From Gluconacetobacter azotocaptans (GTDB lineage: Bacteria > Pseudomonadota > Alphaproteobacteria > Acetobacterales > Acetobacteraceae): a stretch of DNA of 64,000 bases. The notes under the pieces are model-generated. The model saw nothing but the letters and a program-made list of their open reading frames with translations. It had not been told where the DNA came from and searched no databases. This document shows, piece after piece, positions 1-64,000 of the stretch (position 1 is its first letter; each line of letters opens with the position of its first letter). Made by a program: the position numbers and the translations under genes. Where the stretch lies: contig NZ_JABEQF010000002.1 in assembly GCF_014174355.1 (NCBI RefSeq), positions 1 to 64,000 of the forward strand, read 5' to 3'.

Positions 1-1239
1 GGTCGCGGCGTCGCGGGCGGCGCGCGCGCCCGCCGCCGACCCGCAGGCCATGCCCCGGCCGTGATCGCCGTCGCCGGCCTGGGCGTCGATGCGGCCCAGT
101 TCGGCCTCGGCCCCGTCCAGCGTCGCGGCCAGCAGGCTCAGCGCCTCGGCCACCGCCTGCCCGGCGGCGCGCGATGCGGCGGTGGATGGTGCCCAGATGG
201 CGGCCTGGTCGGCGGCTTCCTCGATTTTCGGGGCCGGCGTGGTCGGGATGATGGTCCCGCGCGTCAGGGCGGCACTGTCGCATGGGGCGGTCCACAGGGG
301 TTCCAGCGTGTCGTCCAGCCAGGTCAGCGACAGCGAGCACCCTTCCATGTCCAGGCTGGTGATGAATTCGCCTACCTCGGGGCGGATCGCGTCCAGGCCG
401 GCGTTGCGCAGTCCGGCCGCGACGGACGTCCACAGCACGAACAGTTCCTCCTGCTTGGTGCCGCCCAGCCCGTTCAGCACCGCCGCGACATGCGTGCCCG
501 CGCCGGCCGGCATGTCGTCCAGCAGACGGCCGACCAGCAGGGTCGCCAGGTCGCCGGCCCGCAGGATCGCGACCTCGTCGATGCCGGGCTCGCCATGAAT
601 GCCCAGGCCCAGCGCCATATGCCCCGCCGGGACCGAGAACAGGGGCGCCTCGGCGCCCGGCAGGGTGCAGCCGCCGAACGCCACGCCGAACGAGCGCGTA
701 CGGTCGTTGGCGTGGCGGGCGATCCGCGCGACCTCGTCCAGCGGCCGGCCGCCTTCGGCCGCGGCCGCCGCCAGCTTCAGCACCAGCAGGTCGCCCGCGA
801 TGCCGCGCCGCCTGGCCGGTTCGCGCGCACTGGCGATGTCGTCGGTGATCGCCACGATGCGCGTGTCGATCCCTTCGCGGCGCAGCCGTTCGGCGGCGAT
901 GTTGAAATTCAGCACGTCGCCGGCATAATTGCCGAACATCAGCACCACGCCGCCGCCGCGATCCGCCCGCTTGCAGACATCGTAGACCGCCTTGGCTGAC
1001 GGCGAGGCGAAGATGTCGCCGGCCACGGCGGCGTCGGCCAGGCCCGGCCCGACATAGCCGGCGAAGGCCGGGTAATGGCCGCTGCCGCCGCCGATGACCA
1101 CGGCGACCTTGCCGGGGGGCGTGGCGGTGGCCCGCATCACCCCGCTGCGGATGCGCTGCACAAGGTGGGCGTGAACGTCGCAGAACCCGTCCAGCGCCGT
1201 CGCCGCGAAGCCGTCCGCCCCGTTATGGATATGCGTCAT
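1..1239 (-). CDS. Dihydroxyacetone/erythrulose kinase family protein (DhaK-DhaL), 3' end outside window
   Basis: ATP-dependent ketose kinase with the single-chain DhaK-DhaL layout. The DhaK part has GGGSGHYPAF near residues 50-59, GDVLNF (Asp108) and GLGIHGEPG (His215), the histidine that binds the keto substrate covalently in this family. The DhaL part starts near residue 365 and shows the Mg-ATP motif GDGDHGRGM close to the window edge. 413 codons are visible; family members have about 550-590, so the last quarter is missing here. The ATG at 1239 follows AGGAG. It sits 36 bp behind a TIM-barrel isomerase in a denD operon. In mycobacterial tetritol catabolism a DhaK-like kinase paired with such an isomerase acts on L-erythrulose, so erythrulose is as likely a substrate as dihydroxyacetone (inference). 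Confidence 0.85.
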   Translation of the reverse strand, partial: MTHIHNGADGFAATALDGFCDVHAHLVQRIRSGVMRATATPPGKVAVVIGGGSGHYPAFAGYVGPGLADAAVAGDIFASPSAKAVYDVCKRADRGGGVVLMFGNYAGDVLNFNIAAERLRREGIDTRIVAITDDIASAREPARRRGIAGDLLVLKLAAAAAEGGRPLDEVARIARHANDRTRSFGVAFGGCTLPGAEAPLFSVPAGHMALGLGIHGEPGIDEVAILRAGDLATLLVGRLLDDMPAGAGTHVAAVLNGLGGTKQEELFVLWTSVAAGLRNAGLDAIRPEVGEFITSLDMEGCSLSLTWLDDTLEPLWTAPCDSAALTRGTIIPTTPAPKIEEAADQAAIWAPSTAASRAAGQAVAEALSLLAATLDGAEAELGRIDAQAGDGDHGRGMACGSAAGARAARDAAT

Positions 1240-1275
1240 GTCGAGTGTACTCCTGGCGTTTGCCGTGATGCGTCT

Positions 1276-2208
1276 TCAGCGCGGCAGGATGCGGCGCAGG
1301 TATTCGCGGTTGGTGGCGCTGACGCTCAGCCCGTCGCCGCCGTAATGTTCGACCAGGAAGGCGCTGCGAAACCCGTGTTCCAGCGCCTTGCGGATCGCCG
1401 CGCGATAGCTGATGATGCCGAATTCCAGCGGCGCGGGCGCGGTGACGACCAGCCCGGTGGTCGCGTCCTCGGTGCGGAAGTAGTTCTTCACGTGCCAGTA
1501 GCGGGCAAAGGGCGCGACCTTCTCCATCATCGTCTGCCAGTGTTCGACCGGGCGGTGCAGCCGCACCAGATTGCCCAGGTCGGCGTTCAGCCCCACGTTC
1601 GGCAGGTCGATGTCGGTGACGAAGCGGACCGCGCTGTCGGCGGTGCCCAGATAGGTATCCTCGTACATCTCCAGCGACAGTTCGATGCCGGCGTCGGCGG
1701 CATGCCGCCCCAGTTCGCGCAGGCGATCGACCGCCAGGGCCCAGGTCGCGCGGTCGTCTGGGTCGCGGTAGCCATCGACCGTCCAGAACCACAGCGCGCG
1801 CTTCTGTTCCGGCGTCAGGGCCTGGAACAGCCCGAAGGACACCGCCCCCGCGCCGATTTCCGCCGCCACGTCGATCAGGCGGTGGGAATATTCCAGGTAT
1901 TCCTCGCCATGTTGCGCGTCGATCACGCTGCGCCGCGCGGTCGAGATGGCGGGGATCGTCAGCCCGGCGTCGCGCACCACGCCCATGAATTCGTTCAGGC
2001 GGCTGCGGCCCAGATCGGCGATCCGCAACCAGGAATCGGTGGGATCGAGGTCCGTGAAGCCGGCGTCCGCGACATCGGCCAGGGTCGCGGCCCAGTGCTC
2101 GGCCGGCACATCCTGCACGCACCGCCCGTCGGGCAGGATGTTCGGATACTGGATCATCGCGGCCGCGATGGGCCAGTTATGGCGGTTCCAGGGTGCGGTT
2201 GCAGGCAT
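1276..2208 (-). CDS. Sugar phosphate isomerase/epimerase, TIM-barrel family
   Basis: 310-residue protein of the xylose-isomerase-like TIM-barrel fold (AP_endonuc_2). Acidic and histidine metal-ligand positions typical of the fold are visible: LSLEMYEDTY, VGLNADLGNL, YWHVKNYF and FLVEHYGGD. The ATG at 2208 has a good AGGAG site. Lying between an MFS carrier and a DhaK-type kinase, it probably interconverts a tetrulose phosphate, for example L-erythrulose-1-phosphate and D-erythrulose-4-phosphate as LerI does in mycobacteria. That function is inferred from context; the fold alone does not fix the substrate. Confidence 0.75.
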   Translation of the reverse strand: MPATAPWNRHNWPIAAAMIQYPNILPDGRCVQDVPAEHWAATLADVADAGFTDLDPTDSWLRIADLGRSRLNEFMGVVRDAGLTIPAISTARRSVIDAQHGEEYLEYSHRLIDVAAEIGAGAVSFGLFQALTPEQKRALWFWTVDGYRDPDDRATWALAVDRLRELGRHAADAGIELSLEMYEDTYLGTADSAVRFVTDIDLPNVGLNADLGNLVRLHRPVEHWQTMMEKVAPFARYWHVKNYFRTEDATTGLVVTAPAPLEFGIISYRAAIRKALEHGFRSAFLVEHYGGDGLSVSATNREYLRRILPR

Positions 2209-2249
2209 CGGATGAGTCTCCTGTATGGGAAAGACGATTTCGGAAGCGG

Positions 2250-3683
2250 TCAGGGTGTGGCGATACGCGGGCCGACGGGCAGGGGCCGGGCATCGGCCGG
2301 GGCGCCGTCGGCGGGCGGAAGATCGGCCGCCGCGATCACCCGGCGCCCCCGGGCGGGCAGCAGCATCGCCAGCCCGATTCCCAGCAGGGCCGCGATGCCC
2401 AGCGCATGCAGGCCGGCGCTGGGGGAGAGGAAGATGCGGTCGGCCGCCGCCCGCAGGTTCGGGGCGACGAAACCGCCGAGATTGCCAAGCGAATTGATCA
2501 CCGCGATCGAACCCGCGGCCGCGGTTCCGCCGAAGCGGTCGGTCGGAAAGGTCCAGAAGATGGCCTGGGCCGAGATGATGCCGGCGGCGGCGATGCACAG
2601 CATGACGATGGCGACCTGCGGCGGCGCATGGGCCGACACCACGATCCCGCCCGAAATGCACAGCAGGGTGACGATGAAGAAGGCGCGCGGCCGGTTGACG
2701 CGCGAGGCCAGGGGCGGCCAGAACGCGGTGAAGAACACGGCGCACAGCCACGGCAGGGCGGACACCAGGCTGACCTTCAGCCCGATCGCCACGCCCAGAA
2801 GCTGGCTGACCTGGTCGGGTAGGTAGAACGCGACGCCGTAGCTGCCGATCTGCATCAGGAAATAGATGGTGGTGAACAGCAGCAGCCACGGATCGCGCAG
2901 CGCATGCAGGAAGCTTGAAGCCCCCTCGGCCTCTTTCTGCCGGGTCTCGCGGGCCAGCACCGTCGACAGGGCCAGCTTTTCCTCGTCGTCCAGCCACGTG
3001 ACATCGGCCGGCCGGTCGGGCAGCACGAACAGCGTGACGACGCCCACCGCCGAGGCCATCAGCCCTTCGATCAGGAACATCCATTGCCAGCCGGCCAGGC
3101 CGCCGATCCGGTCCATCCCCAGCAGCAGGCCCGACAGCGGCGTGCCCAGCACCAGCGCCAGCGCATAGCCGAAATAGAAACGGCCGATGACGCGCCCGCG
3201 CTCTTCCGGCGGGAACCAGTAGGTCAGATACAGGATCACGCCCGGAAAGAATCCGGCCTCGGCGATGCCCAGCACGAAGCGCAGCGCGACGAACGACGTG
3301 CCGCCCTGGACGAACATGGTGCAGGCGGCGACCAGCCCCCAGGTGACCATGATGCGCGCCATCCAGCGCCGCGCGCCGACGCGGTGAAGGATCAGGTTGC
3401 TGGGGACCTCGCACAGCGCATAGCCGACGAAGAAGATGCCAGCCCCCAGCGCGAAGGCGGCGGGCGACAGGCCGATGGCGCCGGCCAGCGCCTGCTTGGC
3501 CATGCCGACATTGGCGCGGTCCAGGAACGCCAGCATGTACATCAGGATCAGGAAGGGGACGAGGCGGCCACGCGCCTTGCGGATGGCGTTCTGCAACGGT
3601 GTCGGGGTCGGCGCGGCGGGCCGCGACGCGACGCCCGGCGTCCGGCCGGCCCCGAGGCCGGCCCTGGAGAGGGTGATGCTCAT
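2250..3683 (-). CDS. MFS transporter, anion:cation symporter (ACS) family
   Basis: 477-residue inner-membrane carrier. After a roughly 35-residue cytoplasmic N-terminus, the first membrane segment carries the ACS-type signature YMLAFLDRANVGMAK; further hydrophobic segments follow as expected for 12 TM helices. ACS carriers usually move organic anions such as tartrate, galactonate or phthalate with protons. GGAGA precedes the ATG. It is 41 bp upstream of the isomerase gene and 64 bp downstream of denD in one operon, so a tetronate such as D-erythronate is the likely cargo (inference). Confidence 0.85.
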   Translation of the reverse strand: MSITLSRAGLGAGRTPGVASRPAAPTPTPLQNAIRKARGRLVPFLILMYMLAFLDRANVGMAKQALAGAIGLSPAAFALGAGIFFVGYALCEVPSNLILHRVGARRWMARIMVTWGLVAACTMFVQGGTSFVALRFVLGIAEAGFFPGVILYLTYWFPPEERGRVIGRFYFGYALALVLGTPLSGLLLGMDRIGGLAGWQWMFLIEGLMASAVGVVTLFVLPDRPADVTWLDDEEKLALSTVLARETRQKEAEGASSFLHALRDPWLLLFTTIYFLMQIGSYGVAFYLPDQVSQLLGVAIGLKVSLVSALPWLCAVFFTAFWPPLASRVNRPRAFFIVTLLCISGGIVVSAHAPPQVAIVMLCIAAAGIISAQAIFWTFPTDRFGGTAAAGSIAVINSLGNLGGFVAPNLRAAADRIFLSPSAGLHALGIAALLGIGLAMLLPARGRRVIAAADLPPADGAPADARPLPVGPRIATP

Positions 3684-3747
3684 GTCGGACTGTCTCCGGC
3701 CCCGTGTGGGGCAAGACGGGTTGACCCCGTTCTGTGGTCGGAAAGCG

Positions 3748-4749
3748 TCAGGAGGCGCGGCGCAGGCCCGGTTGTTCGCCGCCCAGTTCGTCGTCGATAT
3801 GGGCCTGGATGATGTCCTCGAACGCCGCCTCGGCGACGAAGCCCAGGGCCCGCGCGCGCGCCGGGTCGAAGGCCCGCGCCCAGCCGGTGACGATGCGCTG
3901 GATCAGCGGGTCGGGTTCGCGGCGGATCAGCGCCACTGCCCGTGGGCCGGCGATCTTGCGGAGGGCCTCGATCTGCTCGCCGACGGTGACCGACAGGCCG
4001 GGCATCGTCAGGTTCGGGCGGCCGCCCAGCGTGGCGGGGTCCAGCGTCGCCGCATGCAGGAAAAAGGACACGGCCGAACGCGGGCTGGTCATCCAGTGGC
4101 GCACGTCCTCGCCCACCGGCAGGATCGCCTCCTGCCCCACCAGCGGTTCGCGAATGATGTTCGAGAAGAAGCCGGACGCCGCCAGGTTGGGCTTGCCCGG
4201 CCGCACGCAGATGGTCGGCAGGCGCAGGCCGATCCCGTCCAGCAGGCCCCGGCGGGTGTAGTCCGCCAGCAGCAGTTCGCACATCGCCTTCTGCGTGCCG
4301 TAGCTGGTCTGCGGGGTCAGAAGATAATCGTCGCCGATCACATCGGGCATGTCGCCGCCGAACACCGCGTTCGTGGACGCGAAGATCACCCGTGGCCGGG
4401 CCCCGTCCGCCGCGTTCGGCCGCAGCGCGTCGAACAGCGCGCGCGTGCCGTCCAGATTGATGCGGTATCCCTTTTCCAGATTGGCCTCGGCATCGCCCGA
4501 GACGATGGCCGCCAGATGGAAGACCAGGTCGGGCCGCAATGCCGCCATGCGTGCGGCCTCGCCGGGCTGGCCCAGGTCGGCGACCAGGCAGTCGGTCCGG
4601 TCCTCCAGCCCCGGCGGGGTGGCGGGCAGGACGACGTCGGCCAGGGTCAGGCGGGTGATGCCGTGCGATCCGACGACGGGCGCCCGGCCGAGGGCTTCGG
4701 CCAGCTTGCGCCCGATCATGCCGGCCGCGCCAAGAATCAGCACATGCAT
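3748..4749 (-). CDS. denD: D-erythronate dehydrogenase
   Basis: 333-residue extended SDR / NAD-dependent epimerase-like protein. The Rossmann motif GAAGMIG is at residues 7-13 and the catalytic YxxxK appears as YGTQK near 149-153, preceded by ASTNAVFGG. DenD oxidises D-erythronate at C2 to 2-oxo-tetronate, which after isomerisation is phosphorylated by OtnK. The otnI, otnC and otnK genes lie 4-7 kb away in the next operon, which supports the call. ATG at 4749 with an upstream GGGGAAG. First structural gene behind the LysR gene. Other sugar-acid epimerases of this family remain possible, but context and length fit DenD well. Confidence 0.8.
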   Translation of the reverse strand: MHVLILGAAGMIGRKLAEALGRAPVVGSHGITRLTLADVVLPATPPGLEDRTDCLVADLGQPGEAARMAALRPDLVFHLAAIVSGDAEANLEKGYRINLDGTRALFDALRPNAADGARPRVIFASTNAVFGGDMPDVIGDDYLLTPQTSYGTQKAMCELLLADYTRRGLLDGIGLRLPTICVRPGKPNLAASGFFSNIIREPLVGQEAILPVGEDVRHWMTSPRSAVSFFLHAATLDPATLGGRPNLTMPGLSVTVGEQIEALRKIAGPRAVALIRREPDPLIQRIVTGWARAFDPARARALGFVAEAAFEDIIQAHIDDELGGEQPGLRRAS

Positions 4750-4910
4750 AGGATACTTCCCCTGCCTGTCGGATCGTCGGGCCGCCGAAAGTCGGCTGTC
4801 GTATCCGCAGGCTTTGTTGTTGCTGTTGGGGGCATCCTTTCGTGGGGCGCGGGCAATTACAAATCGAGTTTTGGGAAGGCCCGATTACGAAATCCGATCA
4901 CACGGGCTCT
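4750..4910 (-). promoter_or_regulatory. Upstream region of the denD operon
   Basis: 161-bp gap between the LysR stop and denD. It contains two direct copies of ATTAC(G)AAAT (4856-4864 and 4884-4893 on the plus strand), 28 bp apart. They are candidate LysR-family contact sites; no clear -35/-10 pair could be assigned. Confidence 0.25.
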
Positions 4911-5837
4911 TCAGCCGCCCGTCCCCGCCGCGCCGGCACGCAGCAGGGCCATCATCCGGGTCAGTGCATTGCCTGCGGGGCGATTTCGCAAGGTCACCAT
5001 CGCATAGGGGCGCAGGATGCGCGGCAGCCGCACCGGCAATTCGGCGATGGCGCCATGGCGGACGAAGAAGGCGCTGATCCTGTGCGGCAGAACCGCGATC
5101 AGCGACGTTTCCGCCAGCATGCAGATGGTGGCGGTTACCGACGCGGATTCCACCGGATGCGGCGGAAAGGACAGGCGTTCGACGGTGAATGCCGCGTCGA
5201 TCGCTCGCCGCATCGGGCTGGTGCCCGGTTGCAGCAGCCAGCGTTCGCCCACCAGGTCCCGCAGGGCCAGATCATGGCGCGCCAGCAGCGGATGGTTCGG
5301 GCCCACGACGATCCGCAGGTCCTCGTCTTCCAGCGTTTCGACGTTCAAATCCTCGTTCTCGACAAGGCTGATCGGCCGCCCGACCATCAGGTCGATCCGG
5401 CCGTTCTGCAATTCCACCAGCAGCACGTCGCTGTTGTCCGTCGTCAGTGAAATCGACACCCGTGGGTTTTCGCCGATGATACGGCCGACCGCCGGGGCGA
5501 CCAGATCGGGCATGGCCGCGACGACGGTGCCGATGCGCACCACGCCCGAGATTCCGGTCCGTAATTCGTCAATATCCTGCTGAAGCCGTCCGATGTCGCT
5601 CAGCATCAGGCGGGCGTGACGCGCCACCAGCGAACCGAAGGGAGTCGGCACCATTCCCTTGGGCCGGCGCTCGAACAGGGGCACGCCCAGCGTGTGCTCG
5701 ATTTCCTGCAACAATTTCGTCGCCGTCGGCTGCGACATGTTCAGAAGTTCCGAGGTGCGGTGCAGGTTGCAGCTTTCCTCCAGGCTGAGAACAAGCGTCA
5801 GGTGGCGGAATTTCAGTCGCGTAAGCAGATGCCGCAT
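4911..5837 (-). CDS. LysR-family transcriptional regulator
   Basis: 308 residues from the ATG at 5837; an upstream ATG at 5894 would add 19 residues without LysR character. The N-terminal winged HTH is clear (residues about 7-65, with SQPTATKLLQEIEHTLGVPL) and is followed by a GbpR-like periplasmic-binding-type effector domain. It lies immediately upstream of denD on the same strand and divergent from an MFS gene, so it probably senses a tetronate or related sugar acid and controls both (inference). Confidence 0.85.
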   Translation of the reverse strand: MRHLLTRLKFRHLTLVLSLEESCNLHRTSELLNMSQPTATKLLQEIEHTLGVPLFERRPKGMVPTPFGSLVARHARLMLSDIGRLQQDIDELRTGISGVVRIGTVVAAMPDLVAPAVGRIIGENPRVSISLTTDNSDVLLVELQNGRIDLMVGRPISLVENEDLNVETLEDEDLRIVVGPNHPLLARHDLALRDLVGERWLLQPGTSPMRRAIDAAFTVERLSFPPHPVESASVTATICMLAETSLIAVLPHRISAFFVRHGAIAELPVRLPRILRPYAMVTLRNRPAGNALTRMMALLRAGAAGTGG

Positions 5838-6059
5838 CTGTCTTCTGTACCTCGCGGTCGGTAACCCACATTGTGAAACGCAACGACAGGACACAAAGAA
5901 TCGTCATGCCCTGCCTAAGATCGAACGCCTCTTATGCATCTGTTCCGGTAGCGCGGCGTTGCGATCCGGGATGTGACATCATCCGCACCGTAACGCGAAC
6001 GGGCGGTGTCGGATCCCCCGTAAGCCGGCGACACGTCCGGCAGGCAAGGAAGAACGGTC
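5838..6059. promoter_or_regulatory. Divergent promoter region between lysR and MFS gene
   Basis: 222 bp without a gene. A near-palindrome CACATTGTG (about 5869-5877) and AAGGAAG just before the MFS start are the only elements I can point to. Position suggests LysR control of both directions. Confidence 0.35.
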
Positions 6060-7508
6060 ATGAAAAACCGCCCGCCTCCCGCCGCATATGCGCGGGATAT
6101 TCACGATATTGTTTCGGACGATGCCGCGCCCCCGCCACCGGGAATGGGGGGCCGCACGCCCCGCGTCGCCCGGACCGGGCGCCTGGCGCTGGCCCTGCTG
6201 GTGGCCGGCGGCGCGCTGAATTACGTGGACCGGGCCACCCTGGCCGTGGCGAATCCGCTGATCCGTCACGATCTGGGCATTTCGGTCGCGGCGATGGGGG
6301 CGTTGCTGTCGGCCTTTCTGTGGGCCTATGCCCTGGCACAATTGCCCGCCGGCCTGCTGGTGGACCGACTGGGGCCGCGCCGGGTGCTGTCGGCGGGGCT
6401 GGCTGTGTGGTCTCTGGCGCAATGCCTGGGTGGGCTGGTGACCGGGTTCGGGGCGATGTTCGCCACGCGTCTGCTGCTGGGGGTGGGGGAATCGCCGCAA
6501 TCCCCCGCCAGCGCACGGGTGGTGCGGGACTGGTTCGCCGTTCCGGCGCGCGGCACCGCGACGGGGATCTGGAATTCGGCCTCGACGCTGGGTTCGGCAA
6601 TTTCGGTGCCGCTTCTGACGGTGCTGATGCTGTCGTTTGGTTGGCGCTGGATGTTCGGGATCATGGGGGTGGTGGGGCTGGTCTTCGCCGGACTGTTCTG
6701 GCTGCTGCATCGCGACCCGGCGGACATCGCCCTCACGGCAGACGAACGCGACTATCTGCGCGACGACAGGCATGGGGTCGGGCGCGGCCCGGTCAGCCTG
6801 CGCGAATGGCGCCGCCTGTTTGCGTTCCGGACCACCTGGGGCATGATGGCGGGGTATTTCGGCTGTATCTATGTGCTGTGGATCTATAACGCATGGCTGC
6901 CGGGTTACTTGGAGATGGACCGGCACATGAGCGTGGCGCGCACCGGATGGATCGCGGCCATTCCCTTCCTGTTCGGGATCGCGGGCAGCCTGTGCGGCGG
7001 CCGCCTGGTCGATGTGCTGGTCCGGCATGGCGTCTCGCCGGTCGGCAGCCGGAAATATCCGATGATTCTGGCCTTGCTGGGCACCGCCGGCGCCACCCTC
7101 CTGGCGGCCGAGGTCGCCAGCAACGCGATCGCCATCGGCTGCATCAGCGTGGCGATGTTCCTGCTGTATGTCTGCACCGCGACGGGCTGGGCGATGGCGC
7201 CCGTCGCGGCGCCCGGGCGGTGCACGGCGTCGATCGGGGCGATGCAGAATTGCGGCGGCTATATCGGGGGTGCCTTCGCCCCGGTCGTGACCGGCCTGCT
7301 GGGACAGGCCACCGGATCGTTCCGGACGGCGCTGTGGGCCGGGGCCGGCGTCGCCATCCTGGCCGCGCTGGCCTATGGCGTGCTGATCGGCGACCCGATC
7401 GACGAAGCCGCGCTGGCCAGCGAAACGCCAACCAGCGCCCCGTCTTCGCGTACGGGGGAGGACGGGACGGCATGGAACCCTGGGGTGCCCGCGCGTGAAC
7501 CGTCGTGA
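6060..7508 (+). CDS. MFS transporter, ACS family (sugar-acid carrier type)
   Basis: 482-residue inner-membrane protein. A polar N-terminus of about 45 residues precedes TM1 with ALNYVDRATLAVANP, followed by LLSAFLWAYALAQLPAGLL and the loop motif DRLGPRR, as in glucarate/galactonate-type carriers. AAGGAAG lies 7 bp before the ATG. It is divergent from the LysR gene. The C-terminal tail is long and hydrophilic. The substrate is probably a sugar acid linked to the denD operon (inference). Confidence 0.82.
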   Translation: MKNRPPPAAYARDIHDIVSDDAAPPPPGMGGRTPRVARTGRLALALLVAGGALNYVDRATLAVANPLIRHDLGISVAAMGALLSAFLWAYALAQLPAGLLVDRLGPRRVLSAGLAVWSLAQCLGGLVTGFGAMFATRLLLGVGESPQSPASARVVRDWFAVPARGTATGIWNSASTLGSAISVPLLTVLMLSFGWRWMFGIMGVVGLVFAGLFWLLHRDPADIALTADERDYLRDDRHGVGRGPVSLREWRRLFAFRTTWGMMAGYFGCIYVLWIYNAWLPGYLEMDRHMSVARTGWIAAIPFLFGIAGSLCGGRLVDVLVRHGVSPVGSRKYPMILALLGTAGATLLAAEVASNAIAIGCISVAMFLLYVCTATGWAMAPVAAPGRCTASIGAMQNCGGYIGGAFAPVVTGLLGQATGSFRTALWAGAGVAILAALAYGVLIGDPIDEAALASETPTSAPSSRTGEDGTAWNPGVPAREPS

Positions 7509-7533
7509 GCCTGCATGGCAGGAAAGGAAGGAT

Positions 7534-7785
7534 TTATCCGAACGACGCGGTGCATCCTTCGGGTTTCAGGATACGCATTGTCGATGCGGGGGATTTTTCG
7601 AGGAAGTGATCGGCCCGGGTCGGTCTCGCGACCAGGTTTCCCCCGCAGTTGGGGCATCGTCCACCCAACCTGTCCTCCCCACAGCTTGCGCAAAAAGTGC
7701 ATTCGAAGGAGCAGATCAGCGCAGCCGTGTCCGAAGGGGGCAGGTCCCTGTCGCAACATTCGCAGTTCGGCCGCATCTCAAGCAT
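7534..7785 (-). CDS. DUF1272 small zinc-ribbon-like protein
   Basis: 83-residue protein starting MLEMRPNCECC, the usual beginning of DUF1272 proteins. Cysteine clusters PNCECC, CSFECTFCASC and CPNCGG suggest one or two zinc sites. The family core ends near residue 55; the last 28 residues are extra. Start taken at 7785 because family members begin at this methionine and a G-rich site precedes it; an ATG 15 bp upstream is the alternative. Function unknown. Divergent from the GNAT gene. Confidence 0.8.
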   Translation of the reverse strand: MLEMRPNCECCDRDLPPSDTAALICSFECTFCASCGEDRLGGRCPNCGGNLVARPTRADHFLEKSPASTMRILKPEGCTASFG

Positions 7786-7877
7786 CTCATCCCCCGCCAT
7801 TTGCCGAGACTGACATTGACAGTTATCCAGATGTTCGTAAATGCTGGCGCGTGCCCGCTGGATGATATGGGAACGCC

Positions 7878-8393
7878 ATGCTGGAGAAGGGACAAAAAAA
7901 TGTCTCGCTACGCCCGGCGCTCGTCCAGGAAGCGAAGAGCCTGACGGAACTGTGTCTCCGTTCCAAAGCCGTGTGGGGATATGACGCGGCATTCCTGGAT
8001 GCGTGCCGGAACGAGCTCGAGATTTCTCCTGACGATATTCTGTCCTCTCTGGTCTACGTGGCGGAAAATGACGGATCCGTCGTCGGTGTTGCGCGAGTGA
8101 CGTTTCATGGAGAAACGGCGGAACTCGAAAAACTTTTTGTTGATCCCGCTTTTCGGAATCTGGGTGCGGGGCATGTCCTGTTCGCGTGGGCGGTCGTAAC
8201 CGCGCGTGCGCACGGCGCACTGACCATGCACATTGAATCCGATCCGGGCGCGGCGGAGTTTTATCGGCGGATGGGGGCGCAGGACGCTGGCAAAGTCGCA
8301 TCGGGGTCGATCCCGGGACGATTCATTCCATGCCTGAAGGTCGATTTGCGGAAGGAAATGACGCAAACGGCATGCCTCAGGGCGCGGTCCTGA
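7878..8393 (+). CDS. GNAT-family N-acetyltransferase
   Basis: 171 residues with the GNAT pattern: VSLRPALVQEAKSLTELC at the start, a central strand VARVTFHGETAELEKLFVDP, then the acetyl-CoA pyrophosphate loop RNLGAGHVLF and a C-terminal AAEFYRRMGAQ. The substrate cannot be predicted. It stands alone between DUF1272 and a hairpin repeat, convergent with otnI. A second ATG 30 bp downstream is a possible start. Confidence 0.85.
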   Translation: MLEKGQKNVSLRPALVQEAKSLTELCLRSKAVWGYDAAFLDACRNELEISPDDILSSLVYVAENDGSVVGVARVTFHGETAELEKLFVDPAFRNLGAGHVLFAWAVVTARAHGALTMHIESDPGAAEFYRRMGAQDAGKVASGSIPGRFIPCLKVDLRKEMTQTACLRARS

Positions 8394-8427
8394 AACCTGC
8401 CAAGGCATTCTTTGGAGTCCGGTCATG

Positions 8428-8476
8428 GATCGGGGTCCAGGGCCTCAGGGCCTGGTAGCTTCGGGCAACGCCCGGC
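8428..8476. repeat. Double-hairpin dispersed repeat, copy 1
   Basis: First of three copies of a roughly 47-bp element (others at 13685-13731 and 42587-42633). It has an imperfect 9-bp stem around CCAGGGCCTCAGGGCCTGG, then CGGGC-AAC-GCCCG as a second small stem. It lies between the convergent GNAT and otnI genes and may terminate transcription both ways. Confidence 0.75.
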
Positions 8477-8485
8477 GGTGTCGTG

Positions 8486-9283
8486 CTACGGCGACGGGGC
8501 GCTGCGTCCACGCCAGGGTTCGATCCAGCCCAGCCCCGCGCGCATCGTCCCACGGGGGCGGTATTCGCATCCGATCCAGCCCGCATAGCCGAGCGTATCC
8601 AGCAGGCGGAACAGGTACGGGTAGGCCAGTTCGCCGTCGTCGGGTTCGTGGCGATCGGGCACGCCGGCCGCCTGGATATGGCCGATGACCGGCATCAGTG
8701 CGCGGAGGCGGGTGGCGACGTCGCCCTGCATGATCTGGGCGTGATAGAGGTCGAACTGGACCTGGACATTCTCCGCGCCGATGGCGGTGCAGACCGCCGC
8801 GGCGTCTTCCTGGCGGGTCAGGAAATATCCTGGCATATCGCGGGTATTGATCGCTTCCAGCACGATCGTCACGCCGGCGTCGCGCGCCTGGCGGGCGGCG
8901 TGGGCGATGTTGTCCACATAGACGTCGCGATACCGGTCGCGCGTGTTCTCGTCGGGGCACAGGCCGGCCATCACATGCAGGCGCCGGTTGCCCAGCACGG
9001 CGGCATAGGCCAGTGCGGTCTCGATACTGCGGCGGAACGCGTCCTGCCGGCCCGGCAGGGCGGCCAGACCGCGTTCGCCTGCCGCCCAATCTCCCGGCGG
9101 GGCATTGAACAGCGCCATCACCAGATCGTTGTCGCGCAGGCGCGCCCGGATCTCGGACGCGGAATGGGCGTAAGGAAACAGGAACTCGACACCGCGAAAC
9201 CCGTCCGCCGCCGCGGCAGCGAAACGGTCCAGAAAATCGCATTCGACGTAATTCATCGTCAGGTTGGCGGCAAAGGCGGGCAT
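8486..9283 (-). CDS. otnI: 2-oxo-tetronate isomerase (hydroxypyruvate isomerase family)
   Basis: 265-residue TIM-barrel protein beginning [14 protein letters not shown], close to the Hyi/OtnI start. Metal and catalytic residues visible include [35 protein letters not shown] and IGCEYRPRG. OtnI interconverts 2-oxo- and 3-oxo-tetronate so that the product of DenD can enter OtnK. It is the last gene of the ltnD-otnK-otnC-otnI operon. ATG at 9283 chosen over an upstream GTG at 9310 because it matches the family N-terminus. Confidence 0.85.
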
Positions 9284-9319
9284 GGCGGGGGATATCCTTG
9301 CTGTCGGCACACGAAACGA

Positions 9320-9964
9320 TCAGGGCCAGGTCACGCCGAAGGTCCGGCACAGATCCTCAACCTGCTCCGGCCCCAACGGGGCAGGGCGGGGAAGGGTCAT
9401 CAGCCACAGGCGCGCGGTTTCCTCCAACTCCTCCAGCGCGTCCGCCGCCTGGGTGACGGTGGCCCCCCACATGACGGGACCCAGGCGTTCCAGCATCACG
9501 CCCCGGACATGGCGCGCGAGCGCGCCCACCTGCTCGGCCACCGTCGGCGCCCCCGGACGGTCGTAGGCGATCAGCGGAATCCGCCCGACCTTCATCACCT
9601 GGTAGGGCGTGATCGGCGGCAGGATCGCATCGGGCGTATGCACACCCGCCAGCGTCAGCGCCACCAGATGGGTGGAATGGGTGTGGACCACGCCATGGCA
9701 GTCGGGGCGGTTTTCATAGATCCGCCGGTGCAGCGACAGAGTCTTGGATGGGCGGTCGCCGGATATCCAGTCGCCATCGGACGAAATCCGCGCGATAGCG
9801 GCGGGATCGAGCCGCCCGAGGCAGGCGTCTGTCGGCGTGACCAGCCAGCCGTCTTCAAGGCGGACGCTGATATTGCCCGAACTGCCGACCGTATAGCCGC
9901 GCCGGTGCAGGTTCCACCCGATCAGGCAGATCTCCTCGCGCCGCATGCTCTCCACGCTCATCAT
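9320..9964 (-). CDS. otnC: 3-oxo-tetronate 4-phosphate decarboxylase (class II aldolase/adducin family)
   Basis: 214-residue class II aldolase-fold protein with VGSSGNISVRL (26-36) and the metal-binding HTHSTH (94-99). OtnC decarboxylates 3-oxo-tetronate 4-phosphate to dihydroxyacetone phosphate. The ATG overlaps the otnK stop in an ATGA junction. Odd points: where FucA/YgbL-type relatives have NHG (third metal histidine), this protein reads ERLGPVMWG, and where they have SKE it reads SKT. The same changes may be normal in a subgroup. Context makes the assignment strong despite this. Confidence 0.85.
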   Translation of the reverse strand: MMSVESMRREEICLIGWNLHRRGYTVGSSGNISVRLEDGWLVTPTDACLGRLDPAAIARISSDGDWISGDRPSKTLSLHRRIYENRPDCHGVVHTHSTHLVALTLAGVHTPDAILPPITPYQVMKVGRIPLIAYDRPGAPTVAEQVGALARHVRGVMLERLGPVMWGATVTQAADALEELEETARLWLMTLPRPAPLGPEQVEDLCRTFGVTWP

Positions 9965-11271
9965 TCCACTCCCGTCGCGCGTGCCGCGTCCGATCCTGCC
10001 AGTGCCGCCACGGCCTGGGCAAAGAAATCCGGCCCGCCGAAATTGCCCGATTTCAGCGCAAAGCCCATCTGGTCCCGCCCCAGGCTGACAGTGGCCGGCA
10101 CCCCCGGCGCGATCGGCGCCCCGATCCGCAGCATTTCCATCCCCAGGGCCAGGACCACCGCGCCCGAGGTCTCGCCGCCCGCCACCACGAAATGCCGCAC
10201 GCCCTGTTCGCGCAACCCCCGGGCCAGGTCGCCCATCGCGTGCTCGATCATCGTGCCGGCGGCCTGCACCCCCAGGCGGCGCTGCACCGCCGCGACCTCG
10301 TCGGCCGGGCCGGTGGCGTAGATCAGCGGCGTGCCGATGCTGCGGCGGGCGAAGGCCAGCGCGCGGGCCACCACCGGCTCGCCCGCCGCCAGCAGCATCG
10401 GGTCGATCCGGAAGGCCGGCCGTCCGTCCTCGATCCACTGGGCGACCTGCCGGTTGGTCATGTCGGACGCGCTGCCGGCCAGCACCGCGCAGCGGCCCGC
10501 GATGCGGGGCAGCGTGGTCGCGTCCTGCGCCGGCAGCAGGCCCTGCCGGCGGAAATTGGCGGGCAGGCCCATCGCCATGCCCGACCCGCCGGTCACCAGC
10601 GGGTGGTCGGCGCAGGCCTCGCCCAGCACCAGCAGGTCCTTTTCGTCCAGCGCGTCGGCGATGGCCATGCCGGCGCCCTCGGCCCGCAATTGCGCGAGGC
10701 GCGCACGCACGGCCCCGGCCCCTCGCGCCACCACCTGATGTGCGACCAGCCCCACCGTCGCATCGGTCTGGGCCTGCAATACCCGCACCAGGCTGGGGTC
10801 GCGCATCGGCGTCAGGGGGTGGTTGCGCATCCCGCTCTCGCTCAGCAGCACGTCCCCCACGAACAGATAGCCCTGGTAGACCGTGCGCTGATTGGCGGGA
10901 AAAGCCGGGCAGGCGATGGCCAGCGGCGTCCCGGTGGCCGCCATCAGGGCCTGGGTCACCGGGCCGATATTCCCCGCCGGCGTCGAATCGAAGGTCGAGC
11001 AGTATTTGAAGAAGGTCTGCCGGCATCCCCGGGCGTGCAGCCACGCCAGGGCGGCCAGCGACTGTTCGACGGCCTCCTGCGCCGGAACGGTCCGGGTCTT
11101 GAGCGCGACGACGATCGCATCGGTCGCGATGTCGGCCAGCTTCGCATCGTCCTGCACTCCAATGGTCTGCACCGTGCGCATTCCGCCCGCCACCAGCGTG
11201 CTGGCCAGGTCGGTCGCGCCGGTGAAATCGTCGGCGATGCAGCCCAGAAGAGGACGGTGAGCCTGCGTCAT
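9961..11271 (-). CDS. otnK: 3-oxo-tetronate kinase (DUF1537 family)
   Basis: 436 residues, both DUF1537 domains present. N-terminal substrate domain: CIADDFTGATDLA (about 11-23) and FKYCSTFDSTPAGNIGP (about 90-106). C-terminal nucleotide domain: GSASDMTNRQ, GGETSGAVVLALG and ALKSGNFGGPDFF. It phosphorylates 3-oxo-tetronate at O4 before OtnC acts. ATGA overlap with ltnD upstream and with otnC downstream indicates translational coupling. Confidence 0.92.
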   Translation of the reverse strand: MTQAHRPLLGCIADDFTGATDLASTLVAGGMRTVQTIGVQDDAKLADIATDAIVVALKTRTVPAQEAVEQSLAALAWLHARGCRQTFFKYCSTFDSTPAGNIGPVTQALMAATGTPLAIACPAFPANQRTVYQGYLFVGDVLLSESGMRNHPLTPMRDPSLVRVLQAQTDATVGLVAHQVVARGAGAVRARLAQLRAEGAGMAIADALDEKDLLVLGEACADHPLVTGGSGMAMGLPANFRRQGLLPAQDATTLPRIAGRCAVLAGSASDMTNRQVAQWIEDGRPAFRIDPMLLAAGEPVVARALAFARRSIGTPLIYATGPADEVAAVQRRLGVQAAGTMIEHAMGDLARGLREQGVRHFVVAGGETSGAVVLALGMEMLRIGAPIAPGVPATVSLGRDQMGFALKSGNFGGPDFFAQAVAALAGSDAARATGVE

Positions 11272-12194
11272 GACGCCATTCCCCCATTGTCGTTTCCGGC
11301 CGGGGGATGCGGGTCCGGCAGGGTGATTCCGGGAAAGATCTTGATGACGGCGGAATCGTCCTCGCGCCCCAGCCCGGCGGCGGCGGCCTGAAGGAACATC
11401 TGATGCGCGGCCGAGGCCAGAGGCAGGGGAAAGCACGCGGCCCGGGCGGTATCCAGCACCAGGCCCAGGTCCTTGACGAAGATATCGACCGCCGACAGCG
11501 GCGTGTAATCCCCGGCCAGAACATGGGCCATGCGGTTCTCGAACATCCAGGAATTGCCGGCGCTGTGGGTGATGATGTCGTACACCGTCTTCGGGTCGGC
11601 CCCTTCGCGCAGGCCCAGCGCCATGGCCTCGGCGGCGGCGGCGATATGCACCCCGGCCAGCAACTGGTTGATGACCTTGATCCGCGTGCCCAGCCCCACC
11701 CGGTCGCCCACGCGATAGACCCGGCCGGCGATCGCCGGCAGCACATCCTGCGCCCGGTCGTAGGCCTCGGGCGGGCCGGAGGTCATCAGCGTCATTTCGC
11801 CCGTCGCGGCCTTTGCCGCCCCGCCCGACATAGGGGCGTCCAGCAGCCAGACGCCCCCCGCGCGCAGCCGGGTTTCCAGCGCCTCGATCGCGGCGGGGGC
11901 GACGGTCGCGCAGGCGATGACCAGCCCGCCCGGCCGCATCGCCGCGAATGCGCCGTCGGGGCCGAACAGCACGGTGTCGGTCTGGGCCGCGTTCACCACC
12001 AGGACGATGATGATATTGCACGCCTCGGCCACGCCGGCGGGGGTGGTGCCGGCCACACCACCCTGGGTGGCGAAGGCCGCCAGCACCTCGGGCCGGATGT
12101 CGTAGGCATGCACGGCGTATCCGGCCCGCAACAGCGATTGCGCGACGCCCAGCCCCATGGCGCCCAGGCCGATGACCCCTATGGAGGGTTTCAT
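11268..12194 (-). CDS. ltnD: L-threonate 2-dehydrogenase (beta-hydroxyacid dehydrogenase family)
   Basis: 308 residues. Rossmann GLGAMG at 9-14, the substrate-binding stretch DAPMSGGAAKA, and the catalytic lysine region IKVINQLLAG, all typical of beta-HADs. LtnD oxidises L-threonate at C2 to 2-oxo-tetronate. AGGAAGGA lies 9 bp before the ATG. Its stop overlaps the otnK start. Paired with otnK/otnC/otnI this is the standard L-threonate gene set, while denD for D-erythronate lies in the neighbouring operon. Confidence 0.9.
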   Translation of the reverse strand: MKPSIGVIGLGAMGLGVAQSLLRAGYAVHAYDIRPEVLAAFATQGGVAGTTPAGVAEACNIIIVLVVNAAQTDTVLFGPDGAFAAMRPGGLVIACATVAPAAIEALETRLRAGGVWLLDAPMSGGAAKAATGEMTLMTSGPPEAYDRAQDVLPAIAGRVYRVGDRVGLGTRIKVINQLLAGVHIAAAAEAMALGLREGADPKTVYDIITHSAGNSWMFENRMAHVLAGDYTPLSAVDIFVKDLGLVLDTARAACFPLPLASAAHQMFLQAAAAGLGREDDSAVIKIFPGITLPDPHPPAGNDNGGMAS

Positions 12195-12244
12195 GATGTG
12201 CTGTCCTTCCTGTTTCGCGATGGGCCTGTTTTGGCGACCGGCGT

Positions 12245-13603
12245 CTACATCGCGGCCTTGCTGCGATCCGTCATCAGGCTCAACGCCACCGCCGCGACGA
12301 CCCCGCCGAAGACCAGGTACGCCGCCACCGCGTAGCCGCTGCCCGACCAGGCCAGCAGGGCGGCGGCGACCAGCGGTGCCGGGCCGCCGGCCACCAGCGA
12401 GGACATCTGGTAGCCCAGCCCCGCGCCCGAATATCGGATATTCACTGGAAATTGCTCGGAAATCAGGGACGCCTGTGCCCCGTACTGCAACGCATGCGGC
12501 AGCAGCGACAGCGCGATGGCGACGAAGATCAGCGTGGTGTTGCCGGAATTCAGGACCCGGAAATAGGGAAAGGCCATCAGCACCAGCACGGCGCAGCCGA
12601 TATAATACATCCGGCGCCGGCCGATGCGATCGGCAGCCACGGCGCAGACCGGTAGCAGGATCATGTCGATCACCGCCGCGACCAGCGTCGCCGACAGCAC
12701 GAAGGTGCGGGTGACATGGGCGGTGGTGGTCGCATAATCGAAGATGAAGGCAGTGAAGATATAAAACGGCATCTGCTCGGACATGCGCAGGAACGCGATC
12801 ATGATGATTTCGCGCCAGTACCCGCGCAGCACCGTGCCCACCGGGCTGGCCTCGATCCGTTTTTCCTGCAAGGCCCGGGCGAATGACGGTGTTTCGCGGA
12901 TCGACAACCGCACCAGCAGGCCGATGACGACCAGGACCCCGGACAGCAGGAACGGAATGCGCCATCCGCCCACCAGGAAATCGGGGCCAGTCAGCAGGCT
13001 GGCGCCCATCACCGCCGACGTGGATAGGATCAGCCCGATCGAGGTGCCGACCTGCGGCCATGCCCCGGCGGCTCCCCGCCGGTTCTGCTCGCCCCATTCC
13101 AGCGACATCAGCGCGGCCCCGCCCCATTCCCCGCCGACGCCGAAGCCCTGCACGACGCGCAGCGTCACCAGCAGCGCCGGCGCCCACAGGCCGATCCGGT
13201 CGTAGGACGGCAGGACGCCGATCAGGAAGGTCGCCAGGCCGCTGAGGGTCAGGGTGACGATCAGCGTCGTCTTGCGGCCCACCCGGTCGCCGAAATGCCC
13301 GAAGACCGCCGCCCCGATGGGACGGATGAGGAATGCGACGCCGAACGAGGCGAAGGACAGCATCAGCGATACCAGCCGGTTGTGACTGGGGAAGAACAGA
13401 TGCGGAAACACCAGGGCCGCCGTGGCGCCGTAGATGTAATATTCGTACCATTCGATGGTGGTGCCGATCAGGCTGCCGATCGACGCCCGGCGGCGTTGCT
13501 GCCGGGCATCGGGTGCCTGCGCCATGCGCTGGGCCTCCGCGCCGGCATCGGAAAGGGGTGGGGCGCCGATGCCGGCGCCGCGTGACATCGTCAGATCGTT
13601 CAT
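12245..13603 (-). CDS. MHS-family MFS transporter
   Basis: 452-residue inner-membrane carrier of the metabolite:H+ symporter type. A hydrophilic N-terminus of about 40 residues leads to SLIGTTIEWYEYYIYG, the usual MHS TM1 signature, then GHFGDRVGRK in loop 2-3 and LRVVQGFGVGGEWGGA. It lies 50 bp upstream of ltnD and probably imports L-threonate or another sugar acid (inference). GAAGGA lies about 10 bp before the ATG. Confidence 0.87.
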   Translation of the reverse strand: MNDLTMSRGAGIGAPPLSDAGAEAQRMAQAPDARQQRRRASIGSLIGTTIEWYEYYIYGATAALVFPHLFFPSHNRLVSLMLSFASFGVAFLIRPIGAAVFGHFGDRVGRKTTLIVTLTLSGLATFLIGVLPSYDRIGLWAPALLVTLRVVQGFGVGGEWGGAALMSLEWGEQNRRGAAGAWPQVGTSIGLILSTSAVMGASLLTGPDFLVGGWRIPFLLSGVLVVIGLLVRLSIRETPSFARALQEKRIEASPVGTVLRGYWREIIMIAFLRMSEQMPFYIFTAFIFDYATTTAHVTRTFVLSATLVAAVIDMILLPVCAVAADRIGRRRMYYIGCAVLVLMAFPYFRVLNSGNTTLIFVAIALSLLPHALQYGAQASLISEQFPVNIRYSGAGLGYQMSSLVAGGPAPLVAAALLAWSGSGYAVAAYLVFGGVVAAVALSLMTDRSKAAM

Positions 13604-13684
13604 GTCCAGAGTCCTTCGACAATTTCTTGTACCGCGGAAGGCGGCTTGTTTTTTGTCTGTCGTCGGCGCAGGCAGTTCTATCGA

Positions 13685-13731
13685 ATGGGGTCCAGGGTCT
13701 CAGGCCCTGGCGGGTTCGGGCAAAGCCCGGA
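13685..13731. repeat. Double-hairpin dispersed repeat, copy 2
   Basis: Second copy of the element at 8428. Stem around CCAGGGTCTCAGGCCCTGG, then CGGGC-AAA-GCCCG. It abuts the stop codon of the CRYL1-like dehydrogenase and separates it from the MHS carrier of the same strand, so it could be an intra-operon attenuator. Confidence 0.75.
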
Positions 13732-14676
13732 TCACTCCTGATCCTGGACAATCTCCCTCTTGGTGCGCACCAGCCGCGCCAGGCACCGGTCGCGCCACGC
13801 CTTGCGCGCGTCCAGGTCCGCGGCCGGCGTTCTGCCGCGCCGTGCCGCCTCGACGCGGGCGACCAGCGCTTCGCTCCAGGGGCGCGGATCGGCCTGTTCG
13901 CGCGCCAAATCGTAGTACATCGGGCCCAGCTTGCGGCAATAATCGGCGATTCCGCCCTGGGCGTTCAGGTCGATGGTCTCGAACGGACCCATGAAGAACC
14001 AGCGCAGCCCCAGCCCGTTCGACATCGCGGCATCCACGTCGTCGGGCGAGCAGATTCCGTCCTCGACCAGGCGAAACCCCTCGGCCAGCACGGCGCTTTG
14101 CAGGCGGTTGACCACGAAGCCGGGGATTTCGCGGCTGAGCTGGATGGGGACCTGGCCCACCGCCTGCATCAGGGCGTGGGTGCGCGCCACGACCGATGGA
14201 TCGGTCCAGGGGGCGGGAATGATCTCGACCAGCGGGATCAGGTGCGGCGGGTTGATCGGGTGCGCCACGACGCAGCGCGCCCGGCCCGGGATCCCGGCCG
14301 TGAAGGCGGAGGCCGGCAGGCCCGAGGTGGAACTGGCGATCACCGCGTCGGGTCCGGCCGCCACGGCCAGGTCGCGATAGAGTTCCTGCTTCACCGCCAG
14401 GCGTTCGGGCGCGCTTTCCTGGATATAGTCGGCGTTGCGTACCGCCTCGGCCAGCGAGGGGGCGGGGCGCAGGCGCGCCAGAACGTCCTCGACACGTTCG
14501 GCATGCAGCAGATCCTGCCGGGCCAGCGTTTCCGCGGCATTGCGCGCCACATCCAGCGCGGTCTGCACGGCAGTGGGCGAGGGATCATACAGCGTGACGT
14601 CGAAGCCTGCCCGGCTGAAGACCAGGGCCCACGAGCCCCCGACCAGGCCGCAGCCGACAAGTGCGATGTTCTTCAT
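13732..14676 (-). CDS. 3-hydroxyacyl-CoA dehydrogenase family protein, CRYL1 / L-gulonate 3-dehydrogenase-like
   Basis: 314-residue NAD-dependent dehydrogenase. GCGLVGG (8-14) binds the dinucleotide; IQESAPE (about 85-91), AHPINPPHLIPLVEI (138-152, catalytic-type His139) and GFVVNRLQ match the lambda-crystallin / L-gulonate and carnitine dehydrogenase branch rather than fatty-acid enzymes. GGGGAAG precedes the ATG. As first gene of the tetronate operon, directly facing the GntR gene, it may oxidise another aldonate at C3 (inference). Confidence 0.8.
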   Translation of the reverse strand: MKNIALVGCGLVGGSWALVFSRAGFDVTLYDPSPTAVQTALDVARNAAETLARQDLLHAERVEDVLARLRPAPSLAEAVRNADYIQESAPERLAVKQELYRDLAVAAGPDAVIASSTSGLPASAFTAGIPGRARCVVAHPINPPHLIPLVEIIPAPWTDPSVVARTHALMQAVGQVPIQLSREIPGFVVNRLQSAVLAEGFRLVEDGICSPDDVDAAMSNGLGLRWFFMGPFETIDLNAQGGIADYCRKLGPMYYDLAREQADPRPWSEALVARVEAARRGRTPAADLDARKAWRDRCLARLVRTKREIVQDQE

Positions 14677-14742
14677 GTGGTGCTTCCCCGAATCTGATGA
14701 CCCGATAATGGCGCGACCATTCTTTTTGTTTTCGCAGATCCG

Positions 14743-14761
14743 ATCCGATCGGATATACGAT
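14743..14761. promoter_or_regulatory. Palindromic operator candidate for the GntR regulator
   Basis: A perfect 12-bp palindrome ATCCGATCGGAT (14743-14754) overlaps a second inverted repeat ATCG-N6-CGAT (14748-14761). It lies in the short gap between the divergent dehydrogenase and GntR genes, where an FCD-type GntR protein would be expected to bind. Confidence 0.5.
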
Positions 14762-15538
14762 ATGGAGAACGTTGCTGAGTTCAGAGGGGCCTGTCAAGAA
14801 ATGTTTGCGAGACCGCCGCGACCCGATCCGTCTTCCTCGTTGGCCCCGCAGGGTGGACAGGATGCCGCGATCCTGCCGGCCGGCCCTGTGGCACGGCCCG
14901 TCCGCCTGGCCGGCGAGGTGTACGAAATTCTACTGAAACGGCTGATGGCTTTGGAAATCGAGCCGGGGGACCGCATCAGCGTCGATGCCCTGGTCCGCGA
15001 ACTGGAGGTGTCGCAGACGCCGATCCGCGAGGCGCTGGGCCGGCTGGAAAGCCAGGGGCTGGTCGTCAAGGTGCATCTGTCGGGATACCGGGCGGCCCCG
15101 CAACTGACGCGCAAGCAGTTCGGCGACCTGGCGGAACTGCGCCTGCTGATCGAACCCGCCGCCGCCGCCAAGGCCGCCGTGCTGATGTCCGACGAGGAAC
15201 GCGACGCGATCGCCACCATCGCCGACAGCATGGGCCAGCGCTTCAGCATGGATACACAGGTGGCCTACAACCGCTTCGCCGAGGAAGACACCCGTTTCCA
15301 TGCCGCGATCGCGAAGGCCAGCCAGAACGAATTGTACCACGACATCCTGGTGCGGCAGGCCGTCCATGTGCGCCTGTTCCGTCTGCGGCTGTCGGCGCGG
15401 GTCACGACGGACGCGCTGGTGGAACACGCCCGCATCATCGACGCCTTCCACGCCCGCGACCCCGATGCCGTGGCGGCAGCGATGCGCACGCATCTGGAAA
15501 ACGCCTACGCCCGCTTCGTGGGGATCTACGATTCCTGA
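14762..15538 (+). CDS. GntR-family regulator, FadR/FCD subfamily
   Basis: 258 residues from the ATG at 14762. The start may instead be the ATG at 14801 (245 residues), which has AGAGGGG upstream and leaves the palindromic operator outside the gene. Winged HTH at about residues 45-105 with SQTPIREALGRLESQGLV; the C-terminal FCD helical domain has ELRLLIEPAAAAKAA and the ligand-site histidines in DTRFHAAIAKAS and VEHARIIDAF. Divergent from the tetronate operon, which it probably represses until a sugar acid binds. Confidence 0.87.
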   Translation: MENVAEFRGACQEMFARPPRPDPSSSLAPQGGQDAAILPAGPVARPVRLAGEVYEILLKRLMALEIEPGDRISVDALVRELEVSQTPIREALGRLESQGLVVKVHLSGYRAAPQLTRKQFGDLAELRLLIEPAAAAKAAVLMSDEERDAIATIADSMGQRFSMDTQVAYNRFAEEDTRFHAAIAKASQNELYHDILVRQAVHVRLFRLRLSARVTTDALVEHARIIDAFHARDPDAVAAAMRTHLENAYARFVGIYDS

Positions 15539-15556
15539 CAGGCCGGTGAAGGTACG

Positions 15557-15602
15557 GGCGCCGGTGGAGGTTTGCGGCGGGCGGTCAAGCCCAACCGGCG
15601 CC
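15557..15602. terminator. Possible bidirectional terminator
   Basis: Inverted repeat GGCGCCGGT (15557-15565) and ACCGGCGCC (15594-15602) with a 28-nt loop, lying between the convergent GntR and hydrolase genes. No U-run, so termination is uncertain. Confidence 0.35.
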
Positions 15603-15630
15603 AAGGGTCTTCATGGACCGGATCCCGTTG

Positions 15631-16350
15631 TCAGGCGGGTGTCGGGCGGCGGCAGGTTCCGTCGGGCAGGGCACGGACGAAGCGCGTGAGTCGATCCAGG
15701 CCGGCGTCCCATGCACCGAGGCCCGAGGTGCCGCCGATATGACCGGAGGCGCCGGCATCGACCAGGGACGCCTGCCAGGCTGCCGCCAGATCCTCGGCCC
15801 GCGCGAACGCAAGCCAGTTGTCGTTCCGGCTTGCGACCAGGGTGGCCGGAAACGGCAGCGGCGTACGGGGCAGGGGATGGAAACCGTGAATCCGGTTGCG
15901 CTCGGGGGCCGTGGAGGTCTCGACATCCGCCGGGGCGACGAGGAAGGCCCCGGCGATGCCTCTTCCGCCTTGGCCCTGCGCCCAGCGCGCGACCAGGACG
16001 GCGCCCAGGCTGTGGGCGATGAACAGCACCGGACGCCGGCAGGTGCGTAGCGTCTTTTCCAGGCCCGTGACCCATGACTCATAGATGGGTTCCGCCCAGT
16101 CCTTCTGGATGACGCGGCGACTGGCCAGGGCAATCTGCCAGCGTGTCTGCCAATGGTCCGGGCCGGACCCGTGCAGGCCGGGAACGATGACGGTGTCATA
16201 GGGCGACAGCAGGTTGCGCAGGCGTTGTACCTTGGCGGGCGACAGGCGCGGGCTGTGTCCCACTGCCGTGGTGCCGGCATGGAGCTGTGCGGGCGGCATC
16301 CGGCGGTCGTATCGTGTGAAGCCGGGGGTGGACGCGCGTTCAGTCGGCAT
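15631..16350 (-). CDS. RBBP9/YdeN-family alpha/beta hydrolase
   Basis: 239-residue serine hydrolase. The oxyanion-side motif VPGLHGSGPDHWQTRWQ and the nucleophile elbow AHSLGA are diagnostic of the RBBP9/YdeN family; the acid (SRNDNWLAF region) and a late His (GASGHIGG) complete the expected triad. The ATG at 16350 has a strong GGAGGA site and overlaps the 3' end of the upstream gene by 11 bp. The substrate is unknown. Co-transcribed with two peroxiredoxin-type genes. Confidence 0.8.
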   Translation of the reverse strand: MPTERASTPGFTRYDRRMPPAQLHAGTTAVGHSPRLSPAKVQRLRNLLSPYDTVIVPGLHGSGPDHWQTRWQIALASRRVIQKDWAEPIYESWVTGLEKTLRTCRRPVLFIAHSLGAVLVARWAQGQGGRGIAGAFLVAPADVETSTAPERNRIHGFHPLPRTPLPFPATLVASRNDNWLAFARAEDLAAAWQASLVDAGASGHIGGTSGLGAWDAGLDRLTRFVRALPDGTCRRPTPA

Positions 16351-16705
16351 GCAGCAGTTCCTCCAGCTTCGCGAGTTGGATGCGCAGCCTCTCGATCTTC
16401 TGCGCGCGGCGATGGTCGGCATCGGCGGCGGCATCCTGCCGCGACGGGAAACAATCCCTGCCGATACGCAGGGCCTGGCTGCTGCCCTCGGGCGTGAACC
16501 ATCCGTCCGTGCGCGGGTATCCCCTGATGCGCGTGATCCTGCGGGTCAGGGCGGTCTTCGACACCCACATATGGACCGGCTTGTCCGATATTTCGGACTG
16601 CGAGGCCCGTGTCGGCGTTTTGACCGTGGCGTCTCGCCATGTCCCTCGGGACAGGGGCCTGACGCTCCGGGGGGATGATACCGGATTGTCCATGTTCAGG
16701 GTCAT
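16340..16705 (-). CDS. Uncharacterised 121-residue protein
   Basis: I do not recognise a family. The start codon overlaps the stop of the peroxiredoxin-like gene (ATGA) and its 3' end overlaps the hydrolase start, so translation of all three is probably coupled; this is the main argument that the gene is real. The N-terminal third is basic and Ser/Thr-rich, there is a central patch VSKTALTRRITRIRGYPR, and the last 20 or so residues (KIERLRIQLAKLEELL) have heptad spacing of a short coiled coil. Confidence 0.55.
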   Translation of the reverse strand: MTLNMDNPVSSPRSVRPLSRGTWRDATVKTPTRASQSEISDKPVHMWVSKTALTRRITRIRGYPRTDGWFTPEGSSQALRIGRDCFPSRQDAAADADHRRAQKIERLRIQLAKLEELLHAD

Positions 16706-17214
16706 GCGGCAGACCTTACATCATGGTCCTCGGCCCTTTCGGCGTCGGACAGCGCCTGCCATATCCGCAGGATGTCGCCGAAATCCTGCAGCCCGGAGGA
16801 CGGGTAGGAGATGGTCATGCGGATCGTCCTGTCGGGGGCGATGACGAACACGCTCCGCGCGTTCAGGTGCGCGCCGGCGCGATATATCTCCGGATCGACC
16901 CCGGCATAGAGCGCACGCACATGGTCCGAGGGGGCGAGGACCAGCGGGATGATGGCGTCCACCCGAGGGGGCATGACGCCCGTGCCCTCGGTGTCCTGTC
17001 CATGGCCGCGCGACAGGCCCAGCAGGCGCGGCGTGCGGAACGCGCCGCCGCCCGGGGCCATCTCGGTCGCCGCGCGCAGCGTCGAGGGCCTGAAATCATC
17101 GGGGTGACTGATAAGCAGCCCCCATGACGCACCGAGCCACGCATGGAACACGATCGGCCCGGCGGTAGTCTCGGCCCGGAAATCCGGGGCTTTCTGTCCT
17201 GGAAAAAGTGGCAT
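16702..17214 (-). CDS. Peroxiredoxin homologue lacking all cysteines
   Basis: 170 residues, clearly related to the Prx6-type gene next door (GQKAPDFRAETTAGPIVFHAWLGASWGLL) but shorter by about 40 residues. Where the active paralogue has PVCTTEL, this reads PSTLRAA, and no cysteine occurs anywhere in the protein. It cannot be a thiol peroxidase by the known mechanism. It may bind or regulate the true Prx, or be decaying; the intact frame and ATGA coupling to the next gene argue for a retained role (inference). Confidence 0.8.
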   Translation of the reverse strand: MPLFPGQKAPDFRAETTAGPIVFHAWLGASWGLLISHPDDFRPSTLRAATEMAPGGGAFRTPRLLGLSRGHGQDTEGTGVMPPRVDAIIPLVLAPSDHVRALYAGVDPEIYRAGAHLNARSVFVIAPDRTIRMTISYPSSGLQDFGDILRIWQALSDAERAEDHDVRSAA

Positions 17215-17260
17215 CGTCCTGGTGCCCTCTGCGCTGGGACGGTTGTGCGGTTCGCTGGGC

Positions 17261-17902
17261 TCAGTGCGGGCGACCGGGTTGCCGCACCAGGCGCAGATAG
17301 GGGCGCAGCGTCTTCCAGCCTTCGGGGAACAGCGTGCGGGCCTGCTCGTCGCTGACCGAAGGGGCGATGATGACGTCGTCGCCGTTGCGCCAGTTGGCCG
17401 GTGTCGTGACCTTGTGCCGGTCGGTCAGTTGCAGGCTGTCCAGAACCCGCAGGACCTCATCAAAATTGCGTCCGGCCGAAGGCGGGTAGGTCAGGGTCAG
17501 GCGAATTCTCTTGTCCGGATCGATGATGAACACCGTCCGCACGGTGACTTTCGCGTCGGCGGCCGGATGGATCATGTCATAGAGCGCAGCCACCCGCCCG
17601 TCGGCATCGGCGATCAGCGGAAAGTTGACTTGCGCGCCTTGCGTTTCCGCGATGTCCTGTTCCCATTCGCGATGGCTGCCGACAGGATCGACCGACAGGC
17701 CGATGACCTTGGTGTTCCGCTTCTCCCATTCGGGGGCCAGGCGCGCGACCGCGCCCAGTTCGGTGGTGCAGACCGGTGTGAAATCCTTGGGATGGCTGAA
17801 CAGGATGCCCCATGACGATCCCAGCCATTCATGAAAGCGGATCGGCCCGGCGGTCGTCTCCTGCTCGAAATCCGGTGCCGTTTCCCCAAGATGGATCGAC
17901 AT
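17261..17902 (-). CDS. 1-Cys peroxiredoxin (Prx6 type)
   Basis: 213 residues, the normal Prx6 length. Peroxidatic Cys45 lies in FTPVCTTELG; the second-domain arm (NWRNGDDVIIAPSVSDEQA) is present. It reduces H2O2, alkyl hydroperoxides or peroxynitrite in the cytoplasm. AAGGAGAT precedes the ATG at 17902, and a sigma70-type promoter lies at 17949-17977. First gene of a run with the Cys-free homologue, the unknown 121-residue protein and the RBBP9-like hydrolase. Confidence 0.92.
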   Translation of the reverse strand: MSIHLGETAPDFEQETTAGPIRFHEWLGSSWGILFSHPKDFTPVCTTELGAVARLAPEWEKRNTKVIGLSVDPVGSHREWEQDIAETQGAQVNFPLIADADGRVAALYDMIHPAADAKVTVRTVFIIDPDKRIRLTLTYPPSAGRNFDEVLRVLDSLQLTDRHKVTTPANWRNGDDVIIAPSVSDEQARTLFPEGWKTLRPYLRLVRQPGRPH

Positions 17903-17948
17903 CTGGGATCTCCTTGTATGGTGCGCCGCGATCATCCGTGGCTGGTGC

Positions 17949-17977
17949 ATTAAATGCGACTTAAAATTGTGAGTCAA
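17949..17977 (-). promoter_or_regulatory. Sigma70-like promoter of the peroxiredoxin operon
   Basis: On the minus strand: -35 TTGACT (17977-17972), 17-bp spacer, -10 TTTAAT (17954-17949), about 47 bp before the prx start codon, in an AT-rich stretch. Confidence 0.6.
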
Positions 17978-18219
17978 TTAAACCACGTCAAAAAATAGGA
18001 AACACATGGCGCAGGAAGCGAGCGTGGCTTCAATCAGGGAGCGGAAGGGATGGGAAGTTCCCCTGCGTGATGCTATGGGCTGGCTGGGCTCCGGCAAAGG
18101 AACATCATTATAAGTTACTGATAATATTCATTAATATAGTACATTTTCCTCCTTCGGGTTGATTAATAACCGAAATATAAAATAAATAATTTTCACACGA
18201 TAATTTATCGTTTTTTACG
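17978..18219. other. AT-rich gene-free stretch
   Basis: About 240 bp with no convincing gene; 18105-18219 is strikingly AT-rich for this genome. It separates the prx promoter from the promoter of the groESL side. Open frames here have no coding character that I can see. Confidence 0.5.
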
Positions 18220-18247
18220 TTGACCCGTAGCGCCCGTGACGTATGAT
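18220..18247 (+). promoter_or_regulatory. Sigma70-like promoter upstream of the groES region
   Basis: -35 TTGACC (18220-18225), 16-bp spacer, -10 TATGAT (18242-18247). No CIRCE inverted repeat was seen, so HrcA control of this groESL copy is not supported by the sequence. Confidence 0.55.
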
Positions 18248-18253
18248 CGCCGC

Positions 18254-18424
18254 CACACCGCCGATTGTGGCAGGTGCCAAGGGAGGGGGACGGTGGCGAT
18301 GCGAATGTGCAGCTTGCAGCGATGTAGCGCGACGCGTCAGTGCGTCCCCGACGCGCCGGAAGGCGCCCCCTGACATGCCGGCAGGCCGACTGCCGGCGGA
18401 AGCCGCCTGCGGGCGGGCTTTTCA
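18254..18424 (+). ncRNA. Candidate structured leader or small RNA before groESL
   Basis: About 170 nt lie between the promoter above and a terminator-like hairpin. A perfect stem GCCGGCAG / CTGCCGGC (18377-18397) is followed by a second hairpin (18399-18423) and TTTT. Nothing inside looks coding. It may be a stand-alone sRNA or an attenuator for the downstream small gene and groESL. I recognise no known RNA family. Confidence 0.35.
18399..18424 (+). terminator. Rho-independent terminator-like hairpin
   Basis: AAGCCGCC-TGC-GGGCGGGCTTTT: a GC stem with a one-base bulge running into four T residues. It lies 13 bp before the small gene at 18437. Confidence 0.5.
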
Positions 18425-18436
18425 AGGCAGAAGACC

Positions 18437-18625
18437 ATGCTGAATTCAACGATCATCGAAATTGACGGAATCTTCCTCGGCGCCGCCATCCTTTTGGATG
18501 GTGTATCCGCCAGGCGATTCTATGCCACGCATGACAGCGTGCGCTCCCTCCACAATGAAACCCTGCCCGACCTGGCGTCACTGACGCGGCGGGTCGCGCA
18601 GCATTTTCGCCGCAGCCGCGCGTAA
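18437..18625 (+). CDS. Small uncharacterised protein (62 residues)
   Basis: Starts [20 protein letters not shown], with a mildly hydrophobic N-terminal half and a basic end ([13 protein letters not shown]). AGAAGA lies 4 bp before the ATG, so the site is weak. It lies 74 bp upstream of groES on the same strand, so co-transcription is possible. I do not recognise a family; support is codon usage and position only. Confidence 0.5.
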
Positions 18626-18699
18626 TCGGCCGATGCCGTCGCGGCGTCCGGGCGCCGGGCGCATGCGATGTGGCCCAGACTTCTGATGAAAGTTCCAAA

Positions 18700-20656
<1,957 letters not shown>

Positions 20657-20667
20657 TGCCTGCAGGG

Positions 20668-20687
20668 TGCCACCCTTCGGGGTGGCA
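20668..20687 (+). terminator. UUCG-tetraloop hairpin after groEL
   Basis: Perfect 8-bp stem TGCCACCC / GGGTGGCA closed by TTCG. Very stable; no clear U-run follows, so it may terminate or protect the 3' end of the groESL mRNA. Confidence 0.55.
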
Positions 20688-20809
20688 TCGCCGCCTTTCA
20701 GGCAGCGTCCTGAGACTTGCCGCGAAAGAGCCGTTCGTCATGCTACCTTCGCGCATCCGGGGCGGTGTCCTTGCCTGATCGGGCAGAACCGGGCTGCCGC
20801 CGGCGGGCG

Positions 20810-21415
20810 TCAGTCCGCACCCGTCAGGGCGGCCAGGCGGGCGGCTTCGGCCAGATCGGCCGGGCTGTTGACGTTGAAGAACGGATCGACCGTCTGTTCG
20901 GGAAACGCCACGTCCCGCATGCCGATCGTCTCGGCGAAGGCCCGCACGCCGAATGCCGCGCGCGGGGCGTTCCCCCCCGTTGCCGCCAGCCGGTCACGCA
21001 GCGCCGTGCGCGCCGCGACCGGCCACAACGCGACCAGATGATGACGGCGCCCCCCCGACACCGCGACGGCGGGGGCAGGGGCCAGAGCCATCGGAAGGTC
21101 GCGGGGGATGAACGGCGTGTCGCCCGGCACGGTCAGCACCGCGTCGCAGTCCAGGCCGGCGGCCCAGTCCATGGCCGCCAGCACACCGGCCAGAGGCCCC
21201 GCACCCAGTGGACCGTCCGGCAGGACAGACAGGCCGAACGATTCGAACCGCACCGCATCGCCCCGGGTATTGATGGCCAGCGGCCGGCCATGCCCCCCCA
21301 GCCGGTCCAGCACACGACCCAGCAGGCTGCGCCCTGCGACCCGCAGCAGGGGCTTGTCCCCACCGCCCATCCGCCTTGCCTCGCCCCCGGCGAGAACCAC
21401 GCCGGCCCATCGCAT
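20810..21415 (-). CDS. mobA: Molybdenum cofactor guanylyltransferase
   Basis: 201 residues. Nucleotide-binding signature LAGGEARRMGGGDK (8-21), then LPDGPLGAGPLAGVLAAMDWA and the metal-binding TVPGDTPFIP. MobA attaches GMP to molybdopterin to give the bis-MGD cofactor. Start set at the second in-frame ATG (21415), which gives a 6-bp spacing to GGAGG; the ATG at 21421 abuts it. Divergent from mobB. Confidence 0.9.
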   Translation of the reverse strand: MRWAGVVLAGGEARRMGGGDKPLLRVAGRSLLGRVLDRLGGHGRPLAINTRGDAVRFESFGLSVLPDGPLGAGPLAGVLAAMDWAAGLDCDAVLTVPGDTPFIPRDLPMALAPAPAVAVSGGRRHHLVALWPVAARTALRDRLAATGGNAPRAAFGVRAFAETIGMRDVAFPEQTVDPFFNVNSPADLAEAARLAALTGAD

Positions 21416-21511
21416 CGCCATTCCTCCCGCCAGATTGCGATGACACCGACCTTGCCATCATCACCGATCGAAGGCACCTGTACGCCCTGGTGACAAAAAC
21501 GGGAAAGAGGC

Positions 21512-22048
21512 ATGCACAGGCCCGCCATCATGGGAATCGCCGGGCGCAGCGGCGCGGGCAAGACGACGCTGATCGTCCGCCTGCTGCCCGAACTGCGGCG
21601 ACGGGGCCTGCGGGTCTCGACGATCAAACACGCCCATCATGGGTTCGACATCGACCGCCCGGGCAAGGATTCCCATCGCCATCGGGCCGCCGGCGCGCAC
21701 GAGGTCATGCTGGCGTCGGGCAATCGCTGGGCCTTGCTGCATGAACGCGAGGACGAACCGGAAGCCGCACTGCCCGACCTGATCGCGCGGATGGCCCCGG
21801 CCGACCTGATCCTGGTGGAAGGCTTTCGCGGCAGTCTGCCCGTCGCCCTCGAAATCCACCGGCTGGCGGCGGGTCAGGACCCGCTCTGGCCCGACAATCC
21901 GGCGATCGTCGCGGTCGCCACCGACGCGCGGCCCGATCAGCCGCCCCATCTGCCTACCAGCCTGACCGGGCTGGACCTGGCCGACATCCCCGCCATCGCC
22001 GATTTCGTCACGGCCCGTGCGCGGCCCTGCCCGACAGGTGTCTCATGA
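21512..22048 (+). CDS. mobB: Molybdopterin-guanine dinucleotide biosynthesis protein B
   Basis: 178-residue P-loop GTPase with Walker A GRSGAGKTTL (11-20), the family stretch STIKHAHHGFDIDRPGKDS and the LILVEGFRG segment. It assists MobA-dependent cofactor maturation. AAGAGG precedes the ATG; its stop overlaps the cysG start (ATGA). Confidence 0.92.
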   Translation: MHRPAIMGIAGRSGAGKTTLIVRLLPELRRRGLRVSTIKHAHHGFDIDRPGKDSHRHRAAGAHEVMLASGNRWALLHEREDEPEAALPDLIARMAPADLILVEGFRGSLPVALEIHRLAAGQDPLWPDNPAIVAVATDARPDQPPHLPTSLTGLDLADIPAIADFVTARARPCPTGVS

Positions 22049-23457
22049 CCGTCCCCGGCGATCCCGGCTGGTTTCCACTGGCCCTGCGGCTGCATGACGC
22101 GCGGGTGCTGGTCGTCGGCGGCGGCGGCATCGCGCTGAACAAGGTGCGGCTGCTGCTGGCGCACGGCGCGCGGATCGAAATCGTCGCAACCCATCTGGAC
22201 GACACGCTGGAGCAGTGGCTGGCCGAGGGGCGGGTGGCACTGGCCGGCGCCGACGCGACCCCGGACCTGCTGCGCGCGCTGCTGCCCGGCTGTCGCCTGG
22301 TCTACGCGGCGACCGACGACCGCGCCCTGAACCGCGTCGTGGCGGCCCTGGCGCGCGGCATGAACATCCCGGTCTGCGCCGTCGACGACCCCGCGCCCTC
22401 GACCTTCATCACGCCGGCGCAGATCCATCGCGGGCCGGTGCGCATCGCCATTTCCACCGGCGGATCAGCCCCCGTGCTGGCCCGCCGCCTGCGCGAGCGG
22501 ATCGAGGCCGTGATCCCCGCCGGACTGGACGGGTTGGCCCGCTTCCTGGAGGCCGAACGCGCGCGGGTCGTGGCGCGCTGCCCGGACATCGCCCGGCGGC
22601 GGCGAGTCTGGGAGGATTTCCTGGATGGCCCCGGTGCCACCGCCGCCGGATCCGGCGACACGGCCACCGCCCGGCAGGTCCTGGACCGGCTGCTGGACGG
22701 CGGAAAGACGGGCGGCGAGGTCTGGCTGGTGGGGGCCGGGCCGGGCGATCCGGATCTGCTGACCCTGCGGGCGCTGCATCTGATGCAGAACGCCGATTCG
22801 GTGTTGTACGACCAGTTGCTGCCGCCCGATGTGCTGGACCGGGTACGGCGCGACGCCGAACGGGTGTTCGTCGGCAAGCAGCGCAACCGCCACACCATGC
22901 CGCAGGCCGATATCAACGCCGAGATGATCCGTCGCGCCCGCGCGGGCGAGCGCGTGCTGCGCCTGAAGGGCGGCGATCCGTTCATCTTCGGCCGCGGCGG
23001 CGAGGAAATCGAGGCCCTGATGGGCGCCGGCATTCCTTTTCAGGTCGTGCCCGGCATCACCGCCGCCAGCGGCTGCGCCGCCTATGCCGGCATTCCGCTG
23101 ACGCACCGGGATTGCGCGCAATCCTGCCTGTTCGTCACCGGCCATGCCCGGGCCGACGGCACGCTGGACCTGCCGTGGGACAGCATGGCGCGACGCGGGC
23201 AGACCGTTGCGATCTATATGGGTGTCACGGCGCTGCCGGCCTTGTGCGAGACGCTGATCCGGCACGGGCTGCCCGCCGGCTGGCCGGCGGCCGTGGTCGA
23301 ACGCGGCACGCAGCCCGACCAGCGGGTGCTGACCGGCACCTTGGGCGACCTGTCCGACCTGGCACGCCGCAACGCTGTCACCAGCCCCGCGCTGGTCCTG
23401 GTGGGCGAGGTGGTGAACCATCGCGTCATTACCCCGCCACCGATGCTGGAGGACTGA
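22045..23457 (+). CDS. cysG: Siroheme synthase, trifunctional
   Basis: 470 residues. N-terminal precorrin-2 dehydrogenase/ferrochelatase domain with VVGGGGIALNKV (23-34), AATDD and ISTGGSAPVLARRLRE. C-terminal SAM-dependent uroporphyrinogen-III methyltransferase domain with VGAGPGDPDLLTLRAL, LRLKGGDPFIFGRGGEE and VVPGITAASG. It makes siroheme for sulfite or nitrite reductases. Coupled to mobB, a plausible nitrate/sulfur cofactor pair. A MITE-like element starts at the base after the stop. Confidence 0.93.
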   Translation: MTVPGDPGWFPLALRLHDARVLVVGGGGIALNKVRLLLAHGARIEIVATHLDDTLEQWLAEGRVALAGADATPDLLRALLPGCRLVYAATDDRALNRVVAALARGMNIPVCAVDDPAPSTFITPAQIHRGPVRIAISTGGSAPVLARRLRERIEAVIPAGLDGLARFLEAERARVVARCPDIARRRRVWEDFLDGPGATAAGSGDTATARQVLDRLLDGGKTGGEVWLVGAGPGDPDLLTLRALHLMQNADSVLYDQLLPPDVLDRVRRDAERVFVGKQRNRHTMPQADINAEMIRRARAGERVLRLKGGDPFIFGRGGEEIEALMGAGIPFQVVPGITAASGCAAYAGIPLTHRDCAQSCLFVTGHARADGTLDLPWDSMARRGQTVAIYMGVTALPALCETLIRHGLPAGWPAAVVERGTQPDQRVLTGTLGDLSDLARRNAVTSPALVLVGEVVNHRVITPPPMLED

Positions 23458-23548
23458 GAGCTTGTTTGAAAATGCGCGCTGGCGGCGATCCGACGCGCGT
23501 TTTCTGCGCTCCGCTCTCGCTCGCCAACCCATATTTTCAAACAGGCTC
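23458..23548. mobile_element. MITE-like 91-bp inverted-repeat element
   Basis: Terminal inverted repeats: GAGCTTGTTTGAAAAT (23458-23473) and, on the other strand, GAGCCTGTTTGAAAAT (23548-23533), 15 of 16 identical. Weaker symmetry continues inwards to about 27 bp. Too short to encode a transposase. No convincing target duplication seen. It begins directly after the cysG stop and could also act as its terminator. Confidence 0.55.
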
Positions 23549-23591
23549 CGAGCCCCCACTTCGCCATCGGTCGCGTCAATCCGGCAGGCTA

Positions 23592-24272
23592 TCAGGCTTG
23601 AACGATACGTAAAATGCTATCAACGTTGAAATCAACGCGCTTATTTAGCATGTCGGGTGACATGAAATCACATTTGAAAATAATGTTTCCCGTGTATCTA
23701 TTTGTTATGTAGTAATATCCAATCGCGGCAATGGAAATATGCAACTGCATTGCATCAATTCCCGGGCGGAAATCGCCTTCTCTTTCGCCGCGTTTCAGAA
23801 GATTTTCCAGGATACGCAAGCGATTTTGGCTGACACTCCGCAAAGTGGCCGATTTCTCCAAGTGTACACCACGATGCAGATTCTCACTGTTAACAAGAGT
23901 TATAAAATCCGGATTATTTAAATAATAATTCCACGTAAATTTGACAAAATGAACCAGGGCAGATTTGGGGGTAAGGTGGTCGAGAGCAAGTTTCTGCTCG
24001 GCCTCATAAAGGTCGCTGTAAGCGTCTTCCAGAATTCTGGTAAAAAGAGATTCTTTGTTTCCAAAATAATGATAAATCATTCTTTTGTTGGCATCGGCTT
24101 TCTCGGCAATAACATCGACACGCGCGCCGGCAAGGCCACTTGTCGCGAATTCGCGCTTGGCGGATGACAAAATGCGCTTCTGGGTCGCCTCGGCGTCTCG
24201 TTTGCGAGGAACATTTACCGGGTCGGTTTTGTCACCCGGATTTTCTTCCCGCTCTTTTTGTTCTTTCAGCAC
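23592..24272 (-). CDS. TetR-family transcriptional regulator
   Basis: 226 residues from a GTG at 24272, which has AAAGGA seven bases upstream. HTH: QKRILSSAKREFATSGLAG, then ADANKRMIYHYFGNKESLF (about residues 20-68). The C-terminal ligand domain is rich in Phe/Tyr/Asn. The gene is visibly AT-rich compared with its neighbours, suggesting later acquisition. It sits at the end of the CoA-transferase/GMC/ALDH strand and is the best candidate for binding the TAACC motif found at four promoter regions of the cluster (inference). Confidence 0.85.
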   Translation of the reverse strand: MLKEQKEREENPGDKTDPVNVPRKRDAEATQKRILSSAKREFATSGLAGARVDVIAEKADANKRMIYHYFGNKESLFTRILEDAYSDLYEAEQKLALDHLTPKSALVHFVKFTWNYYLNNPDFITLVNSENLHRGVHLEKSATLRSVSQNRLRILENLLKRGEREGDFRPGIDAMQLHISIAAIGYYYITNRYTGNIIFKCDFMSPDMLNKRVDFNVDSILRIVQA

Positions 24273-24444
24273 TCTGCATTCCTTTCGGGAATAAAATTCC
24301 GGCCACACTATCGTGGGATATCCCGCAATGAGTACCAAGGCTGATCGTTCCTTATAAAGTAATAAGATATTTACATAAACCCCCACTGCATCCCATCAGT
24401 TGCCCATCGCAAATGAACGGCTTCTTCCCGGCGCGCCTGCCCCA

Positions 24445-26040
24445 TCAGGCGGCAACCTGCCTCGCGGGCTTGAGCAACGGCATCCTGCCCTCGGGCCGAA
24501 ACAGGGCCGCGTCCATCACGCGCAGATCGGGCGCGACAAGAAGCCTCGTCTCGGCCCGGTCGAGAATCTGCGTCTGCAGGTCGATGCCGGGTGCGATTTC
24601 GGTGACCATAAGCCCGTCGGGCGTCAGCTTCATCACGCAGCGCTCGGTGACATACATCACCTGCTGGCCCTGTTCGACGGCGCGCCTGCCGGAAAACGAA
24701 ACCTGTTCCAGTTGATCGACGATCTTCGCCACCTTTCCTTCCCGGTCGATGGACACCTTTCCGTCGATGACGCTCAGCTTGGCGCCGGCATTGAAATAGC
24801 CCGTGAAAATGATACGGCGCGCGCGCGACGTGATGTCGACAAAACCGCCCGATCCCGCGGTCACATGCGGCCGGGCCGAGAGTTTCGACACATTGACCGA
24901 GCCATTGCGATCGATCTGCAGGAACGACAGCAACGAGACATCGAACCCCCCTGCCTGAAAATAGGTGAACTGATGCGGTGAGGCGACGAATGCCTCGGCA
25001 TTGGACGAACATCCGAACTTGAAGTCGAGCAGGGGAACACCGCCGACAGCGCCCTGTTCGATCACCCACGTCACGTCGCCGTGGCGCCCTTCTTCCAGCA
25101 GCACGCGCGGGACGGTCGCGCAGATGCCGAAGCCGATGTTGACCGCCCAGCCGGTCTGCAGTTCACAGGCGACGCGGCGCGCCATGACTTTTGCGATGTC
25201 GAACGGCGGCAGGTCGAAACTGTCGAGCGGCCGGAAGATCTCGCCGGAAATCGCCGGATCATGGGGGGTTGCCGTGGTCTGCAACTGGTCCGGCGCCTCG
25301 ACCACGTAATCGACCAGGATGCCCGGCACCCGCACGTCATGCGGCTTGAGCGTGCCGGACTGGGCGACGCGCTTGACCTGCGCGATCACCATGCCGCCAT
25401 TGTTGTGCGCCGCAAGAGCCAGTTCCATCGCACCCAGATAGGCGCCCTCATTTTCGAAACTCAGGTTGCCGCGTTCGTCGGCGGTGCTCGCACGGATGAG
25501 CGCGACGTCCGGGCGCAGCGCGCTGAAATACAGCCAGTCCTGGCCTTCGAACGCGATGCGGCGCACGATGGGTTTCTCGCGCGCCGCATCGTTCATCGCG
25601 CAGCCTTCCTGGTCCGGATCGACAAACGTGTCCACACCGACCTGTGTCATCACGCCGGGACGTTTGGCCGCGCCCTCGCGCAGAAGGTCGAAAATGATGC
25701 CGCTGGGCACGTTATAGGCCGCGACCTCGTTCCGCGCGATCATCTGGCGGATCACCGGCGGTTCGGCGCCCGATGGGCCGGACGGATAGGACCCCCCGAT
25801 GATGGTCGAAATCAGGCCGGGTTGCGCCAGATGATCCACGCCCTTGGTGCCGAACATGTCGCCCGCCGCGATGGGGTGGATCATGGTGACGCCTTTCGGC
25901 GCGCCATGGGCCCGATACTGCTCGCCGATTGCCGCGAGCATGGCGTCGGGGCAACACAGTCCGCTGGACGAATTGACCGCGATGACGGCGCCATCCTTGA
26001 TCAGCATTGCAACGTCGGCGGCGGGCTTGACTTTCGACAT
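24445..26040 (-). CDS. CoA-transferase family I (acyl-CoA:acetate / propionate CoA-transferase type)
   Basis: 531 residues, the fused alpha-beta form as in YdiF/Pct. N-terminal half: MSKVKPAADVAMLIKDGAVIAV and IIGGSYPSGPSGAEPP. C-terminal half holds the active-site segment TWVIEQGAVGG, whose Glu would carry the CoA thioester. It activates a carboxylic acid by moving CoA from another acyl-CoA. ATG at 26040 with GAGAGAAG; a candidate operator/promoter lies at 26055-26077. It likely prepares the acid made by the GMC and ALDH enzymes upstream for the acyl-CoA dehydrogenase (inference). Confidence 0.87.
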   Translation of the reverse strand: MSKVKPAADVAMLIKDGAVIAVNSSSGLCCPDAMLAAIGEQYRAHGAPKGVTMIHPIAAGDMFGTKGVDHLAQPGLISTIIGGSYPSGPSGAEPPVIRQMIARNEVAAYNVPSGIIFDLLREGAAKRPGVMTQVGVDTFVDPDQEGCAMNDAAREKPIVRRIAFEGQDWLYFSALRPDVALIRASTADERGNLSFENEGAYLGAMELALAAHNNGGMVIAQVKRVAQSGTLKPHDVRVPGILVDYVVEAPDQLQTTATPHDPAISGEIFRPLDSFDLPPFDIAKVMARRVACELQTGWAVNIGFGICATVPRVLLEEGRHGDVTWVIEQGAVGGVPLLDFKFGCSSNAEAFVASPHQFTYFQAGGFDVSLLSFLQIDRNGSVNVSKLSARPHVTAGSGGFVDITSRARRIIFTGYFNAGAKLSVIDGKVSIDREGKVAKIVDQLEQVSFSGRRAVEQGQQVMYVTERCVMKLTPDGLMVTEIAPGIDLQTQILDRAETRLLVAPDLRVMDAALFRPEGRMPLLKPARQVAA

Positions 26041-26054
26041 GGTGCTTCTCTCAA

Positions 26055-26077
26055 TAAACCATCTGGTTAGATACATA
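26055..26077 (-). promoter_or_regulatory. Operator/promoter site A (CoA-transferase)
   Basis: Minus strand: TATGTA (26077-26072) followed by TAACCAGATGGTTTA (26069-26055), whose core AACCA-N2-TGGTT is a perfect inverted repeat. Related motifs occur at 29581, 29791 and 36757. Confidence 0.5.
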
Positions 26078-26123
26078 TCGGCCCGGGTTGACCGTCCGGG
26101 GCGCATCTGAAATCCGGTCTTTC

Positions 26124-27719
26124 CTATGCGTTGCCCCGGATCAGGTCGGCCGCGCGCTCGGCAATCATGATGGTCGGCGCGTTGGTATTGGAACCGATGA
26201 GCGAGGGCATGACCGAACTGTCGCAGATGCGTATGCCGTCCAGCCCGTGGATCCGCAGCTGCGAATCAACAACGGCCATGGGGTCCTTGCCCATCTTGCA
26301 GGTGCAGGTCGGGTGATAGGATGTCCGGCCGTATTGCCGGGCGTAATCCTCATAGGTCTTCATCGTCGGCTTGATCTCGTCAAAGAGATTGATCGACTTG
26401 ATGTATTTCCGCAACGACGGCTGCCGGAAGATCTCTTCGCTGATCTTCACGCCCTCGGCCGAGACGCGGAGATCGTCGGGATCGGCCAGGAAATTGGGAT
26501 CGACGATCGGCGCATCCCGGGGATCGGACGAACGCAACGTCACCGTGCCGCGCGACTTCGGCCGCAACGTGTAGCTGTTGAGCGTAATGCCCGACGTGCC
26601 CTTGGGCACCGAGACGACCCCCGCCTCCGCGCCGGCGCCGGCAAGGAAATGGAATTGCAGATCGGGACAGGGCGCATTGCGGTCGGCATACCAGAACGCG
26701 CCGGCTTCCACGACATTGGATGTCAACGGACCCGAGCCAAACAGGGCATATTGCAGCCCGGCCCACATCATCCACGGGTACCTGCTGTATCGGTTGTAGC
26801 TCTCGTGGCCTTTCAGTTCGGCCACGATGTCGACCCCGAAATGGTCCTGCAAATTCTGCCCGACACCCGGCAGGTCCTGCACCACGGGAACATTGTGGGC
26901 CTTCAGATGCGCGGCCGGCCCGATGCCCGACAGCATCAGCAGTTTCGGCGTGCCGATGGCGCCGGATGTGACGATGACCTCCTTGTCCGCGCGCGCCACC
27001 TGAATCTGGCCTTTCACCGCATAGACGACGCCCGCCGCGCGCCTGCCGTCGAACAGGATGCGCAGGACCTGCGCGCCGGTGATGACGTGCAGATTGGCGC
27101 GATGCAGCGCCGGACGCAGATACGCCACCGCCGCCGAGCAGCGCCGGTTGTTGCGGATCGTCAACTGGTAGATGCCCGCCCCTTCCTGTTTTGCGCCATT
27201 GAAGTCGGGATTATACGGGATGCCGTACTCCTGGCAGCTCCGCACGAAGGCGCGACTGAGGGGATTGGGCGAGGACAGGTTTGAAACGCCAAGCGGGCCG
27301 GTCGTTCCATGCCACTCGCCGGCCAGCATCATATTGCCTTCCGAGCGAATGAGATATTTCTGGATGTCCTTGAATGCCCAGCCGTCGGCGCCTTCTTCCA
27401 CCCATCGGTCGTAGTCCGAAGGGTGGCCGCGGGTGAAGACCTCGGCATTGATCGACGACCCGCCGCCCAGAACCTTGGCCTGCACGTATGGAATTTCGCG
27501 ATTGTTGGCATGCTTCTGCGGTGCGGTCACCAGCCCCCAGGTCAGGGGGCCGGTGGTCATTTTCGCAAAACCGATCGGGATATGGATCAAAGGGTTGGTG
27601 TCGCGTTTCCCCGCTTCGATCATGCATACGCGCGCAGAGGGATTTTCCGACAGAAGGGCTGCCAGGACGCAGCCGGCCGACCCTCCGCCGATGACGATAT
27701 AGTCATAACTTTCGGTCAT
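26124..27719 (-). CDS. GMC-family oxidoreductase, choline dehydrogenase-like
   Basis: 531-residue flavoenzyme that oxidises an alcohol to an aldehyde. FAD motif VIGGGSAGCVLAALL (9-23), the GMC signature GGGSSINAEVFTRGHP near 85-100, and the catalytic-histidine region SYHPTCTCKMG near 465, then SNTNAPTIMIAERAADLI. No signal peptide. Its ATG overlaps the ALDH stop (ATGA), so the two steps alcohol to aldehyde to acid are coupled. Sequence does not fix the substrate; choline is only the family label. Confidence 0.9.
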   Translation of the reverse strand: MTESYDYIVIGGGSAGCVLAALLSENPSARVCMIEAGKRDTNPLIHIPIGFAKMTTGPLTWGLVTAPQKHANNREIPYVQAKVLGGGSSINAEVFTRGHPSDYDRWVEEGADGWAFKDIQKYLIRSEGNMMLAGEWHGTTGPLGVSNLSSPNPLSRAFVRSCQEYGIPYNPDFNGAKQEGAGIYQLTIRNNRRCSAAVAYLRPALHRANLHVITGAQVLRILFDGRRAAGVVYAVKGQIQVARADKEVIVTSGAIGTPKLLMLSGIGPAAHLKAHNVPVVQDLPGVGQNLQDHFGVDIVAELKGHESYNRYSRYPWMMWAGLQYALFGSGPLTSNVVEAGAFWYADRNAPCPDLQFHFLAGAGAEAGVVSVPKGTSGITLNSYTLRPKSRGTVTLRSSDPRDAPIVDPNFLADPDDLRVSAEGVKISEEIFRQPSLRKYIKSINLFDEIKPTMKTYEDYARQYGRTSYHPTCTCKMGKDPMAVVDSQLRIHGLDGIRICDSSVMPSLIGSNTNAPTIMIAERAADLIRGNA

Positions 27720-29215
27720 GATTCGATCCAGTGCGCGCGGGCGCCGATTTCCACATGGACGGCTTTGACCTGGGTATATTCCTCCACACCCATGATACCG
27801 GCCTCGCGCCCCCAGCCCGACTGCTTGAAGCCCCCGGCCGGCGTTTCCGGCCCGCCCGCCATGATGGTATTGACCCAGAACCGGCCGGCCCGCACACGCC
27901 GCGTGACGGTCAGGGCCTTGTTCAGGCTGCTGGTCCAGACCGAAGCGGCAAGCCCGTAGATCGTGTCATTGGCCAGCGCGATCGCCTCCTCGGTCGTGTC
28001 GAAATGGAAAGAGGACAGCACGGGGCCGAAGATTTCGTCGCGGGCGATCGCCATGGAGGGTGTCACGCCCGAGAACAGCGTCGGCTGGATGAACCGGCCG
28101 CGGCCGAGATCGAGCGCGCCCCCGCCTTGGACGACTTTCGCGCCCTCCTGCTTGCCCTTTTCGATATAGCCAAGAATTGTCTCGTTCTGCGCACTGGTCG
28201 TGACGGCGCCGATCTGCGTGCGCGGATCGAGCGGATCGCCCACGCGGATACGCGCCATTTTCTCGGCCAGGATCCTCTCGAATTCCGGAGCGACCGAGCG
28301 TTCGACGATCAGGCGGCTCGAAGAAACACAGCATTGCCCGGTATTGAAGTTGATGCCGAAGGCCGCCCCGTCGGCCGCATCATCCAGATTGGAATCGGCA
28401 AAGACGATGATGGGGTTCTTGCCCCCCAGTTCCAGCCCCAGCTTCTTCAGGTTGCTGGCCGCCGAAGCCTGCACGCAGGTGCGACCAACCGCGGTCGAGC
28501 CCGTGAACGACAGCATGTCGACGTCGGGATGTTCGGCCAACGCCTGCCCGATTACGCGGCCCACGCCGGTCACGACATTGTAAGCCCCGGCCGGCAGGCC
28601 TGCTTTTTCCAGAATATCCGCCAGAATCAGCGTGGTTGCGCTGGTCACCTCGGCCGGTTTGACCACCAGCGTGCAGCCCGACGCCAGGATGAACGGCACA
28701 CGCTCGCACAGGATCAGGAAAGGGAAATTCCAGGGCGTGATCAGTCCCACGACGCCGATCGGCTCCCGCAGCACCATGCCGAACAGGCTGTCGCCCATGT
28801 TGTTGAAGCTGTCGCCGCGCAGCAGCCGCGCCGCGCCGGCCGCGACCTCGAAACAGGCGATGCAGTGATCGATTTCGCCCTTCGCCTGGCTGATGGGCTT
28901 GCCGTTTTCAAGAACCTCCCACAGGGCGATTTCGTCGCGGCGCTCGCGCAGCCCCTGGGCGGTGCGCAGCAACACGGCCGCGCGCTCGGCGCCGGGAATG
29001 CGGCTCCAGCGGCCATTCTCGAACGTGCGGCGGGCGGCGGCCACGGCGTCGTCCAGATCCTGCTTCGAGCAGCGTGCGGTGCGCGTCACCAGCCGGTCGT
29101 GGGCGGGCGACAGCCGTTCCTGCTGGTCGCCGGCCTGGCGCCACTGCCCGTCGACGTAAAAACCGAAATCGCGTGGGGTTTCGGGAAATGCGGTGCTTTG
29201 ATCCAGTTCGGCCAT
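27716..29215 (-). CDS. NAD(P)-dependent aldehyde dehydrogenase
   Basis: 499 residues. Key residues present: PWNFP with Asn163, Lys186 in VVKPAEV, GSTAVGR (239-245), Glu262 in ELGGKNP and catalytic Cys296 in NTGQCC. It oxidises the aldehyde from the GMC partner to the acid. ATG at 29215 with GGAGAAG; longer in-frame starts lack family similarity. First gene of the ALDH-GMC-CoA-transferase run. Confidence 0.92.
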   Translation of the reverse strand: MAELDQSTAFPETPRDFGFYVDGQWRQAGDQQERLSPAHDRLVTRTARCSKQDLDDAVAAARRTFENGRWSRIPGAERAAVLLRTAQGLRERRDEIALWEVLENGKPISQAKGEIDHCIACFEVAAGAARLLRGDSFNNMGDSLFGMVLREPIGVVGLITPWNFPFLILCERVPFILASGCTLVVKPAEVTSATTLILADILEKAGLPAGAYNVVTGVGRVIGQALAEHPDVDMLSFTGSTAVGRTCVQASAASNLKKLGLELGGKNPIIVFADSNLDDAADGAAFGINFNTGQCCVSSSRLIVERSVAPEFERILAEKMARIRVGDPLDPRTQIGAVTTSAQNETILGYIEKGKQEGAKVVQGGGALDLGRGRFIQPTLFSGVTPSMAIARDEIFGPVLSSFHFDTTEEAIALANDTIYGLAASVWTSSLNKALTVTRRVRAGRFWVNTIMAGGPETPAGGFKQSGWGREAGIMGVEEYTQVKAVHVEIGARAHWIES

Positions 29216-29580
29216 AGATGGCTTCTCCAGTTTTGACGCCGTCGGTGTCCCGATGGCTGATGTGGACATCGACCGCTGGGCTGATGCGTCGGGCCGGGTA
29301 TCCGGCCTGACCGAATAAGCGAATGATCGACCTTGCCGTTTCGGCAATTTCAAATGCTGTTGGCGCTACGGAAGAAATCGCGGTCCGCGCTGTGGAGCGA
29401 AAATGCGCGCATGACGTCCATATTCGCGAAGAACATGAAGGGCGTCGGCCTGCCCGTTGCCTGGGCCAGAACGCGGCAACAGCGTGTTCACATGAATCAT
29501 AGGGTGACGTTCCGCTTGTTTATTGGTGATCCCGTCATTTTTCCGCAGGATCACATTTTATTTTTGAACGACCGTCTCCG

Positions 29581-29599
29581 GATGCACCAACCGGTTACT
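29581..29599 (-). promoter_or_regulatory. Operator-like site B' (towards ALDH)
   Basis: Minus strand: AGTAACCGGTTGGTGCATC. It matches site B at 29791 (TGTAACCAGTTAGTGCATA) at 15 of 19 positions but is inverted. It lies 366 bp before the ALDH start. Confidence 0.45.
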
Positions 29600-29765
29600 C
29601 AGTGATAGGCTCGACATCGACCACCTTAAAACTCACATTTCCGTGAGTTGTATCGGCCATGCCGCGCCGCCTTGGCGCGCCTGCCGTACGCCCGGTCACT
29701 GGACACCGATCTGTGATAATTGGCGAAAATACGGGAGATGTTGGAAATCGGCATTGCCTTTTTCC

Positions 29766-29809
29766 TTGATCGGGAGACGGAAGTTATATATGTAACCAGT
29801 TAGTGCATA
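29766..29809 (+). promoter_or_regulatory. Promoter and operator site B (acyl-CoA dehydrogenase operon)
   Basis: -35 TTGATC (29766-29771), 17-bp spacer, -10 TATGTA (29789-29794), with the motif TGTAACCAGTTAGTGCATA (29791-29809) overlapping the -10, as expected for a repressor site. Confidence 0.5.
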
Positions 29810-29828
29810 AAAGAGCTGGAATGCCGGG

Positions 29829-30971
29829 ATGTATTTGAACGAAATGCAGGCGCAGGTGCGCGAAACCGCGCAGGCTTTTGCCGATGAGGTTATCCGCCCC
29901 GCGGCCGAGGCGCTGGACCGGGAAGAGCGCTTTCCCTCCGAAATATATGACGAAATGGCCAAGGTCGGCCTGTTCGGTGTCGGCGTGCCGGAATCCCTGG
30001 GTGGGCCGGGCTTCGACACTCTCACCTATGCTGTCGTGATGGAGGAACTGTCGCGCGGCTATGCCAGTATCGCGGATCAGTGCGGACTGGTGGAACTGAT
30101 CTCGACGCTTCTGGTGCGGCACGGCACCGAACGCCAGACCGGGATGCTGCCGGAAATCCTGGCGATGAAACGCAAGGTTGCCTACTGCATCACCGAGCCC
30201 GAGGCGGGCACCGACGTATCGGGCATCCGCACCACCGCCGAGAAGGATGGTGACGGCTGGGTGCTGAACGGCGGCAAGATCTGGATTCACAACGCGCCCG
30301 TGGCGGACACCGGCTTCGTCCTGGCGCGGACGGACAAGGCCGCCGGCAACCGCGGCATGTCCATCTTCATCGTGGACCTGCACGCGCAGGGTGTCGAACG
30401 TGGCCCCAAGGAACACAAGATGGGGCAGCGTGCCAGCCAGGTCGGCGGCCTGTCGTTCTCCGATGTCCGGCTTGGCCCTGATGCGTTGCTGGGCGAGGCC
30501 GGGCGCGGGTTTCACATGATGATGAGTGTGCTGGACAAGGGCCGTGTCGGTATCGCGGCGCTTGCGACCGGCATCGCGCAGGCGGGGCTGGAAGCCGCGG
30601 TGGAATATGCCGGCGTGCGCAAGCAGTTCGACAAGAAAATTTCCGAATTCCAAGGCGTGCAGTGGCTTCTGGCCGACATGGCGAAAGACATCGAGGCCGC
30701 GCGCCTGCTGGTGCATTCGGCGGCGGTCAAGATCGATCAGGGGCTGGATGCGACGAAGGCATGTTCCATGGCGAAATGCTTCGCCGGTGATATGGCGGTG
30801 GCGCGGACGTCCGATGCGGTGCAGGTGTTCGGTGGCTCGGGCTATATCCGTGGCTTCGAGGTCGAACGCCTCTATCGTGACGCCAAGATCACGCAGATCT
30901 ATGAGGGCACCAATCAGATCCAGCGCATGATCATCGCGCGCGAGCTGATGAAGAAAGGTGCCCGCGCATGA
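29829..30971 (+). CDS. Acyl-CoA dehydrogenase
   Basis: 380-residue FAD enzyme. Signatures YCITEPEAGTDVSG and QVFGGSGYIRGFEVERLYRDAK are present, and the catalytic base is Glu359 in YEGTNQIQR. It introduces a 2,3-double bond in an acyl-CoA and passes electrons to the EtfAB encoded 3 kb downstream. It resembles short/branched-chain enzymes. The ribosome site is weak. The stop overlaps the SDR start (ATGA). Confidence 0.93.
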   Translation: MYLNEMQAQVRETAQAFADEVIRPAAEALDREERFPSEIYDEMAKVGLFGVGVPESLGGPGFDTLTYAVVMEELSRGYASIADQCGLVELISTLLVRHGTERQTGMLPEILAMKRKVAYCITEPEAGTDVSGIRTTAEKDGDGWVLNGGKIWIHNAPVADTGFVLARTDKAAGNRGMSIFIVDLHAQGVERGPKEHKMGQRASQVGGLSFSDVRLGPDALLGEAGRGFHMMMSVLDKGRVGIAALATGIAQAGLEAAVEYAGVRKQFDKKISEFQGVQWLLADMAKDIEAARLLVHSAAVKIDQGLDATKACSMAKCFAGDMAVARTSDAVQVFGGSGYIRGFEVERLYRDAKITQIYEGTNQIQRMIIARELMKKGARA

Positions 30972-31735
30972 GACAGGTTGCGCTGGTCACCGGCGCCTCG
31001 CGCGGGATCGGCCTGGCGGCGGCCGAGGCGCTGGCGCAGGACGGCTTTGCGATTGCCCTGAACGGTCTGTTTGACGACGCCGAGCTGCACGAAGCGGTTC
31101 GGCGCGTGAAGGCACACGGCGTGCCGGTCATGGCCGCACCATTCGATGTCAGCGACACAACCCTGGCCGCCGGATGGCTGGCGCGTATCGAGGAGACGCT
31201 TGGTCCGCTCACCACGCTGGTCAACAATGCCGGTGTGGGGGTGTTGCAGCGTGGCGACCTGCTGGACGTGACCGAAGAGAGCTGGGACCGCTGCCTGACG
31301 GTCAATGCCAAGGCCCTGTTCTTTCTCTCCCAGGCCTTTACCCGGCGTCTGCTGTCGCGCACGCGGCCCGAGACGCTTTTCCATTCCATCGTGAACGTCA
31401 CCTCGTCGAACGCCCGGGCCGTGGCTGTCCAGCGTTCCGAATATTGTGCGTCCAAGGCGGCGGCGGCCATGGTGTCCATGGCGTTCGCCGTGCGGCTGGG
31501 GCCGGAAAATATCGCGGTCTACGACGTGCAGCCCGGGCTGATCGCCACCGACATGACCGCGCCTGTGATCGAGATGTATCGCAAGCGCGCGGCGGACGGG
31601 CTGACGCTCATGCCCCGTGTGGGCGAACCCGCGGACATGGGCGGCATCATCGCGACGCTTGCATCGGGGAAGCTTCCCTACACCACGGGCCAGGTGATCT
31701 CGGCGGATGCCGGACTGCTTGTCCCCCGATTCTGA
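30968..31735 (+). CDS. SDR-family oxidoreductase (FabG-like)
   Basis: 255 residues. TGASRGIG (8-15), NNAG (86-89), catalytic Ser in NVTSSNA (143-149) and Tyr159/Lys163 in YCASK. NAD(P)-dependent oxidation or reduction of a hydroxyl/keto group. Translationally coupled to the acyl-CoA dehydrogenase; it may act on the hydroxyacyl or sugar intermediate of the same pathway (inference). Confidence 0.9.
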   Translation: MRQVALVTGASRGIGLAAAEALAQDGFAIALNGLFDDAELHEAVRRVKAHGVPVMAAPFDVSDTTLAAGWLARIEETLGPLTTLVNNAGVGVLQRGDLLDVTEESWDRCLTVNAKALFFLSQAFTRRLLSRTRPETLFHSIVNVTSSNARAVAVQRSEYCASKAAAAMVSMAFAVRLGPENIAVYDVQPGLIATDMTAPVIEMYRKRAADGLTLMPRVGEPADMGGIIATLASGKLPYTTGQVISADAGLLVPRF

Positions 31736-31737
31736 GA

Positions 31738-32901
31738 ATGACCATGAAAATCGCCCTTCCTGACGAAACGGGCCGGAAAAGTGATTACCGGCTTACCGGA
31801 AAGCCGTTGGTCCTGGCGAGCTTGCCGCCTCATCCGGCGCGCATCGTCTATTCCGCCGCCCATGTCGTTGCCGATCCTTTTTCGGCCGCGGCGCCCTCCG
31901 GCCAGCCGGCGATCGACTGGGAAAAGACCATGGCGTTCCGGCACTATCTCGCCGGCATGGGCCTGGGGATTGCCGAAGCGATGGATACCGCGCAGCGCGG
32001 CATGGGCCTCGACTGGTCCCGTTCGCTGGAACTGATCCGCCGCACCCGTTCGGAACTGCCGGACGCGCTGGTGGGCAACGGTTGCGGCACGGACCACCTC
32101 GACCTGTACCAGGTGTCCACCGTGGACGAGGTCATCCGGGGTTACATGCTGCAGGCCGAAGCGATCCAGGCCCTGGGCGGCCGGCTGATCCTGATGGCCA
32201 GCCGCGCGCTGGCCCGCGTGGCCAACGGTCCCGCCGACTACAAACGCGTCTACCGCGAGGTGCTGACGAACTGCGATCAGCCGGTCATCCTGCACTGGCT
32301 GGGCGAGATGTTCGATCCGATGCTGGAAGGCTACTGGGGTAGCCAGGATTTTGACGCGGCGCTGGAGACGGTCCTGTCCATCATCGGGGAAAACCGCAAT
32401 CGCGTGGATGGGATCAAGATTTCCCTTCTCGACAAGGACAAGGAAATTCGCTTGCGGCGGCGCCTGCCCGCGGGCGTCCACATGTATACCGGCGACGACT
32501 TCAACTATCCCGAACTGATCCAGGGCGACGACCAGGGCTTCAGCCATGCGCTTCTGGGTATATTCGACCCGATCGCGGTGGCGGCGGTGACGGCGGTCAG
32601 GCAACTGGGCGAAGGCAATGTGGCGGGTTTCCGCGCAACGCTGGACCCGACCGTGCCCCTGGCGCGCCGCATTTTCCGGGCCCCGACCCAGTATTACAAG
32701 ACCGGCGTCGTGTTCCTGGCGTGGCTGAACGGGTTTCAGGACCATTTTATTATGCTGAACGGCGCGCAATCGATGCGTCCGCTCCCCGATTTCGTCGAGA
32801 TCTTCCGCCTTGCCGACGGGTGCGGCCTGCTGCGGGACCCGGAACTTGCCGTGACGCGTATGAAAACGCTTCTGGCGCTGTATGGCGCAAGTGATGCGTG
32901 A
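31738..32901 (+). CDS. DUF993 family protein (DHDPS-like TIM barrel)
   Basis: 387 residues. Matches my memory of DUF993 proteins: SAAHVVADPFS, then AEAMDTAQRGMGLDW and LYQVSTVDEVIRGYMLQAEA. A lysine in DGIKISLLDKD sits where the Schiff-base lysine of DHDPS-type aldolases would be. Probably an aldolase or lyase of a sugar derivative; no reaction is established to my knowledge. The start could also be the ATG at 31744. The 3' end overlaps the next gene by 20 bp. Confidence 0.8.
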   Translation: MTMKIALPDETGRKSDYRLTGKPLVLASLPPHPARIVYSAAHVVADPFSAAAPSGQPAIDWEKTMAFRHYLAGMGLGIAEAMDTAQRGMGLDWSRSLELIRRTRSELPDALVGNGCGTDHLDLYQVSTVDEVIRGYMLQAEAIQALGGRLILMASRALARVANGPADYKRVYREVLTNCDQPVILHWLGEMFDPMLEGYWGSQDFDAALETVLSIIGENRNRVDGIKISLLDKDKEIRLRRRLPAGVHMYTGDDFNYPELIQGDDQGFSHALLGIFDPIAVAAVTAVRQLGEGNVAGFRATLDPTVPLARRIFRAPTQYYKTGVVFLAWLNGFQDHFIMLNGAQSMRPLPDFVEIFRLADGCGLLRDPELAVTRMKTLLALYGASDA

Positions 32902-33751
32902 TTTCCGCCATGACCACTCCGCGCTGGCGCTGAACACCGCCACGCTGGGGCACAATGTCGAGGGTGCGGGCGCCGGCTGGTCGCCGGAACGCGTCATCGA
33001 CGCCTGTGCCGAACGCGGTATTGGCGGCATCGTCTTCTGGCGCCGGGAACTGGCGGGACGGGCCGCCGCCATCGGCGACCACGCCCGTCGATCCGGGGTG
33101 GAGGTCATCGGCCTGTGCCGTACCCCCTTCCTGGTCGGGCCGCTGGCCGAGCGGGACGCCACGGCCATCGCCGACGATTTCCGCCGTGCGATCGATCTGG
33201 CGGCCGAGGTCGGCGCGCCCGTGCTGACGATCGTCACCGGCGGCGTCGCCGCCGGGACCAAGGGCATGGGCGAGAGCCTGAAAATCGTCGCCGAGCGCGT
33301 TGCCCAGGCGGTGCCCTGGGCCCGCGAGGCCGGCGTGAAACTGGCCCTTGAGCCCCTGCACCCGGTTTACGGCGGAAACCGGTCCTGCCTCGTGACGACG
33401 CGGGAGGCGCTCGACCTGTGCGACGGGATCGATGACGAGGCGCTGGGCGTCGCCATCGACATCTACCACGTGTGGTGGGACGGCGATCTGTCGAGGCAGA
33501 TCAGCCGTGCCGGGAGACGTATCCTTGGCTTTCATCTGTGCGACTGGCTGGCCGAAACCACCGACGTGCTTCTCGATCGCGGCATGATGGGGGACGGCGT
33601 CGCCGATATCAGGGCGATCCGTGCCGCCGTGGAAGCCGCAGGGTACCAGAGCTTCTGCGAAGTCGAGATTTTTTCCGCCAACACCTGGTGGAAGCGCGAT
33701 CCGGCCGACGTCCTGGACGTGATGGTCGAACGGTTTCGCACTGTCTGCTGA
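32882..33751 (+). CDS. Sugar phosphate isomerase/epimerase, TIM-barrel family
   Basis: 289 residues from 32882, or 285 from the ATG at 32894. Metal-ligand segments of the xylose-isomerase-like fold are visible: [32 protein letters not shown] and [12 protein letters not shown]. It overlaps the DUF993 gene, and this pair probably acts on consecutive intermediates (inference). Ends 16 bp before etfB. Confidence 0.82.
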
Positions 33752-33767
33752 ACAATCAGGATCAGTC

Positions 33768-34532
33768 ATGAAACTTCTTGTTCCTGTCAAACGTGTCGTT
33801 GATTACAACGTGAAAATACGGGTCAATCCCGACGGTAGCGGCGTTGAAACGTCCAATGTCAAGATGTCCATGAATCCGTTCGACGAAATCGCGCTCGAAG
33901 AAGCCGTGCGGATGAAGGAGAAGGGCGTGGCCAGCGAGATCGTCGCGGTCTCCATCGGTACGCAGCAGGCGAAGGAGACGCTGCGAACGGCGCTGGCCCT
34001 GGGCGCGGATCGCGCGATCCTGGTGGACGCCACGTCCGATCCGAAACAGGATATCGAGCCGCTGTCGGTGGCGAAGATCCTGGCGAAAATCGTAGCGGAG
34101 GAAAAGCCCGATCTTGTCATTGCCGGCAAGCAGGCCATCGACAACGACATGAACGCCACCGGGCAGATGCTTGCGGGCCTTCTGGGTTGGGGGCAGGCGA
34201 CCTTTGCCTCGGCGATCGAGATATCGGGCGGCAGTGCGACGGTCACGCGCGAAATCGACGGTGGCCTGCAGATCCTCAAAGTGGCCCTGCCGGCCGTCAT
34301 CACAACAGATCTGCGTCTGAACGAACCGCGCTATATCTCGCTTCCCAGCATCATGAAGGCGAAGAAAAAGCCGCTGGAAGAAAAGACCCTTGCCGATCTT
34401 GGCGTCGATCTGACACCGCGCCTGCGCATCGTCCATACCGACGAGCCGAAGCAGAGGAGTGCTGGTATGCGTGTCGGCTCGGTCGATGAACTGATCGACA
34501 AATTGAAGAATGAAGCGGGAGTTCTGTCATGA
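33768..34532 (+). CDS. etfB: Electron transfer flavoprotein, beta subunit
   Basis: 254 residues, starting [19 protein letters not shown], with [21 protein letters not shown], the AMP-site region [23 protein letters not shown], and a C-terminal arm [18 protein letters not shown] (the recognition loop). With EtfA it carries electrons from the acyl-CoA dehydrogenase to the quinone pool. No ETF-quinone oxidoreductase gene is in the window. AGGA site; ATGA overlap with etfA. Confidence 0.95.
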
Positions 34533-35458
34533 CCGTCCTGTTGCTTGCCGAAATCAGCCAGGGCCACCTGGTGACCGATCATGTGGCGCGCGCGCTCTCC
34601 GCCGTATCGGCGCTGGGTGAGGTGGATGTACTGATTGCGACGGACCAAGGTGGCGCGGACGCGGCCGCGCAGGCGGCAAAGTTGCGGGGGGTCAGGAAGG
34701 TTCTGCTGTGCGAAGCGCCTTGTCTTGCGCACGGCCTGGCCGAACCGGTCGCGGCCCTGGTCAAGTCGGTTGCCGAAGGTTATTCGCACATCGTGGCCGC
34801 GGCCGCGACCTACGGCAAGAATATCCTGCCGCGCGTCGCCGCCCTTCTGGACGCGATGGTCATTTCCGACGTGACTGCCATAAAGGACGGCGAAACGTTC
34901 GAGCGTCCGGTCTATGCCGGGAATGCCGTGCAGCAGGTTGTTTCCAGCGACCCGCTCAAGATCTTCACCGTGCGGACCGCATCCTTCCAGCCGGCGCCCG
35001 AAGGCGGCAGCGCGCCCGTCGAACTGGTTTCGGCCCCTGCCGATCCGAACCTCTCGACCTGGGTGGAAGATCGTATCGTCGTGACGGAGCGGCCCGAGCT
35101 GACCTCGGCGAAGCGGGTGGTGTCCGGCGGCCGCGGGCTGGGGTCGAAGGAGAACTTCGATGCCATCGTCCGTCTGGCCGACAAGATCGGCGCCGCCGTC
35201 GGGGCAAGCCGCGCGGCCGTCGACCTGGGATACGCGCCGAACGACTGGCAGGTCGGTCAGACCGGTAAGATCGTGGCGCCCGAACTTTATGTGGCTGTCG
35301 GCATCTCGGGGGCGATCCAGCATCTGGCCGGCATGAAGGATTCGAAGATCATCGTCGCGATCAACAAGGACGAGGACGCACCCATCCTCAAGGTGGCCGA
35401 CTACGCACTGGTGGGCGACCTGTTTGCGATCGTTCCAGAATTATCAAAAAAGCTTTAA
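34529..35458 (+). CDS. etfA: Electron transfer flavoprotein, alpha subunit
   Basis: 309 residues. FAD-binding signatures [14 protein letters not shown] and [20 protein letters not shown], then [20 protein letters not shown] near the C-terminus. Partner of EtfB. Placement inside this operon suggests an ETF dedicated to, or co-regulated with, the local acyl-CoA dehydrogenase. Confidence 0.95.
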
Positions 35459-35630
35459 AGTCCCGCCGTTGCGGTCGATGCCAGGTTCGGAGGGCTTGAT
35501 TGGCACGCTGAATGACGGATACAAATCCGGCCCCACCGGATAAAGCGGTGTGACCGATATAATCGCTATGCTTGTCTAAAAAAAGAACGCCGGTCGGGTC
35601 TCCTGATCGGTCATAAAAGGATGACAAGTC

Positions 35631-36647
35631 ATGAATCCCTGGGAAAAGCGCCGCTTCGGCCGGTGCGGGTTCGACGTTACCGCATTTGCATTCGGTACCG
35701 CACCCATCGGAAATTTTCTGCGCGAAATGGACGAACAGGTCGCGGCCGACATGATCGCGCGCGCCTGGAGCGCCGGTGTGCGTTTCTACGACACGGCGCC
35801 GATGTATGGCCATGGCCTTGCGGAACTTCGTCTTGGACAGGCCCTGCGATGGAAAAAGCGGGACGAGTTTGTGGTGGCTTCGAAGGTCGGTCGTGTATTG
35901 CATGCCGGACGACGGTCCGAGGTGGAGTTCGCACCGTGGTGCAATGCCGCGCCGAACCACATGACATTCGACTACAGCTATGACGGAACGATGCGGTCGT
36001 TCGAGGATTCGCTTCAGCGTCTGGCGCTGGAATATCTCGATATTGTCCTGATTCATGACATCGACCGTTTCACCCATGGCGACGCCCAGCCTGTCATGTT
36101 CGAAAACGCAATGGACGGCGCCTGGCGGGCGCTGGAGCGCCTTCGTTCGGAAGGTCTGGTCAAGGCCATCGGCGTGGGTGTCAACGAATGGGAGGTCTGC
36201 CACGAAGCGCTGAAACGCCGCGATTTCGACTGCTTCCTTCTGGCGGGCCGATATACCCTGCTGGAGCAGGATGCGTTGGATGAATTCCTGCCGTTGTGCG
36301 AGGAACGTGACACGGCGGTGATTGTCGGGGGCGGCTTCAATTCGGGCATTCTGGCAACCGGGGCGGTCGCAGGCGCCAAATATAATTATTCGCCGGCACC
36401 TGAAGAGATTTTACAAAAGGTCGCCCGGATCGACCAGGTCTGTCGCAAGCACGACGTGCCGCTGCCGGCGGCCGCACTGCAATTCGTCGTTGCCCATCCC
36501 GCCATTCCCGCGTTCTGCGCGGGAACAAGAACGGCGCAGCAACTGGAACAGAACCTCGACTGGTTCAGCCTGCCCATTCCTGCCGCCTTCTGGCAGGAGC
36601 TCAAGGCACGCGGTCTGCTGCGCGAAAGCGCCCCCACTCCGGATTGA
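35631..36647 (+). CDS. Aldo/keto reductase (D-threo-aldose 1-dehydrogenase / pyridoxal dehydrogenase-like)
   Basis: 338-residue AKR barrel. Catalytic tetrad visible: Asp54 and Tyr59 in YDTAPMYGHG, Lys85 in ASKVGR, and His in IVLIHDIDRF. The sub-branch with FGTAPIGNF includes L-fucose/D-threo-aldose and pyridoxal dehydrogenases, which oxidise a cyclic hemiacetal to a lactone. AGGATG before the ATG. A 172-bp gap separates it from etfA. Likely the first oxidation of the sugar imported by the next genes (inference). Confidence 0.85.
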   Translation: MNPWEKRRFGRCGFDVTAFAFGTAPIGNFLREMDEQVAADMIARAWSAGVRFYDTAPMYGHGLAELRLGQALRWKKRDEFVVASKVGRVLHAGRRSEVEFAPWCNAAPNHMTFDYSYDGTMRSFEDSLQRLALEYLDIVLIHDIDRFTHGDAQPVMFENAMDGAWRALERLRSEGLVKAIGVGVNEWEVCHEALKRRDFDCFLLAGRYTLLEQDALDEFLPLCEERDTAVIVGGGFNSGILATGAVAGAKYNYSPAPEEILQKVARIDQVCRKHDVPLPAAALQFVVAHPAIPAFCAGTRTAQQLEQNLDWFSLPIPAAFWQELKARGLLRESAPTPD

Positions 36648-36756
36648 TCGCGTCCCGGGATGTCTGAGGACGTGTCTGGATACTCCGTGATTGGAGCGTG
36701 CAACAGGCGCATTCACGCGGGTGTGTGACCAAGACAATTGACCAGCCAGTGAGGCG

Positions 36757-36775
36757 TATGTAACCATCTGGAGAA
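36757..36775 (+). promoter_or_regulatory. Operator-like site C (ABC importer operon)
   Basis: TATGTAACCATCTGGAG: the first ten bases repeat those of site B (29789-29798) and AACCATCTGG matches ten bases of the plus strand at site A. It lies about 72 bp before the binding-protein gene. A TTGACC occurs at 36738. Confidence 0.45.
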
Positions 36776-36846
36776 ATAAAAAGAGCGCCGGGTAGCGCGG
36801 ACCACATGGGTCCCTCCACCCACAAAGAAGCGCCCTGGAGACAGAC

Positions 36847-37959
36847 ATGTCGTTCATAAAAAATTATATCGAGCAACAGATGCTCAACCGCCGCAAGCTG
36901 CTGCTTCTTTCGGCCTATGGGCTGTGCGGCGCGGCTTTCGGGGCCTCGGTGCGGCCGGGGCGCGCGGCACCGGCGTCGCGTGACATCAAGGTGGCGTGGA
37001 GTTACCGCGACCGGACGAACCCTTACTGGAACGGTATCGTCTCGGGCGGGGAGGCTTTTGTTGAAAGCCTTGGATGGTCCAGTGGCGACCTGATCAATCT
37101 GATCAATGGAGGATCCAGCGAGAAGTCGCTTTCGGACGTCAAGTCGCTTCTCTCACGCTATGGAAACAAGACTGCCCTGGCGATCGATCCCAATGACATG
37201 CCGAATTGCCGCCCGGTGGTCGAAGCGGTGAGTCAGGCGGGGGCCTATGTTTCGACCATCTGGAACAAGACCGACGACCTGCACCCATGGGATTTCGGCG
37301 ATAATTACGTGTCGCATATGACATGGTCCGACGTCCAGCCGTCCGAGCAGACCGCCCGGGTCCTGTTCGACGCCATGGGGGGGAAAGGCGGAGTCGTTCA
37401 CCTTGGTGGTATCGCCTCCAACAATCCGGCCATCGAACGTCTGAAGGGCCTTAAGAACGCGCTGAAGTCCTATCCGAATATCGAACTTCTGGCGGTGCAG
37501 GCGGCGGATTGGGATACGCAGAAGGCGAACCAGGTGATGTCCGGGTTCCTGACGCGCTACGGCGACGCGATCAAGGGCGTGCACTGCGCGAGCGACACCA
37601 TGGCGTATGGTGTGATCGAGGCGCTGCGGGCGGAGGGCACCGAGAATATTCCGGTCGTATCCTACGACGGAAATGCCCAGGCGGTACAGATGGTGGCGCA
37701 GGGAAAGCTTTTGGCGACCGTTTTCACGAATCCGCATTGGGCTGGAGGTATTACGGCGTCGCTGGCCTATCACGCGGCGATTGGCAGTTTCAAGCCGTCG
37801 AAGGAACCGAAGGAACATCGGGAATTTTACGGGCCGGCCATGGTGGTCACCACCAAGGACGCGAAGGATTTCAAGGCCAAATACATTGATTCCAATCCGC
37901 AATATAATTGGAACGATTTCTGGGCCCTGGCGAAGGGTCCGATCCAATACGATACATAA
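36847..37959 (+). CDS. Sugar ABC transporter, periplasmic binding protein
   Basis: 370 residues of the RbsB/Peripla_BP_4 type. N-terminal export signal with a twin Arg (NRRKLLLLSAYGLCGAAFG) and probable cleavage after GRAA near residue 41. The body starts IKVAWSYRDRTNPYWNGI; sugar-contact region near VVSYDGNAQAVQMV. GGAGA before the ATG. First gene of a complete importer (this gene, two permeases, one double ATPase). A hairpin after the gene may give it higher expression than the permeases. Confidence 0.9.
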   Translation: MSFIKNYIEQQMLNRRKLLLLSAYGLCGAAFGASVRPGRAAPASRDIKVAWSYRDRTNPYWNGIVSGGEAFVESLGWSSGDLINLINGGSSEKSLSDVKSLLSRYGNKTALAIDPNDMPNCRPVVEAVSQAGAYVSTIWNKTDDLHPWDFGDNYVSHMTWSDVQPSEQTARVLFDAMGGKGGVVHLGGIASNNPAIERLKGLKNALKSYPNIELLAVQAADWDTQKANQVMSGFLTRYGDAIKGVHCASDTMAYGVIEALRAEGTENIPVVSYDGNAQAVQMVAQGKLLATVFTNPHWAGGITASLAYHAAIGSFKPSKEPKEHREFYGPAMVVTTKDAKDFKAKYIDSNPQYNWNDFWALAKGPIQYDT

Positions 37960-38007
37960 TTCTATTTTTGACGATTTATATTTAAAATTTTCCGCCGGAA
38001 GTTTTTT

Positions 38008-38026
38008 CACGTCCTTTGATGACGTG
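38008..38026 (+). other. Small hairpin between binding protein and permease genes
   Basis: CACGTC-CTTTGAT-GACGTG, a 6-bp stem preceded by a T-run, 19 bp before the permease start codon. Candidate mRNA processing or stability element of the importer operon. Confidence 0.4.
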
Positions 38027-38044
38027 TGGAAAACGAGGAAAGAC

Positions 38045-39010
38045 ATGGTTCCTCATATTTCAGCCGAGACCATCAGGCGATGGGTCCCGTTGTTTGTTCT
38101 TCTTGGGCTCGTCTTGTTCTTTACCGCGCTGAACCCCCACTTCTTTTCGGTGCGCAACTTCGCACGCATCGCGATCTCGGCGACGCCGGCCTTGATGGTG
38201 GCGGTCGGGGTGACGTTCGTCATCCTGATGGGGTCCATCGATCTTTCGATGGAAGGCACGATCGCGGTCGCGGCCGTGATGTTCGCGCTGATCCTGAACA
38301 GGCTGGGCGGTTCGGTCGTGGGGGTGGGGGGCCTTGCCATTCCAGGCGCCCTGGTGGTGGGTGCGGCACTCGGCGCAATCAACGGACTGATCCACGTCAA
38401 GCTGAAGATTCCATCGTTCATGGCCAGCCTGTCGCTGGGATTCGTCGGCGTCGGCCTTTCGCTGCTGATCACGGGTGGTGATCGCATCCTCATCGATGAT
38501 CCGGTGTTCCGTTCGCTGCTGACCGTGCGATTTGGCGGCTTTCCGCTGATGACCTACGTCGCGCTGTTCTGCCTTGTGGTGGCGTGGTTCATCCAGGCCA
38601 ATACGACGATCGGCCGCAATTTCTATGCCATTGGGGGAGGGGAGGAACTGGCCCGCGGGTCGGGGTTGAATGTCGGGCGGCTTCGCATCATTGCGTTCGT
38701 CATCGCGGGGGTTTTCTATGCCCTGGGCGCGATTCTGGCCGTGGCGCGCCTGGGCATCGCCGAGACCGAGACGGGGCGGAACTTCATGTTCGTCTCCATC
38801 ACTTCGGTCGTGGTGGGCGGCACGGCCCTGGCCGGCGGCTCGGGCGGCGTGTGGAACACGCTGATCGGCGTGCTGATCGTGAATGTCATCGGCAATGGAA
38901 TGGTCGTGATCGGCCTGCCCGATTATTTCCAGGACGGCATGCTCGGGCTGCTGGTGATCTCCGCCGTCTATCTGTCGATGGACCGTCGTGCGTTCTCTTT
39001 CGTGAAGTAG
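38045..39010 (+). CDS. Sugar ABC transporter permease (RbsC type)
   Basis: 321-residue integral membrane protein. Family segments ATPALMVAVGVTFVILMGSIDLS, then IGRNFYAIGGGEELARGSGLNVGR (the ATPase-coupling loop) and VVVGGTALAGGSGGVWNTLIGV. GAGGAAAG precedes the ATG at 38045. One of two permeases; the other is encoded after the ATPase gene. Confidence 0.92.
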   Translation: MVPHISAETIRRWVPLFVLLGLVLFFTALNPHFFSVRNFARIAISATPALMVAVGVTFVILMGSIDLSMEGTIAVAAVMFALILNRLGGSVVGVGGLAIPGALVVGAALGAINGLIHVKLKIPSFMASLSLGFVGVGLSLLITGGDRILIDDPVFRSLLTVRFGGFPLMTYVALFCLVVAWFIQANTTIGRNFYAIGGGEELARGSGLNVGRLRIIAFVIAGVFYALGAILAVARLGIAETETGRNFMFVSITSVVVGGTALAGGSGGVWNTLIGVLIVNVIGNGMVVIGLPDYFQDGMLGLLVISAVYLSMDRRAFSFVK

Positions 39011-39016
39011 GGCGTC

Positions 39017-40522
<1,506 letters not shown>

Positions 40523-40548
40523 CAGGAAACGTAACGTTCACGGAGCGG

Positions 40549-41475
40549 ATGCGCCGCCATTTTCCATGGATGACATTGCTGGCCGCCCTGCTTGTGGTCG
40601 GGATTACGGACATACGTTTCCTTCTGCCGGAAAACCTTGTCGGTCTGGCGTCGGATATCGTGCCCCTGTTCATCATGGCCGAGGGCATGACGCTGGTGAT
40701 CTATATCGGCGGCATCGACCTGTCTTCCCAGTCGGTTGCCAATATGGCGACCGTTCTGACGACGCTGGAACTCCCGGTTCTGGGTGCCGGTTCGGGCGCG
40801 GTGGTGGCGCTTGCGGGGCTTGCGTTCGGCGCGGCTTCGGGGACGGTGACCACGCGCTGGAAGGTGCCCTCCTTCATCTCGACGCTGGCGGTTGGCGGTA
40901 TTGCGCTGTCCGTGGCCCAGTTTGCGTCCGGCCAGCAGGCGCTGCACATGGATGCCGAGATGCGCCGTCATGCCTTCGGCTGGATGCTGGGCCGTACCGC
41001 GGGCGTGCCGCACGAACTGCTGATCGCGCTGGCCCTGGGTGCTATTGCCTGGTTCGTCCAGACGCGGATGACGGCGGGGCGGATTTTCAAGGCGATCGGA
41101 ACGGCCGAGCCTGTGGCTGTCGCGTCGGGCGTCAGCGTGGGCCGCTACAAGATTCTGGCCTTCGCCCTGTCCGGCATGTTCGCGGCGATCGCCGGCGTGA
41201 TGTTCTCGGTCAGGCTTTCCGGTGGATCGCCGACCCTGGCGGAGGGGTTCCTCCTGCCGGCGATCGTCGCCGTCCTGGTGGGCGGCACGCCGCTGACAGG
41301 GGGTGTTGGCGGGGTTCTGAACACGCTGATCGGCGCGTTGATCGTGGCGGTGGTGCGGGCTAGCATGCTCTACCTGAACATCCCGGCAACGGGTCAGCAG
41401 ATTTTCTTCGGCTTTGTGCTGATCACCGCCATCGCGACTACGATCGACCGGTCGAAAATGCGCGTCGTCAAATAA
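40549..41475 (+). CDS. Sugar ABC transporter permease (RbsC type), second
   Basis: 308 residues from the ATG at 40549; a longer start at 40459 has a fair GGGGAAA site but would overlap the ATPase gene by 64 bp. Segments GMTLVIYIGGIDLSSQSVANM, AGRIFKAIGTAEPVAVASGVSVGR and VLVGGTPLTGGVGGVLNTLIGA are typical. It presumably forms a heterodimeric channel with the first permease. Confidence 0.9.
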   Translation: MRRHFPWMTLLAALLVVGITDIRFLLPENLVGLASDIVPLFIMAEGMTLVIYIGGIDLSSQSVANMATVLTTLELPVLGAGSGAVVALAGLAFGAASGTVTTRWKVPSFISTLAVGGIALSVAQFASGQQALHMDAEMRRHAFGWMLGRTAGVPHELLIALALGAIAWFVQTRMTAGRIFKAIGTAEPVAVASGVSVGRYKILAFALSGMFAAIAGVMFSVRLSGGSPTLAEGFLLPAIVAVLVGGTPLTGGVGGVLNTLIGALIVAVVRASMLYLNIPATGQQIFFGFVLITAIATTIDRSKMRVVK

Positions 41476-41493
41476 AGGATGACGGAGGAAAAA

Positions 41494-42525
41494 ATGGAAA
41501 CGATGCGTGCCGCCGTTCTGGTCGCCCCCCATACGTTCGAACTCAGGGATGTACCGCTTCCTCAGGTCGGTGTCGACGATGTGCTTGTGAAAGTGGACCG
41601 GTGCGGCATCTGCGGCACCGACCTGCATATTTTCGAGGGAAATTACGCCGCCGACCGACTGCCGCTGATCCCCGGTCACGAGTTCACCGGGACGATCGCG
41701 CGCATGGGCGAGCATGTCGGCGGCTTGCGGGTGAGGCAACGGGTGGTCGCGGACATCAATGTCGGATGTGGTCACTGCTTTTATTGCCGCCGCAATGAGG
41801 TTCTCAATTGCAGCGCGGCATCGCAGATCGGCATTCACCGCAATGGCGCGTTCGCCGAATATGTTTCGGTCCCGGCCCGACAGATCGTCGAGGCACCGAC
41901 CGACGTAGCCGCCGAGGTCCTGGCCCTTACCGAACCCGTGTCGTGTGTCGTGCGCGCCGCCCGCAAGATGCGGGCGAGTTTCGGGCAGTCCGTCGTGGTG
42001 CTCGGGGCCGGGCCGATCGGCAATCTGCACGTCCAGATGATGCGGTTGATCGGAGCCGCGCCGATCATTGTCGTCGAACTGTCGCCCGAGCGTGCGAAAC
42101 TGGCGGCGGAGGTCGGGGCCGATGTGGTGGTGACCGATCCGGATCGGGCGCAGAAGATCGTGCGGGCACACACCGGTGGACGCGGCGCGGATATCGTCAT
42201 CGAGAGTGTCGGCGTGCCCGCGCTGTACGCCAGGGCGTTCGAACTGATCCGGCCGGGCGGTCATGTGGCGGCGTTCGGCATTACCGGTCCGGGGGCCACC
42301 GTGTCCGTGGGGATCTGCGACATGATTCTGAAGGAAACGTCGATGGGCGGATCTGTGGCCGGCATGGGAGAGGACGTCCACGACGCGCTGACGCTGCTTG
42401 TGCATGATCGGTTTCATGTCACGCCATTCGTCAGCAACGTCGTGCCCCTGACGGACATCCAAAATGCATTCGCCACGATCAAGGCGCGTCCGGACGTACT
42501 CAAGGTCCAGGTCGCACCGGGGTAG
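41494..42525 (+). CDS. Zinc-dependent alcohol/polyol dehydrogenase (MDR, sorbitol dehydrogenase-like)
   Basis: 343 residues. Catalytic zinc ligands Cys37 (DRCGICGTD) and His62-Glu63 (GHEFTG); structural zinc Cys92, Cys95, Cys98 and Cys106; NAD site VVVLGAGPIGNLHVQM. The ATG at 41494 has GGAGG six bases upstream, better than the ATG at 41479. Last gene after the sugar importer, so it probably oxidises the imported polyol or sugar. Confidence 0.9.
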   Translation: METMRAAVLVAPHTFELRDVPLPQVGVDDVLVKVDRCGICGTDLHIFEGNYAADRLPLIPGHEFTGTIARMGEHVGGLRVRQRVVADINVGCGHCFYCRRNEVLNCSAASQIGIHRNGAFAEYVSVPARQIVEAPTDVAAEVLALTEPVSCVVRAARKMRASFGQSVVVLGAGPIGNLHVQMMRLIGAAPIIVVELSPERAKLAAEVGADVVVTDPDRAQKIVRAHTGGRGADIVIESVGVPALYARAFELIRPGGHVAAFGITGPGATVSVGICDMILKETSMGGSVAGMGEDVHDALTLLVHDRFHVTPFVSNVVPLTDIQNAFATIKARPDVLKVQVAPG

Positions 42526-42545
42526 CAACGCAGCAGAGTCCGCGC

Positions 42546-42565
42546 CCCAGGGCCACCGGCCTGGG
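42546..42565 (+). terminator. Hairpin after the zinc dehydrogenase gene
   Basis: CCCAGG (42546-42551) and CCTGGG (42560-42565), 21 bp after the stop. No U-run. Confidence 0.35.
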
Positions 42566-42586
42566 AAACCGATCTGTTGATTTACG

Positions 42587-42633
42587 ATCGGGGTCCAGGG
42601 CCTCAGGCCCTGGTGGGTTCGGGCAAGGCCCGA
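42587..42633. repeat. Double-hairpin dispersed repeat, copy 3
   Basis: Best-formed copy: CCAGGGCCT-C-AGGCCCTGG is a perfect 9-bp stem, then TGGGTT and CGGGC-AAG-GCCCG. It lies between two convergent genes, as copy 1 does. Confidence 0.8.
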
Positions 42634-42720
42634 TCTGTCCTTGCCAAATGTGTCATTGATTTCCCCGCTATCGGGGCGCCGGAAAACCGGCGCGGCTCAG
42701 AATTGCCGCGCCGTCTGTCC

Positions 42721-44082
42721 TTACGTCCTCGCCGGGCTTTTAATCCATGGGCACCCGGCTGCCGGCTCCTGCCCACGTTTTTGAAAAGAATTCTTTCCCG
42801 TTCCCGCCGAAACAGTTTTCGCAACCGGGGGGTCACGGGTCAGAATCTGTATGATGCACCAGGCCGTCAGATAAGCACTGCCACACACGACGAACAGGAT
42901 ATTGTAACCTGCGGTGATCCGGTCCAGATGTCGGTAATGGTCGAGCAGAACACCGACCCCAAGCGGAAACAGCATTCCGCCAATAGATCCCGCCATGCCG
43001 CCAATGCCCTGAACCGAGGCAATGATCTCCTTCGGAAAATGATCGGCCGGCAGGGAATAAATATTCACCGACCAACCCTGATGCGCCGCCGCTGCCAGAC
43101 TTAACAGCGCGATCATCAGCCACATGGCATCGACATGTGCGGAAAATGCCAGAGGAACCACCAGCGCTGCCATCAGCAGCATGACCGCCCGCCGGGCATG
43201 TGCCACCTTCCAGCCTTTGCTGACCAGAAAGGACGACAACCAGCCCCCGCCGACGCTGCCCACTGAGGTCGACAGATAAACGGCCATCAGCGGCAGCCCG
43301 AGATGCTGCAGATTGAGGTGGTACCGATCGGAAAAATAGGACGGCAGCCAGAACAGAATGAAGAACCAGATCGGGTCCGTCATGAACTTTCCGATCGCAA
43401 ACGCCCACGTCACCTTCATCTTGAGAAGATCGATCCAGCGCCCCTCAAACTCCGGCGTCGTGTCCGACTGCGTATCCTGGCGAATATAACGCAGTTCGTC
43501 AGCCGAAAGAGACGCCTTCTCTTCGGGAATGCGATAGCTGTAAAGCCAGACCGCCAGCCAGATGAACCCGGACAGGCCGGTGATGATGAACGTCGCCTGC
43601 CAGCCCCAGGTCACCGCCAGCCAGGGCACGGTCGCCGGCGCCATGATCGCCCCGATGCTGGTCCCGGCCGTTACGATGCCCACCGCCAGAGCCCGTTCCC
43701 GCGATGGAAACCATTCCGAAACGGCCTTCAGCGCCGAAGGAAAGTTGCCGGATTCACCAAACCCCAGAAGTCCGCGCATAGCCGCGAAGCTGACCGTCCC
43801 GCTCACGAAGGCATGCCCAATCGACGCGATGCTCCACACGGTCATGCATACGGCATAGCCGAGACGCGTCCCGACCTTGTCAATCAGCTTGCCAAAGGAA
43901 ACGAACCCGACCACGTAACAGGCCTGAAAGACAATCACCAGGTAGCTGTAATCCCTTTCGGTCCAGCTGAATTTTGCTTCCAGAAGCGGCTTCAGAAGGC
44001 TGAGAACCTGACGATCCACATAGTTGATGGTCGTGGCGGCAAAAAGAAGACTGCAGATAAGCCAGCGTTGCTTTGCAACCAT
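42721..44082 (-). CDS. MFS transporter, ExuT/ACS family
   Basis: 453-residue inner-membrane carrier. TM1 reads ATTINYVDRQVLSLLKPLLE, followed by LVIVFQACYVVGFVSFGKLIDKVGTR and the amphipathic RALAVGIVTAGTSIGAI, as in hexuronate carriers. Start at 44082 with GGAGGA; family members begin near this residue. Downstream of, and on the same strand as, the ergothioneine-type operon, but separated by 346 bp and a hairpin, so it is probably its own unit. Confidence 0.87.
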   Translation of the reverse strand: MVAKQRWLICSLLFAATTINYVDRQVLSLLKPLLEAKFSWTERDYSYLVIVFQACYVVGFVSFGKLIDKVGTRLGYAVCMTVWSIASIGHAFVSGTVSFAAMRGLLGFGESGNFPSALKAVSEWFPSRERALAVGIVTAGTSIGAIMAPATVPWLAVTWGWQATFIITGLSGFIWLAVWLYSYRIPEEKASLSADELRYIRQDTQSDTTPEFEGRWIDLLKMKVTWAFAIGKFMTDPIWFFILFWLPSYFSDRYHLNLQHLGLPLMAVYLSTSVGSVGGGWLSSFLVSKGWKVAHARRAVMLLMAALVVPLAFSAHVDAMWLMIALLSLAAAAHQGWSVNIYSLPADHFPKEIIASVQGIGGMAGSIGGMLFPLGVGVLLDHYRHLDRITAGYNILFVVCGSAYLTAWCIIQILTRDPPVAKTVSAGTGKNSFQKRGQEPAAGCPWIKSPART

Positions 44083-44428
44083 AACGTCCTCCGATTTTTT
44101 TTGTTTTCTGGAGACGCAACGACAATAAAAATGGACACAATCAGACATTCACCCCCATGTCACCTCGAAAGCGCGTCATGGGCATGGAAATATTTTTCAT
44201 TCTTTGTTTTTGAATATGAAACTTTTTGAAAGTGGTCTGCGTGTAGGACAGCCCTGCCGGGAAGGTTCAGAACGACGGCAGTCGGTTGCCGGACCGGCTA
44301 TCCTTCAATTCCCACAGCCGACCGATGGGGTGGCGGTCGGACGCGAAGACGAAGCGTGCCTGAATCGAGAGGTTCCGGCTGACATCCCCTGGACCCGCGC
44401 CGGATCCAGGGGAGCGCGATCGGGCCTT
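44083..44428. other. Intergenic stretch upstream of the ExuT-like gene
   Basis: 346 bp without a gene. The half near 44190-44230 is AT-rich and may hold the MFS promoter. The half near the hydratase stop carries the hairpin at 44386-44412. Confidence 0.5.
44386..44412 (-). terminator. Hairpin closing the ergothioneine-type operon
   Basis: CCCCTGGA (44386-44393) pairs with TCCAGGGG (44405-44412), 11-nt loop, 17 bp beyond the hydratase stop. No U-run on the minus strand. Confidence 0.45.
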
Positions 44429-46087
44429 CTATCCGCCGTGACCGGCAAGGTTGATATACGGGATGCGGGACCTCTCGATTTCCTCGACGGCTTCCCCATA
44501 GCCGGCGTCGGCATAACGCATCACGCCAAGGCTGGTATCGTTCGTCAACGTCAGGCGCAGGCGTTCATCCGCTTCCGACGAGCCGTCGGCGATCGTCGTG
44601 ACCCCGGCGCTGGTCATATAGCCGGCATAGCCGCCGCCGCCCGAGTGGATGGCGACCAGATCGGCCTGGGACGAACAGGCCAGCATGGCGTTGAGCAGCG
44701 GCCAGTCGGCGATGGCGTCCGACCCGTCCTTCAGATTCTCGGTCATGATGTTGGGGTGGGCCATGGCGCCGGCATCCAGATGGTCGCGGGTGAAGGCGAC
44801 GGGGCCGGACAGAATCCCCTCGCGCACCATCCGGTTGACGTCCAGCCCTACCTTCGTCCGATCGCCATGCCCCAGCCAGGCGATGCGGGCGGGCATGCCC
44901 TCGATCGGGATATGTTGGCGTGCCAGCGTGATCCAGTTCACGACCGATGGATTGTCGGCGAACGTCTTCAGCAGGTATTCGTCGATCCGGCGCAGGTCGC
45001 GTTCGTCGTTGGACAGCGCGATCCAGCGGAATGGGCCGATACCGCGCGCGAACAGCGGGCGCAGATAGGCCTCGGTGAAGATCGGGATATCGAACGCATG
45101 CTCGATACCGGCCGTCTTGGCCTGGGTACGGATCAGGTTGCCGTTGTCGAATACGACCGATCCAGCGGCCCGGAAATCGAGCATCGCCTGCACATGGCGC
45201 GCGATCGAGGCCAGCGAGAGCCGGGACAGGGCCTCGGGGTCGCTCTGGCGCAGCGCCTTCACCTCGCCCAGGGACAGGCCAGTCGGCACGTAGCCATAGA
45301 TCAGGTCATGGGCCGAGGTCTGGTCGGTGACGATGTCAGGGACGATACCCCGCGCCAGAATCTCGGGGAAGATGTCGGCCGCGTTGCCGCACAGGCCGAT
45401 GGAGCTGGCGTTGCCGGCCGCGCGTGCGGCCTCGACCAGGCGCATGGCATCGTCCAGTGACGTGGCGTGATGCTGCAGGTAGCCGCTGTCGATGCGCCGG
45501 GCGATGCGGGCTTCATCCACTTCGACGCACAGGATGATGGCGCCGGCCAGCCGCCCGGCCAGGGGCTGGGCGCCACCCATGCCGCCCAGCCCGGAAGTCA
45601 GGATCAGACGACCGGTCAGGTCCCCGTCGAAATGCCGTTCAGCGATGCGGCGGAAGATCTCGTACGTGCCCTGGATGACGCCTTGCGAGCCGATATACTG
45701 CCAGTCGCCCGCCGTCAGCCCGCCCCAGCAGATCAGCCCCTTCTTTTCCAGCCGATAGAATTCCTCGGCCTTCGCCCACTGTCCGACCATGTTGCAATTG
45801 GCCATGATGACGACGGGCGCGCGTTCGTGCGTCTTCACCACGCCGATCGGCTTGCCCGACTGGACGATCAGCGTCTCGTCATCACCCATGGTGGTCAGGG
45901 CGTGGACGATGGCGTCATGGGACGGCCAGTCCCGGGCGGCCTTGCCCAGCGCGGCATAGACCACGAGATTGGCGGGATCCTCGCCGACCGAGAGGACGTT
46001 TTCCAGCAGGCGCAGCAGCCCTTCCTGCCGCCAGCCGCGACATCGCAGGTTGCTGCCCGAGGTGACGCCGAACCGTTGCTTCGTCAT
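44429..46087 (-). CDS. Urocanase-family hydratase, probable thiourocanate hydratase
   Basis: 552 residues, urocanase length and order: YIGSQGVIQGTYE (131-143), SGLGGMGGAQPLA (165-177), TEAYLRPLFARGIGPFRWIALS and RDHLDAGAMAHPNIMTE. Residues I recall as strictly kept in true HutU differ: the active-site Cys of RICWLGxG is Ala403 (RIAWLGHG), and HHGGGVGMGY reads HSGGGGYAGY. With a MIO-less HutH homologue, DUF917, hydantoinase and carbamoyl hydrolase genes upstream, I infer it hydrates thiourocanate rather than urocanate. 3-bp gap to DUF917. A plain hutU remains the alternative. Confidence 0.75.
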   Translation of the reverse strand: MTKQRFGVTSGSNLRCRGWRQEGLLRLLENVLSVGEDPANLVVYAALGKAARDWPSHDAIVHALTTMGDDETLIVQSGKPIGVVKTHERAPVVIMANCNMVGQWAKAEEFYRLEKKGLICWGGLTAGDWQYIGSQGVIQGTYEIFRRIAERHFDGDLTGRLILTSGLGGMGGAQPLAGRLAGAIILCVEVDEARIARRIDSGYLQHHATSLDDAMRLVEAARAAGNASSIGLCGNAADIFPEILARGIVPDIVTDQTSAHDLIYGYVPTGLSLGEVKALRQSDPEALSRLSLASIARHVQAMLDFRAAGSVVFDNGNLIRTQAKTAGIEHAFDIPIFTEAYLRPLFARGIGPFRWIALSNDERDLRRIDEYLLKTFADNPSVVNWITLARQHIPIEGMPARIAWLGHGDRTKVGLDVNRMVREGILSGPVAFTRDHLDAGAMAHPNIMTENLKDGSDAIADWPLLNAMLACSSQADLVAIHSGGGGYAGYMTSAGVTTIADGSSEADERLRLTLTNDTSLGVMRYADAGYGEAVEEIERSRIPYINLAGHGG

Positions 46088-46090
46088 GGC

Positions 46091-47197
46091 TTAGCCTTTG
46101 TCGTTGATGCCGGCGAGGGCGTAGCTGGTCAGGTCAATGCCCAGGGCCCGTTCGACCGGCGGATAGACCGCCGGGTCGAGCACGCTGGAGGACAGCGGGA
46201 ATTTGGTCTTCTCCACGTGCAGGACAAGGATTTCCATGCCCTCGACGATCTCGCCGACGCTGAGCGGATGGCCTTCGGTCGACAGCGTCGTGATGATGTC
46301 CGGGAACGAGGCGATCCGCGTCCCGCCCGCATCATCCACGGCCATGTATTCGTTCATCACATGCAGGGTCACGGCCCTGTCGCCGGTATCGACGGTGATG
46401 GTGCCGACATCGAAGGCTTCCGGCGTGTAGACCACCGATTTCCGCGAGACCTTTCCTTGCGCGATGATGGCGCCGTCCAATTCGCGGGCGATGGTGTCGA
46501 TGACGGCGCTGCCCCCTTTCGGCCCGGCGGCGAGGACGGCCTCGCCCAGCGCAAGGGCCCGCGAGATCCCGCCCCAGGCGGCGTGCCGCTTGACGTAGGC
46601 GGCAGGCAGGGGATTGCGGCAGGAGGCGATGAACCCCCCGGACATGTCGGACGCGGTGCGCAGGATCGGCGAGACGCGCGCGGTCGCCCCCTTGGCGACG
46701 ACTTCGAGATAGGCGCCTTTCGCGCGGTTGCCGCCCACGACGGCCTGGATCATGGTCTCGGGCGAGCCCGCCATGCCGATCGAACCCATGTCGCCTGTGG
46801 GGTGCGCGCGCATGTCGCCGACCGCGTCGATCACCTTGGTGCCCAGGATGGCGCCCGGCAGCCAGGCATTCAGCGTGCTCGACTTGCCGTTCTGGCCGAT
46901 CATCAGCCCATGGATCGGGCGGCCCAGTTCCTTTTCCACCAGGCGGACGGCATTGACGTAATCGACGCCCAGCATCTGCCAGTCGGTCGTGCTGGCGGGC
47001 GCGCCGATCGCGGCGGCGGTGGCGATAATCGCGTCGTCGGCGATCTCCTCGGCGCCGACAAGCTCGGGCTGGCCCGCATTGACCGCCGCCGTGCCCAGCA
47101 TGCGGCCATGCTCGACCCATCCCCCGCCGCCGCAGGCGAAGATGGAGCCGCCCGCGATGGCGGCCTCGACATCCTTTTCAATCAGTATCCGGCCCAT
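46091..47197 (-). CDS. DUF917 / S-methyl-thiohydantoin desulfurase family protein
   Basis: 368 residues. Glycine-rich N-terminus GGSIFACGGGGWVEHGRML, then ASTTDWQMLGVDYVNAVRLVE and GDMGSIGMAGSPETMIQAVVGG, typical of DUF917 (PF06032). As I recall, Pfam now names this family after thiohydantoin desulfurisation. In this operon it would remove sulfur from 3-(5-oxo-2-thioxoimidazolidin-4-yl)propionate to give hydantoin-5-propionate (inference). 31 bp after the M20 gene and 3 bp before the hydratase. Confidence 0.78.
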   Translation of the reverse strand: MGRILIEKDVEAAIAGGSIFACGGGGWVEHGRMLGTAAVNAGQPELVGAEEIADDAIIATAAAIGAPASTTDWQMLGVDYVNAVRLVEKELGRPIHGLMIGQNGKSSTLNAWLPGAILGTKVIDAVGDMRAHPTGDMGSIGMAGSPETMIQAVVGGNRAKGAYLEVVAKGATARVSPILRTASDMSGGFIASCRNPLPAAYVKRHAAWGGISRALALGEAVLAAGPKGGSAVIDTIARELDGAIIAQGKVSRKSVVYTPEAFDVGTITVDTGDRAVTLHVMNEYMAVDDAGGTRIASFPDIITTLSTEGHPLSVGEIVEGMEILVLHVEKTKFPLSSSVLDPAVYPPVERALGIDLTSYALAGINDKG

Positions 47198-47228
47198 GAC
47201 TATTCTTCTTTCCTGTGCGGTTCGAGGT

Positions 47229-48482
47229 TCAGTCCGTGCGGTCGCGCATCAGCATCGCCTCGGCCAGGACCATGGTCCCGCGGGCGGCGTCTTCCGGCGC
47301 GCACCATTCTTCGGGGTCGTGGCTGCGCCCGTCGCGGCAGGGGACGAAGATCATCGCCATCGGCGCCAGACGCGCGACGAAGGCAGCGTCATGTCCCGCG
47401 CCGGAGACCATGTGGCGGGCGGTGAAACCCTGTTCCCGCGCCGCCACCGCGACCAGCGCGACCAATGCCGGGTCGCAGGGCGTCGGGTGCGTGTCGGACT
47501 GGATGGCGAAGCGGGCAAGCGCCGTATGGCTGGATCGGGCAGCATCCGCGCAGGCGGCGCGGATCGCAGCGATCAGGCCTTCGGCGACAGGGCGTTCGGA
47601 GACGCGGATATCGACGACCAGCCGGGCCGAACGCGGGACCACGTTGGAGGCACCGGGGGACAGGTCCAGCACGCCGCAGGTGGCGGTGACATGGCCCGCG
47701 CCGCACCGCGCGAGCGCGCTGGCCCGCTCGTGAACGAAACCGACGATCGCGGCGGCGGGAACGGCGGCGTCGCACCGGCGATCCATCGGCGTGGTGCCCG
47801 CATGGTCGGCGCGGCCCGAGAAGACGATTTCCAGCCGCGTCACGCCCGCGATGGCGTCCACCACGCCGATCTGCACCTGTTCCTGTTCCAGGACGATGCC
47901 CTGCTCGATATGCAGTTCGAAGAAGGCGCGGATATCGGCGCGGCGCGGGGTGTCCAGCCGGGCGGGCACGCCCCCCATACGGGCAATGGCATCGGCCAGA
48001 CTCTCGCCCCAGGGCGCGCGCAGGGCGCGATGGTCCGCCGACAGCGCGCCGGTCATGGCGCGGCTGCCGATGCAGGACAGGCCGAAATCGCTGGGTTCCT
48101 CGGCCAGGAAATCAACGATCTCCAGGTCATGGCGCAGGTCGATCCCCGCATCACGAAAGGCCCGCGCGGCCTCGAGCGCGGCAAGGACACCCAGGATGCC
48201 GTCGAAGCGGCCCCCATCGGGCACGGTATCGGAATGCGAACCGCTCATCAGCGTGCCAAGGCCCGGAGATGTGCCCACGCGGCGGCCGATCAGGTTGCCG
48301 GCGTCGTCGATGCGGGGCGCCAGTCCGGCCGCGTGAAAACGCGCGGCAAGCCAGTCCCGGCCTTCGAGAAAGCGGGGCGAGAAGGACCGCCGTGTATAGG
48401 GACGACCGGGATCGGTCAGGGCGGCCAGGGAATCGATATCGGCCTGAAGCCGCTCGGTCCGGATATGAGTCCCGACGCTCAT
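47229..48482 (-). CDS. M20 amidohydrolase, probable N-carbamoyl-L-glutamate hydrolase
   Basis: 417 residues of the Zn-dependent hydantoinase/carbamoylase (AllC/HyuC) type. Metal ligands visible: GSHSDTVPDGG, FDGILG, AEEPSDFG, ELHIEQG and GAGHDAAF, and the substrate arginine region GVLDLSPGASNVVP. It hydrolyses an N-carbamoyl amino acid to the free acid, CO2 and ammonia; in the proposed route it would release L-glutamate. ATGA overlap with the hydantoinase gene. Allantoate hydrolase is the main alternative, but no other allantoin genes are near. Confidence 0.82.
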   Translation of the reverse strand: MSVGTHIRTERLQADIDSLAALTDPGRPYTRRSFSPRFLEGRDWLAARFHAAGLAPRIDDAGNLIGRRVGTSPGLGTLMSGSHSDTVPDGGRFDGILGVLAALEAARAFRDAGIDLRHDLEIVDFLAEEPSDFGLSCIGSRAMTGALSADHRALRAPWGESLADAIARMGGVPARLDTPRRADIRAFFELHIEQGIVLEQEQVQIGVVDAIAGVTRLEIVFSGRADHAGTTPMDRRCDAAVPAAAIVGFVHERASALARCGAGHVTATCGVLDLSPGASNVVPRSARLVVDIRVSERPVAEGLIAAIRAACADAARSSHTALARFAIQSDTHPTPCDPALVALVAVAAREQGFTARHMVSGAGHDAAFVARLAPMAMIFVPCRDGRSHDPEEWCAPEDAARGTMVLAEAMLMRDRTD

Positions 48483-49843
48483 TGCCGGCCCGAGGGCCGG
48501 TCCGGGCAGATGAAGCGGCCTGTTCCAGGTTCGGCCGAAACGCTCTGTCCGTCGAAAATCTGTTGCCCCCGCAGCCAGGTCGCGGCGATGCGCCAGTCGA
48601 GCTCACGCCCGGCATAGGGGCTCCAGTCGGCGAAGGCGTGCCCGCTGGCGGTGGGATCGTACTGCCGGCTCTCCCGCCGGGCGATGGTGATGTCCGCGTC
48701 CCGTCCGGGAGAAAGACCCCCCTTGCCGGCGGTCAGGCGGAAGAGGCGGGCCGGGTTTTCCGCCAGCAGCCGGGCGGCATTGCTCAGGCACAGGTCGCGG
48801 CGCGACAGTTCGGTCAGCAGAAGGGGGTAAAGCACCTCCAGCCCCGGGGCACCGGACGCGTTCTTCAGCATCACCGGGTCGGACTTGCGGGACTGGGACC
48901 AGGACACGTGATCGGTCGAGACGATCGTGACGTTGCCGGCGGCCAGGTGCGCCCAGATCCCTTCGACCTCGGCCCGGGGACGGATCGGCGGGTTGATCTT
49001 GGCCCGGCCGCCCAGCCGCGCGACATCGTGTTCCTCGTCCAGCACCAGGTAATGGATGCAGGCCTCGACGGTCGTATCGAAGCCCTGGCGGCGGTAGGAT
49101 TCGCACAGGGCATAGCCGCGCGCGACCGAGCAATGGACGACATGGGCCGAACAGCCGGTTCCGGCCGCGGTCTCGTAGATCTGCGCCATGGCCAGCGTTT
49201 CGGCCAGGGCCGGACGCGACAGGCCATGAGCGCGCCAGTCGGTGATGCCCGACCGGATGACGGCGTTGATCCGCGCACGGACCAGCTCGTCATCCTCGTT
49301 ATGGACGCCCGCGATCAGTCCGGTGCGGGCGACGGCCTCGAAACAGGCGGCCAGCAGGTCGGGCGGAATGCGTGGGAAGCGGACGGGATCCGTGCCGAAG
49401 GTCGAGAATTTGAAGCCGCAGGCCCCGGCCCGGGCCATGTCGGGGATGTGAAGGGGACCGTCATCCGGCGCGATCGTGCCCCACAGCGCGAAATCGACGC
49501 GAGCCTGTTCGCCGGCCTCGCGCGCCTTCTGCCGCAGTTTGTCCGCCGTGCTGACGAGGAATCCGTCGTCATAGGGCATGTCGGCGATGGTGGTGACCCC
49601 GCCCGCGGCGGCGGCGCGCGTGCTCCAGAGGAAATCCTCCTGCCCCTTCTGCGAGCGGGAATGCACCTGCGCGTCGATGGCGCCGGGCAGGATCAGCGCG
49701 TCACCGTGATCCTCGACGCGGCGGGCGGCGGGGGCGGTTCCCTGGCCCAGGCGGCTGATGCGGCCGTCATCGACCGCGACCCAGCCCTCCTCCAGCACCG
49801 CGCTGGTGGTGACGACGCGTCCCTGGAACAGCAGGTCATGCAT
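48479..49843 (-). CDS. Cyclic amidohydrolase, probable hydantoin-5-propionate hydrolase
   Basis: 454 residues of the hydantoinase/allantoinase/dihydroorotase family. DAQVHSRS (QxH in place of the common HxH, as in some dihydroorotase relatives), the carboxylated-lysine region GFKFSTFG, GVHNEDDEL, AHVVHCSVARG and the late aspartate STDHVSWS. It opens a cyclic ureide. In this operon it would turn hydantoin-5-propionate into N-carbamoylglutamate. ATG at 49843 with AGGAGAG, overlapping the lyase gene by 8 bp. Confidence 0.82.
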   Translation of the reverse strand: MHDLLFQGRVVTTSAVLEEGWVAVDDGRISRLGQGTAPAARRVEDHGDALILPGAIDAQVHSRSQKGQEDFLWSTRAAAAGGVTTIADMPYDDGFLVSTADKLRQKAREAGEQARVDFALWGTIAPDDGPLHIPDMARAGACGFKFSTFGTDPVRFPRIPPDLLAACFEAVARTGLIAGVHNEDDELVRARINAVIRSGITDWRAHGLSRPALAETLAMAQIYETAAGTGCSAHVVHCSVARGYALCESYRRQGFDTTVEACIHYLVLDEEHDVARLGGRAKINPPIRPRAEVEGIWAHLAAGNVTIVSTDHVSWSQSRKSDPVMLKNASGAPGLEVLYPLLLTELSRRDLCLSNAARLLAENPARLFRLTAGKGGLSPGRDADITIARRESRQYDPTASGHAFADWSPYAGRELDWRIAATWLRGQQIFDGQSVSAEPGTGRFICPDRPSGRQ

Positions 49844-51374
49844 GGGCGCTCTCCTGAAACGATGGCGGCGGGGGAAAACGGAATTCGGCCGGCGGGTCGG
49901 CGGTGAAACGGGCGGCGAAGCGGTCCAGGACGGCTTCCGTCCGGTGCACGGCATCCGAAACCGCGCCGCTGTCATCCAGAAGCGGCACGTCGCATTGCAG
50001 TTCGGTCAGCAGGGTTCCGGGACCGTCCGTGGGCCTGGCGCCGGACAGATGAATGGCCTGGCGGCCGGCCATGGCTTCCAGCGCGATCAGGGGCGAGAGC
50101 AACGTCGTCTGCAGGCCCAGCGCCCGGGCGACAGACGGCAGGTAGCTGGCTTCGTCCTCGAAACCGTTGGCGACGGGGATCTGGTAGAGCGAGGCCGGGG
50201 TGGATTCACGCAGGATGGCGGTCGTCAGGTCGGCGGCCAGCTTGGTGGCGGCGCCGAAGGCGACCTGCCGCCCGGGATCGAGGGTCAGGTTGCGCGGCAG
50301 GCCCGACAGATCCTCGCGGCACAGGGCGAGGATGCGGCCCAGCGCGCTGCGGGCGTAATGGCACAGCGCAATCACCAGCGCCTGGGCGTCCACGGCAAGG
50401 GCCAGCGGCAGCGAGGCGCCCGACGTCATCGCCCGCCCGTCCAGCAGGACCGGATTGTCATCCGCATGCGCCAGGCTGTGGGCGAGCGTGGCCTCGACAC
50501 GATCCAGCGCCACGACCAGCGCGCCCGCGATCTGCGGCATGCAGCGGAAACTCAGCGGATCCTGCAGATTGCGGCGCGGCGTCCAGTCGCCGGGGCGCGT
50601 CAGGCCCTGCAGGAAGCGGGCCACGCGGGATTCCGCCTCCATGCCGGTCTGGCGGGCGGTTTCCCACGGAATGCCGAAGGCGCCGAAGCCGGCGGCGCCC
50701 AGGACGAACACATGCAGCAGCAGCGGCAGGCGGGCGCGCAGGTCGGCCGTCACCAGCGCCACCCCCGCGACACCCAGCGCGTTGCTGGACAGCACGGACA
50801 TGACGTCCTTGGGGCCGGGCACCATGGGCCGCAGCCCGGACCGGGCGAGAAGAGTGGCGGCGGGCAGCGGTGTGCCCCCGTCAGGACCGAAGGCCACGCC
50901 TTCGCCCAGCAACGACGCGCCGATATGGCTCATCAACCCGACATCCGCGCAGCCGATCGACCCGTATTCGGGGACGGCGGGCGTGATCCCGGCATTGAGC
51001 AGGGCCGCCAGCGATTCGGCCAGATGGATGCCGGCACCGGTATGGCCGGTCAGCAGCGTATTAAGACGAGTCGCCATGGCGGCGCGAACCAGTCGCCGCG
51101 GCAGCCAGGCACCTGTGCCAAGCAGGTGGGAGCGCAGCAGGCGCAGCGCGTATTTCGGCCGGTCGTCATCCGCGACACCGCTGTCCTTGAAGGCGCCGAC
51201 CATGCTGGTGGTGCCGTAAATGCCGTCTCCCCGGCCCAACGCCTCGGAAAGTGCGTGTTCGCCCGCACGCATCCGCGCGATGCCGGCCCGTCCCAGCATG
51301 ACCGGCGCGCCGTCGGCGATGGCGGTCAGACCGGTCAGCGGCAGTGTCGTGCCGGTAAGGGTGATGGGAGTCAC
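49836..51374 (-). CDS. HutH-like lyase without MIO triad, probable ergothionase
   Basis: 512 residues of the aromatic amino acid lyase fold, GTG start overlapping the previous stop (GTGA). True histidine ammonia-lyases form the MIO cofactor from Ala-Ser-Gly in GSVGASGDLA; this protein reads GSIGCADVGL (138-147), so MIO cannot form. YGVNTGFG is replaced by YGTTSMVG (Tyr53 kept), and the DPYSLR tyrosine is Leu (DPLSFRCMPQ). Ergothionase eliminates trimethylamine from ergothioneine by acid/base chemistry and not by the MIO mechanism, which fits. Histidine ammonia-lyase is therefore an unlikely function. Confidence 0.75.
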   Translation of the reverse strand: MTPITLTGTTLPLTGLTAIADGAPVMLGRAGIARMRAGEHALSEALGRGDGIYGTTSMVGAFKDSGVADDDRPKYALRLLRSHLLGTGAWLPRRLVRAAMATRLNTLLTGHTGAGIHLAESLAALLNAGITPAVPEYGSIGCADVGLMSHIGASLLGEGVAFGPDGGTPLPAATLLARSGLRPMVPGPKDVMSVLSSNALGVAGVALVTADLRARLPLLLHVFVLGAAGFGAFGIPWETARQTGMEAESRVARFLQGLTRPGDWTPRRNLQDPLSFRCMPQIAGALVVALDRVEATLAHSLAHADDNPVLLDGRAMTSGASLPLALAVDAQALVIALCHYARSALGRILALCREDLSGLPRNLTLDPGRQVAFGAATKLAADLTTAILRESTPASLYQIPVANGFEDEASYLPSVARALGLQTTLLSPLIALEAMAGRQAIHLSGARPTDGPGTLLTELQCDVPLLDDSGAVSDAVHRTEAVLDRFAARFTADPPAEFRFPPPPSFQESAHA

Positions 51375-52738
51375 GACAGCGTTCCGCCCCTGGTTGCTGG
51401 CGCCAGTGTTTCATCCCCGGGCATCCGTACCGATATGCTTTCTGGTGCAGGCGATATAGATTTTTCTGCACGCGACAGCGCATGGCCATGACGGAACGGG
51501 GGCGACAGCAATGCCGCCAGGGCGGGAAGGGCTGCCAGCGCCACATACAGCGCGGCGCTGGGCACGCCATGCCAGGCGGTTCCGAGGCTGGCGAGCAGCG
51601 CCGGGGCGAAACCACCGAAGACCGACACGGCGGCGTTGTACGAAAGGGCAATGCCCGTCGCCCGGACCGCGGCGGGAAACAGGCCGGCGATGCCGAGGGG
51701 CGCCGCACCGACGAACAGGGCCACCAGGCCGCACAGGCCTGCCGCGACCGCGATCATGGCGGCTGTGCCGGGATCGGATTTCAGCACGCCGAGGATCGGC
51801 CCGGGCAGGACGATCAGCAGCAGGGTCGCGGCGATGAGCAGACGCCGCACGCCGATCCGGTCCGCCACGGCGCCCGCCGTCAACGAGCCGGCGACGAGGG
51901 CGATGTTGCCGGCAAGAGAGGCGACATAACTGGCATGGACGGTGACGCCGCTGAAGCGCTGGGCATAGAGCGGCAGGTAGATGACCAGCGCGTAGGGCGC
52001 CGCCCCCCACAGCAGGGACAATCCCAGCGCCGCGGCGAGGCTGCCCCGATGATGGCGGGCCAGGGTGCGCAGGATAGGGGGGCGGGCGGCAGCGGGCGGC
52101 TTCGGCGCCGCGTCGTTGCGGCGCAGAACGATGCCGAGCGGGATGATGGCCAGGCCGATGGCGAACGGCACCCGCCAGCCCCAGTGCGCCAGTTGCGCAT
52201 CGGTCAGCAGGGCGGTCAGGCTGGCCGCGACGGCCGCGCCGAGCATATTGGACAGCCCCATGGTCGCCTGAAGGAACGAGGCGGCGAAACCATGGCGCCC
52301 ACGGCCGGCACGTTCGACCAGGAAGGCTGCGGCCCCCCCGATCTCGCCGCCCGCCGAGATCCCCTGCAGCAGCCTTGCGAGGCACAGGACGAGAATGGAG
52401 ACGCGACCCGCCACGGCGTAGGGCGGGTCGAACAGGATCAGGGCGGTGCCGGCCCCCATCAGCAGGCAGGTCAGCATCAGCGCGGTGCCGCGCCCCCGCC
52501 GGTCGGCGAACTGCCCCAGAAGCAGGGCGCCGACGGGCCGGGCGACGGCGCCCAGGGCGAAGACCAGCAGGCTCTGGGCCAACTGCGACAGAGGGTCGCC
52601 CGGCGGCAGAAGCGCGCGGGCGATATAGGGCGCGAACAGGGCGTAGACCGAAAAATCGTACCATTCGAGCAGATTGCCGATACAGGCGGCAGCCACCTGC
52701 GTCTTTCCGGTCCGCTCCCCGGGCGCGCGCGATGTCAT
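51371..52738 (-). CDS. MHS-family MFS transporter
   Basis: 455 residues. TM1 signature ACIGNLLEWYDFSVYALF, loop GQFADRRGRG and LARLLQGISAGGEIGGAA mark the metabolite:H+ symporter family, which includes the betaine carrier ProP. It is coupled to the lyase gene (GTGA overlap), so it is the prime candidate for carrying ergothioneine, itself a betaine, across the inner membrane (inference). Confidence 0.87.
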   Translation of the reverse strand: MTSRAPGERTGKTQVAAACIGNLLEWYDFSVYALFAPYIARALLPPGDPLSQLAQSLLVFALGAVARPVGALLLGQFADRRGRGTALMLTCLLMGAGTALILFDPPYAVAGRVSILVLCLARLLQGISAGGEIGGAAAFLVERAGRGRHGFAASFLQATMGLSNMLGAAVAASLTALLTDAQLAHWGWRVPFAIGLAIIPLGIVLRRNDAAPKPPAAARPPILRTLARHHRGSLAAALGLSLLWGAAPYALVIYLPLYAQRFSGVTVHASYVASLAGNIALVAGSLTAGAVADRIGVRRLLIAATLLLIVLPGPILGVLKSDPGTAAMIAVAAGLCGLVALFVGAAPLGIAGLFPAAVRATGIALSYNAAVSVFGGFAPALLASLGTAWHGVPSAALYVALAALPALAALLSPPFRHGHALSRAEKSISPAPESISVRMPGDETLAPATRGGTLS

Positions 52739-52751
52739 GACAGCCCGACGA

Positions 52752-55103
52752 TCAGAAATCGGCGCTGACGGTGCCGAAGAACTGACGCGGCGCGCCCATC
52801 AGGAAGTAATTGAAGTCATTATTGACGAAATTGTTCCCCAGTTCGTTCGTCGTGGCGATGTAGGTCTTGTTGGTCAGATTGTAGATGTTGAAGCTGGCGG
52901 TCAGTCCCTTGAACGGGCCAACCTGCCCGAAATGATACCGCATGCCGAAATTCATCAGGAAATAGCCGGGCACATGCAGATCGTTGGTATAGGTCAGCTC
53001 GCGATGGGACAGGTAGGTCCCGTCCACATGCGTGTCGAAATTGCCGATACGGTAGGTGATGTTCCCCTTGTACATGAATTGCGGATAATTCGGCACCAGC
53101 TTGCCACGCGTCGGCTGGATGCCCGTCGCGGTCGCGACATTCTGGTCGTAGGTCGAATGGGCGTAGGAGAACGAGTTGTAGATCGACAATCCGTTGACCG
53201 GGCGCAGCGTCACGCTGGCTTCGGCGCCATTGGTCGTCACCCCGCCGACATTCTGCACGGCGGTGATCGGGTTGATGCCGGCACTGCTGGTGATGAGCTG
53301 CAGGCGGTTCGAGAAATTGATGCGGTACAGCGACGCCAGCGCGCTGATGAACGGCGAGGTGTAGCGATAGCCCCCTTCATAAACCCAGTCCGTCTCCGGC
53401 TTCAGCGTGTCCCGGGTCGCCTGGAAGTTGGCTTGCGAGGCCGTCCAGGGCGTGGCCGACACATTGGTGCCGTACCCGTCCAGCGGGAACGAACGCATAT
53501 TGTGCGACACATCGAAGAACAGTTCATGATGCGGCAGGAAGCGCCAGTTGGCCGACACCTGCGGCAGGAACGCGTTCGAGGCCTCCAGGTGCCCCTGCGC
53601 GATCCCCGTACCGTTGATGGCAAGATCCTGCGTCGGAACAGAGTTGCCCGAATTCACGATCATGGATTTGAACCCCGCGTTGACGGTCAGGTTCTTCGTG
53701 ATTTTGTAGGTGTCCTGAAGGTGGAAGACGAATGTCCTGGACGAGAAGGCTTCCTGCCAGGCCGTCGCGAAGACCTTGTCCGCCGGGAAGCCTGTCGTGG
53801 GGTTGCCCAGCGTGCCCTGGCCCAGCAGCGGCGCTTCCGAGAAATAGCGCCCTTCGGTGAAATTGCCGTATTCGTACCAGACGCCGGCATTGATCGCATG
53901 ACGCGCGACCTTCCAGGTCAGGGCGGTCTGGAACCCGCCGCGCGCGATGCCGGGTGTCTGTATGCGCTGGGACAGCGGCGCGCCGTTGGGCGAGGGCATG
54001 TACGGCGTCGTCCAGGTGCTGTAGCCGTTGTCGCCGTGGGCGTAGAGCGTCGTCTTCCAGTTCAGGGACGAAGTCAGGTTTTCATCGAGTGTAAGCCCGC
54101 CCAGATAATCGACGCGGTTGGCGGTCCCGGCATAATAGGCGGCGTCGAACGGATCGTTCGTCTTCTGCAGGGCCGCCGGATAGGTCCCCCCCGCCGCGTT
54201 GTAGGCCGCCGTGTAATCCGGATAGTAGTTCGCCAGGTTGGGACCGACCGTATGCAGCCAGTTGCTGGTCATGTCCTGGTAGTCGAATTGCTGGATCGAA
54301 CTCCAGTCAAAGAAGAGTTTCAGGGACGAGCCCCGCGCCAGCGGCTGGACGAACTTGGCGTTCACCTGGTCCGAATGGTCATAGCCGCCGCCTTTCCACA
54401 GATTGCCGTTCAGGCGGGCATAGGCGACGTAGAAGCGCGTGCCGCTGGCATTCAGATCGCCGCTTTCGAAACGTGCGTAGGTGCGCATGGTCGAATTGCT
54501 GCCGAAGGTCTGGCCGACCGTCCCGCCGCGCACATGGGACGGATCGAGGGACCGGATCTGGATGGCGCCGCCGAGATTGCTGGTCGAGGCAACGTCGATC
54601 GCGCCCGCGCCCTGCGAGACATCGACCCCGCCGACATCGTCCGAGATGATGGCGCGGGTGACGGCCAGGCCGTTGTAGTTGTTGAACTGCTGGTCGCCGA
54701 GGGGAATGTCGTCAAGTGTAAAGCCAAGCTGGGACTGGCTGAAACCACGCATGAACATCTGGCTGGAATATTCATAGGCGCCAAAGGGGTCGGCGGACTG
54801 ATAGAACACGCCCGGAAGCTGGCTCAGAACCCTCAGCGGCGAGGTTCCCGGGACACTCTGCTGCATCATGGCGCGGGTGATGCCGGTCATCTGGCGGGTG
54901 GAGCCATGGCCGAAGACGGTGATCGCCTCATTGCCCTCGCCCGACGCCCGGGGGCGCGGCTTCGTCGTCTTCGCCGCCGCCGGGGCGGGAGACGCGGCGG
55001 TGGAGCCGGCGGCGGCGGGGCTGGCAGAAGCGGCATGAAGCTGGGGCGCGACCGCGAGGCTGCCGAACATGGTCGAAAGCGCGAGAATCCGTCGTGATGT
55101 CAT
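52752..55103 (-). CDS. TonB-dependent outer-membrane receptor
   Basis: 783 residues. Signal peptide MTSRRILALSTMFGSLAVAPQLHA, an Ala/Pro-rich linker, a TonB-box-like NEAITVFG, then the plug domain (VLSQLPGVFYQSADPFGAYEY, IPLGDQQFNNYNGLAVTRAI) and a barrel full of aromatic-ended strands finishing in TVSADF with terminal Phe. AAGGAAT before the ATG. Between two carrier genes of the same operon, it should bring the operon's substrate through the outer membrane; a TonB route for ergothioneine is not known to me. Confidence 0.9.
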   Translation of the reverse strand: MTSRRILALSTMFGSLAVAPQLHAASASPAAAGSTAASPAPAAAKTTKPRPRASGEGNEAITVFGHGSTRQMTGITRAMMQQSVPGTSPLRVLSQLPGVFYQSADPFGAYEYSSQMFMRGFSQSQLGFTLDDIPLGDQQFNNYNGLAVTRAIISDDVGGVDVSQGAGAIDVASTSNLGGAIQIRSLDPSHVRGGTVGQTFGSNSTMRTYARFESGDLNASGTRFYVAYARLNGNLWKGGGYDHSDQVNAKFVQPLARGSSLKLFFDWSSIQQFDYQDMTSNWLHTVGPNLANYYPDYTAAYNAAGGTYPAALQKTNDPFDAAYYAGTANRVDYLGGLTLDENLTSSLNWKTTLYAHGDNGYSTWTTPYMPSPNGAPLSQRIQTPGIARGGFQTALTWKVARHAINAGVWYEYGNFTEGRYFSEAPLLGQGTLGNPTTGFPADKVFATAWQEAFSSRTFVFHLQDTYKITKNLTVNAGFKSMIVNSGNSVPTQDLAINGTGIAQGHLEASNAFLPQVSANWRFLPHHELFFDVSHNMRSFPLDGYGTNVSATPWTASQANFQATRDTLKPETDWVYEGGYRYTSPFISALASLYRINFSNRLQLITSSAGINPITAVQNVGGVTTNGAEASVTLRPVNGLSIYNSFSYAHSTYDQNVATATGIQPTRGKLVPNYPQFMYKGNITYRIGNFDTHVDGTYLSHRELTYTNDLHVPGYFLMNFGMRYHFGQVGPFKGLTASFNIYNLTNKTYIATTNELGNNFVNNDFNYFLMGAPRQFFGTVSADF

Positions 55104-55107
55104 CAGA

Positions 55108-56460
55108 TTATTCCTTGTTGCGTCCCGTGCCGCCGGGGGCTGGGCGCGGGGAATGGTCGATTGGGGTGGCGGCATGCGGGGCAGCGTCTGCGGGACGCAG
55201 GCCGAACTGATAAATCGCGACGGTGCCGAGCCCGATGGCGCCGGCGACGAGCATGGACGGCGTAAAGCTGCCGAACCGGTCGGCCAGCAGCCCGGTGACC
55301 GCGGGGGCCAGCGCGCCGCCGAACGAGCCACCGGTATTCTGGATCGCCTGCAGGGTGGCGACGCGGTGTTCGGCCGCGATCACTGTGCCGAGCATCCAGC
55401 CGCAGCTCATGGCCAGCCCGCCGGCGAACAGGGCGACGGCCATGAAGACGATCGTGACGGCCAACCCCGTATGCAGCGTGGTCAGGGCCGTCGCGACGGC
55501 GGCCACCAGCATGGCGAGGACGAGCGGCGTGCGGCAGGCATTGAGCGGGGTCACGCCCCGGGCGGCAAGGTGGTCCGCGACGAAGCCGCCCAGCACGCTT
55601 CCCGCGAAGCCGCAGAACTGGGGCAGGGCCGAGAGCAGACCGGCCTGATCGATCGTCAGATGGCGCGACGCCTGAAGCCAGGCGGGCATCCATGTGGCAT
55701 AGAGCCAGGTCAGATAGATCACCCCGGCGAATCCCGCCGTGACGATCCAGCTTGAACGTTGGCGAAGCAGATAGCCGAGATCTTGGCGCAGGGCCCGCGC
55801 GGTAACCGCCGCGACCGGCGCATCATATCCGGGCAGCGCGTCCCGGGCTTCGGCGGCAAGGGGCAGGTCCGTGGGGTCGCGGTAGAAACGGATCCAGACG
55901 AACGCCAGCACCAGACTGGCCGCGCCGATCGCGACCGACATGCCCCGCCAGCCCCACAGCATCATGATCGAGAGCAGCAGCGGCGGGGCAATGGCCGGGC
56001 CGAGCGCGGCCGAGCCGTTGAACAGGCCGATGGGCCGCCCCCGCTCCCGGGGCCGGAACCACCGCACGAGCGCGCGCGTGCCGGAGAGGAAGAGAGGCGT
56101 TTCGCCCAGGCCCAGCCCGATGCGCGCCAGGAACAGGCCCGGGATGCCATGCACCAGGCCGAAGGCCATCTGCGCGCAGGACCAGACGATCAGTCCTGCC
56201 CCCAGCAGGTGACGGCTGTCGAACCTGTCGGCCAGGAGGCCCATCGGGATCTGGCCGGCCAGATAGGCCCAGGCGAAGACCGACAGCAGCATGCCCATCT
56301 GCGTGTAGGACATGTGCATGTCGGCCATGACCGCCGTGCTGCTGATGGAAAGGGCGGCGCGATCGATATAGCTGACGCAGCCCGCCGCTATGAGCAGCAG
56401 GACCGTGATCCGGCGCCGGCGGCGCAGCGCGGCGGAAAGACCAGACACAAGGATGCTCAT
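55108..56460 (-). CDS. MFS transporter, ACS family
   Basis: 450 residues. TM1 AGCVSYIDRAALSISSTAV, then LLSVFAWAYLAGQIPMGLLADRF and LARIGLGLGETPLFL, similar to the carrier at 6060. ATGA overlap with the LysR gene upstream; 4 bp before the TonB receptor gene. A second carrier in one operon suggests either a second substrate or export of a product such as an organic anion. Confidence 0.87.
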   Translation of the reverse strand: MSILVSGLSAALRRRRRITVLLLIAAGCVSYIDRAALSISSTAVMADMHMSYTQMGMLLSVFAWAYLAGQIPMGLLADRFDSRHLLGAGLIVWSCAQMAFGLVHGIPGLFLARIGLGLGETPLFLSGTRALVRWFRPRERGRPIGLFNGSAALGPAIAPPLLLSIMMLWGWRGMSVAIGAASLVLAFVWIRFYRDPTDLPLAAEARDALPGYDAPVAAVTARALRQDLGYLLRQRSSWIVTAGFAGVIYLTWLYATWMPAWLQASRHLTIDQAGLLSALPQFCGFAGSVLGGFVADHLAARGVTPLNACRTPLVLAMLVAAVATALTTLHTGLAVTIVFMAVALFAGGLAMSCGWMLGTVIAAEHRVATLQAIQNTGGSFGGALAPAVTGLLADRFGSFTPSMLVAGAIGLGTVAIYQFGLRPADAAPHAATPIDHSPRPAPGGTGRNKE

Positions 56461-57713
56461 GCGACGGACTTCCGCCCCACGGAGGCACTTTCGACCTGGA
56501 TTTCCGCCAGGCCGGCGCGCAGACGGTCGATGATGGCGAGATTGCGATGGTCCTCCTTCCAGATCAGCCGGGTCGTCATCCGGTAGCGATCCGGCAGCGG
56601 GACGGCATGGACGGCGTGGGACCGGAACGAACCGGCGGGCAGGATGGCACAGCACGTGCCGTCCTCGACCAGGCGCAGAATGAGGGACAGGGATTGCGTC
56701 TCGAAAATCGCGCTCGGGGCGATGCCTTCCTGATCGAGATAGCGGTCCGTAATCCGCCGCAGTCCGGTGCCCAGGGCGGGCACTGCCAGCAGGCACGAAG
56801 CAAGCACCATCTGCGGCGTCTGGTTTGCCCGCAGGCCATGCGAACGGCTGGAAACGAGGAAGATCGCGGATTTTTCCAGTTCGGCGCAATCGAGCCCGAG
56901 CGGAATGTCGATCAGGTCCGAAAGGCCGGCATCGAACCGCCCGTCCAGAAGCCCTTCCACCATCTGCGGCGCGGCGATGGTCGAAATCGTCAGCGGCGGC
57001 TGGTAACGGCGATGGCGCCAGAGCCGGACGAGATTGGCCAGCAGGACGGTGAGCGAACTGTCGCTGCTGGTCGGCATCATCGAGGCGAGTTTCAGGGTCC
57101 TGAATTCGCGGAAATAGCTGAAATTCTCATCACGCATGATCTGCCGGTAGGTCCGGTCCACCTGCTGGCAGCCCTGGCGCAGGGACTCGGCCTCGGCGGT
57201 CAGCGTGACGCCATGGGGACTGCGCAGGAAGAGCGTCCGGCCGAGAATCGTCTCCAGCTTGCGGATCTGGCGCGAGAGCGTGGGCTGGGTAAGGGAAAGA
57301 CGCTGCGCAGCGGCGGCGATCCGCCCGGTTTCGCAGACGGACAGGAAATAGCCGATCATCCGCAGCGTCAGGCCCGAATCCAGCAGCGCGCGCAGCCGAC
57401 GGGTCGGCAGCGGATGTGGCGTAGCCTCTTCCGGCGGGACGATGCTGGCCCGGCTGTCCTCCCCGATCAGCGCGAGGCTCCAGCCGAGGAGATGCAGGGC
57501 GGAACGGTAGAGACTCTCTCCATGCGCGGTCGTGATGGTCTTGCTGCCCCGACGAAGCGCCGAGCGTGACAGCAGCGAGGTCGCCATCGCCTGCTCCAGG
57601 GCGGAGACGCTGTGATTGAGGGTGGACGCGCTGACGCCAAGCGCCGAGGCCGCCGACGCCGCAGAGCCCTCGTTGATAAGGCTCGTAAAATAGATCAGAG
57701 CCGGAAGTTCCAT
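56457..57713 (-). CDS. LysR-type regulator with two N-terminal HTH domains
   Basis: 418 residues, about 110 longer than usual. The first LysR-like HTH is at residues 4-58 (FTSLINEGSAASAASALGVS, then TLNHSVSALEQ). The second is at 117-175 (FLSVCETGRIAAAAQRLSLT, then QPTLSRQIRKLE, FLRSPHGVTLT). The effector domain follows (LKLASMMPTSSDSSLTVLLA onwards). As first gene, overlapping the MFS start, it is probably made with the operon. It may contact DNA with a doubled recognition surface (inference). Confidence 0.82.
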   Translation of the reverse strand: MELPALIYFTSLINEGSAASAASALGVSASTLNHSVSALEQAMATSLLSRSALRRGSKTITTAHGESLYRSALHLLGWSLALIGEDSRASIVPPEEATPHPLPTRRLRALLDSGLTLRMIGYFLSVCETGRIAAAAQRLSLTQPTLSRQIRKLETILGRTLFLRSPHGVTLTAEAESLRQGCQQVDRTYRQIMRDENFSYFREFRTLKLASMMPTSSDSSLTVLLANLVRLWRHRRYQPPLTISTIAAPQMVEGLLDGRFDAGLSDLIDIPLGLDCAELEKSAIFLVSSRSHGLRANQTPQMVLASCLLAVPALGTGLRRITDRYLDQEGIAPSAIFETQSLSLILRLVEDGTCCAILPAGSFRSHAVHAVPLPDRYRMTTRLIWKEDHRNLAIIDRLRAGLAEIQVESASVGRKSVA

Positions 57714-58006
57714 TTCTACGGGGCCTCGGGAGAATACGGGAGAGCGATACGGTGCGATTCAGGGAAGAGGTGCGTGGAAATGTCTAAATGACCATCATGG
57801 TAGTTGATAACAAAAATAGCGACCTTCGATCGTATCGAAGCATCATCGCAATGATGCCGCAATTTTAAATATCCATCAGGCATACCCTATGCACAATAAA
57901 GCATAGCGCACGGGAGGGCAGTCCGTTTCCGGCCTGTGGCGGAACAGGGGCGACCGGCCACCGGTACCATCAGGAAGAAGTCGATCGGGACTTGAATTTT
58001 TCTCGC
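57714..58006 (-). promoter_or_regulatory. Promoter region of the ergothioneine-type operon
   Basis: 293 bp, partly AT-rich. A perfect 11-bp palindrome ACCAT-C-ATGGT lies at 57791-57801, 78 bp before the LysR start, and an inverted repeat CTATGC-N8-GCATAG lies near 57887-57906. Either could be the regulator's site. Confidence 0.4.
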
Positions 58007-58495
58007 TCAGGCTTTCCGGGCGAAGGCCTGGAGTGCCGGCTGCGCCCGTCTGGCGTTCGGGAAAACCATCGGGCCTCGACCGGTCAGCACACGAACGGCT
58101 TCCAGGATTTCGACCGCCTGCCAAGACAGCGGAACGGCATGGGGTTTGCGCATCTTCACGCGCTCTTTCGGGATGCGCCAGATCGCACCGTCCAGTTCGT
58201 GCCACGACATTCCGTGAACCTCTCCCGGCCGTACGGCCGTCAGTGCGAGGAAGCGCATTGCCAGAGCGGTTATCGGGTGTGACGGGATGTCCTCGGCGGC
58301 CCTCAGCATGTCGCGCAGGGCGTCGATCTCGATTATTGCCGGCCGCCGACCCTTCTGCAGTGGGGCGAGCGCGCCCTTAATCACTTCGGCCGGATCGGAT
58401 GTCGCCAAGCCGCTGGCGATCGCGTGGATAAATATTGCCGACAGGCGTTTCCTTGCCACCGAAGCGGTAATTCAAGCGCCATAGGCGCGAGCCAT
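58007..58495 (-). pseudogene. Broken tyrosine recombinase (P4-type integrase) remnant
   Basis: A 150-codon open frame (GTG at 58459) carries the middle of a P4-type integrase: LSAIFIHAIASGLATSDPAE and FLALTAVRPGEVHGMSW with the first catalytic Arg. It stops before the HxxR and Tyr regions. Just upstream in another frame, WRLNYRFGGKE (58481-58449) is a piece of the N-terminal domain. About 130 codons between them are missing. Inactive. It lies 240 bp from the 3' end of tRNA-Ser, the usual address of such elements. Confidence 0.75.
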
Positions 58496-58733
58496 TCGGT
58501 TGAATTAAAAGGAAAAGTCCACAGAGTCAGGCAGCTTATAGGGCGTGTTCTGCGGCTTGGCGCGTCGTATCGCGGCGTCGCTTGGCACCGATACCCCCCA
58601 AAGTCCGGGCGCTACCCCCACCATATGCGTTACTGCCCGTATCTCGCTGTCATTTGGTGTCGTAACATATGACAGGAAAACCGCAGACTTCCGTGGAGGT
58701 GTGTCAATATTTGACGCTGGCGGTCATGAGTAA

Positions 58734-58824
58734 TGGCGGAGAGAGTGGGATTCGAACCCACGGTACGCTATTAACGTACACACGCTTTCCAAGCGTGCGC
58801 CTTAAGCCGCTCGGCCATCTCTCC
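58734..58824 (-). tRNA. tRNA-Ser (GGA)
   Basis: 91 nt including the encoded CCA. Acceptor stem GGAGAGA/TCTCTCC, anticodon loop TTGGAAA within CGCTTGGAAAGCG, a long variable arm (GTACGTTAATAGCGTAC) and T-loop GGTTCGAATCC. The GGA anticodon reads UCC/UCU. Class II shape confirms serine. Likely attachment site of the integrase remnant next to its 3' end. Confidence 0.97.
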
Positions 58825-58931
58825 GGCGCAGGGGACGGGGCGGAGCCCGTCGTCTGGGCGCGGAACATAGCAACATTTGCCGCCCGCGCAAGGGGAGAAT
58901 GCCGCGCTCGTTCCCGGCCGTCCCCGGCGGG

Positions 58932-60737
<1,806 letters not shown>

Positions 60738-60823
60738 GGCGGAGACATAGGCCAAATTGCCGCGCAAGTCAGCGGGGATGATGCGAATTTCTCCGGCCCG
60801 GCCCGGCGGGGGGCGGGGCCGGT

Positions 60824-61540
60824 CTAGCTTCGGATGGCGAACAGATGGCCGATCGCGGCGGTGACCGCCATGGCCGTCACGCCCCAGAACGTCACGCGGA
60901 TCGCGGCCGGGACGGGGCGCGCACCGCCTGCCCGCGCGCCCACGATGCCCAGGCCGCCCAGGGCGCACAGCGAGACGAGCGGAATGCTCCAGGCCACGGC
61001 CTGCGCCGGTGAGAACACCGCCGCCGCCACCGGCATGATAGCCCCCGAAGCGAACGCCCCTGCCGAGGCCAGGGCCGCCTGGATCGGACGTGCGGCTGTC
61101 GCGTCTGACAGGCCCAACTCGTCGCGGGAGTGAGCTTGCAAGGCGTCATGACGCATCAGGCTTTCAGCCACCTGACGGGCCAGGGGCGGCTCCAGCCCGC
61201 GTTCGACGTAGATCGCCGCCAGTTCTCCGACCTCGCTGGGCCAGTCGGTCGCCAGTTCCCGCTGCTCGCGCGACAGATCGGCGGCCTCGGAATCGGCCTG
61301 TGAACTGACCGAGACATATTCGCCGGCCGCCATCGACATCGCCCCGGCCACCAGGCCCGACAGGCCGGCGACCAGAACGCCGGCGGGGCCGCCCCGCGCG
61401 CTGGCGACGCCGATCATCAGGCTGGCGGTCGAGAGGATCCCGTCATTGGCGCCCAGGACGGCGGCCCGCAGCCATCCCAGCCGCTGGGTCGCGTGCTGTT
61501 CGCGATGTTTCGCCCCGCGATATTTCGGCAGGCCCGCCAT
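60824..61540 (-). CDS. VIT1/CCC1-family membrane protein
   Basis: 238 residues. Family N-terminus [30 protein letters not shown] with a conserved Asp in TM1, [19 protein letters not shown], the cytoplasmic helical insert ([19 protein letters not shown]) and three C-terminal membrane segments. Homologues move Fe2+ or Mn2+ out of the cytoplasm. GGAGGGG precedes the ATG at 61540. Confidence 0.9.
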
Positions 61541-61717
61541 GATCCAGTCCCCTCCACATTGCGTCACGCCGGTCAGGCTAGCGGGGTGGCGCGGGCCTGT
61601 CCGCCCCGCCTCGTGCATGGCAGCCGGGAGGCGGAAAGCGCGCGGTGCATGGGCGTCGTTCAGGCTCCTGTCAGGTTCCTGTGCCAGATCGCCTGCCCCG
61701 CATGGGCGGCGACGGAT

Positions 61718-62362
61718 CTACAGGACGGCCATCGTGATCCGGTGCAGATGGTCTGTCCATCGGGCCGGGATGTCCATCCCGTCCTGCGCGCCGATCCCGC
61801 GCAGGGTCGGCCCGTCGTCGCCCCCGTCCCCCACGATGGCGCACAGGATCGCGTCCGGCCGGCGCAGGATGACCCGGTCGTGATGCCGGACCGCCGCGCC
61901 GGGCGAGACGACAAGGACCGCACCGGCGCGGAACACCGGGTCGAAGGCGTCGGTATCCACCATGACGGCATAGCAGTCGGAGTCGGCGGGGCCGGGACTG
62001 TCCCAGGCGTCCCAGTGCCGCCCGGCGGGCAGGCCGGCGGCATCGAACATCCCGTCCTGTTCCAGGTGCGACAGAGGGGACATCCGCAGACGCATCCGGG
62101 CGACGGGACGGCCGGCGCGATGCGGGGCGTGGCCTTCTTCGAGCAGGCGGCTGAAGGCCTCCAGCGTCGTGCCGGTGGCGTCCAGCGCCCGCGCCAGGCT
62201 TTCGGTGCCGGGCCAGCGCGGCCGGCCGGACGGCGTCATGCGCTTGGACGGGTTGAAGGCGGTGACGTCCAGCCCCGCCGCACGCGCCAGGCCCGACGGT
62301 GTCAGCCCCCGTTCCGCCGCCAGGGTGTCCAGCGCCTGCCACAGATCGTGGTGCCGGATCAT
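61718..62362 (-). CDS. LexA/S24-like regulator with inactive protease site
   Basis: 214 residues. HTH at the N-terminus (GLTPSGLARAAGLDVTAF, NPSKR) and an S24-type C-terminal domain (AGAVLVVSPGAAVRHHDRVIL). The catalytic Ser of GDSM is Ala here (TDAFDPVF) and the Lys position is Arg (VILRRPD), so self-cleavage is not expected. It is probably a ligand-sensing or constitutive repressor. ATGA overlap with the small upstream gene. Confidence 0.78.
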   Translation of the reverse strand: MIRHHDLWQALDTLAAERGLTPSGLARAAGLDVTAFNPSKRMTPSGRPRWPGTESLARALDATGTTLEAFSRLLEEGHAPHRAGRPVARMRLRMSPLSHLEQDGMFDAAGLPAGRHWDAWDSPGPADSDCYAVMVDTDAFDPVFRAGAVLVVSPGAAVRHHDRVILRRPDAILCAIVGDGGDDGPTLRGIGAQDGMDIPARWTDHLHRITMAVL

Positions 62363-62574
62363 CGGGGGTTCAGGATCTCGTCATCGTGGCGCGCCACGCC
62401 GGCGGCGGTGGCGTGATAGCGGCCCGCCTGGTCCCGTTCCACCAGCCCCATGCGTTCCAGCCGTTCCAGGCAGGGTTGGTCCTTCAGGCCGGGCGGGCGC
62501 CCCGCCGGGCCGCACAAGGTCAGGCGATGCAGCGCCGACCGGCAGCAGGTTTCCAGATAGGGTTGTGTCCACAT
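62359..62574 (-). CDS. Small uncharacterised protein (71 residues)
   Basis: No family recognised. The segment CLERLERMGLVERDQAGRYHATAAGV resembles the recognition helix and wing of a winged-helix domain. Its stop overlaps the start of the S24-like gene (ATGA), which supports translation and a joint role. No strong ribosome site. Confidence 0.5.
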   Translation of the reverse strand: MWTQPYLETCCRSALHRLTLCGPAGRPPGLKDQPCLERLERMGLVERDQAGRYHATAAGVARHDDEILNPR

Positions 62575-62658
62575 CGGCCGAGGATCGACAATTCGGCGGC
62601 CGGTTGCAACGGGCGTATGTCCGGCGAGGCCCTAGGCCCCGACTCTTACGATTGGTTT

Positions 62659-62678
62659 CCAAAGGCGACCGCCTTTGG
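62659..62678 (-). terminator. Hairpin after the redoxin-oxygenase gene
   Basis: CCAAAGGC-GACC-GCCTTTGG, perfect 8-bp stem, followed on the plus strand by CGGGTGCGGGGCAGCG. The layout (stem, GGGT, second GC stem) recalls the double-hairpin repeats though the sequence differs. Confidence 0.5.
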
Positions 62679-62716
62679 CGGGTGCGGGGCAGCGTCCTGC
62701 CGCTACGGGAAGGGCC

Positions 62717-63790
62717 TTATACGGTCTCGGTCCGGGTAGCCGCCGCGCGATTGGCCTTCTTCAGTTCGGCGGCGGCGTCGTCATAGACGAACGGCAGGCA
62801 GGCGAAGCGGCGCCCCCGCGTCACCGGGGCAACGGCGTGCAGCAGCCCGCAGGAGAAGATCAGCGCGCCGCCCGCCGGGGGGCAGAAGCCGGGGCCGCCG
62901 AATTCCGGAAAGGACAATTCGCCGCCCTCGAAATCGTCATTGAGGGTGATGGACACGGCGAAGCGCCGATGCGCCGCCGCCGCCACGGTGTTGTCGCGAT
63001 GCGCGCCGAAGCAGCCGCGATCCGATGAATCGTAGCACGCCAGGATCAGCCGTTCCATCTGCGTGGCGTTGAACTGGAACACCTTATGGATCTCGGGGGC
63101 GACGCGGCGGATGATGCGGGCCTGCACCTGTCCGACCAGTGTGCGGTCCGCCAGCGTGCAGTCGCGCCGGCGCTTGAACCCCAGATCGGTCACCGGCACC
63201 GACTGGCCGGGCTGGCGTTCGGTGAAGATCGCCGATTGCCGGGTCTCCTGCGCGGTGTAATAGGCGATCAGCCGCTGGCAGAATTCCGGTTCGAATACGT
63301 CCGGCAGCATCAGGGCCGGGACGGGGATGTTGGGCGACCGGGTCGTAACCGGCGGGACGCGGCGCAGCAGGTCCATCACCTGCCGGGCAACGCCGGGGGC
63401 GTCGATCCAGGTCGCGCTGATCCGCAGCATCGGATCGAGGATGAACCAGCGTGGTGCGTCCCCGGGCGACAGGCCATACAGGTCCGTGGCCTTGCGGTCG
63501 CCGTCGCGGAAGAAGCGGATACCCGGCAGGGTTTCGTGCAGGCGGTCCTCGTCGGCGGGGTCGGTCGAGATTCCGAAGAAATGGCAATTCGCCCCATCCA
63601 TGATGGCGCGGTCGCGCATCACGGCCTCCAGCGCCGCCGCGACGGCCGGCTCGGTCGAGGACGCGAAGAAGAACAGGACGATATACCGCCCCGCCGCCAT
63701 ATCGAAGCTGTAGGTCCCGAACGGCGTGGTGCACCGCTGGGTGAACCAGGGGGCCGGGTCTCCGACAAAGAGGGGCCGGGCGGATGACAT
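62717..63790 (-). CDS. Redoxin-like / 2OG-Fe(II) oxygenase fusion protein
   Basis: 357 residues. Residues 8-145 look like an AhpC/TSA redoxin (GDPAPWF, YIVLFFFASSTEP, FFGISTDPADEDRL), but the peroxidatic Cys position is not Cys. Residues about 155-345 are a prolyl-4-hydroxylase-type domain with Fe ligands His264 and Asp266 (AHRDN) and His318 (LLHAVAPV), and Arg in GRRFA for 2-oxoglutarate. A regulated hydroxylase is likely; the target is unknown. ATG at 63790 with GAGG. Confidence 0.82.
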   Translation of the reverse strand: MSSARPLFVGDPAPWFTQRCTTPFGTYSFDMAAGRYIVLFFFASSTEPAVAAALEAVMRDRAIMDGANCHFFGISTDPADEDRLHETLPGIRFFRDGDRKATDLYGLSPGDAPRWFILDPMLRISATWIDAPGVARQVMDLLRRVPPVTTRSPNIPVPALMLPDVFEPEFCQRLIAYYTAQETRQSAIFTERQPGQSVPVTDLGFKRRRDCTLADRTLVGQVQARIIRRVAPEIHKVFQFNATQMERLILACYDSSDRGCFGAHRDNTVAAAAHRRFAVSITLNDDFEGGELSFPEFGGPGFCPPAGGALIFSCGLLHAVAPVTRGRRFACLPFVYDDAAAELKKANRAAATRTETV

Positions 63791-63877
63791 GCTGGGGCCT
63801 CGTGACTGTATGGACCGGACGCGCGATTCGGGGCAGCGTAACACTTTCCCGGCCGGGTGAAACGGGAAGGGGATCGC

Positions 63878-63889
63878 CCACCCGGGTGG
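63878..63889. promoter_or_regulatory. 12-bp palindrome in divergent promoter region
   Basis: CCACCCGGGTGG, perfect palindrome 18 bp before the AtzH-like start, in the 117-bp gap shared with the oxygenase gene. Possible operator; the GC-rich context makes chance likely. Confidence 0.25.
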
Positions 63890-63907
63890 TCCCATGCAGG
63901 GGGTAGC

Positions 63908-64000
63908 ATGCTGACGATCGACGATCCCGCCATCGTGGCGGAAGTAACCGCCATGTCCGACCGGTACGAAGCCGCATTGATGGCCAACGACCTGGACGAA
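63908..64000 (+). CDS. AtzH-like (DUF3225, SnoaL/NTF2-fold) protein, 3' end outside window
   Basis: 31 codons visible: MLTIDDPAIVAEVTAMSDRY, then EAALMANDLDE. The pattern FxRYExALxANDxxxL is typical of AtzH-like NTF2-fold proteins that often sit beside amidase/hydrolase genes. AGGGGG lies 5 bp before the ATG. Too short to be sure. Confidence 0.55.
   Translation, partial: MLTIDDPAIVAEVTAMSDRYEAALMANDLDE

Follow-up and report, generated by a model that had tools for sequence, protein, structure and literature searches.

Why would Gluconacetobacter azotocaptans keep a HutH homologue and a HutU homologue packed together with two carriers, a TonB receptor and a LysR gene? The window, that is, the whole stretch of DNA analyzed, covers 64,000 nt (assembly GCF_014174355.1, contig NZ_JABEQF010000002.1, positions 1 to 64,000 of the forward strand). 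Nine open frames, all at the coordinates predicted for them, were found on the minus strand from 44429 to 57713, encoding a LysR regulator, an MFS carrier, a TonB receptor, an MHS carrier, a lyase, an amidohydrolase, an M20 hydrolase, a DUF917 protein and a HutU homologue. They form a single operon. The genes had been described as nine tightly overlapping ones; the tight packing stands, but overlap at every junction does not. Four of the eight junctions overlap, by 4 nt (LysR/MFS, MHS/lyase and amidohydrolase/M20) or 8 nt (lyase/amidohydrolase), and the other four are gaps of 3, 4, 13 and 31 nt. The Pfam/NCBIfam assignments across the operon (Lyase_aromatic, Urocanase, S-Me-THD, Amidohydro_1, Peptidase_M20, two MFS, TonB receptor and LysR) matched the five enzyme families named beforehand (HutH-like, HutU-like, DUF917, amidohydrolase and M20) and, together with the gene calls, confirmed that the receptor, both carriers and the LysR gene lie inside it. 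S-Me-THD proteins carry the name DUF917 in public records. Another MFS gene, at 42721 to 44148, was rejected as a tenth member; in six nine-gene loci it matched the P0008-type carrier only, at 25 to 29%. A scan 3' of the last gene of the operon found no promoter or terminator.

Fungi and some bacteria, among them actinobacteria, produce the sulfur antioxidant ergothioneine, which animals obtain from food; its breakdown by bacteria yields trimethylamine and sulfide. A Burkholderia route and a later five-enzyme reconstitution reportedly use the same five activities as those predicted here. With a probability of about 0.88, we consider that the operon would allow Gluconacetobacter to use ergothioneine from outside, with five enzymes leading to glutamate, uptake by the MHS carrier, a LysR switch and a second uptake module. 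Ergothioneine would most likely cross the inner membrane by way of the MHS carrier. Once inside, it would be converted to thiourocanate and trimethylamine by the MIO-less lyase, the HutU homologue would hydrate thiourocanate to thiohydantoin propionate, and the DUF917 enzyme would strip the sulfur as sulfide to give hydantoin-5-propionate. Ring opening by the amidohydrolase, followed by the action of the M20 hydrolase, would free glutamate. The order of these chemical steps is that of the published ergothioneine pathway. The tandem-HTH LysR protein probably activates the operon in response to ergothioneine or an intermediate, and the TonB receptor and the second MFS carrier would make up a second uptake module, common to other acetic-acid-bacteria loci and built into the operon. 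The substrates, the direction of transport and the inducer are what we infer. Uptake, breakdown and control could be tested together in one compact unit. A Burkholderia ergothionase is mentioned in PMC13405746.

The predicted ergothionase of step 1 is encoded at 49836 to 51374, with a GTG start. The Ala-Ser-Gly motif forms MIO, and at the site where the genome's own HutH has GSVGASGDLAPLAH, the operon lyase has GSIGCADVGLMSH; the protein is thus a MIO-less HutH homologue, as had been proposed. Its top PDB match was 6s7j, the Treponema denticola ergothionase, by sequence as well as by fold (TM 0.89/0.92, 28% identity). Histidine lyases came close behind by fold, at a query-length TM of up to 0.88 versus 0.89. 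In a tree of 62 of 98 rows, from which many Rhizobiales and duplicate Gluconacetobacter loci had been removed and the L105 pieces excluded beforehand, the operon lyase grouped with the T. denticola ergothionase, apart from the MIO-type HutH proteins (98 SH-aLRT), and not with true HutH, the clustering that had been named as evidence against the prediction. This tree, like those of the hydratase and the receptor below, was a quick one, and treekit flagged long branches meeting in each of them. K63, N198, D305 and K378 were present in all 72 MIO-less rows, while among the 19 MIO rows K63 and N198 occurred in 1 each and D305 and K378 in none; these counts cover 91 of the 98 rows (without L183, L184, L177, L157, L178, L188 and L087) and include four Gluconacetobacter genomes twice (L045 to L048 and L054 to L057) and the genome's own HutH twice (L001 and L052). 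With 6s7j, the operon lyase shares the fold, the lack of the MIO motif and K63, and by counting along the alignment N198, D305 and K378 correspond to T. denticola positions 196, 308 and 383. Among the NCBI models searched, no curated ergothionase model was found for this lyase; it reached 186.5 against the hutH cut-off of 539, and lyases of Trinickia and Pseudomonas pathway loci likewise matched HutH-type models only, all below the cut-off.

The other four enzymes passed NCBI equivalog cut-offs for steps of the ergothioneine pathway, the lyase without a model being the exception. The predicted thiourocanate hydratase of step 2 (44429 to 46087) scored 995 bits with NF058530 (cut-off, 930), and its match to PDB entry 7ned (817.7 bits) exceeded that to the HutU structure 2fkn (601.5 bits). 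In a tree of 43 chosen rows, including two PDB sequences, it grouped with 7ned, separate from HutU, with 100 SH-aLRT on each of the two branches, in agreement with its earlier description as a diverged HutU homologue; clustering with true HutU was not seen. The predicted thiohydantoin desulfurase of step 3 (DUF917/S-Me-THD; 46091 to 47197) had 591 bits with NF058529 (cut-off, 440). ErtD, the predicted hydantoin-5-propionate amidohydrolase of step 4 (48479 to 49843), had 753.8 bits with NF058538 (cut-off, 600), and its first metal-site motif, DxQxH, was shared by 76 of the 81 rows, the rest being gapped (2) or not displayed (3). ErtE, the predicted N-carbamyl-L-glutamate amidohydrolase of step 5 (47229 to 48482), had 554 bits with NF058540 (cut-off, 520) and also exceeded the cut-offs of two less specific models, NF009531 ("Zn-dependent hydrolase"; 530.7, cut-off 486) and TIGR01879 (335.7, cut-off 204). 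All five activities of five-step ergothioneine catabolism, for which NCBIfam covers the hydratase, the desulfurase, ErtD and ErtE, thus appear to be encoded as foreseen, four by equivalog cut-offs and the lyase by match, fold, motif and tree.

Histidine utilization is the obvious competitor, since steps 1 and 2 of the Hut pathway are likewise carried out by HutH and HutU superfamily proteins. The unit might then be a Hut operon, possibly a duplicate, working through urocanate, and the hydratase (P0001) is indeed also above the TIGR01228 hutU cut-off (695.8 over 375). However, the lyase without the MIO motif is well under the hutH cut-off, lyase and hydratase both fall outside true HutH and HutU in the trees, and the desulfurase would be left without a role. 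None of the nine genes is HutI, HutG or HutF by Pfam/NCBIfam, an absence already pointed out in the original prediction, yet HutH, HutU and HutF (above the cut-off) are encoded separately elsewhere in the genome. We therefore rejected the histidine pathway as highly improbable on the motif, the cut-off scores, the trees and the separate Hut genes. Because of the cut-offs, the ergothionase-like lyase and the separate HutH, HutU and HutF, the operon enzymes are assigned to the ergothioneine pathway, and the cut-offs and trees support the prediction of a complete ergothioneine-to-glutamate operon.

Enzymes of these types could still have as their substrate a compound related to ergothioneine, for instance S-methyl-ergothioneine or ergothioneine sulfonate. 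NCBIfam has S-methyl versions of two of the enzymes, which share superfamilies with those of the operon, and a bacterial ergothioneine sulfonate route has been published, to judge by a title that is cited for Agrobacterium radiobacter. In addition, the operon lyase and the T. denticola enzyme are in different clades, that of the former being alphaproteobacterial, and the former has C142, G146, S321 and N362 where the latter has E, T, F and F. Some of these differences are near-fixed: C142 was found in 60 of 62 members of the operon-lyase clade versus E in all 10 of the T. denticola group, and S321 and N362, each for F, behave similarly. Given these differences, a betaine other than ergothioneine is conceivable for step 1 alone. 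Against a related substrate for the pathway, both enzymes were below the S-methyl cut-offs (hydratase with NF058531, 751.7, cut-off 880; desulfurase with NF058532, 276.7, cut-off 450) and above those of the plain ergothioneine models. S-methyl-ergothioneine is thus disfavored, and we regard a related substrate as unlikely. Ergothioneine itself is preferred, and the operon enzymes would belong to a pathway that is already known and include a lyase of a distinct clade, which sets them apart from other five-step systems and offers a second, sequence-distant group for the study of lyases working without the MIO cofactor. The lack of an EgtD match in the genome suggests an external source of the substrate, although the control genomes also had no EgtD above the cut-off and so give no measure of the sensitivity of this search. 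PF00743 (trimethylamine mono-oxygenase) gave one weak match in the genome (21.4 bits, 23 with neighbors; cut-off, 22).

Family membership, gene order, conservation and co-occurrence could be read from the sequences. Five other genomes of the genus, and one from a different genus, have the same nine-gene order, so the arrangement is not due to chance. In a separate collection, made up of the 80 best among 431 confirmed stretches and hence of near relatives of the query, not a random sample, all 12 acetic-acid-bacteria loci (four genera) had the same nine genes; four of these are judged to be genomes already in the first set, and in this collection the stretch begins inside LysR. Homologues of most of the pathway genes also lie together at loci from Rhizobiales, Burkholderiales and Pseudomonas among these best 80, but a contiguous unit that also takes in LysR, a second MFS and the TonB receptor occurred in acetic acid bacteria only. 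At 15 of the 80 loci, no lyase was found in the fetched stretch, some stretches being short. It is transport and control that make the operon unusual. Acetic acid bacteria live on fruit, in vinegar and at fungus-rich sites, and they can probably consume ergothioneine, judging from these loci. A literature search by title found no such operon, and among the acetic-acid-bacteria matches listed none concerned ergothioneine; most subscription papers were out of reach.

The MHS-type MFS carrier (51371 to 52738; NCBIfam 2A0106/ProP-like, below the cut-off) is most likely the inner-membrane ergothioneine importer. At E 1e-60, all 6 genomes of the genus with the pathway had it and none of the 8 without the pathway did; two of the former also have a paralogue at 37 to 38%. 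Among the 68 loci outside the acetic acid bacteria (best 80 of 431), 10 had an MHS homologue, directly beside the lyase in three.

The TonB-dependent receptor (52752 to 55103; Plug and TonB_dep_Rec above the cut-off) had been called the operon's own. Its position inside the operon holds, but its exclusivity does not: of the 8 genomes in the genus that lack the pathway, 5 have orthologues at 75 to 81%, and the receptors linked to the operon do not form a single clade (AU p 3.3e-8, from a quick tree of 31 rows without the duplicates L054 to L057 and matches of <400 bits or <600 aa). Pathway specificity of the receptor was therefore not supported. The adjacent MFS carrier (55108 to 56460; MFS_1, D-galactonate/ACS-like subfamily, with TIGR00893 below the cut-off) has relatives at at least 36% identity in 13 of 14 genus genomes, and relatives also lie near the TonB receptor in pathway-free loci. 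Outside the pathway, 11 loci were examined: a P0008-like MFS lay near the receptor in 9, and in 5 a PhnD-like gene and a fatty-acid-desaturase-like gene were both nearby. These findings fit a receptor and MFS that serve another nutrient, as passengers or scavengers, with ergothioneine entering by a porin and the MHS carrier, as does the lack of a receptor in the fetched stretches of the 68 other pathway loci (best 80 of 431). On the other hand, every one of the 12 acetic-acid-bacteria pathway loci in that collection has the receptor, at a constant position across four genera, which is beyond what a passenger would lead one to expect, although the receptor is split in one of these loci (L063). 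We give the passenger explanation an even chance.

Since close orthologues occur without the pathway, uptake of ergothioneine through the receptor is something that we infer; such a role is plausible. Tentatively, and with less confidence than in the passenger explanation, the receptor and its partner MFS might provide energy-driven outer-membrane import of ergothioneine, free or metal-carried, so that acetic acid bacteria could mine low-level fungal ergothioneine under the tandem-HTH LysR, while pathway-free receptor loci might import it to keep, or a related betaine. We know of no earlier system of this kind for ergothioneine; if the receptor does import it, ergothioneine would, as far as is known, be a new substrate for TonB receptors. 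Titles and abstract beginnings yielded no work on TonB-dependent ergothioneine uptake, most subscription papers again being out of reach.

The LysR-type regulator (418 aa; 56457 to 57713; two HTH_1 and one LysR_substrate) has two tandem N-terminal HTH domains (about residues 1 to 60 and 117 to 176), followed by an effector domain. Of 14 genomes of the genus, a search at E 1e-40 detected it in exactly the 6 that carry the pathway and in none of the 8 that do not, one of which (G013) is a fragmented 87% assembly. Both HTH regions were conserved between the window and six aligned orthologues, three being near-copies of one another; BLAST of the two against each other gave no match. In the AlphaFold model, two helical HTH units had block pLDDT values mostly of about 74 to 88, and the effector domain had values mostly of 26 to 48. 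By title, nothing relevant on tandem-HTH LysR proteins was found in the literature, with most subscription papers out of reach. Upstream of LysR, a candidate operator (57879 to 57906, minus strand) consists of a CTATGC-N8-GCATAG dyad and a further TATGCC. Conservation of the block ATGCTTT..TGCA..ATGCC was visible in five relatives, three of them near-copies, as well as in the window, and was weaker in L051; the L049 row starts about 22 codons upstream of the others and is therefore offset. With one mismatch allowed, the dyad was expected 0.73 times in the 64 kb and found once, as an exact copy; it is no rarer than chance, and conservation is its support. A near-free LysR-box pattern was discarded as uninformative (2,190 matches versus a chance mean of 1,916).

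Beyond the regulator, the window copy of the operon adjoins an integrase C-terminal remnant (58007 to 58459, minus strand; PF00589, 33.8 bits) and a tRNA-Ser (GGA) gene (58734 to 58824, minus strand; ARAGORN). The latter is possibly the old attachment site of an island.

The nine minus-strand genes of the operon, which was predicted to convert ergothioneine to glutamate, run from 57713 to 44429 in the order LysR, MFS, TonB receptor, MHS-type carrier, lyase, amidohydrolase, M20 hydrolase, DUF917 protein, and HutU homologue. The eight junctions consist of four overlaps of 4 to 8 nt and four gaps of 3 to 31 nt, a spacing that fits a single transcript for the nine genes. Another MFS gene on the same strand just 3' of the operon (42721-44148) had no counterpart in the relatives' loci and was excluded as a member.

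Four of the five enzymes were assigned using NCBIfam equivalog models with their own cut-offs. The HutU homologue (44429..46087) scored 995 bits against the thiourocanate hydratase model (cut-off 930), the DUF917 protein (46091..47197) 591 bits against the thiohydantoin desulfurase model (cut-off 440), the amidohydrolase ErtD (48479..49843) 753.8 bits as a hydantoin-5-propionate amidohydrolase (cut-off 600), and the M20 hydrolase ErtE (47229..48482) 554 bits as an N-carbamyl-L-glutamate amidohydrolase (cut-off 520). Against the NCBIfam S-methyl hydratase and S-methyl desulfurase models, the window proteins stayed under the cut-offs (751.7 of 880 and 276.7 of 450 bits, respectively). The hydratase also exceeded the cut-off of the hutU model (695.8 over 375), and a tree was therefore made. 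PDB entry 7ned grouped with the window protein and 26 further hydratases linked to the pathway; on the other side were 15 HutU proteins, including the one from the same genome and 2fkn, and both branches had an SH-aLRT support of 100. The PDB names 7ned merely "Urocanate hydratase"; we take it to be thiourocanate hydratase. The first metal-site motif of ErtD was DxQxH in 76 of 81 rows, the window and the Burkholderiales type included (two rows were gapped and three not displayed). Classical hydantoinases have DxHxH at this site, and, judging from the motif, ErtD may differ from them in metal use.

NCBIfam yielded no ergothionase model. The lyase (49836..51374) scored 186.5 bits against the hutH model (cut-off 539), and the lyases of Trinickia and Pseudomonas pathway loci matched HutH-type models alone, all under cut-off. 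Among solved structures, the top sequence match was the Treponema denticola ergothionase 6s7j (175.4 bits), followed by a probable histidine lyase (141.6 bits). The closest fold to the AlphaFold model (pLDDT 88) was again 6s7j (TM 0.89/0.92, 28% identity, E 1e-30); histidine lyases came next, with E values of 2e-27 and weaker and a TM by query length of at most 0.88. We then counted motifs in 76 rows, comprising the window and 75 lyase matches in fetched loci, with four genomes present twice. G-S-x-G-[CET]-[AG]-D replaced the MIO motif in 73 rows, the MIO motif was present in 2 (the HutH of the same genome and locus L076), and the region was absent from 1. A 62-row tree separated, on a branch with a support of 98, 40 MIO-less lyases (the T. 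denticola enzyme and three non-pathway ones among them) from 22 rows, 19 with the MIO motif and 3 with neither pattern. All 72 MIO-less rows carried K63, N198, D305, and K378, and the 19 MIO rows had A, T, S/T, and V at these positions, with single exceptions at 63 (one K), 198 (one N), and 378 (one C). The MIO-less rows formed two groups with nearly fixed site differences, 62 rows with the window versus 10 with T. denticola, Burkholderiales, and others; for example, C142 was found in 60 of the 62 and E142 in all 10. Subscription literature aside, we know of no characterised member of the window's group.

A histidine pathway was ruled out for the operon, as in the original prediction; HutH with MIO (C2:355775), HutU (C1:308356), and HutF (C1:312262; 585 bits over a cut-off of 413) are encoded elsewhere in the genome. 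This HutU is separated from HutF by a GntR/UTRA regulator and an amidohydrolase whose HutI signature falls below cut-off (L053). The genome yielded no EgtD, so ergothioneine would be external. We have high confidence that the operon's enzymes are a new member of the known ergothioneine pathway, of which a five-enzyme reconstitution has reportedly been published. What makes the whole unit a new form is the receptor, the second carrier, the tandem-HTH regulator, and the distinct clade of the lyase. According to one paper, ergothionase lacks MIO, few bacteria are definitively known to have it, Burkholderia expressed it with ergothioneine as the sole nitrogen source, and thiourocanate desulfhydrase is present in gut bacteria; a sulfonate route is named among the references (PMC13405746).

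The desulfurase was over cut-off in 7 of 40 relatives (6 of 14 genus genomes, this one counted, and one from another family) and the hydratase in 4 of the 299 family genomes. A search of 72,556 plasmid records gave 21 with a relative of the desulfurase, 10 at 60 to 80% identity, mostly alphaproteobacterial. Pathway loci were fetched by desulfurase alignment, as the best 80 of 431. The identical nine genes in identical order were found in all 12 acetic-acid-bacteria loci, spanning Gluconacetobacter, Acetobacter, Gluconobacter, and Komagataeibacter. The remaining 68, labelled mostly Rhizobiales but also Burkholderiales, Pseudomonas, and others, all had the desulfurase, with the hydratase in 66, ErtE in 64, ErtD in 61, the lyase in 53, some LysR-family protein in 49, and the MHS carrier in 10; no TonB receptor, and no MFS like that of the operon, was found within their fetched stretches. 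Fifteen of the 80 loci had desulfurase and hydratase without a lyase in the fetched stretch (L066, L067, L068, L071, L074, L075, L079, L083, L088, L093, L096, L098, L114, L123, and L131); either the lyase lies elsewhere or thiourocanate comes from another enzyme. One Comamonas testosteroni locus (L099) had two different MIO-less lyases (14251-16071 and 18669-20366). The TonB receptor and MHS genes were split in Gluconobacter albidus L063, as were the lyase and ErtD genes in Rhizobium L105, through either decay or sequencing error. L072, titled Bacillus subtilis SK6B4, is probably contaminated or mislabelled because its gene layout and identities nearly equal those of Pseudochrobactrum L070.

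The copy in the window appears to belong to an old island, since a tRNA-Ser and an integrase remnant adjoin it and a recombinase gene follows the operon in another genome (G088). The 4.4 kb downstream differed from the downstream DNA of 12 other acetic-acid-bacteria loci. A tRNA was absent from the stretches of 18 relatives, most of which extend little or nothing beyond LysR. The LysR protein has two tandem HTH domains, which are retained in the window copy and in six orthologues and have fair confidence in the predicted structure; titles retrieved in a literature search held nothing relevant on such proteins. Upstream of LysR, the block CTATGCTTTATTGTGCATAGGGTATGCC was largely conserved in five relatives, but much of the surrounding sequence was not. 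A dyad there, with one mismatch allowed, was no rarer than expected by chance. The block or dyad is at most a candidate operator.

The MHS carrier (51371..52738) is the best importer candidate because its gene directly adjoins the lyase gene in L099, L106, and L115. In the genus survey (14 genomes), LysR and MHS were found in the six pathway genomes only. The receptor (52752..55103), with plug and barrel domains, was present at an identity of at least 75% in 11 of the 14, including 5 of the 8 that lack the pathway. Across the family, a strong receptor match was present in 13 of 299 sampled genomes, and in 9 of these no hydratase exceeded the cut-off. Pathway-linked receptors did not form one clade, and forcing them together cost 96.8 log-likelihood units (AU p 3.3e-8). 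Of the 11 pathway-free loci examined, 9 had an MFS gene like that of the operon (55108..56460) near the receptor, 7 had a fatty-acid-desaturase-like gene there, and 5 had a PhnD-like one. We read the receptor and MFS as a pre-existing uptake module recruited into the operon. The module may import ergothioneine or something accompanying it; ergothioneine itself is a possible substrate, with the odds leaning somewhat against it. No publication connecting TonB-dependent receptors with ergothioneine was found in a title-level literature search. A set of desaturase-like gene, PhnD-like gene, TonB receptor, and MFS recurred in acetic acid bacteria (L139, L140, L141, L155, and L156), with the desaturase-like gene and MFS also in L142 and L143; the receptors of this set are close orthologues of the operon's receptor.

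Other MIO-less lyases were also found beside TonB receptors. One in a genome of the same bacterial family (L157:3790-5604, genome G275; GSLGEADLVPLAH) lies near an MFS like that of the operon, a TonB receptor, and an amidohydrolase gene. The thiourocanate hydratase model matched nothing in G275, and this lyase possibly acts on another betaine. A further MIO-less lyase family, with the motif G[ST]LGEGDLAV, was found at L189:11858-13765 and L190:9910-11754 in two Gluconacetobacter genomes (G009 and G013, respectively) in which no desulfurase exceeded its cut-off; immediately upstream of each lyase gene, and on its strand, lies a gene for a TonB receptor 45 to 46% identical to the window's.
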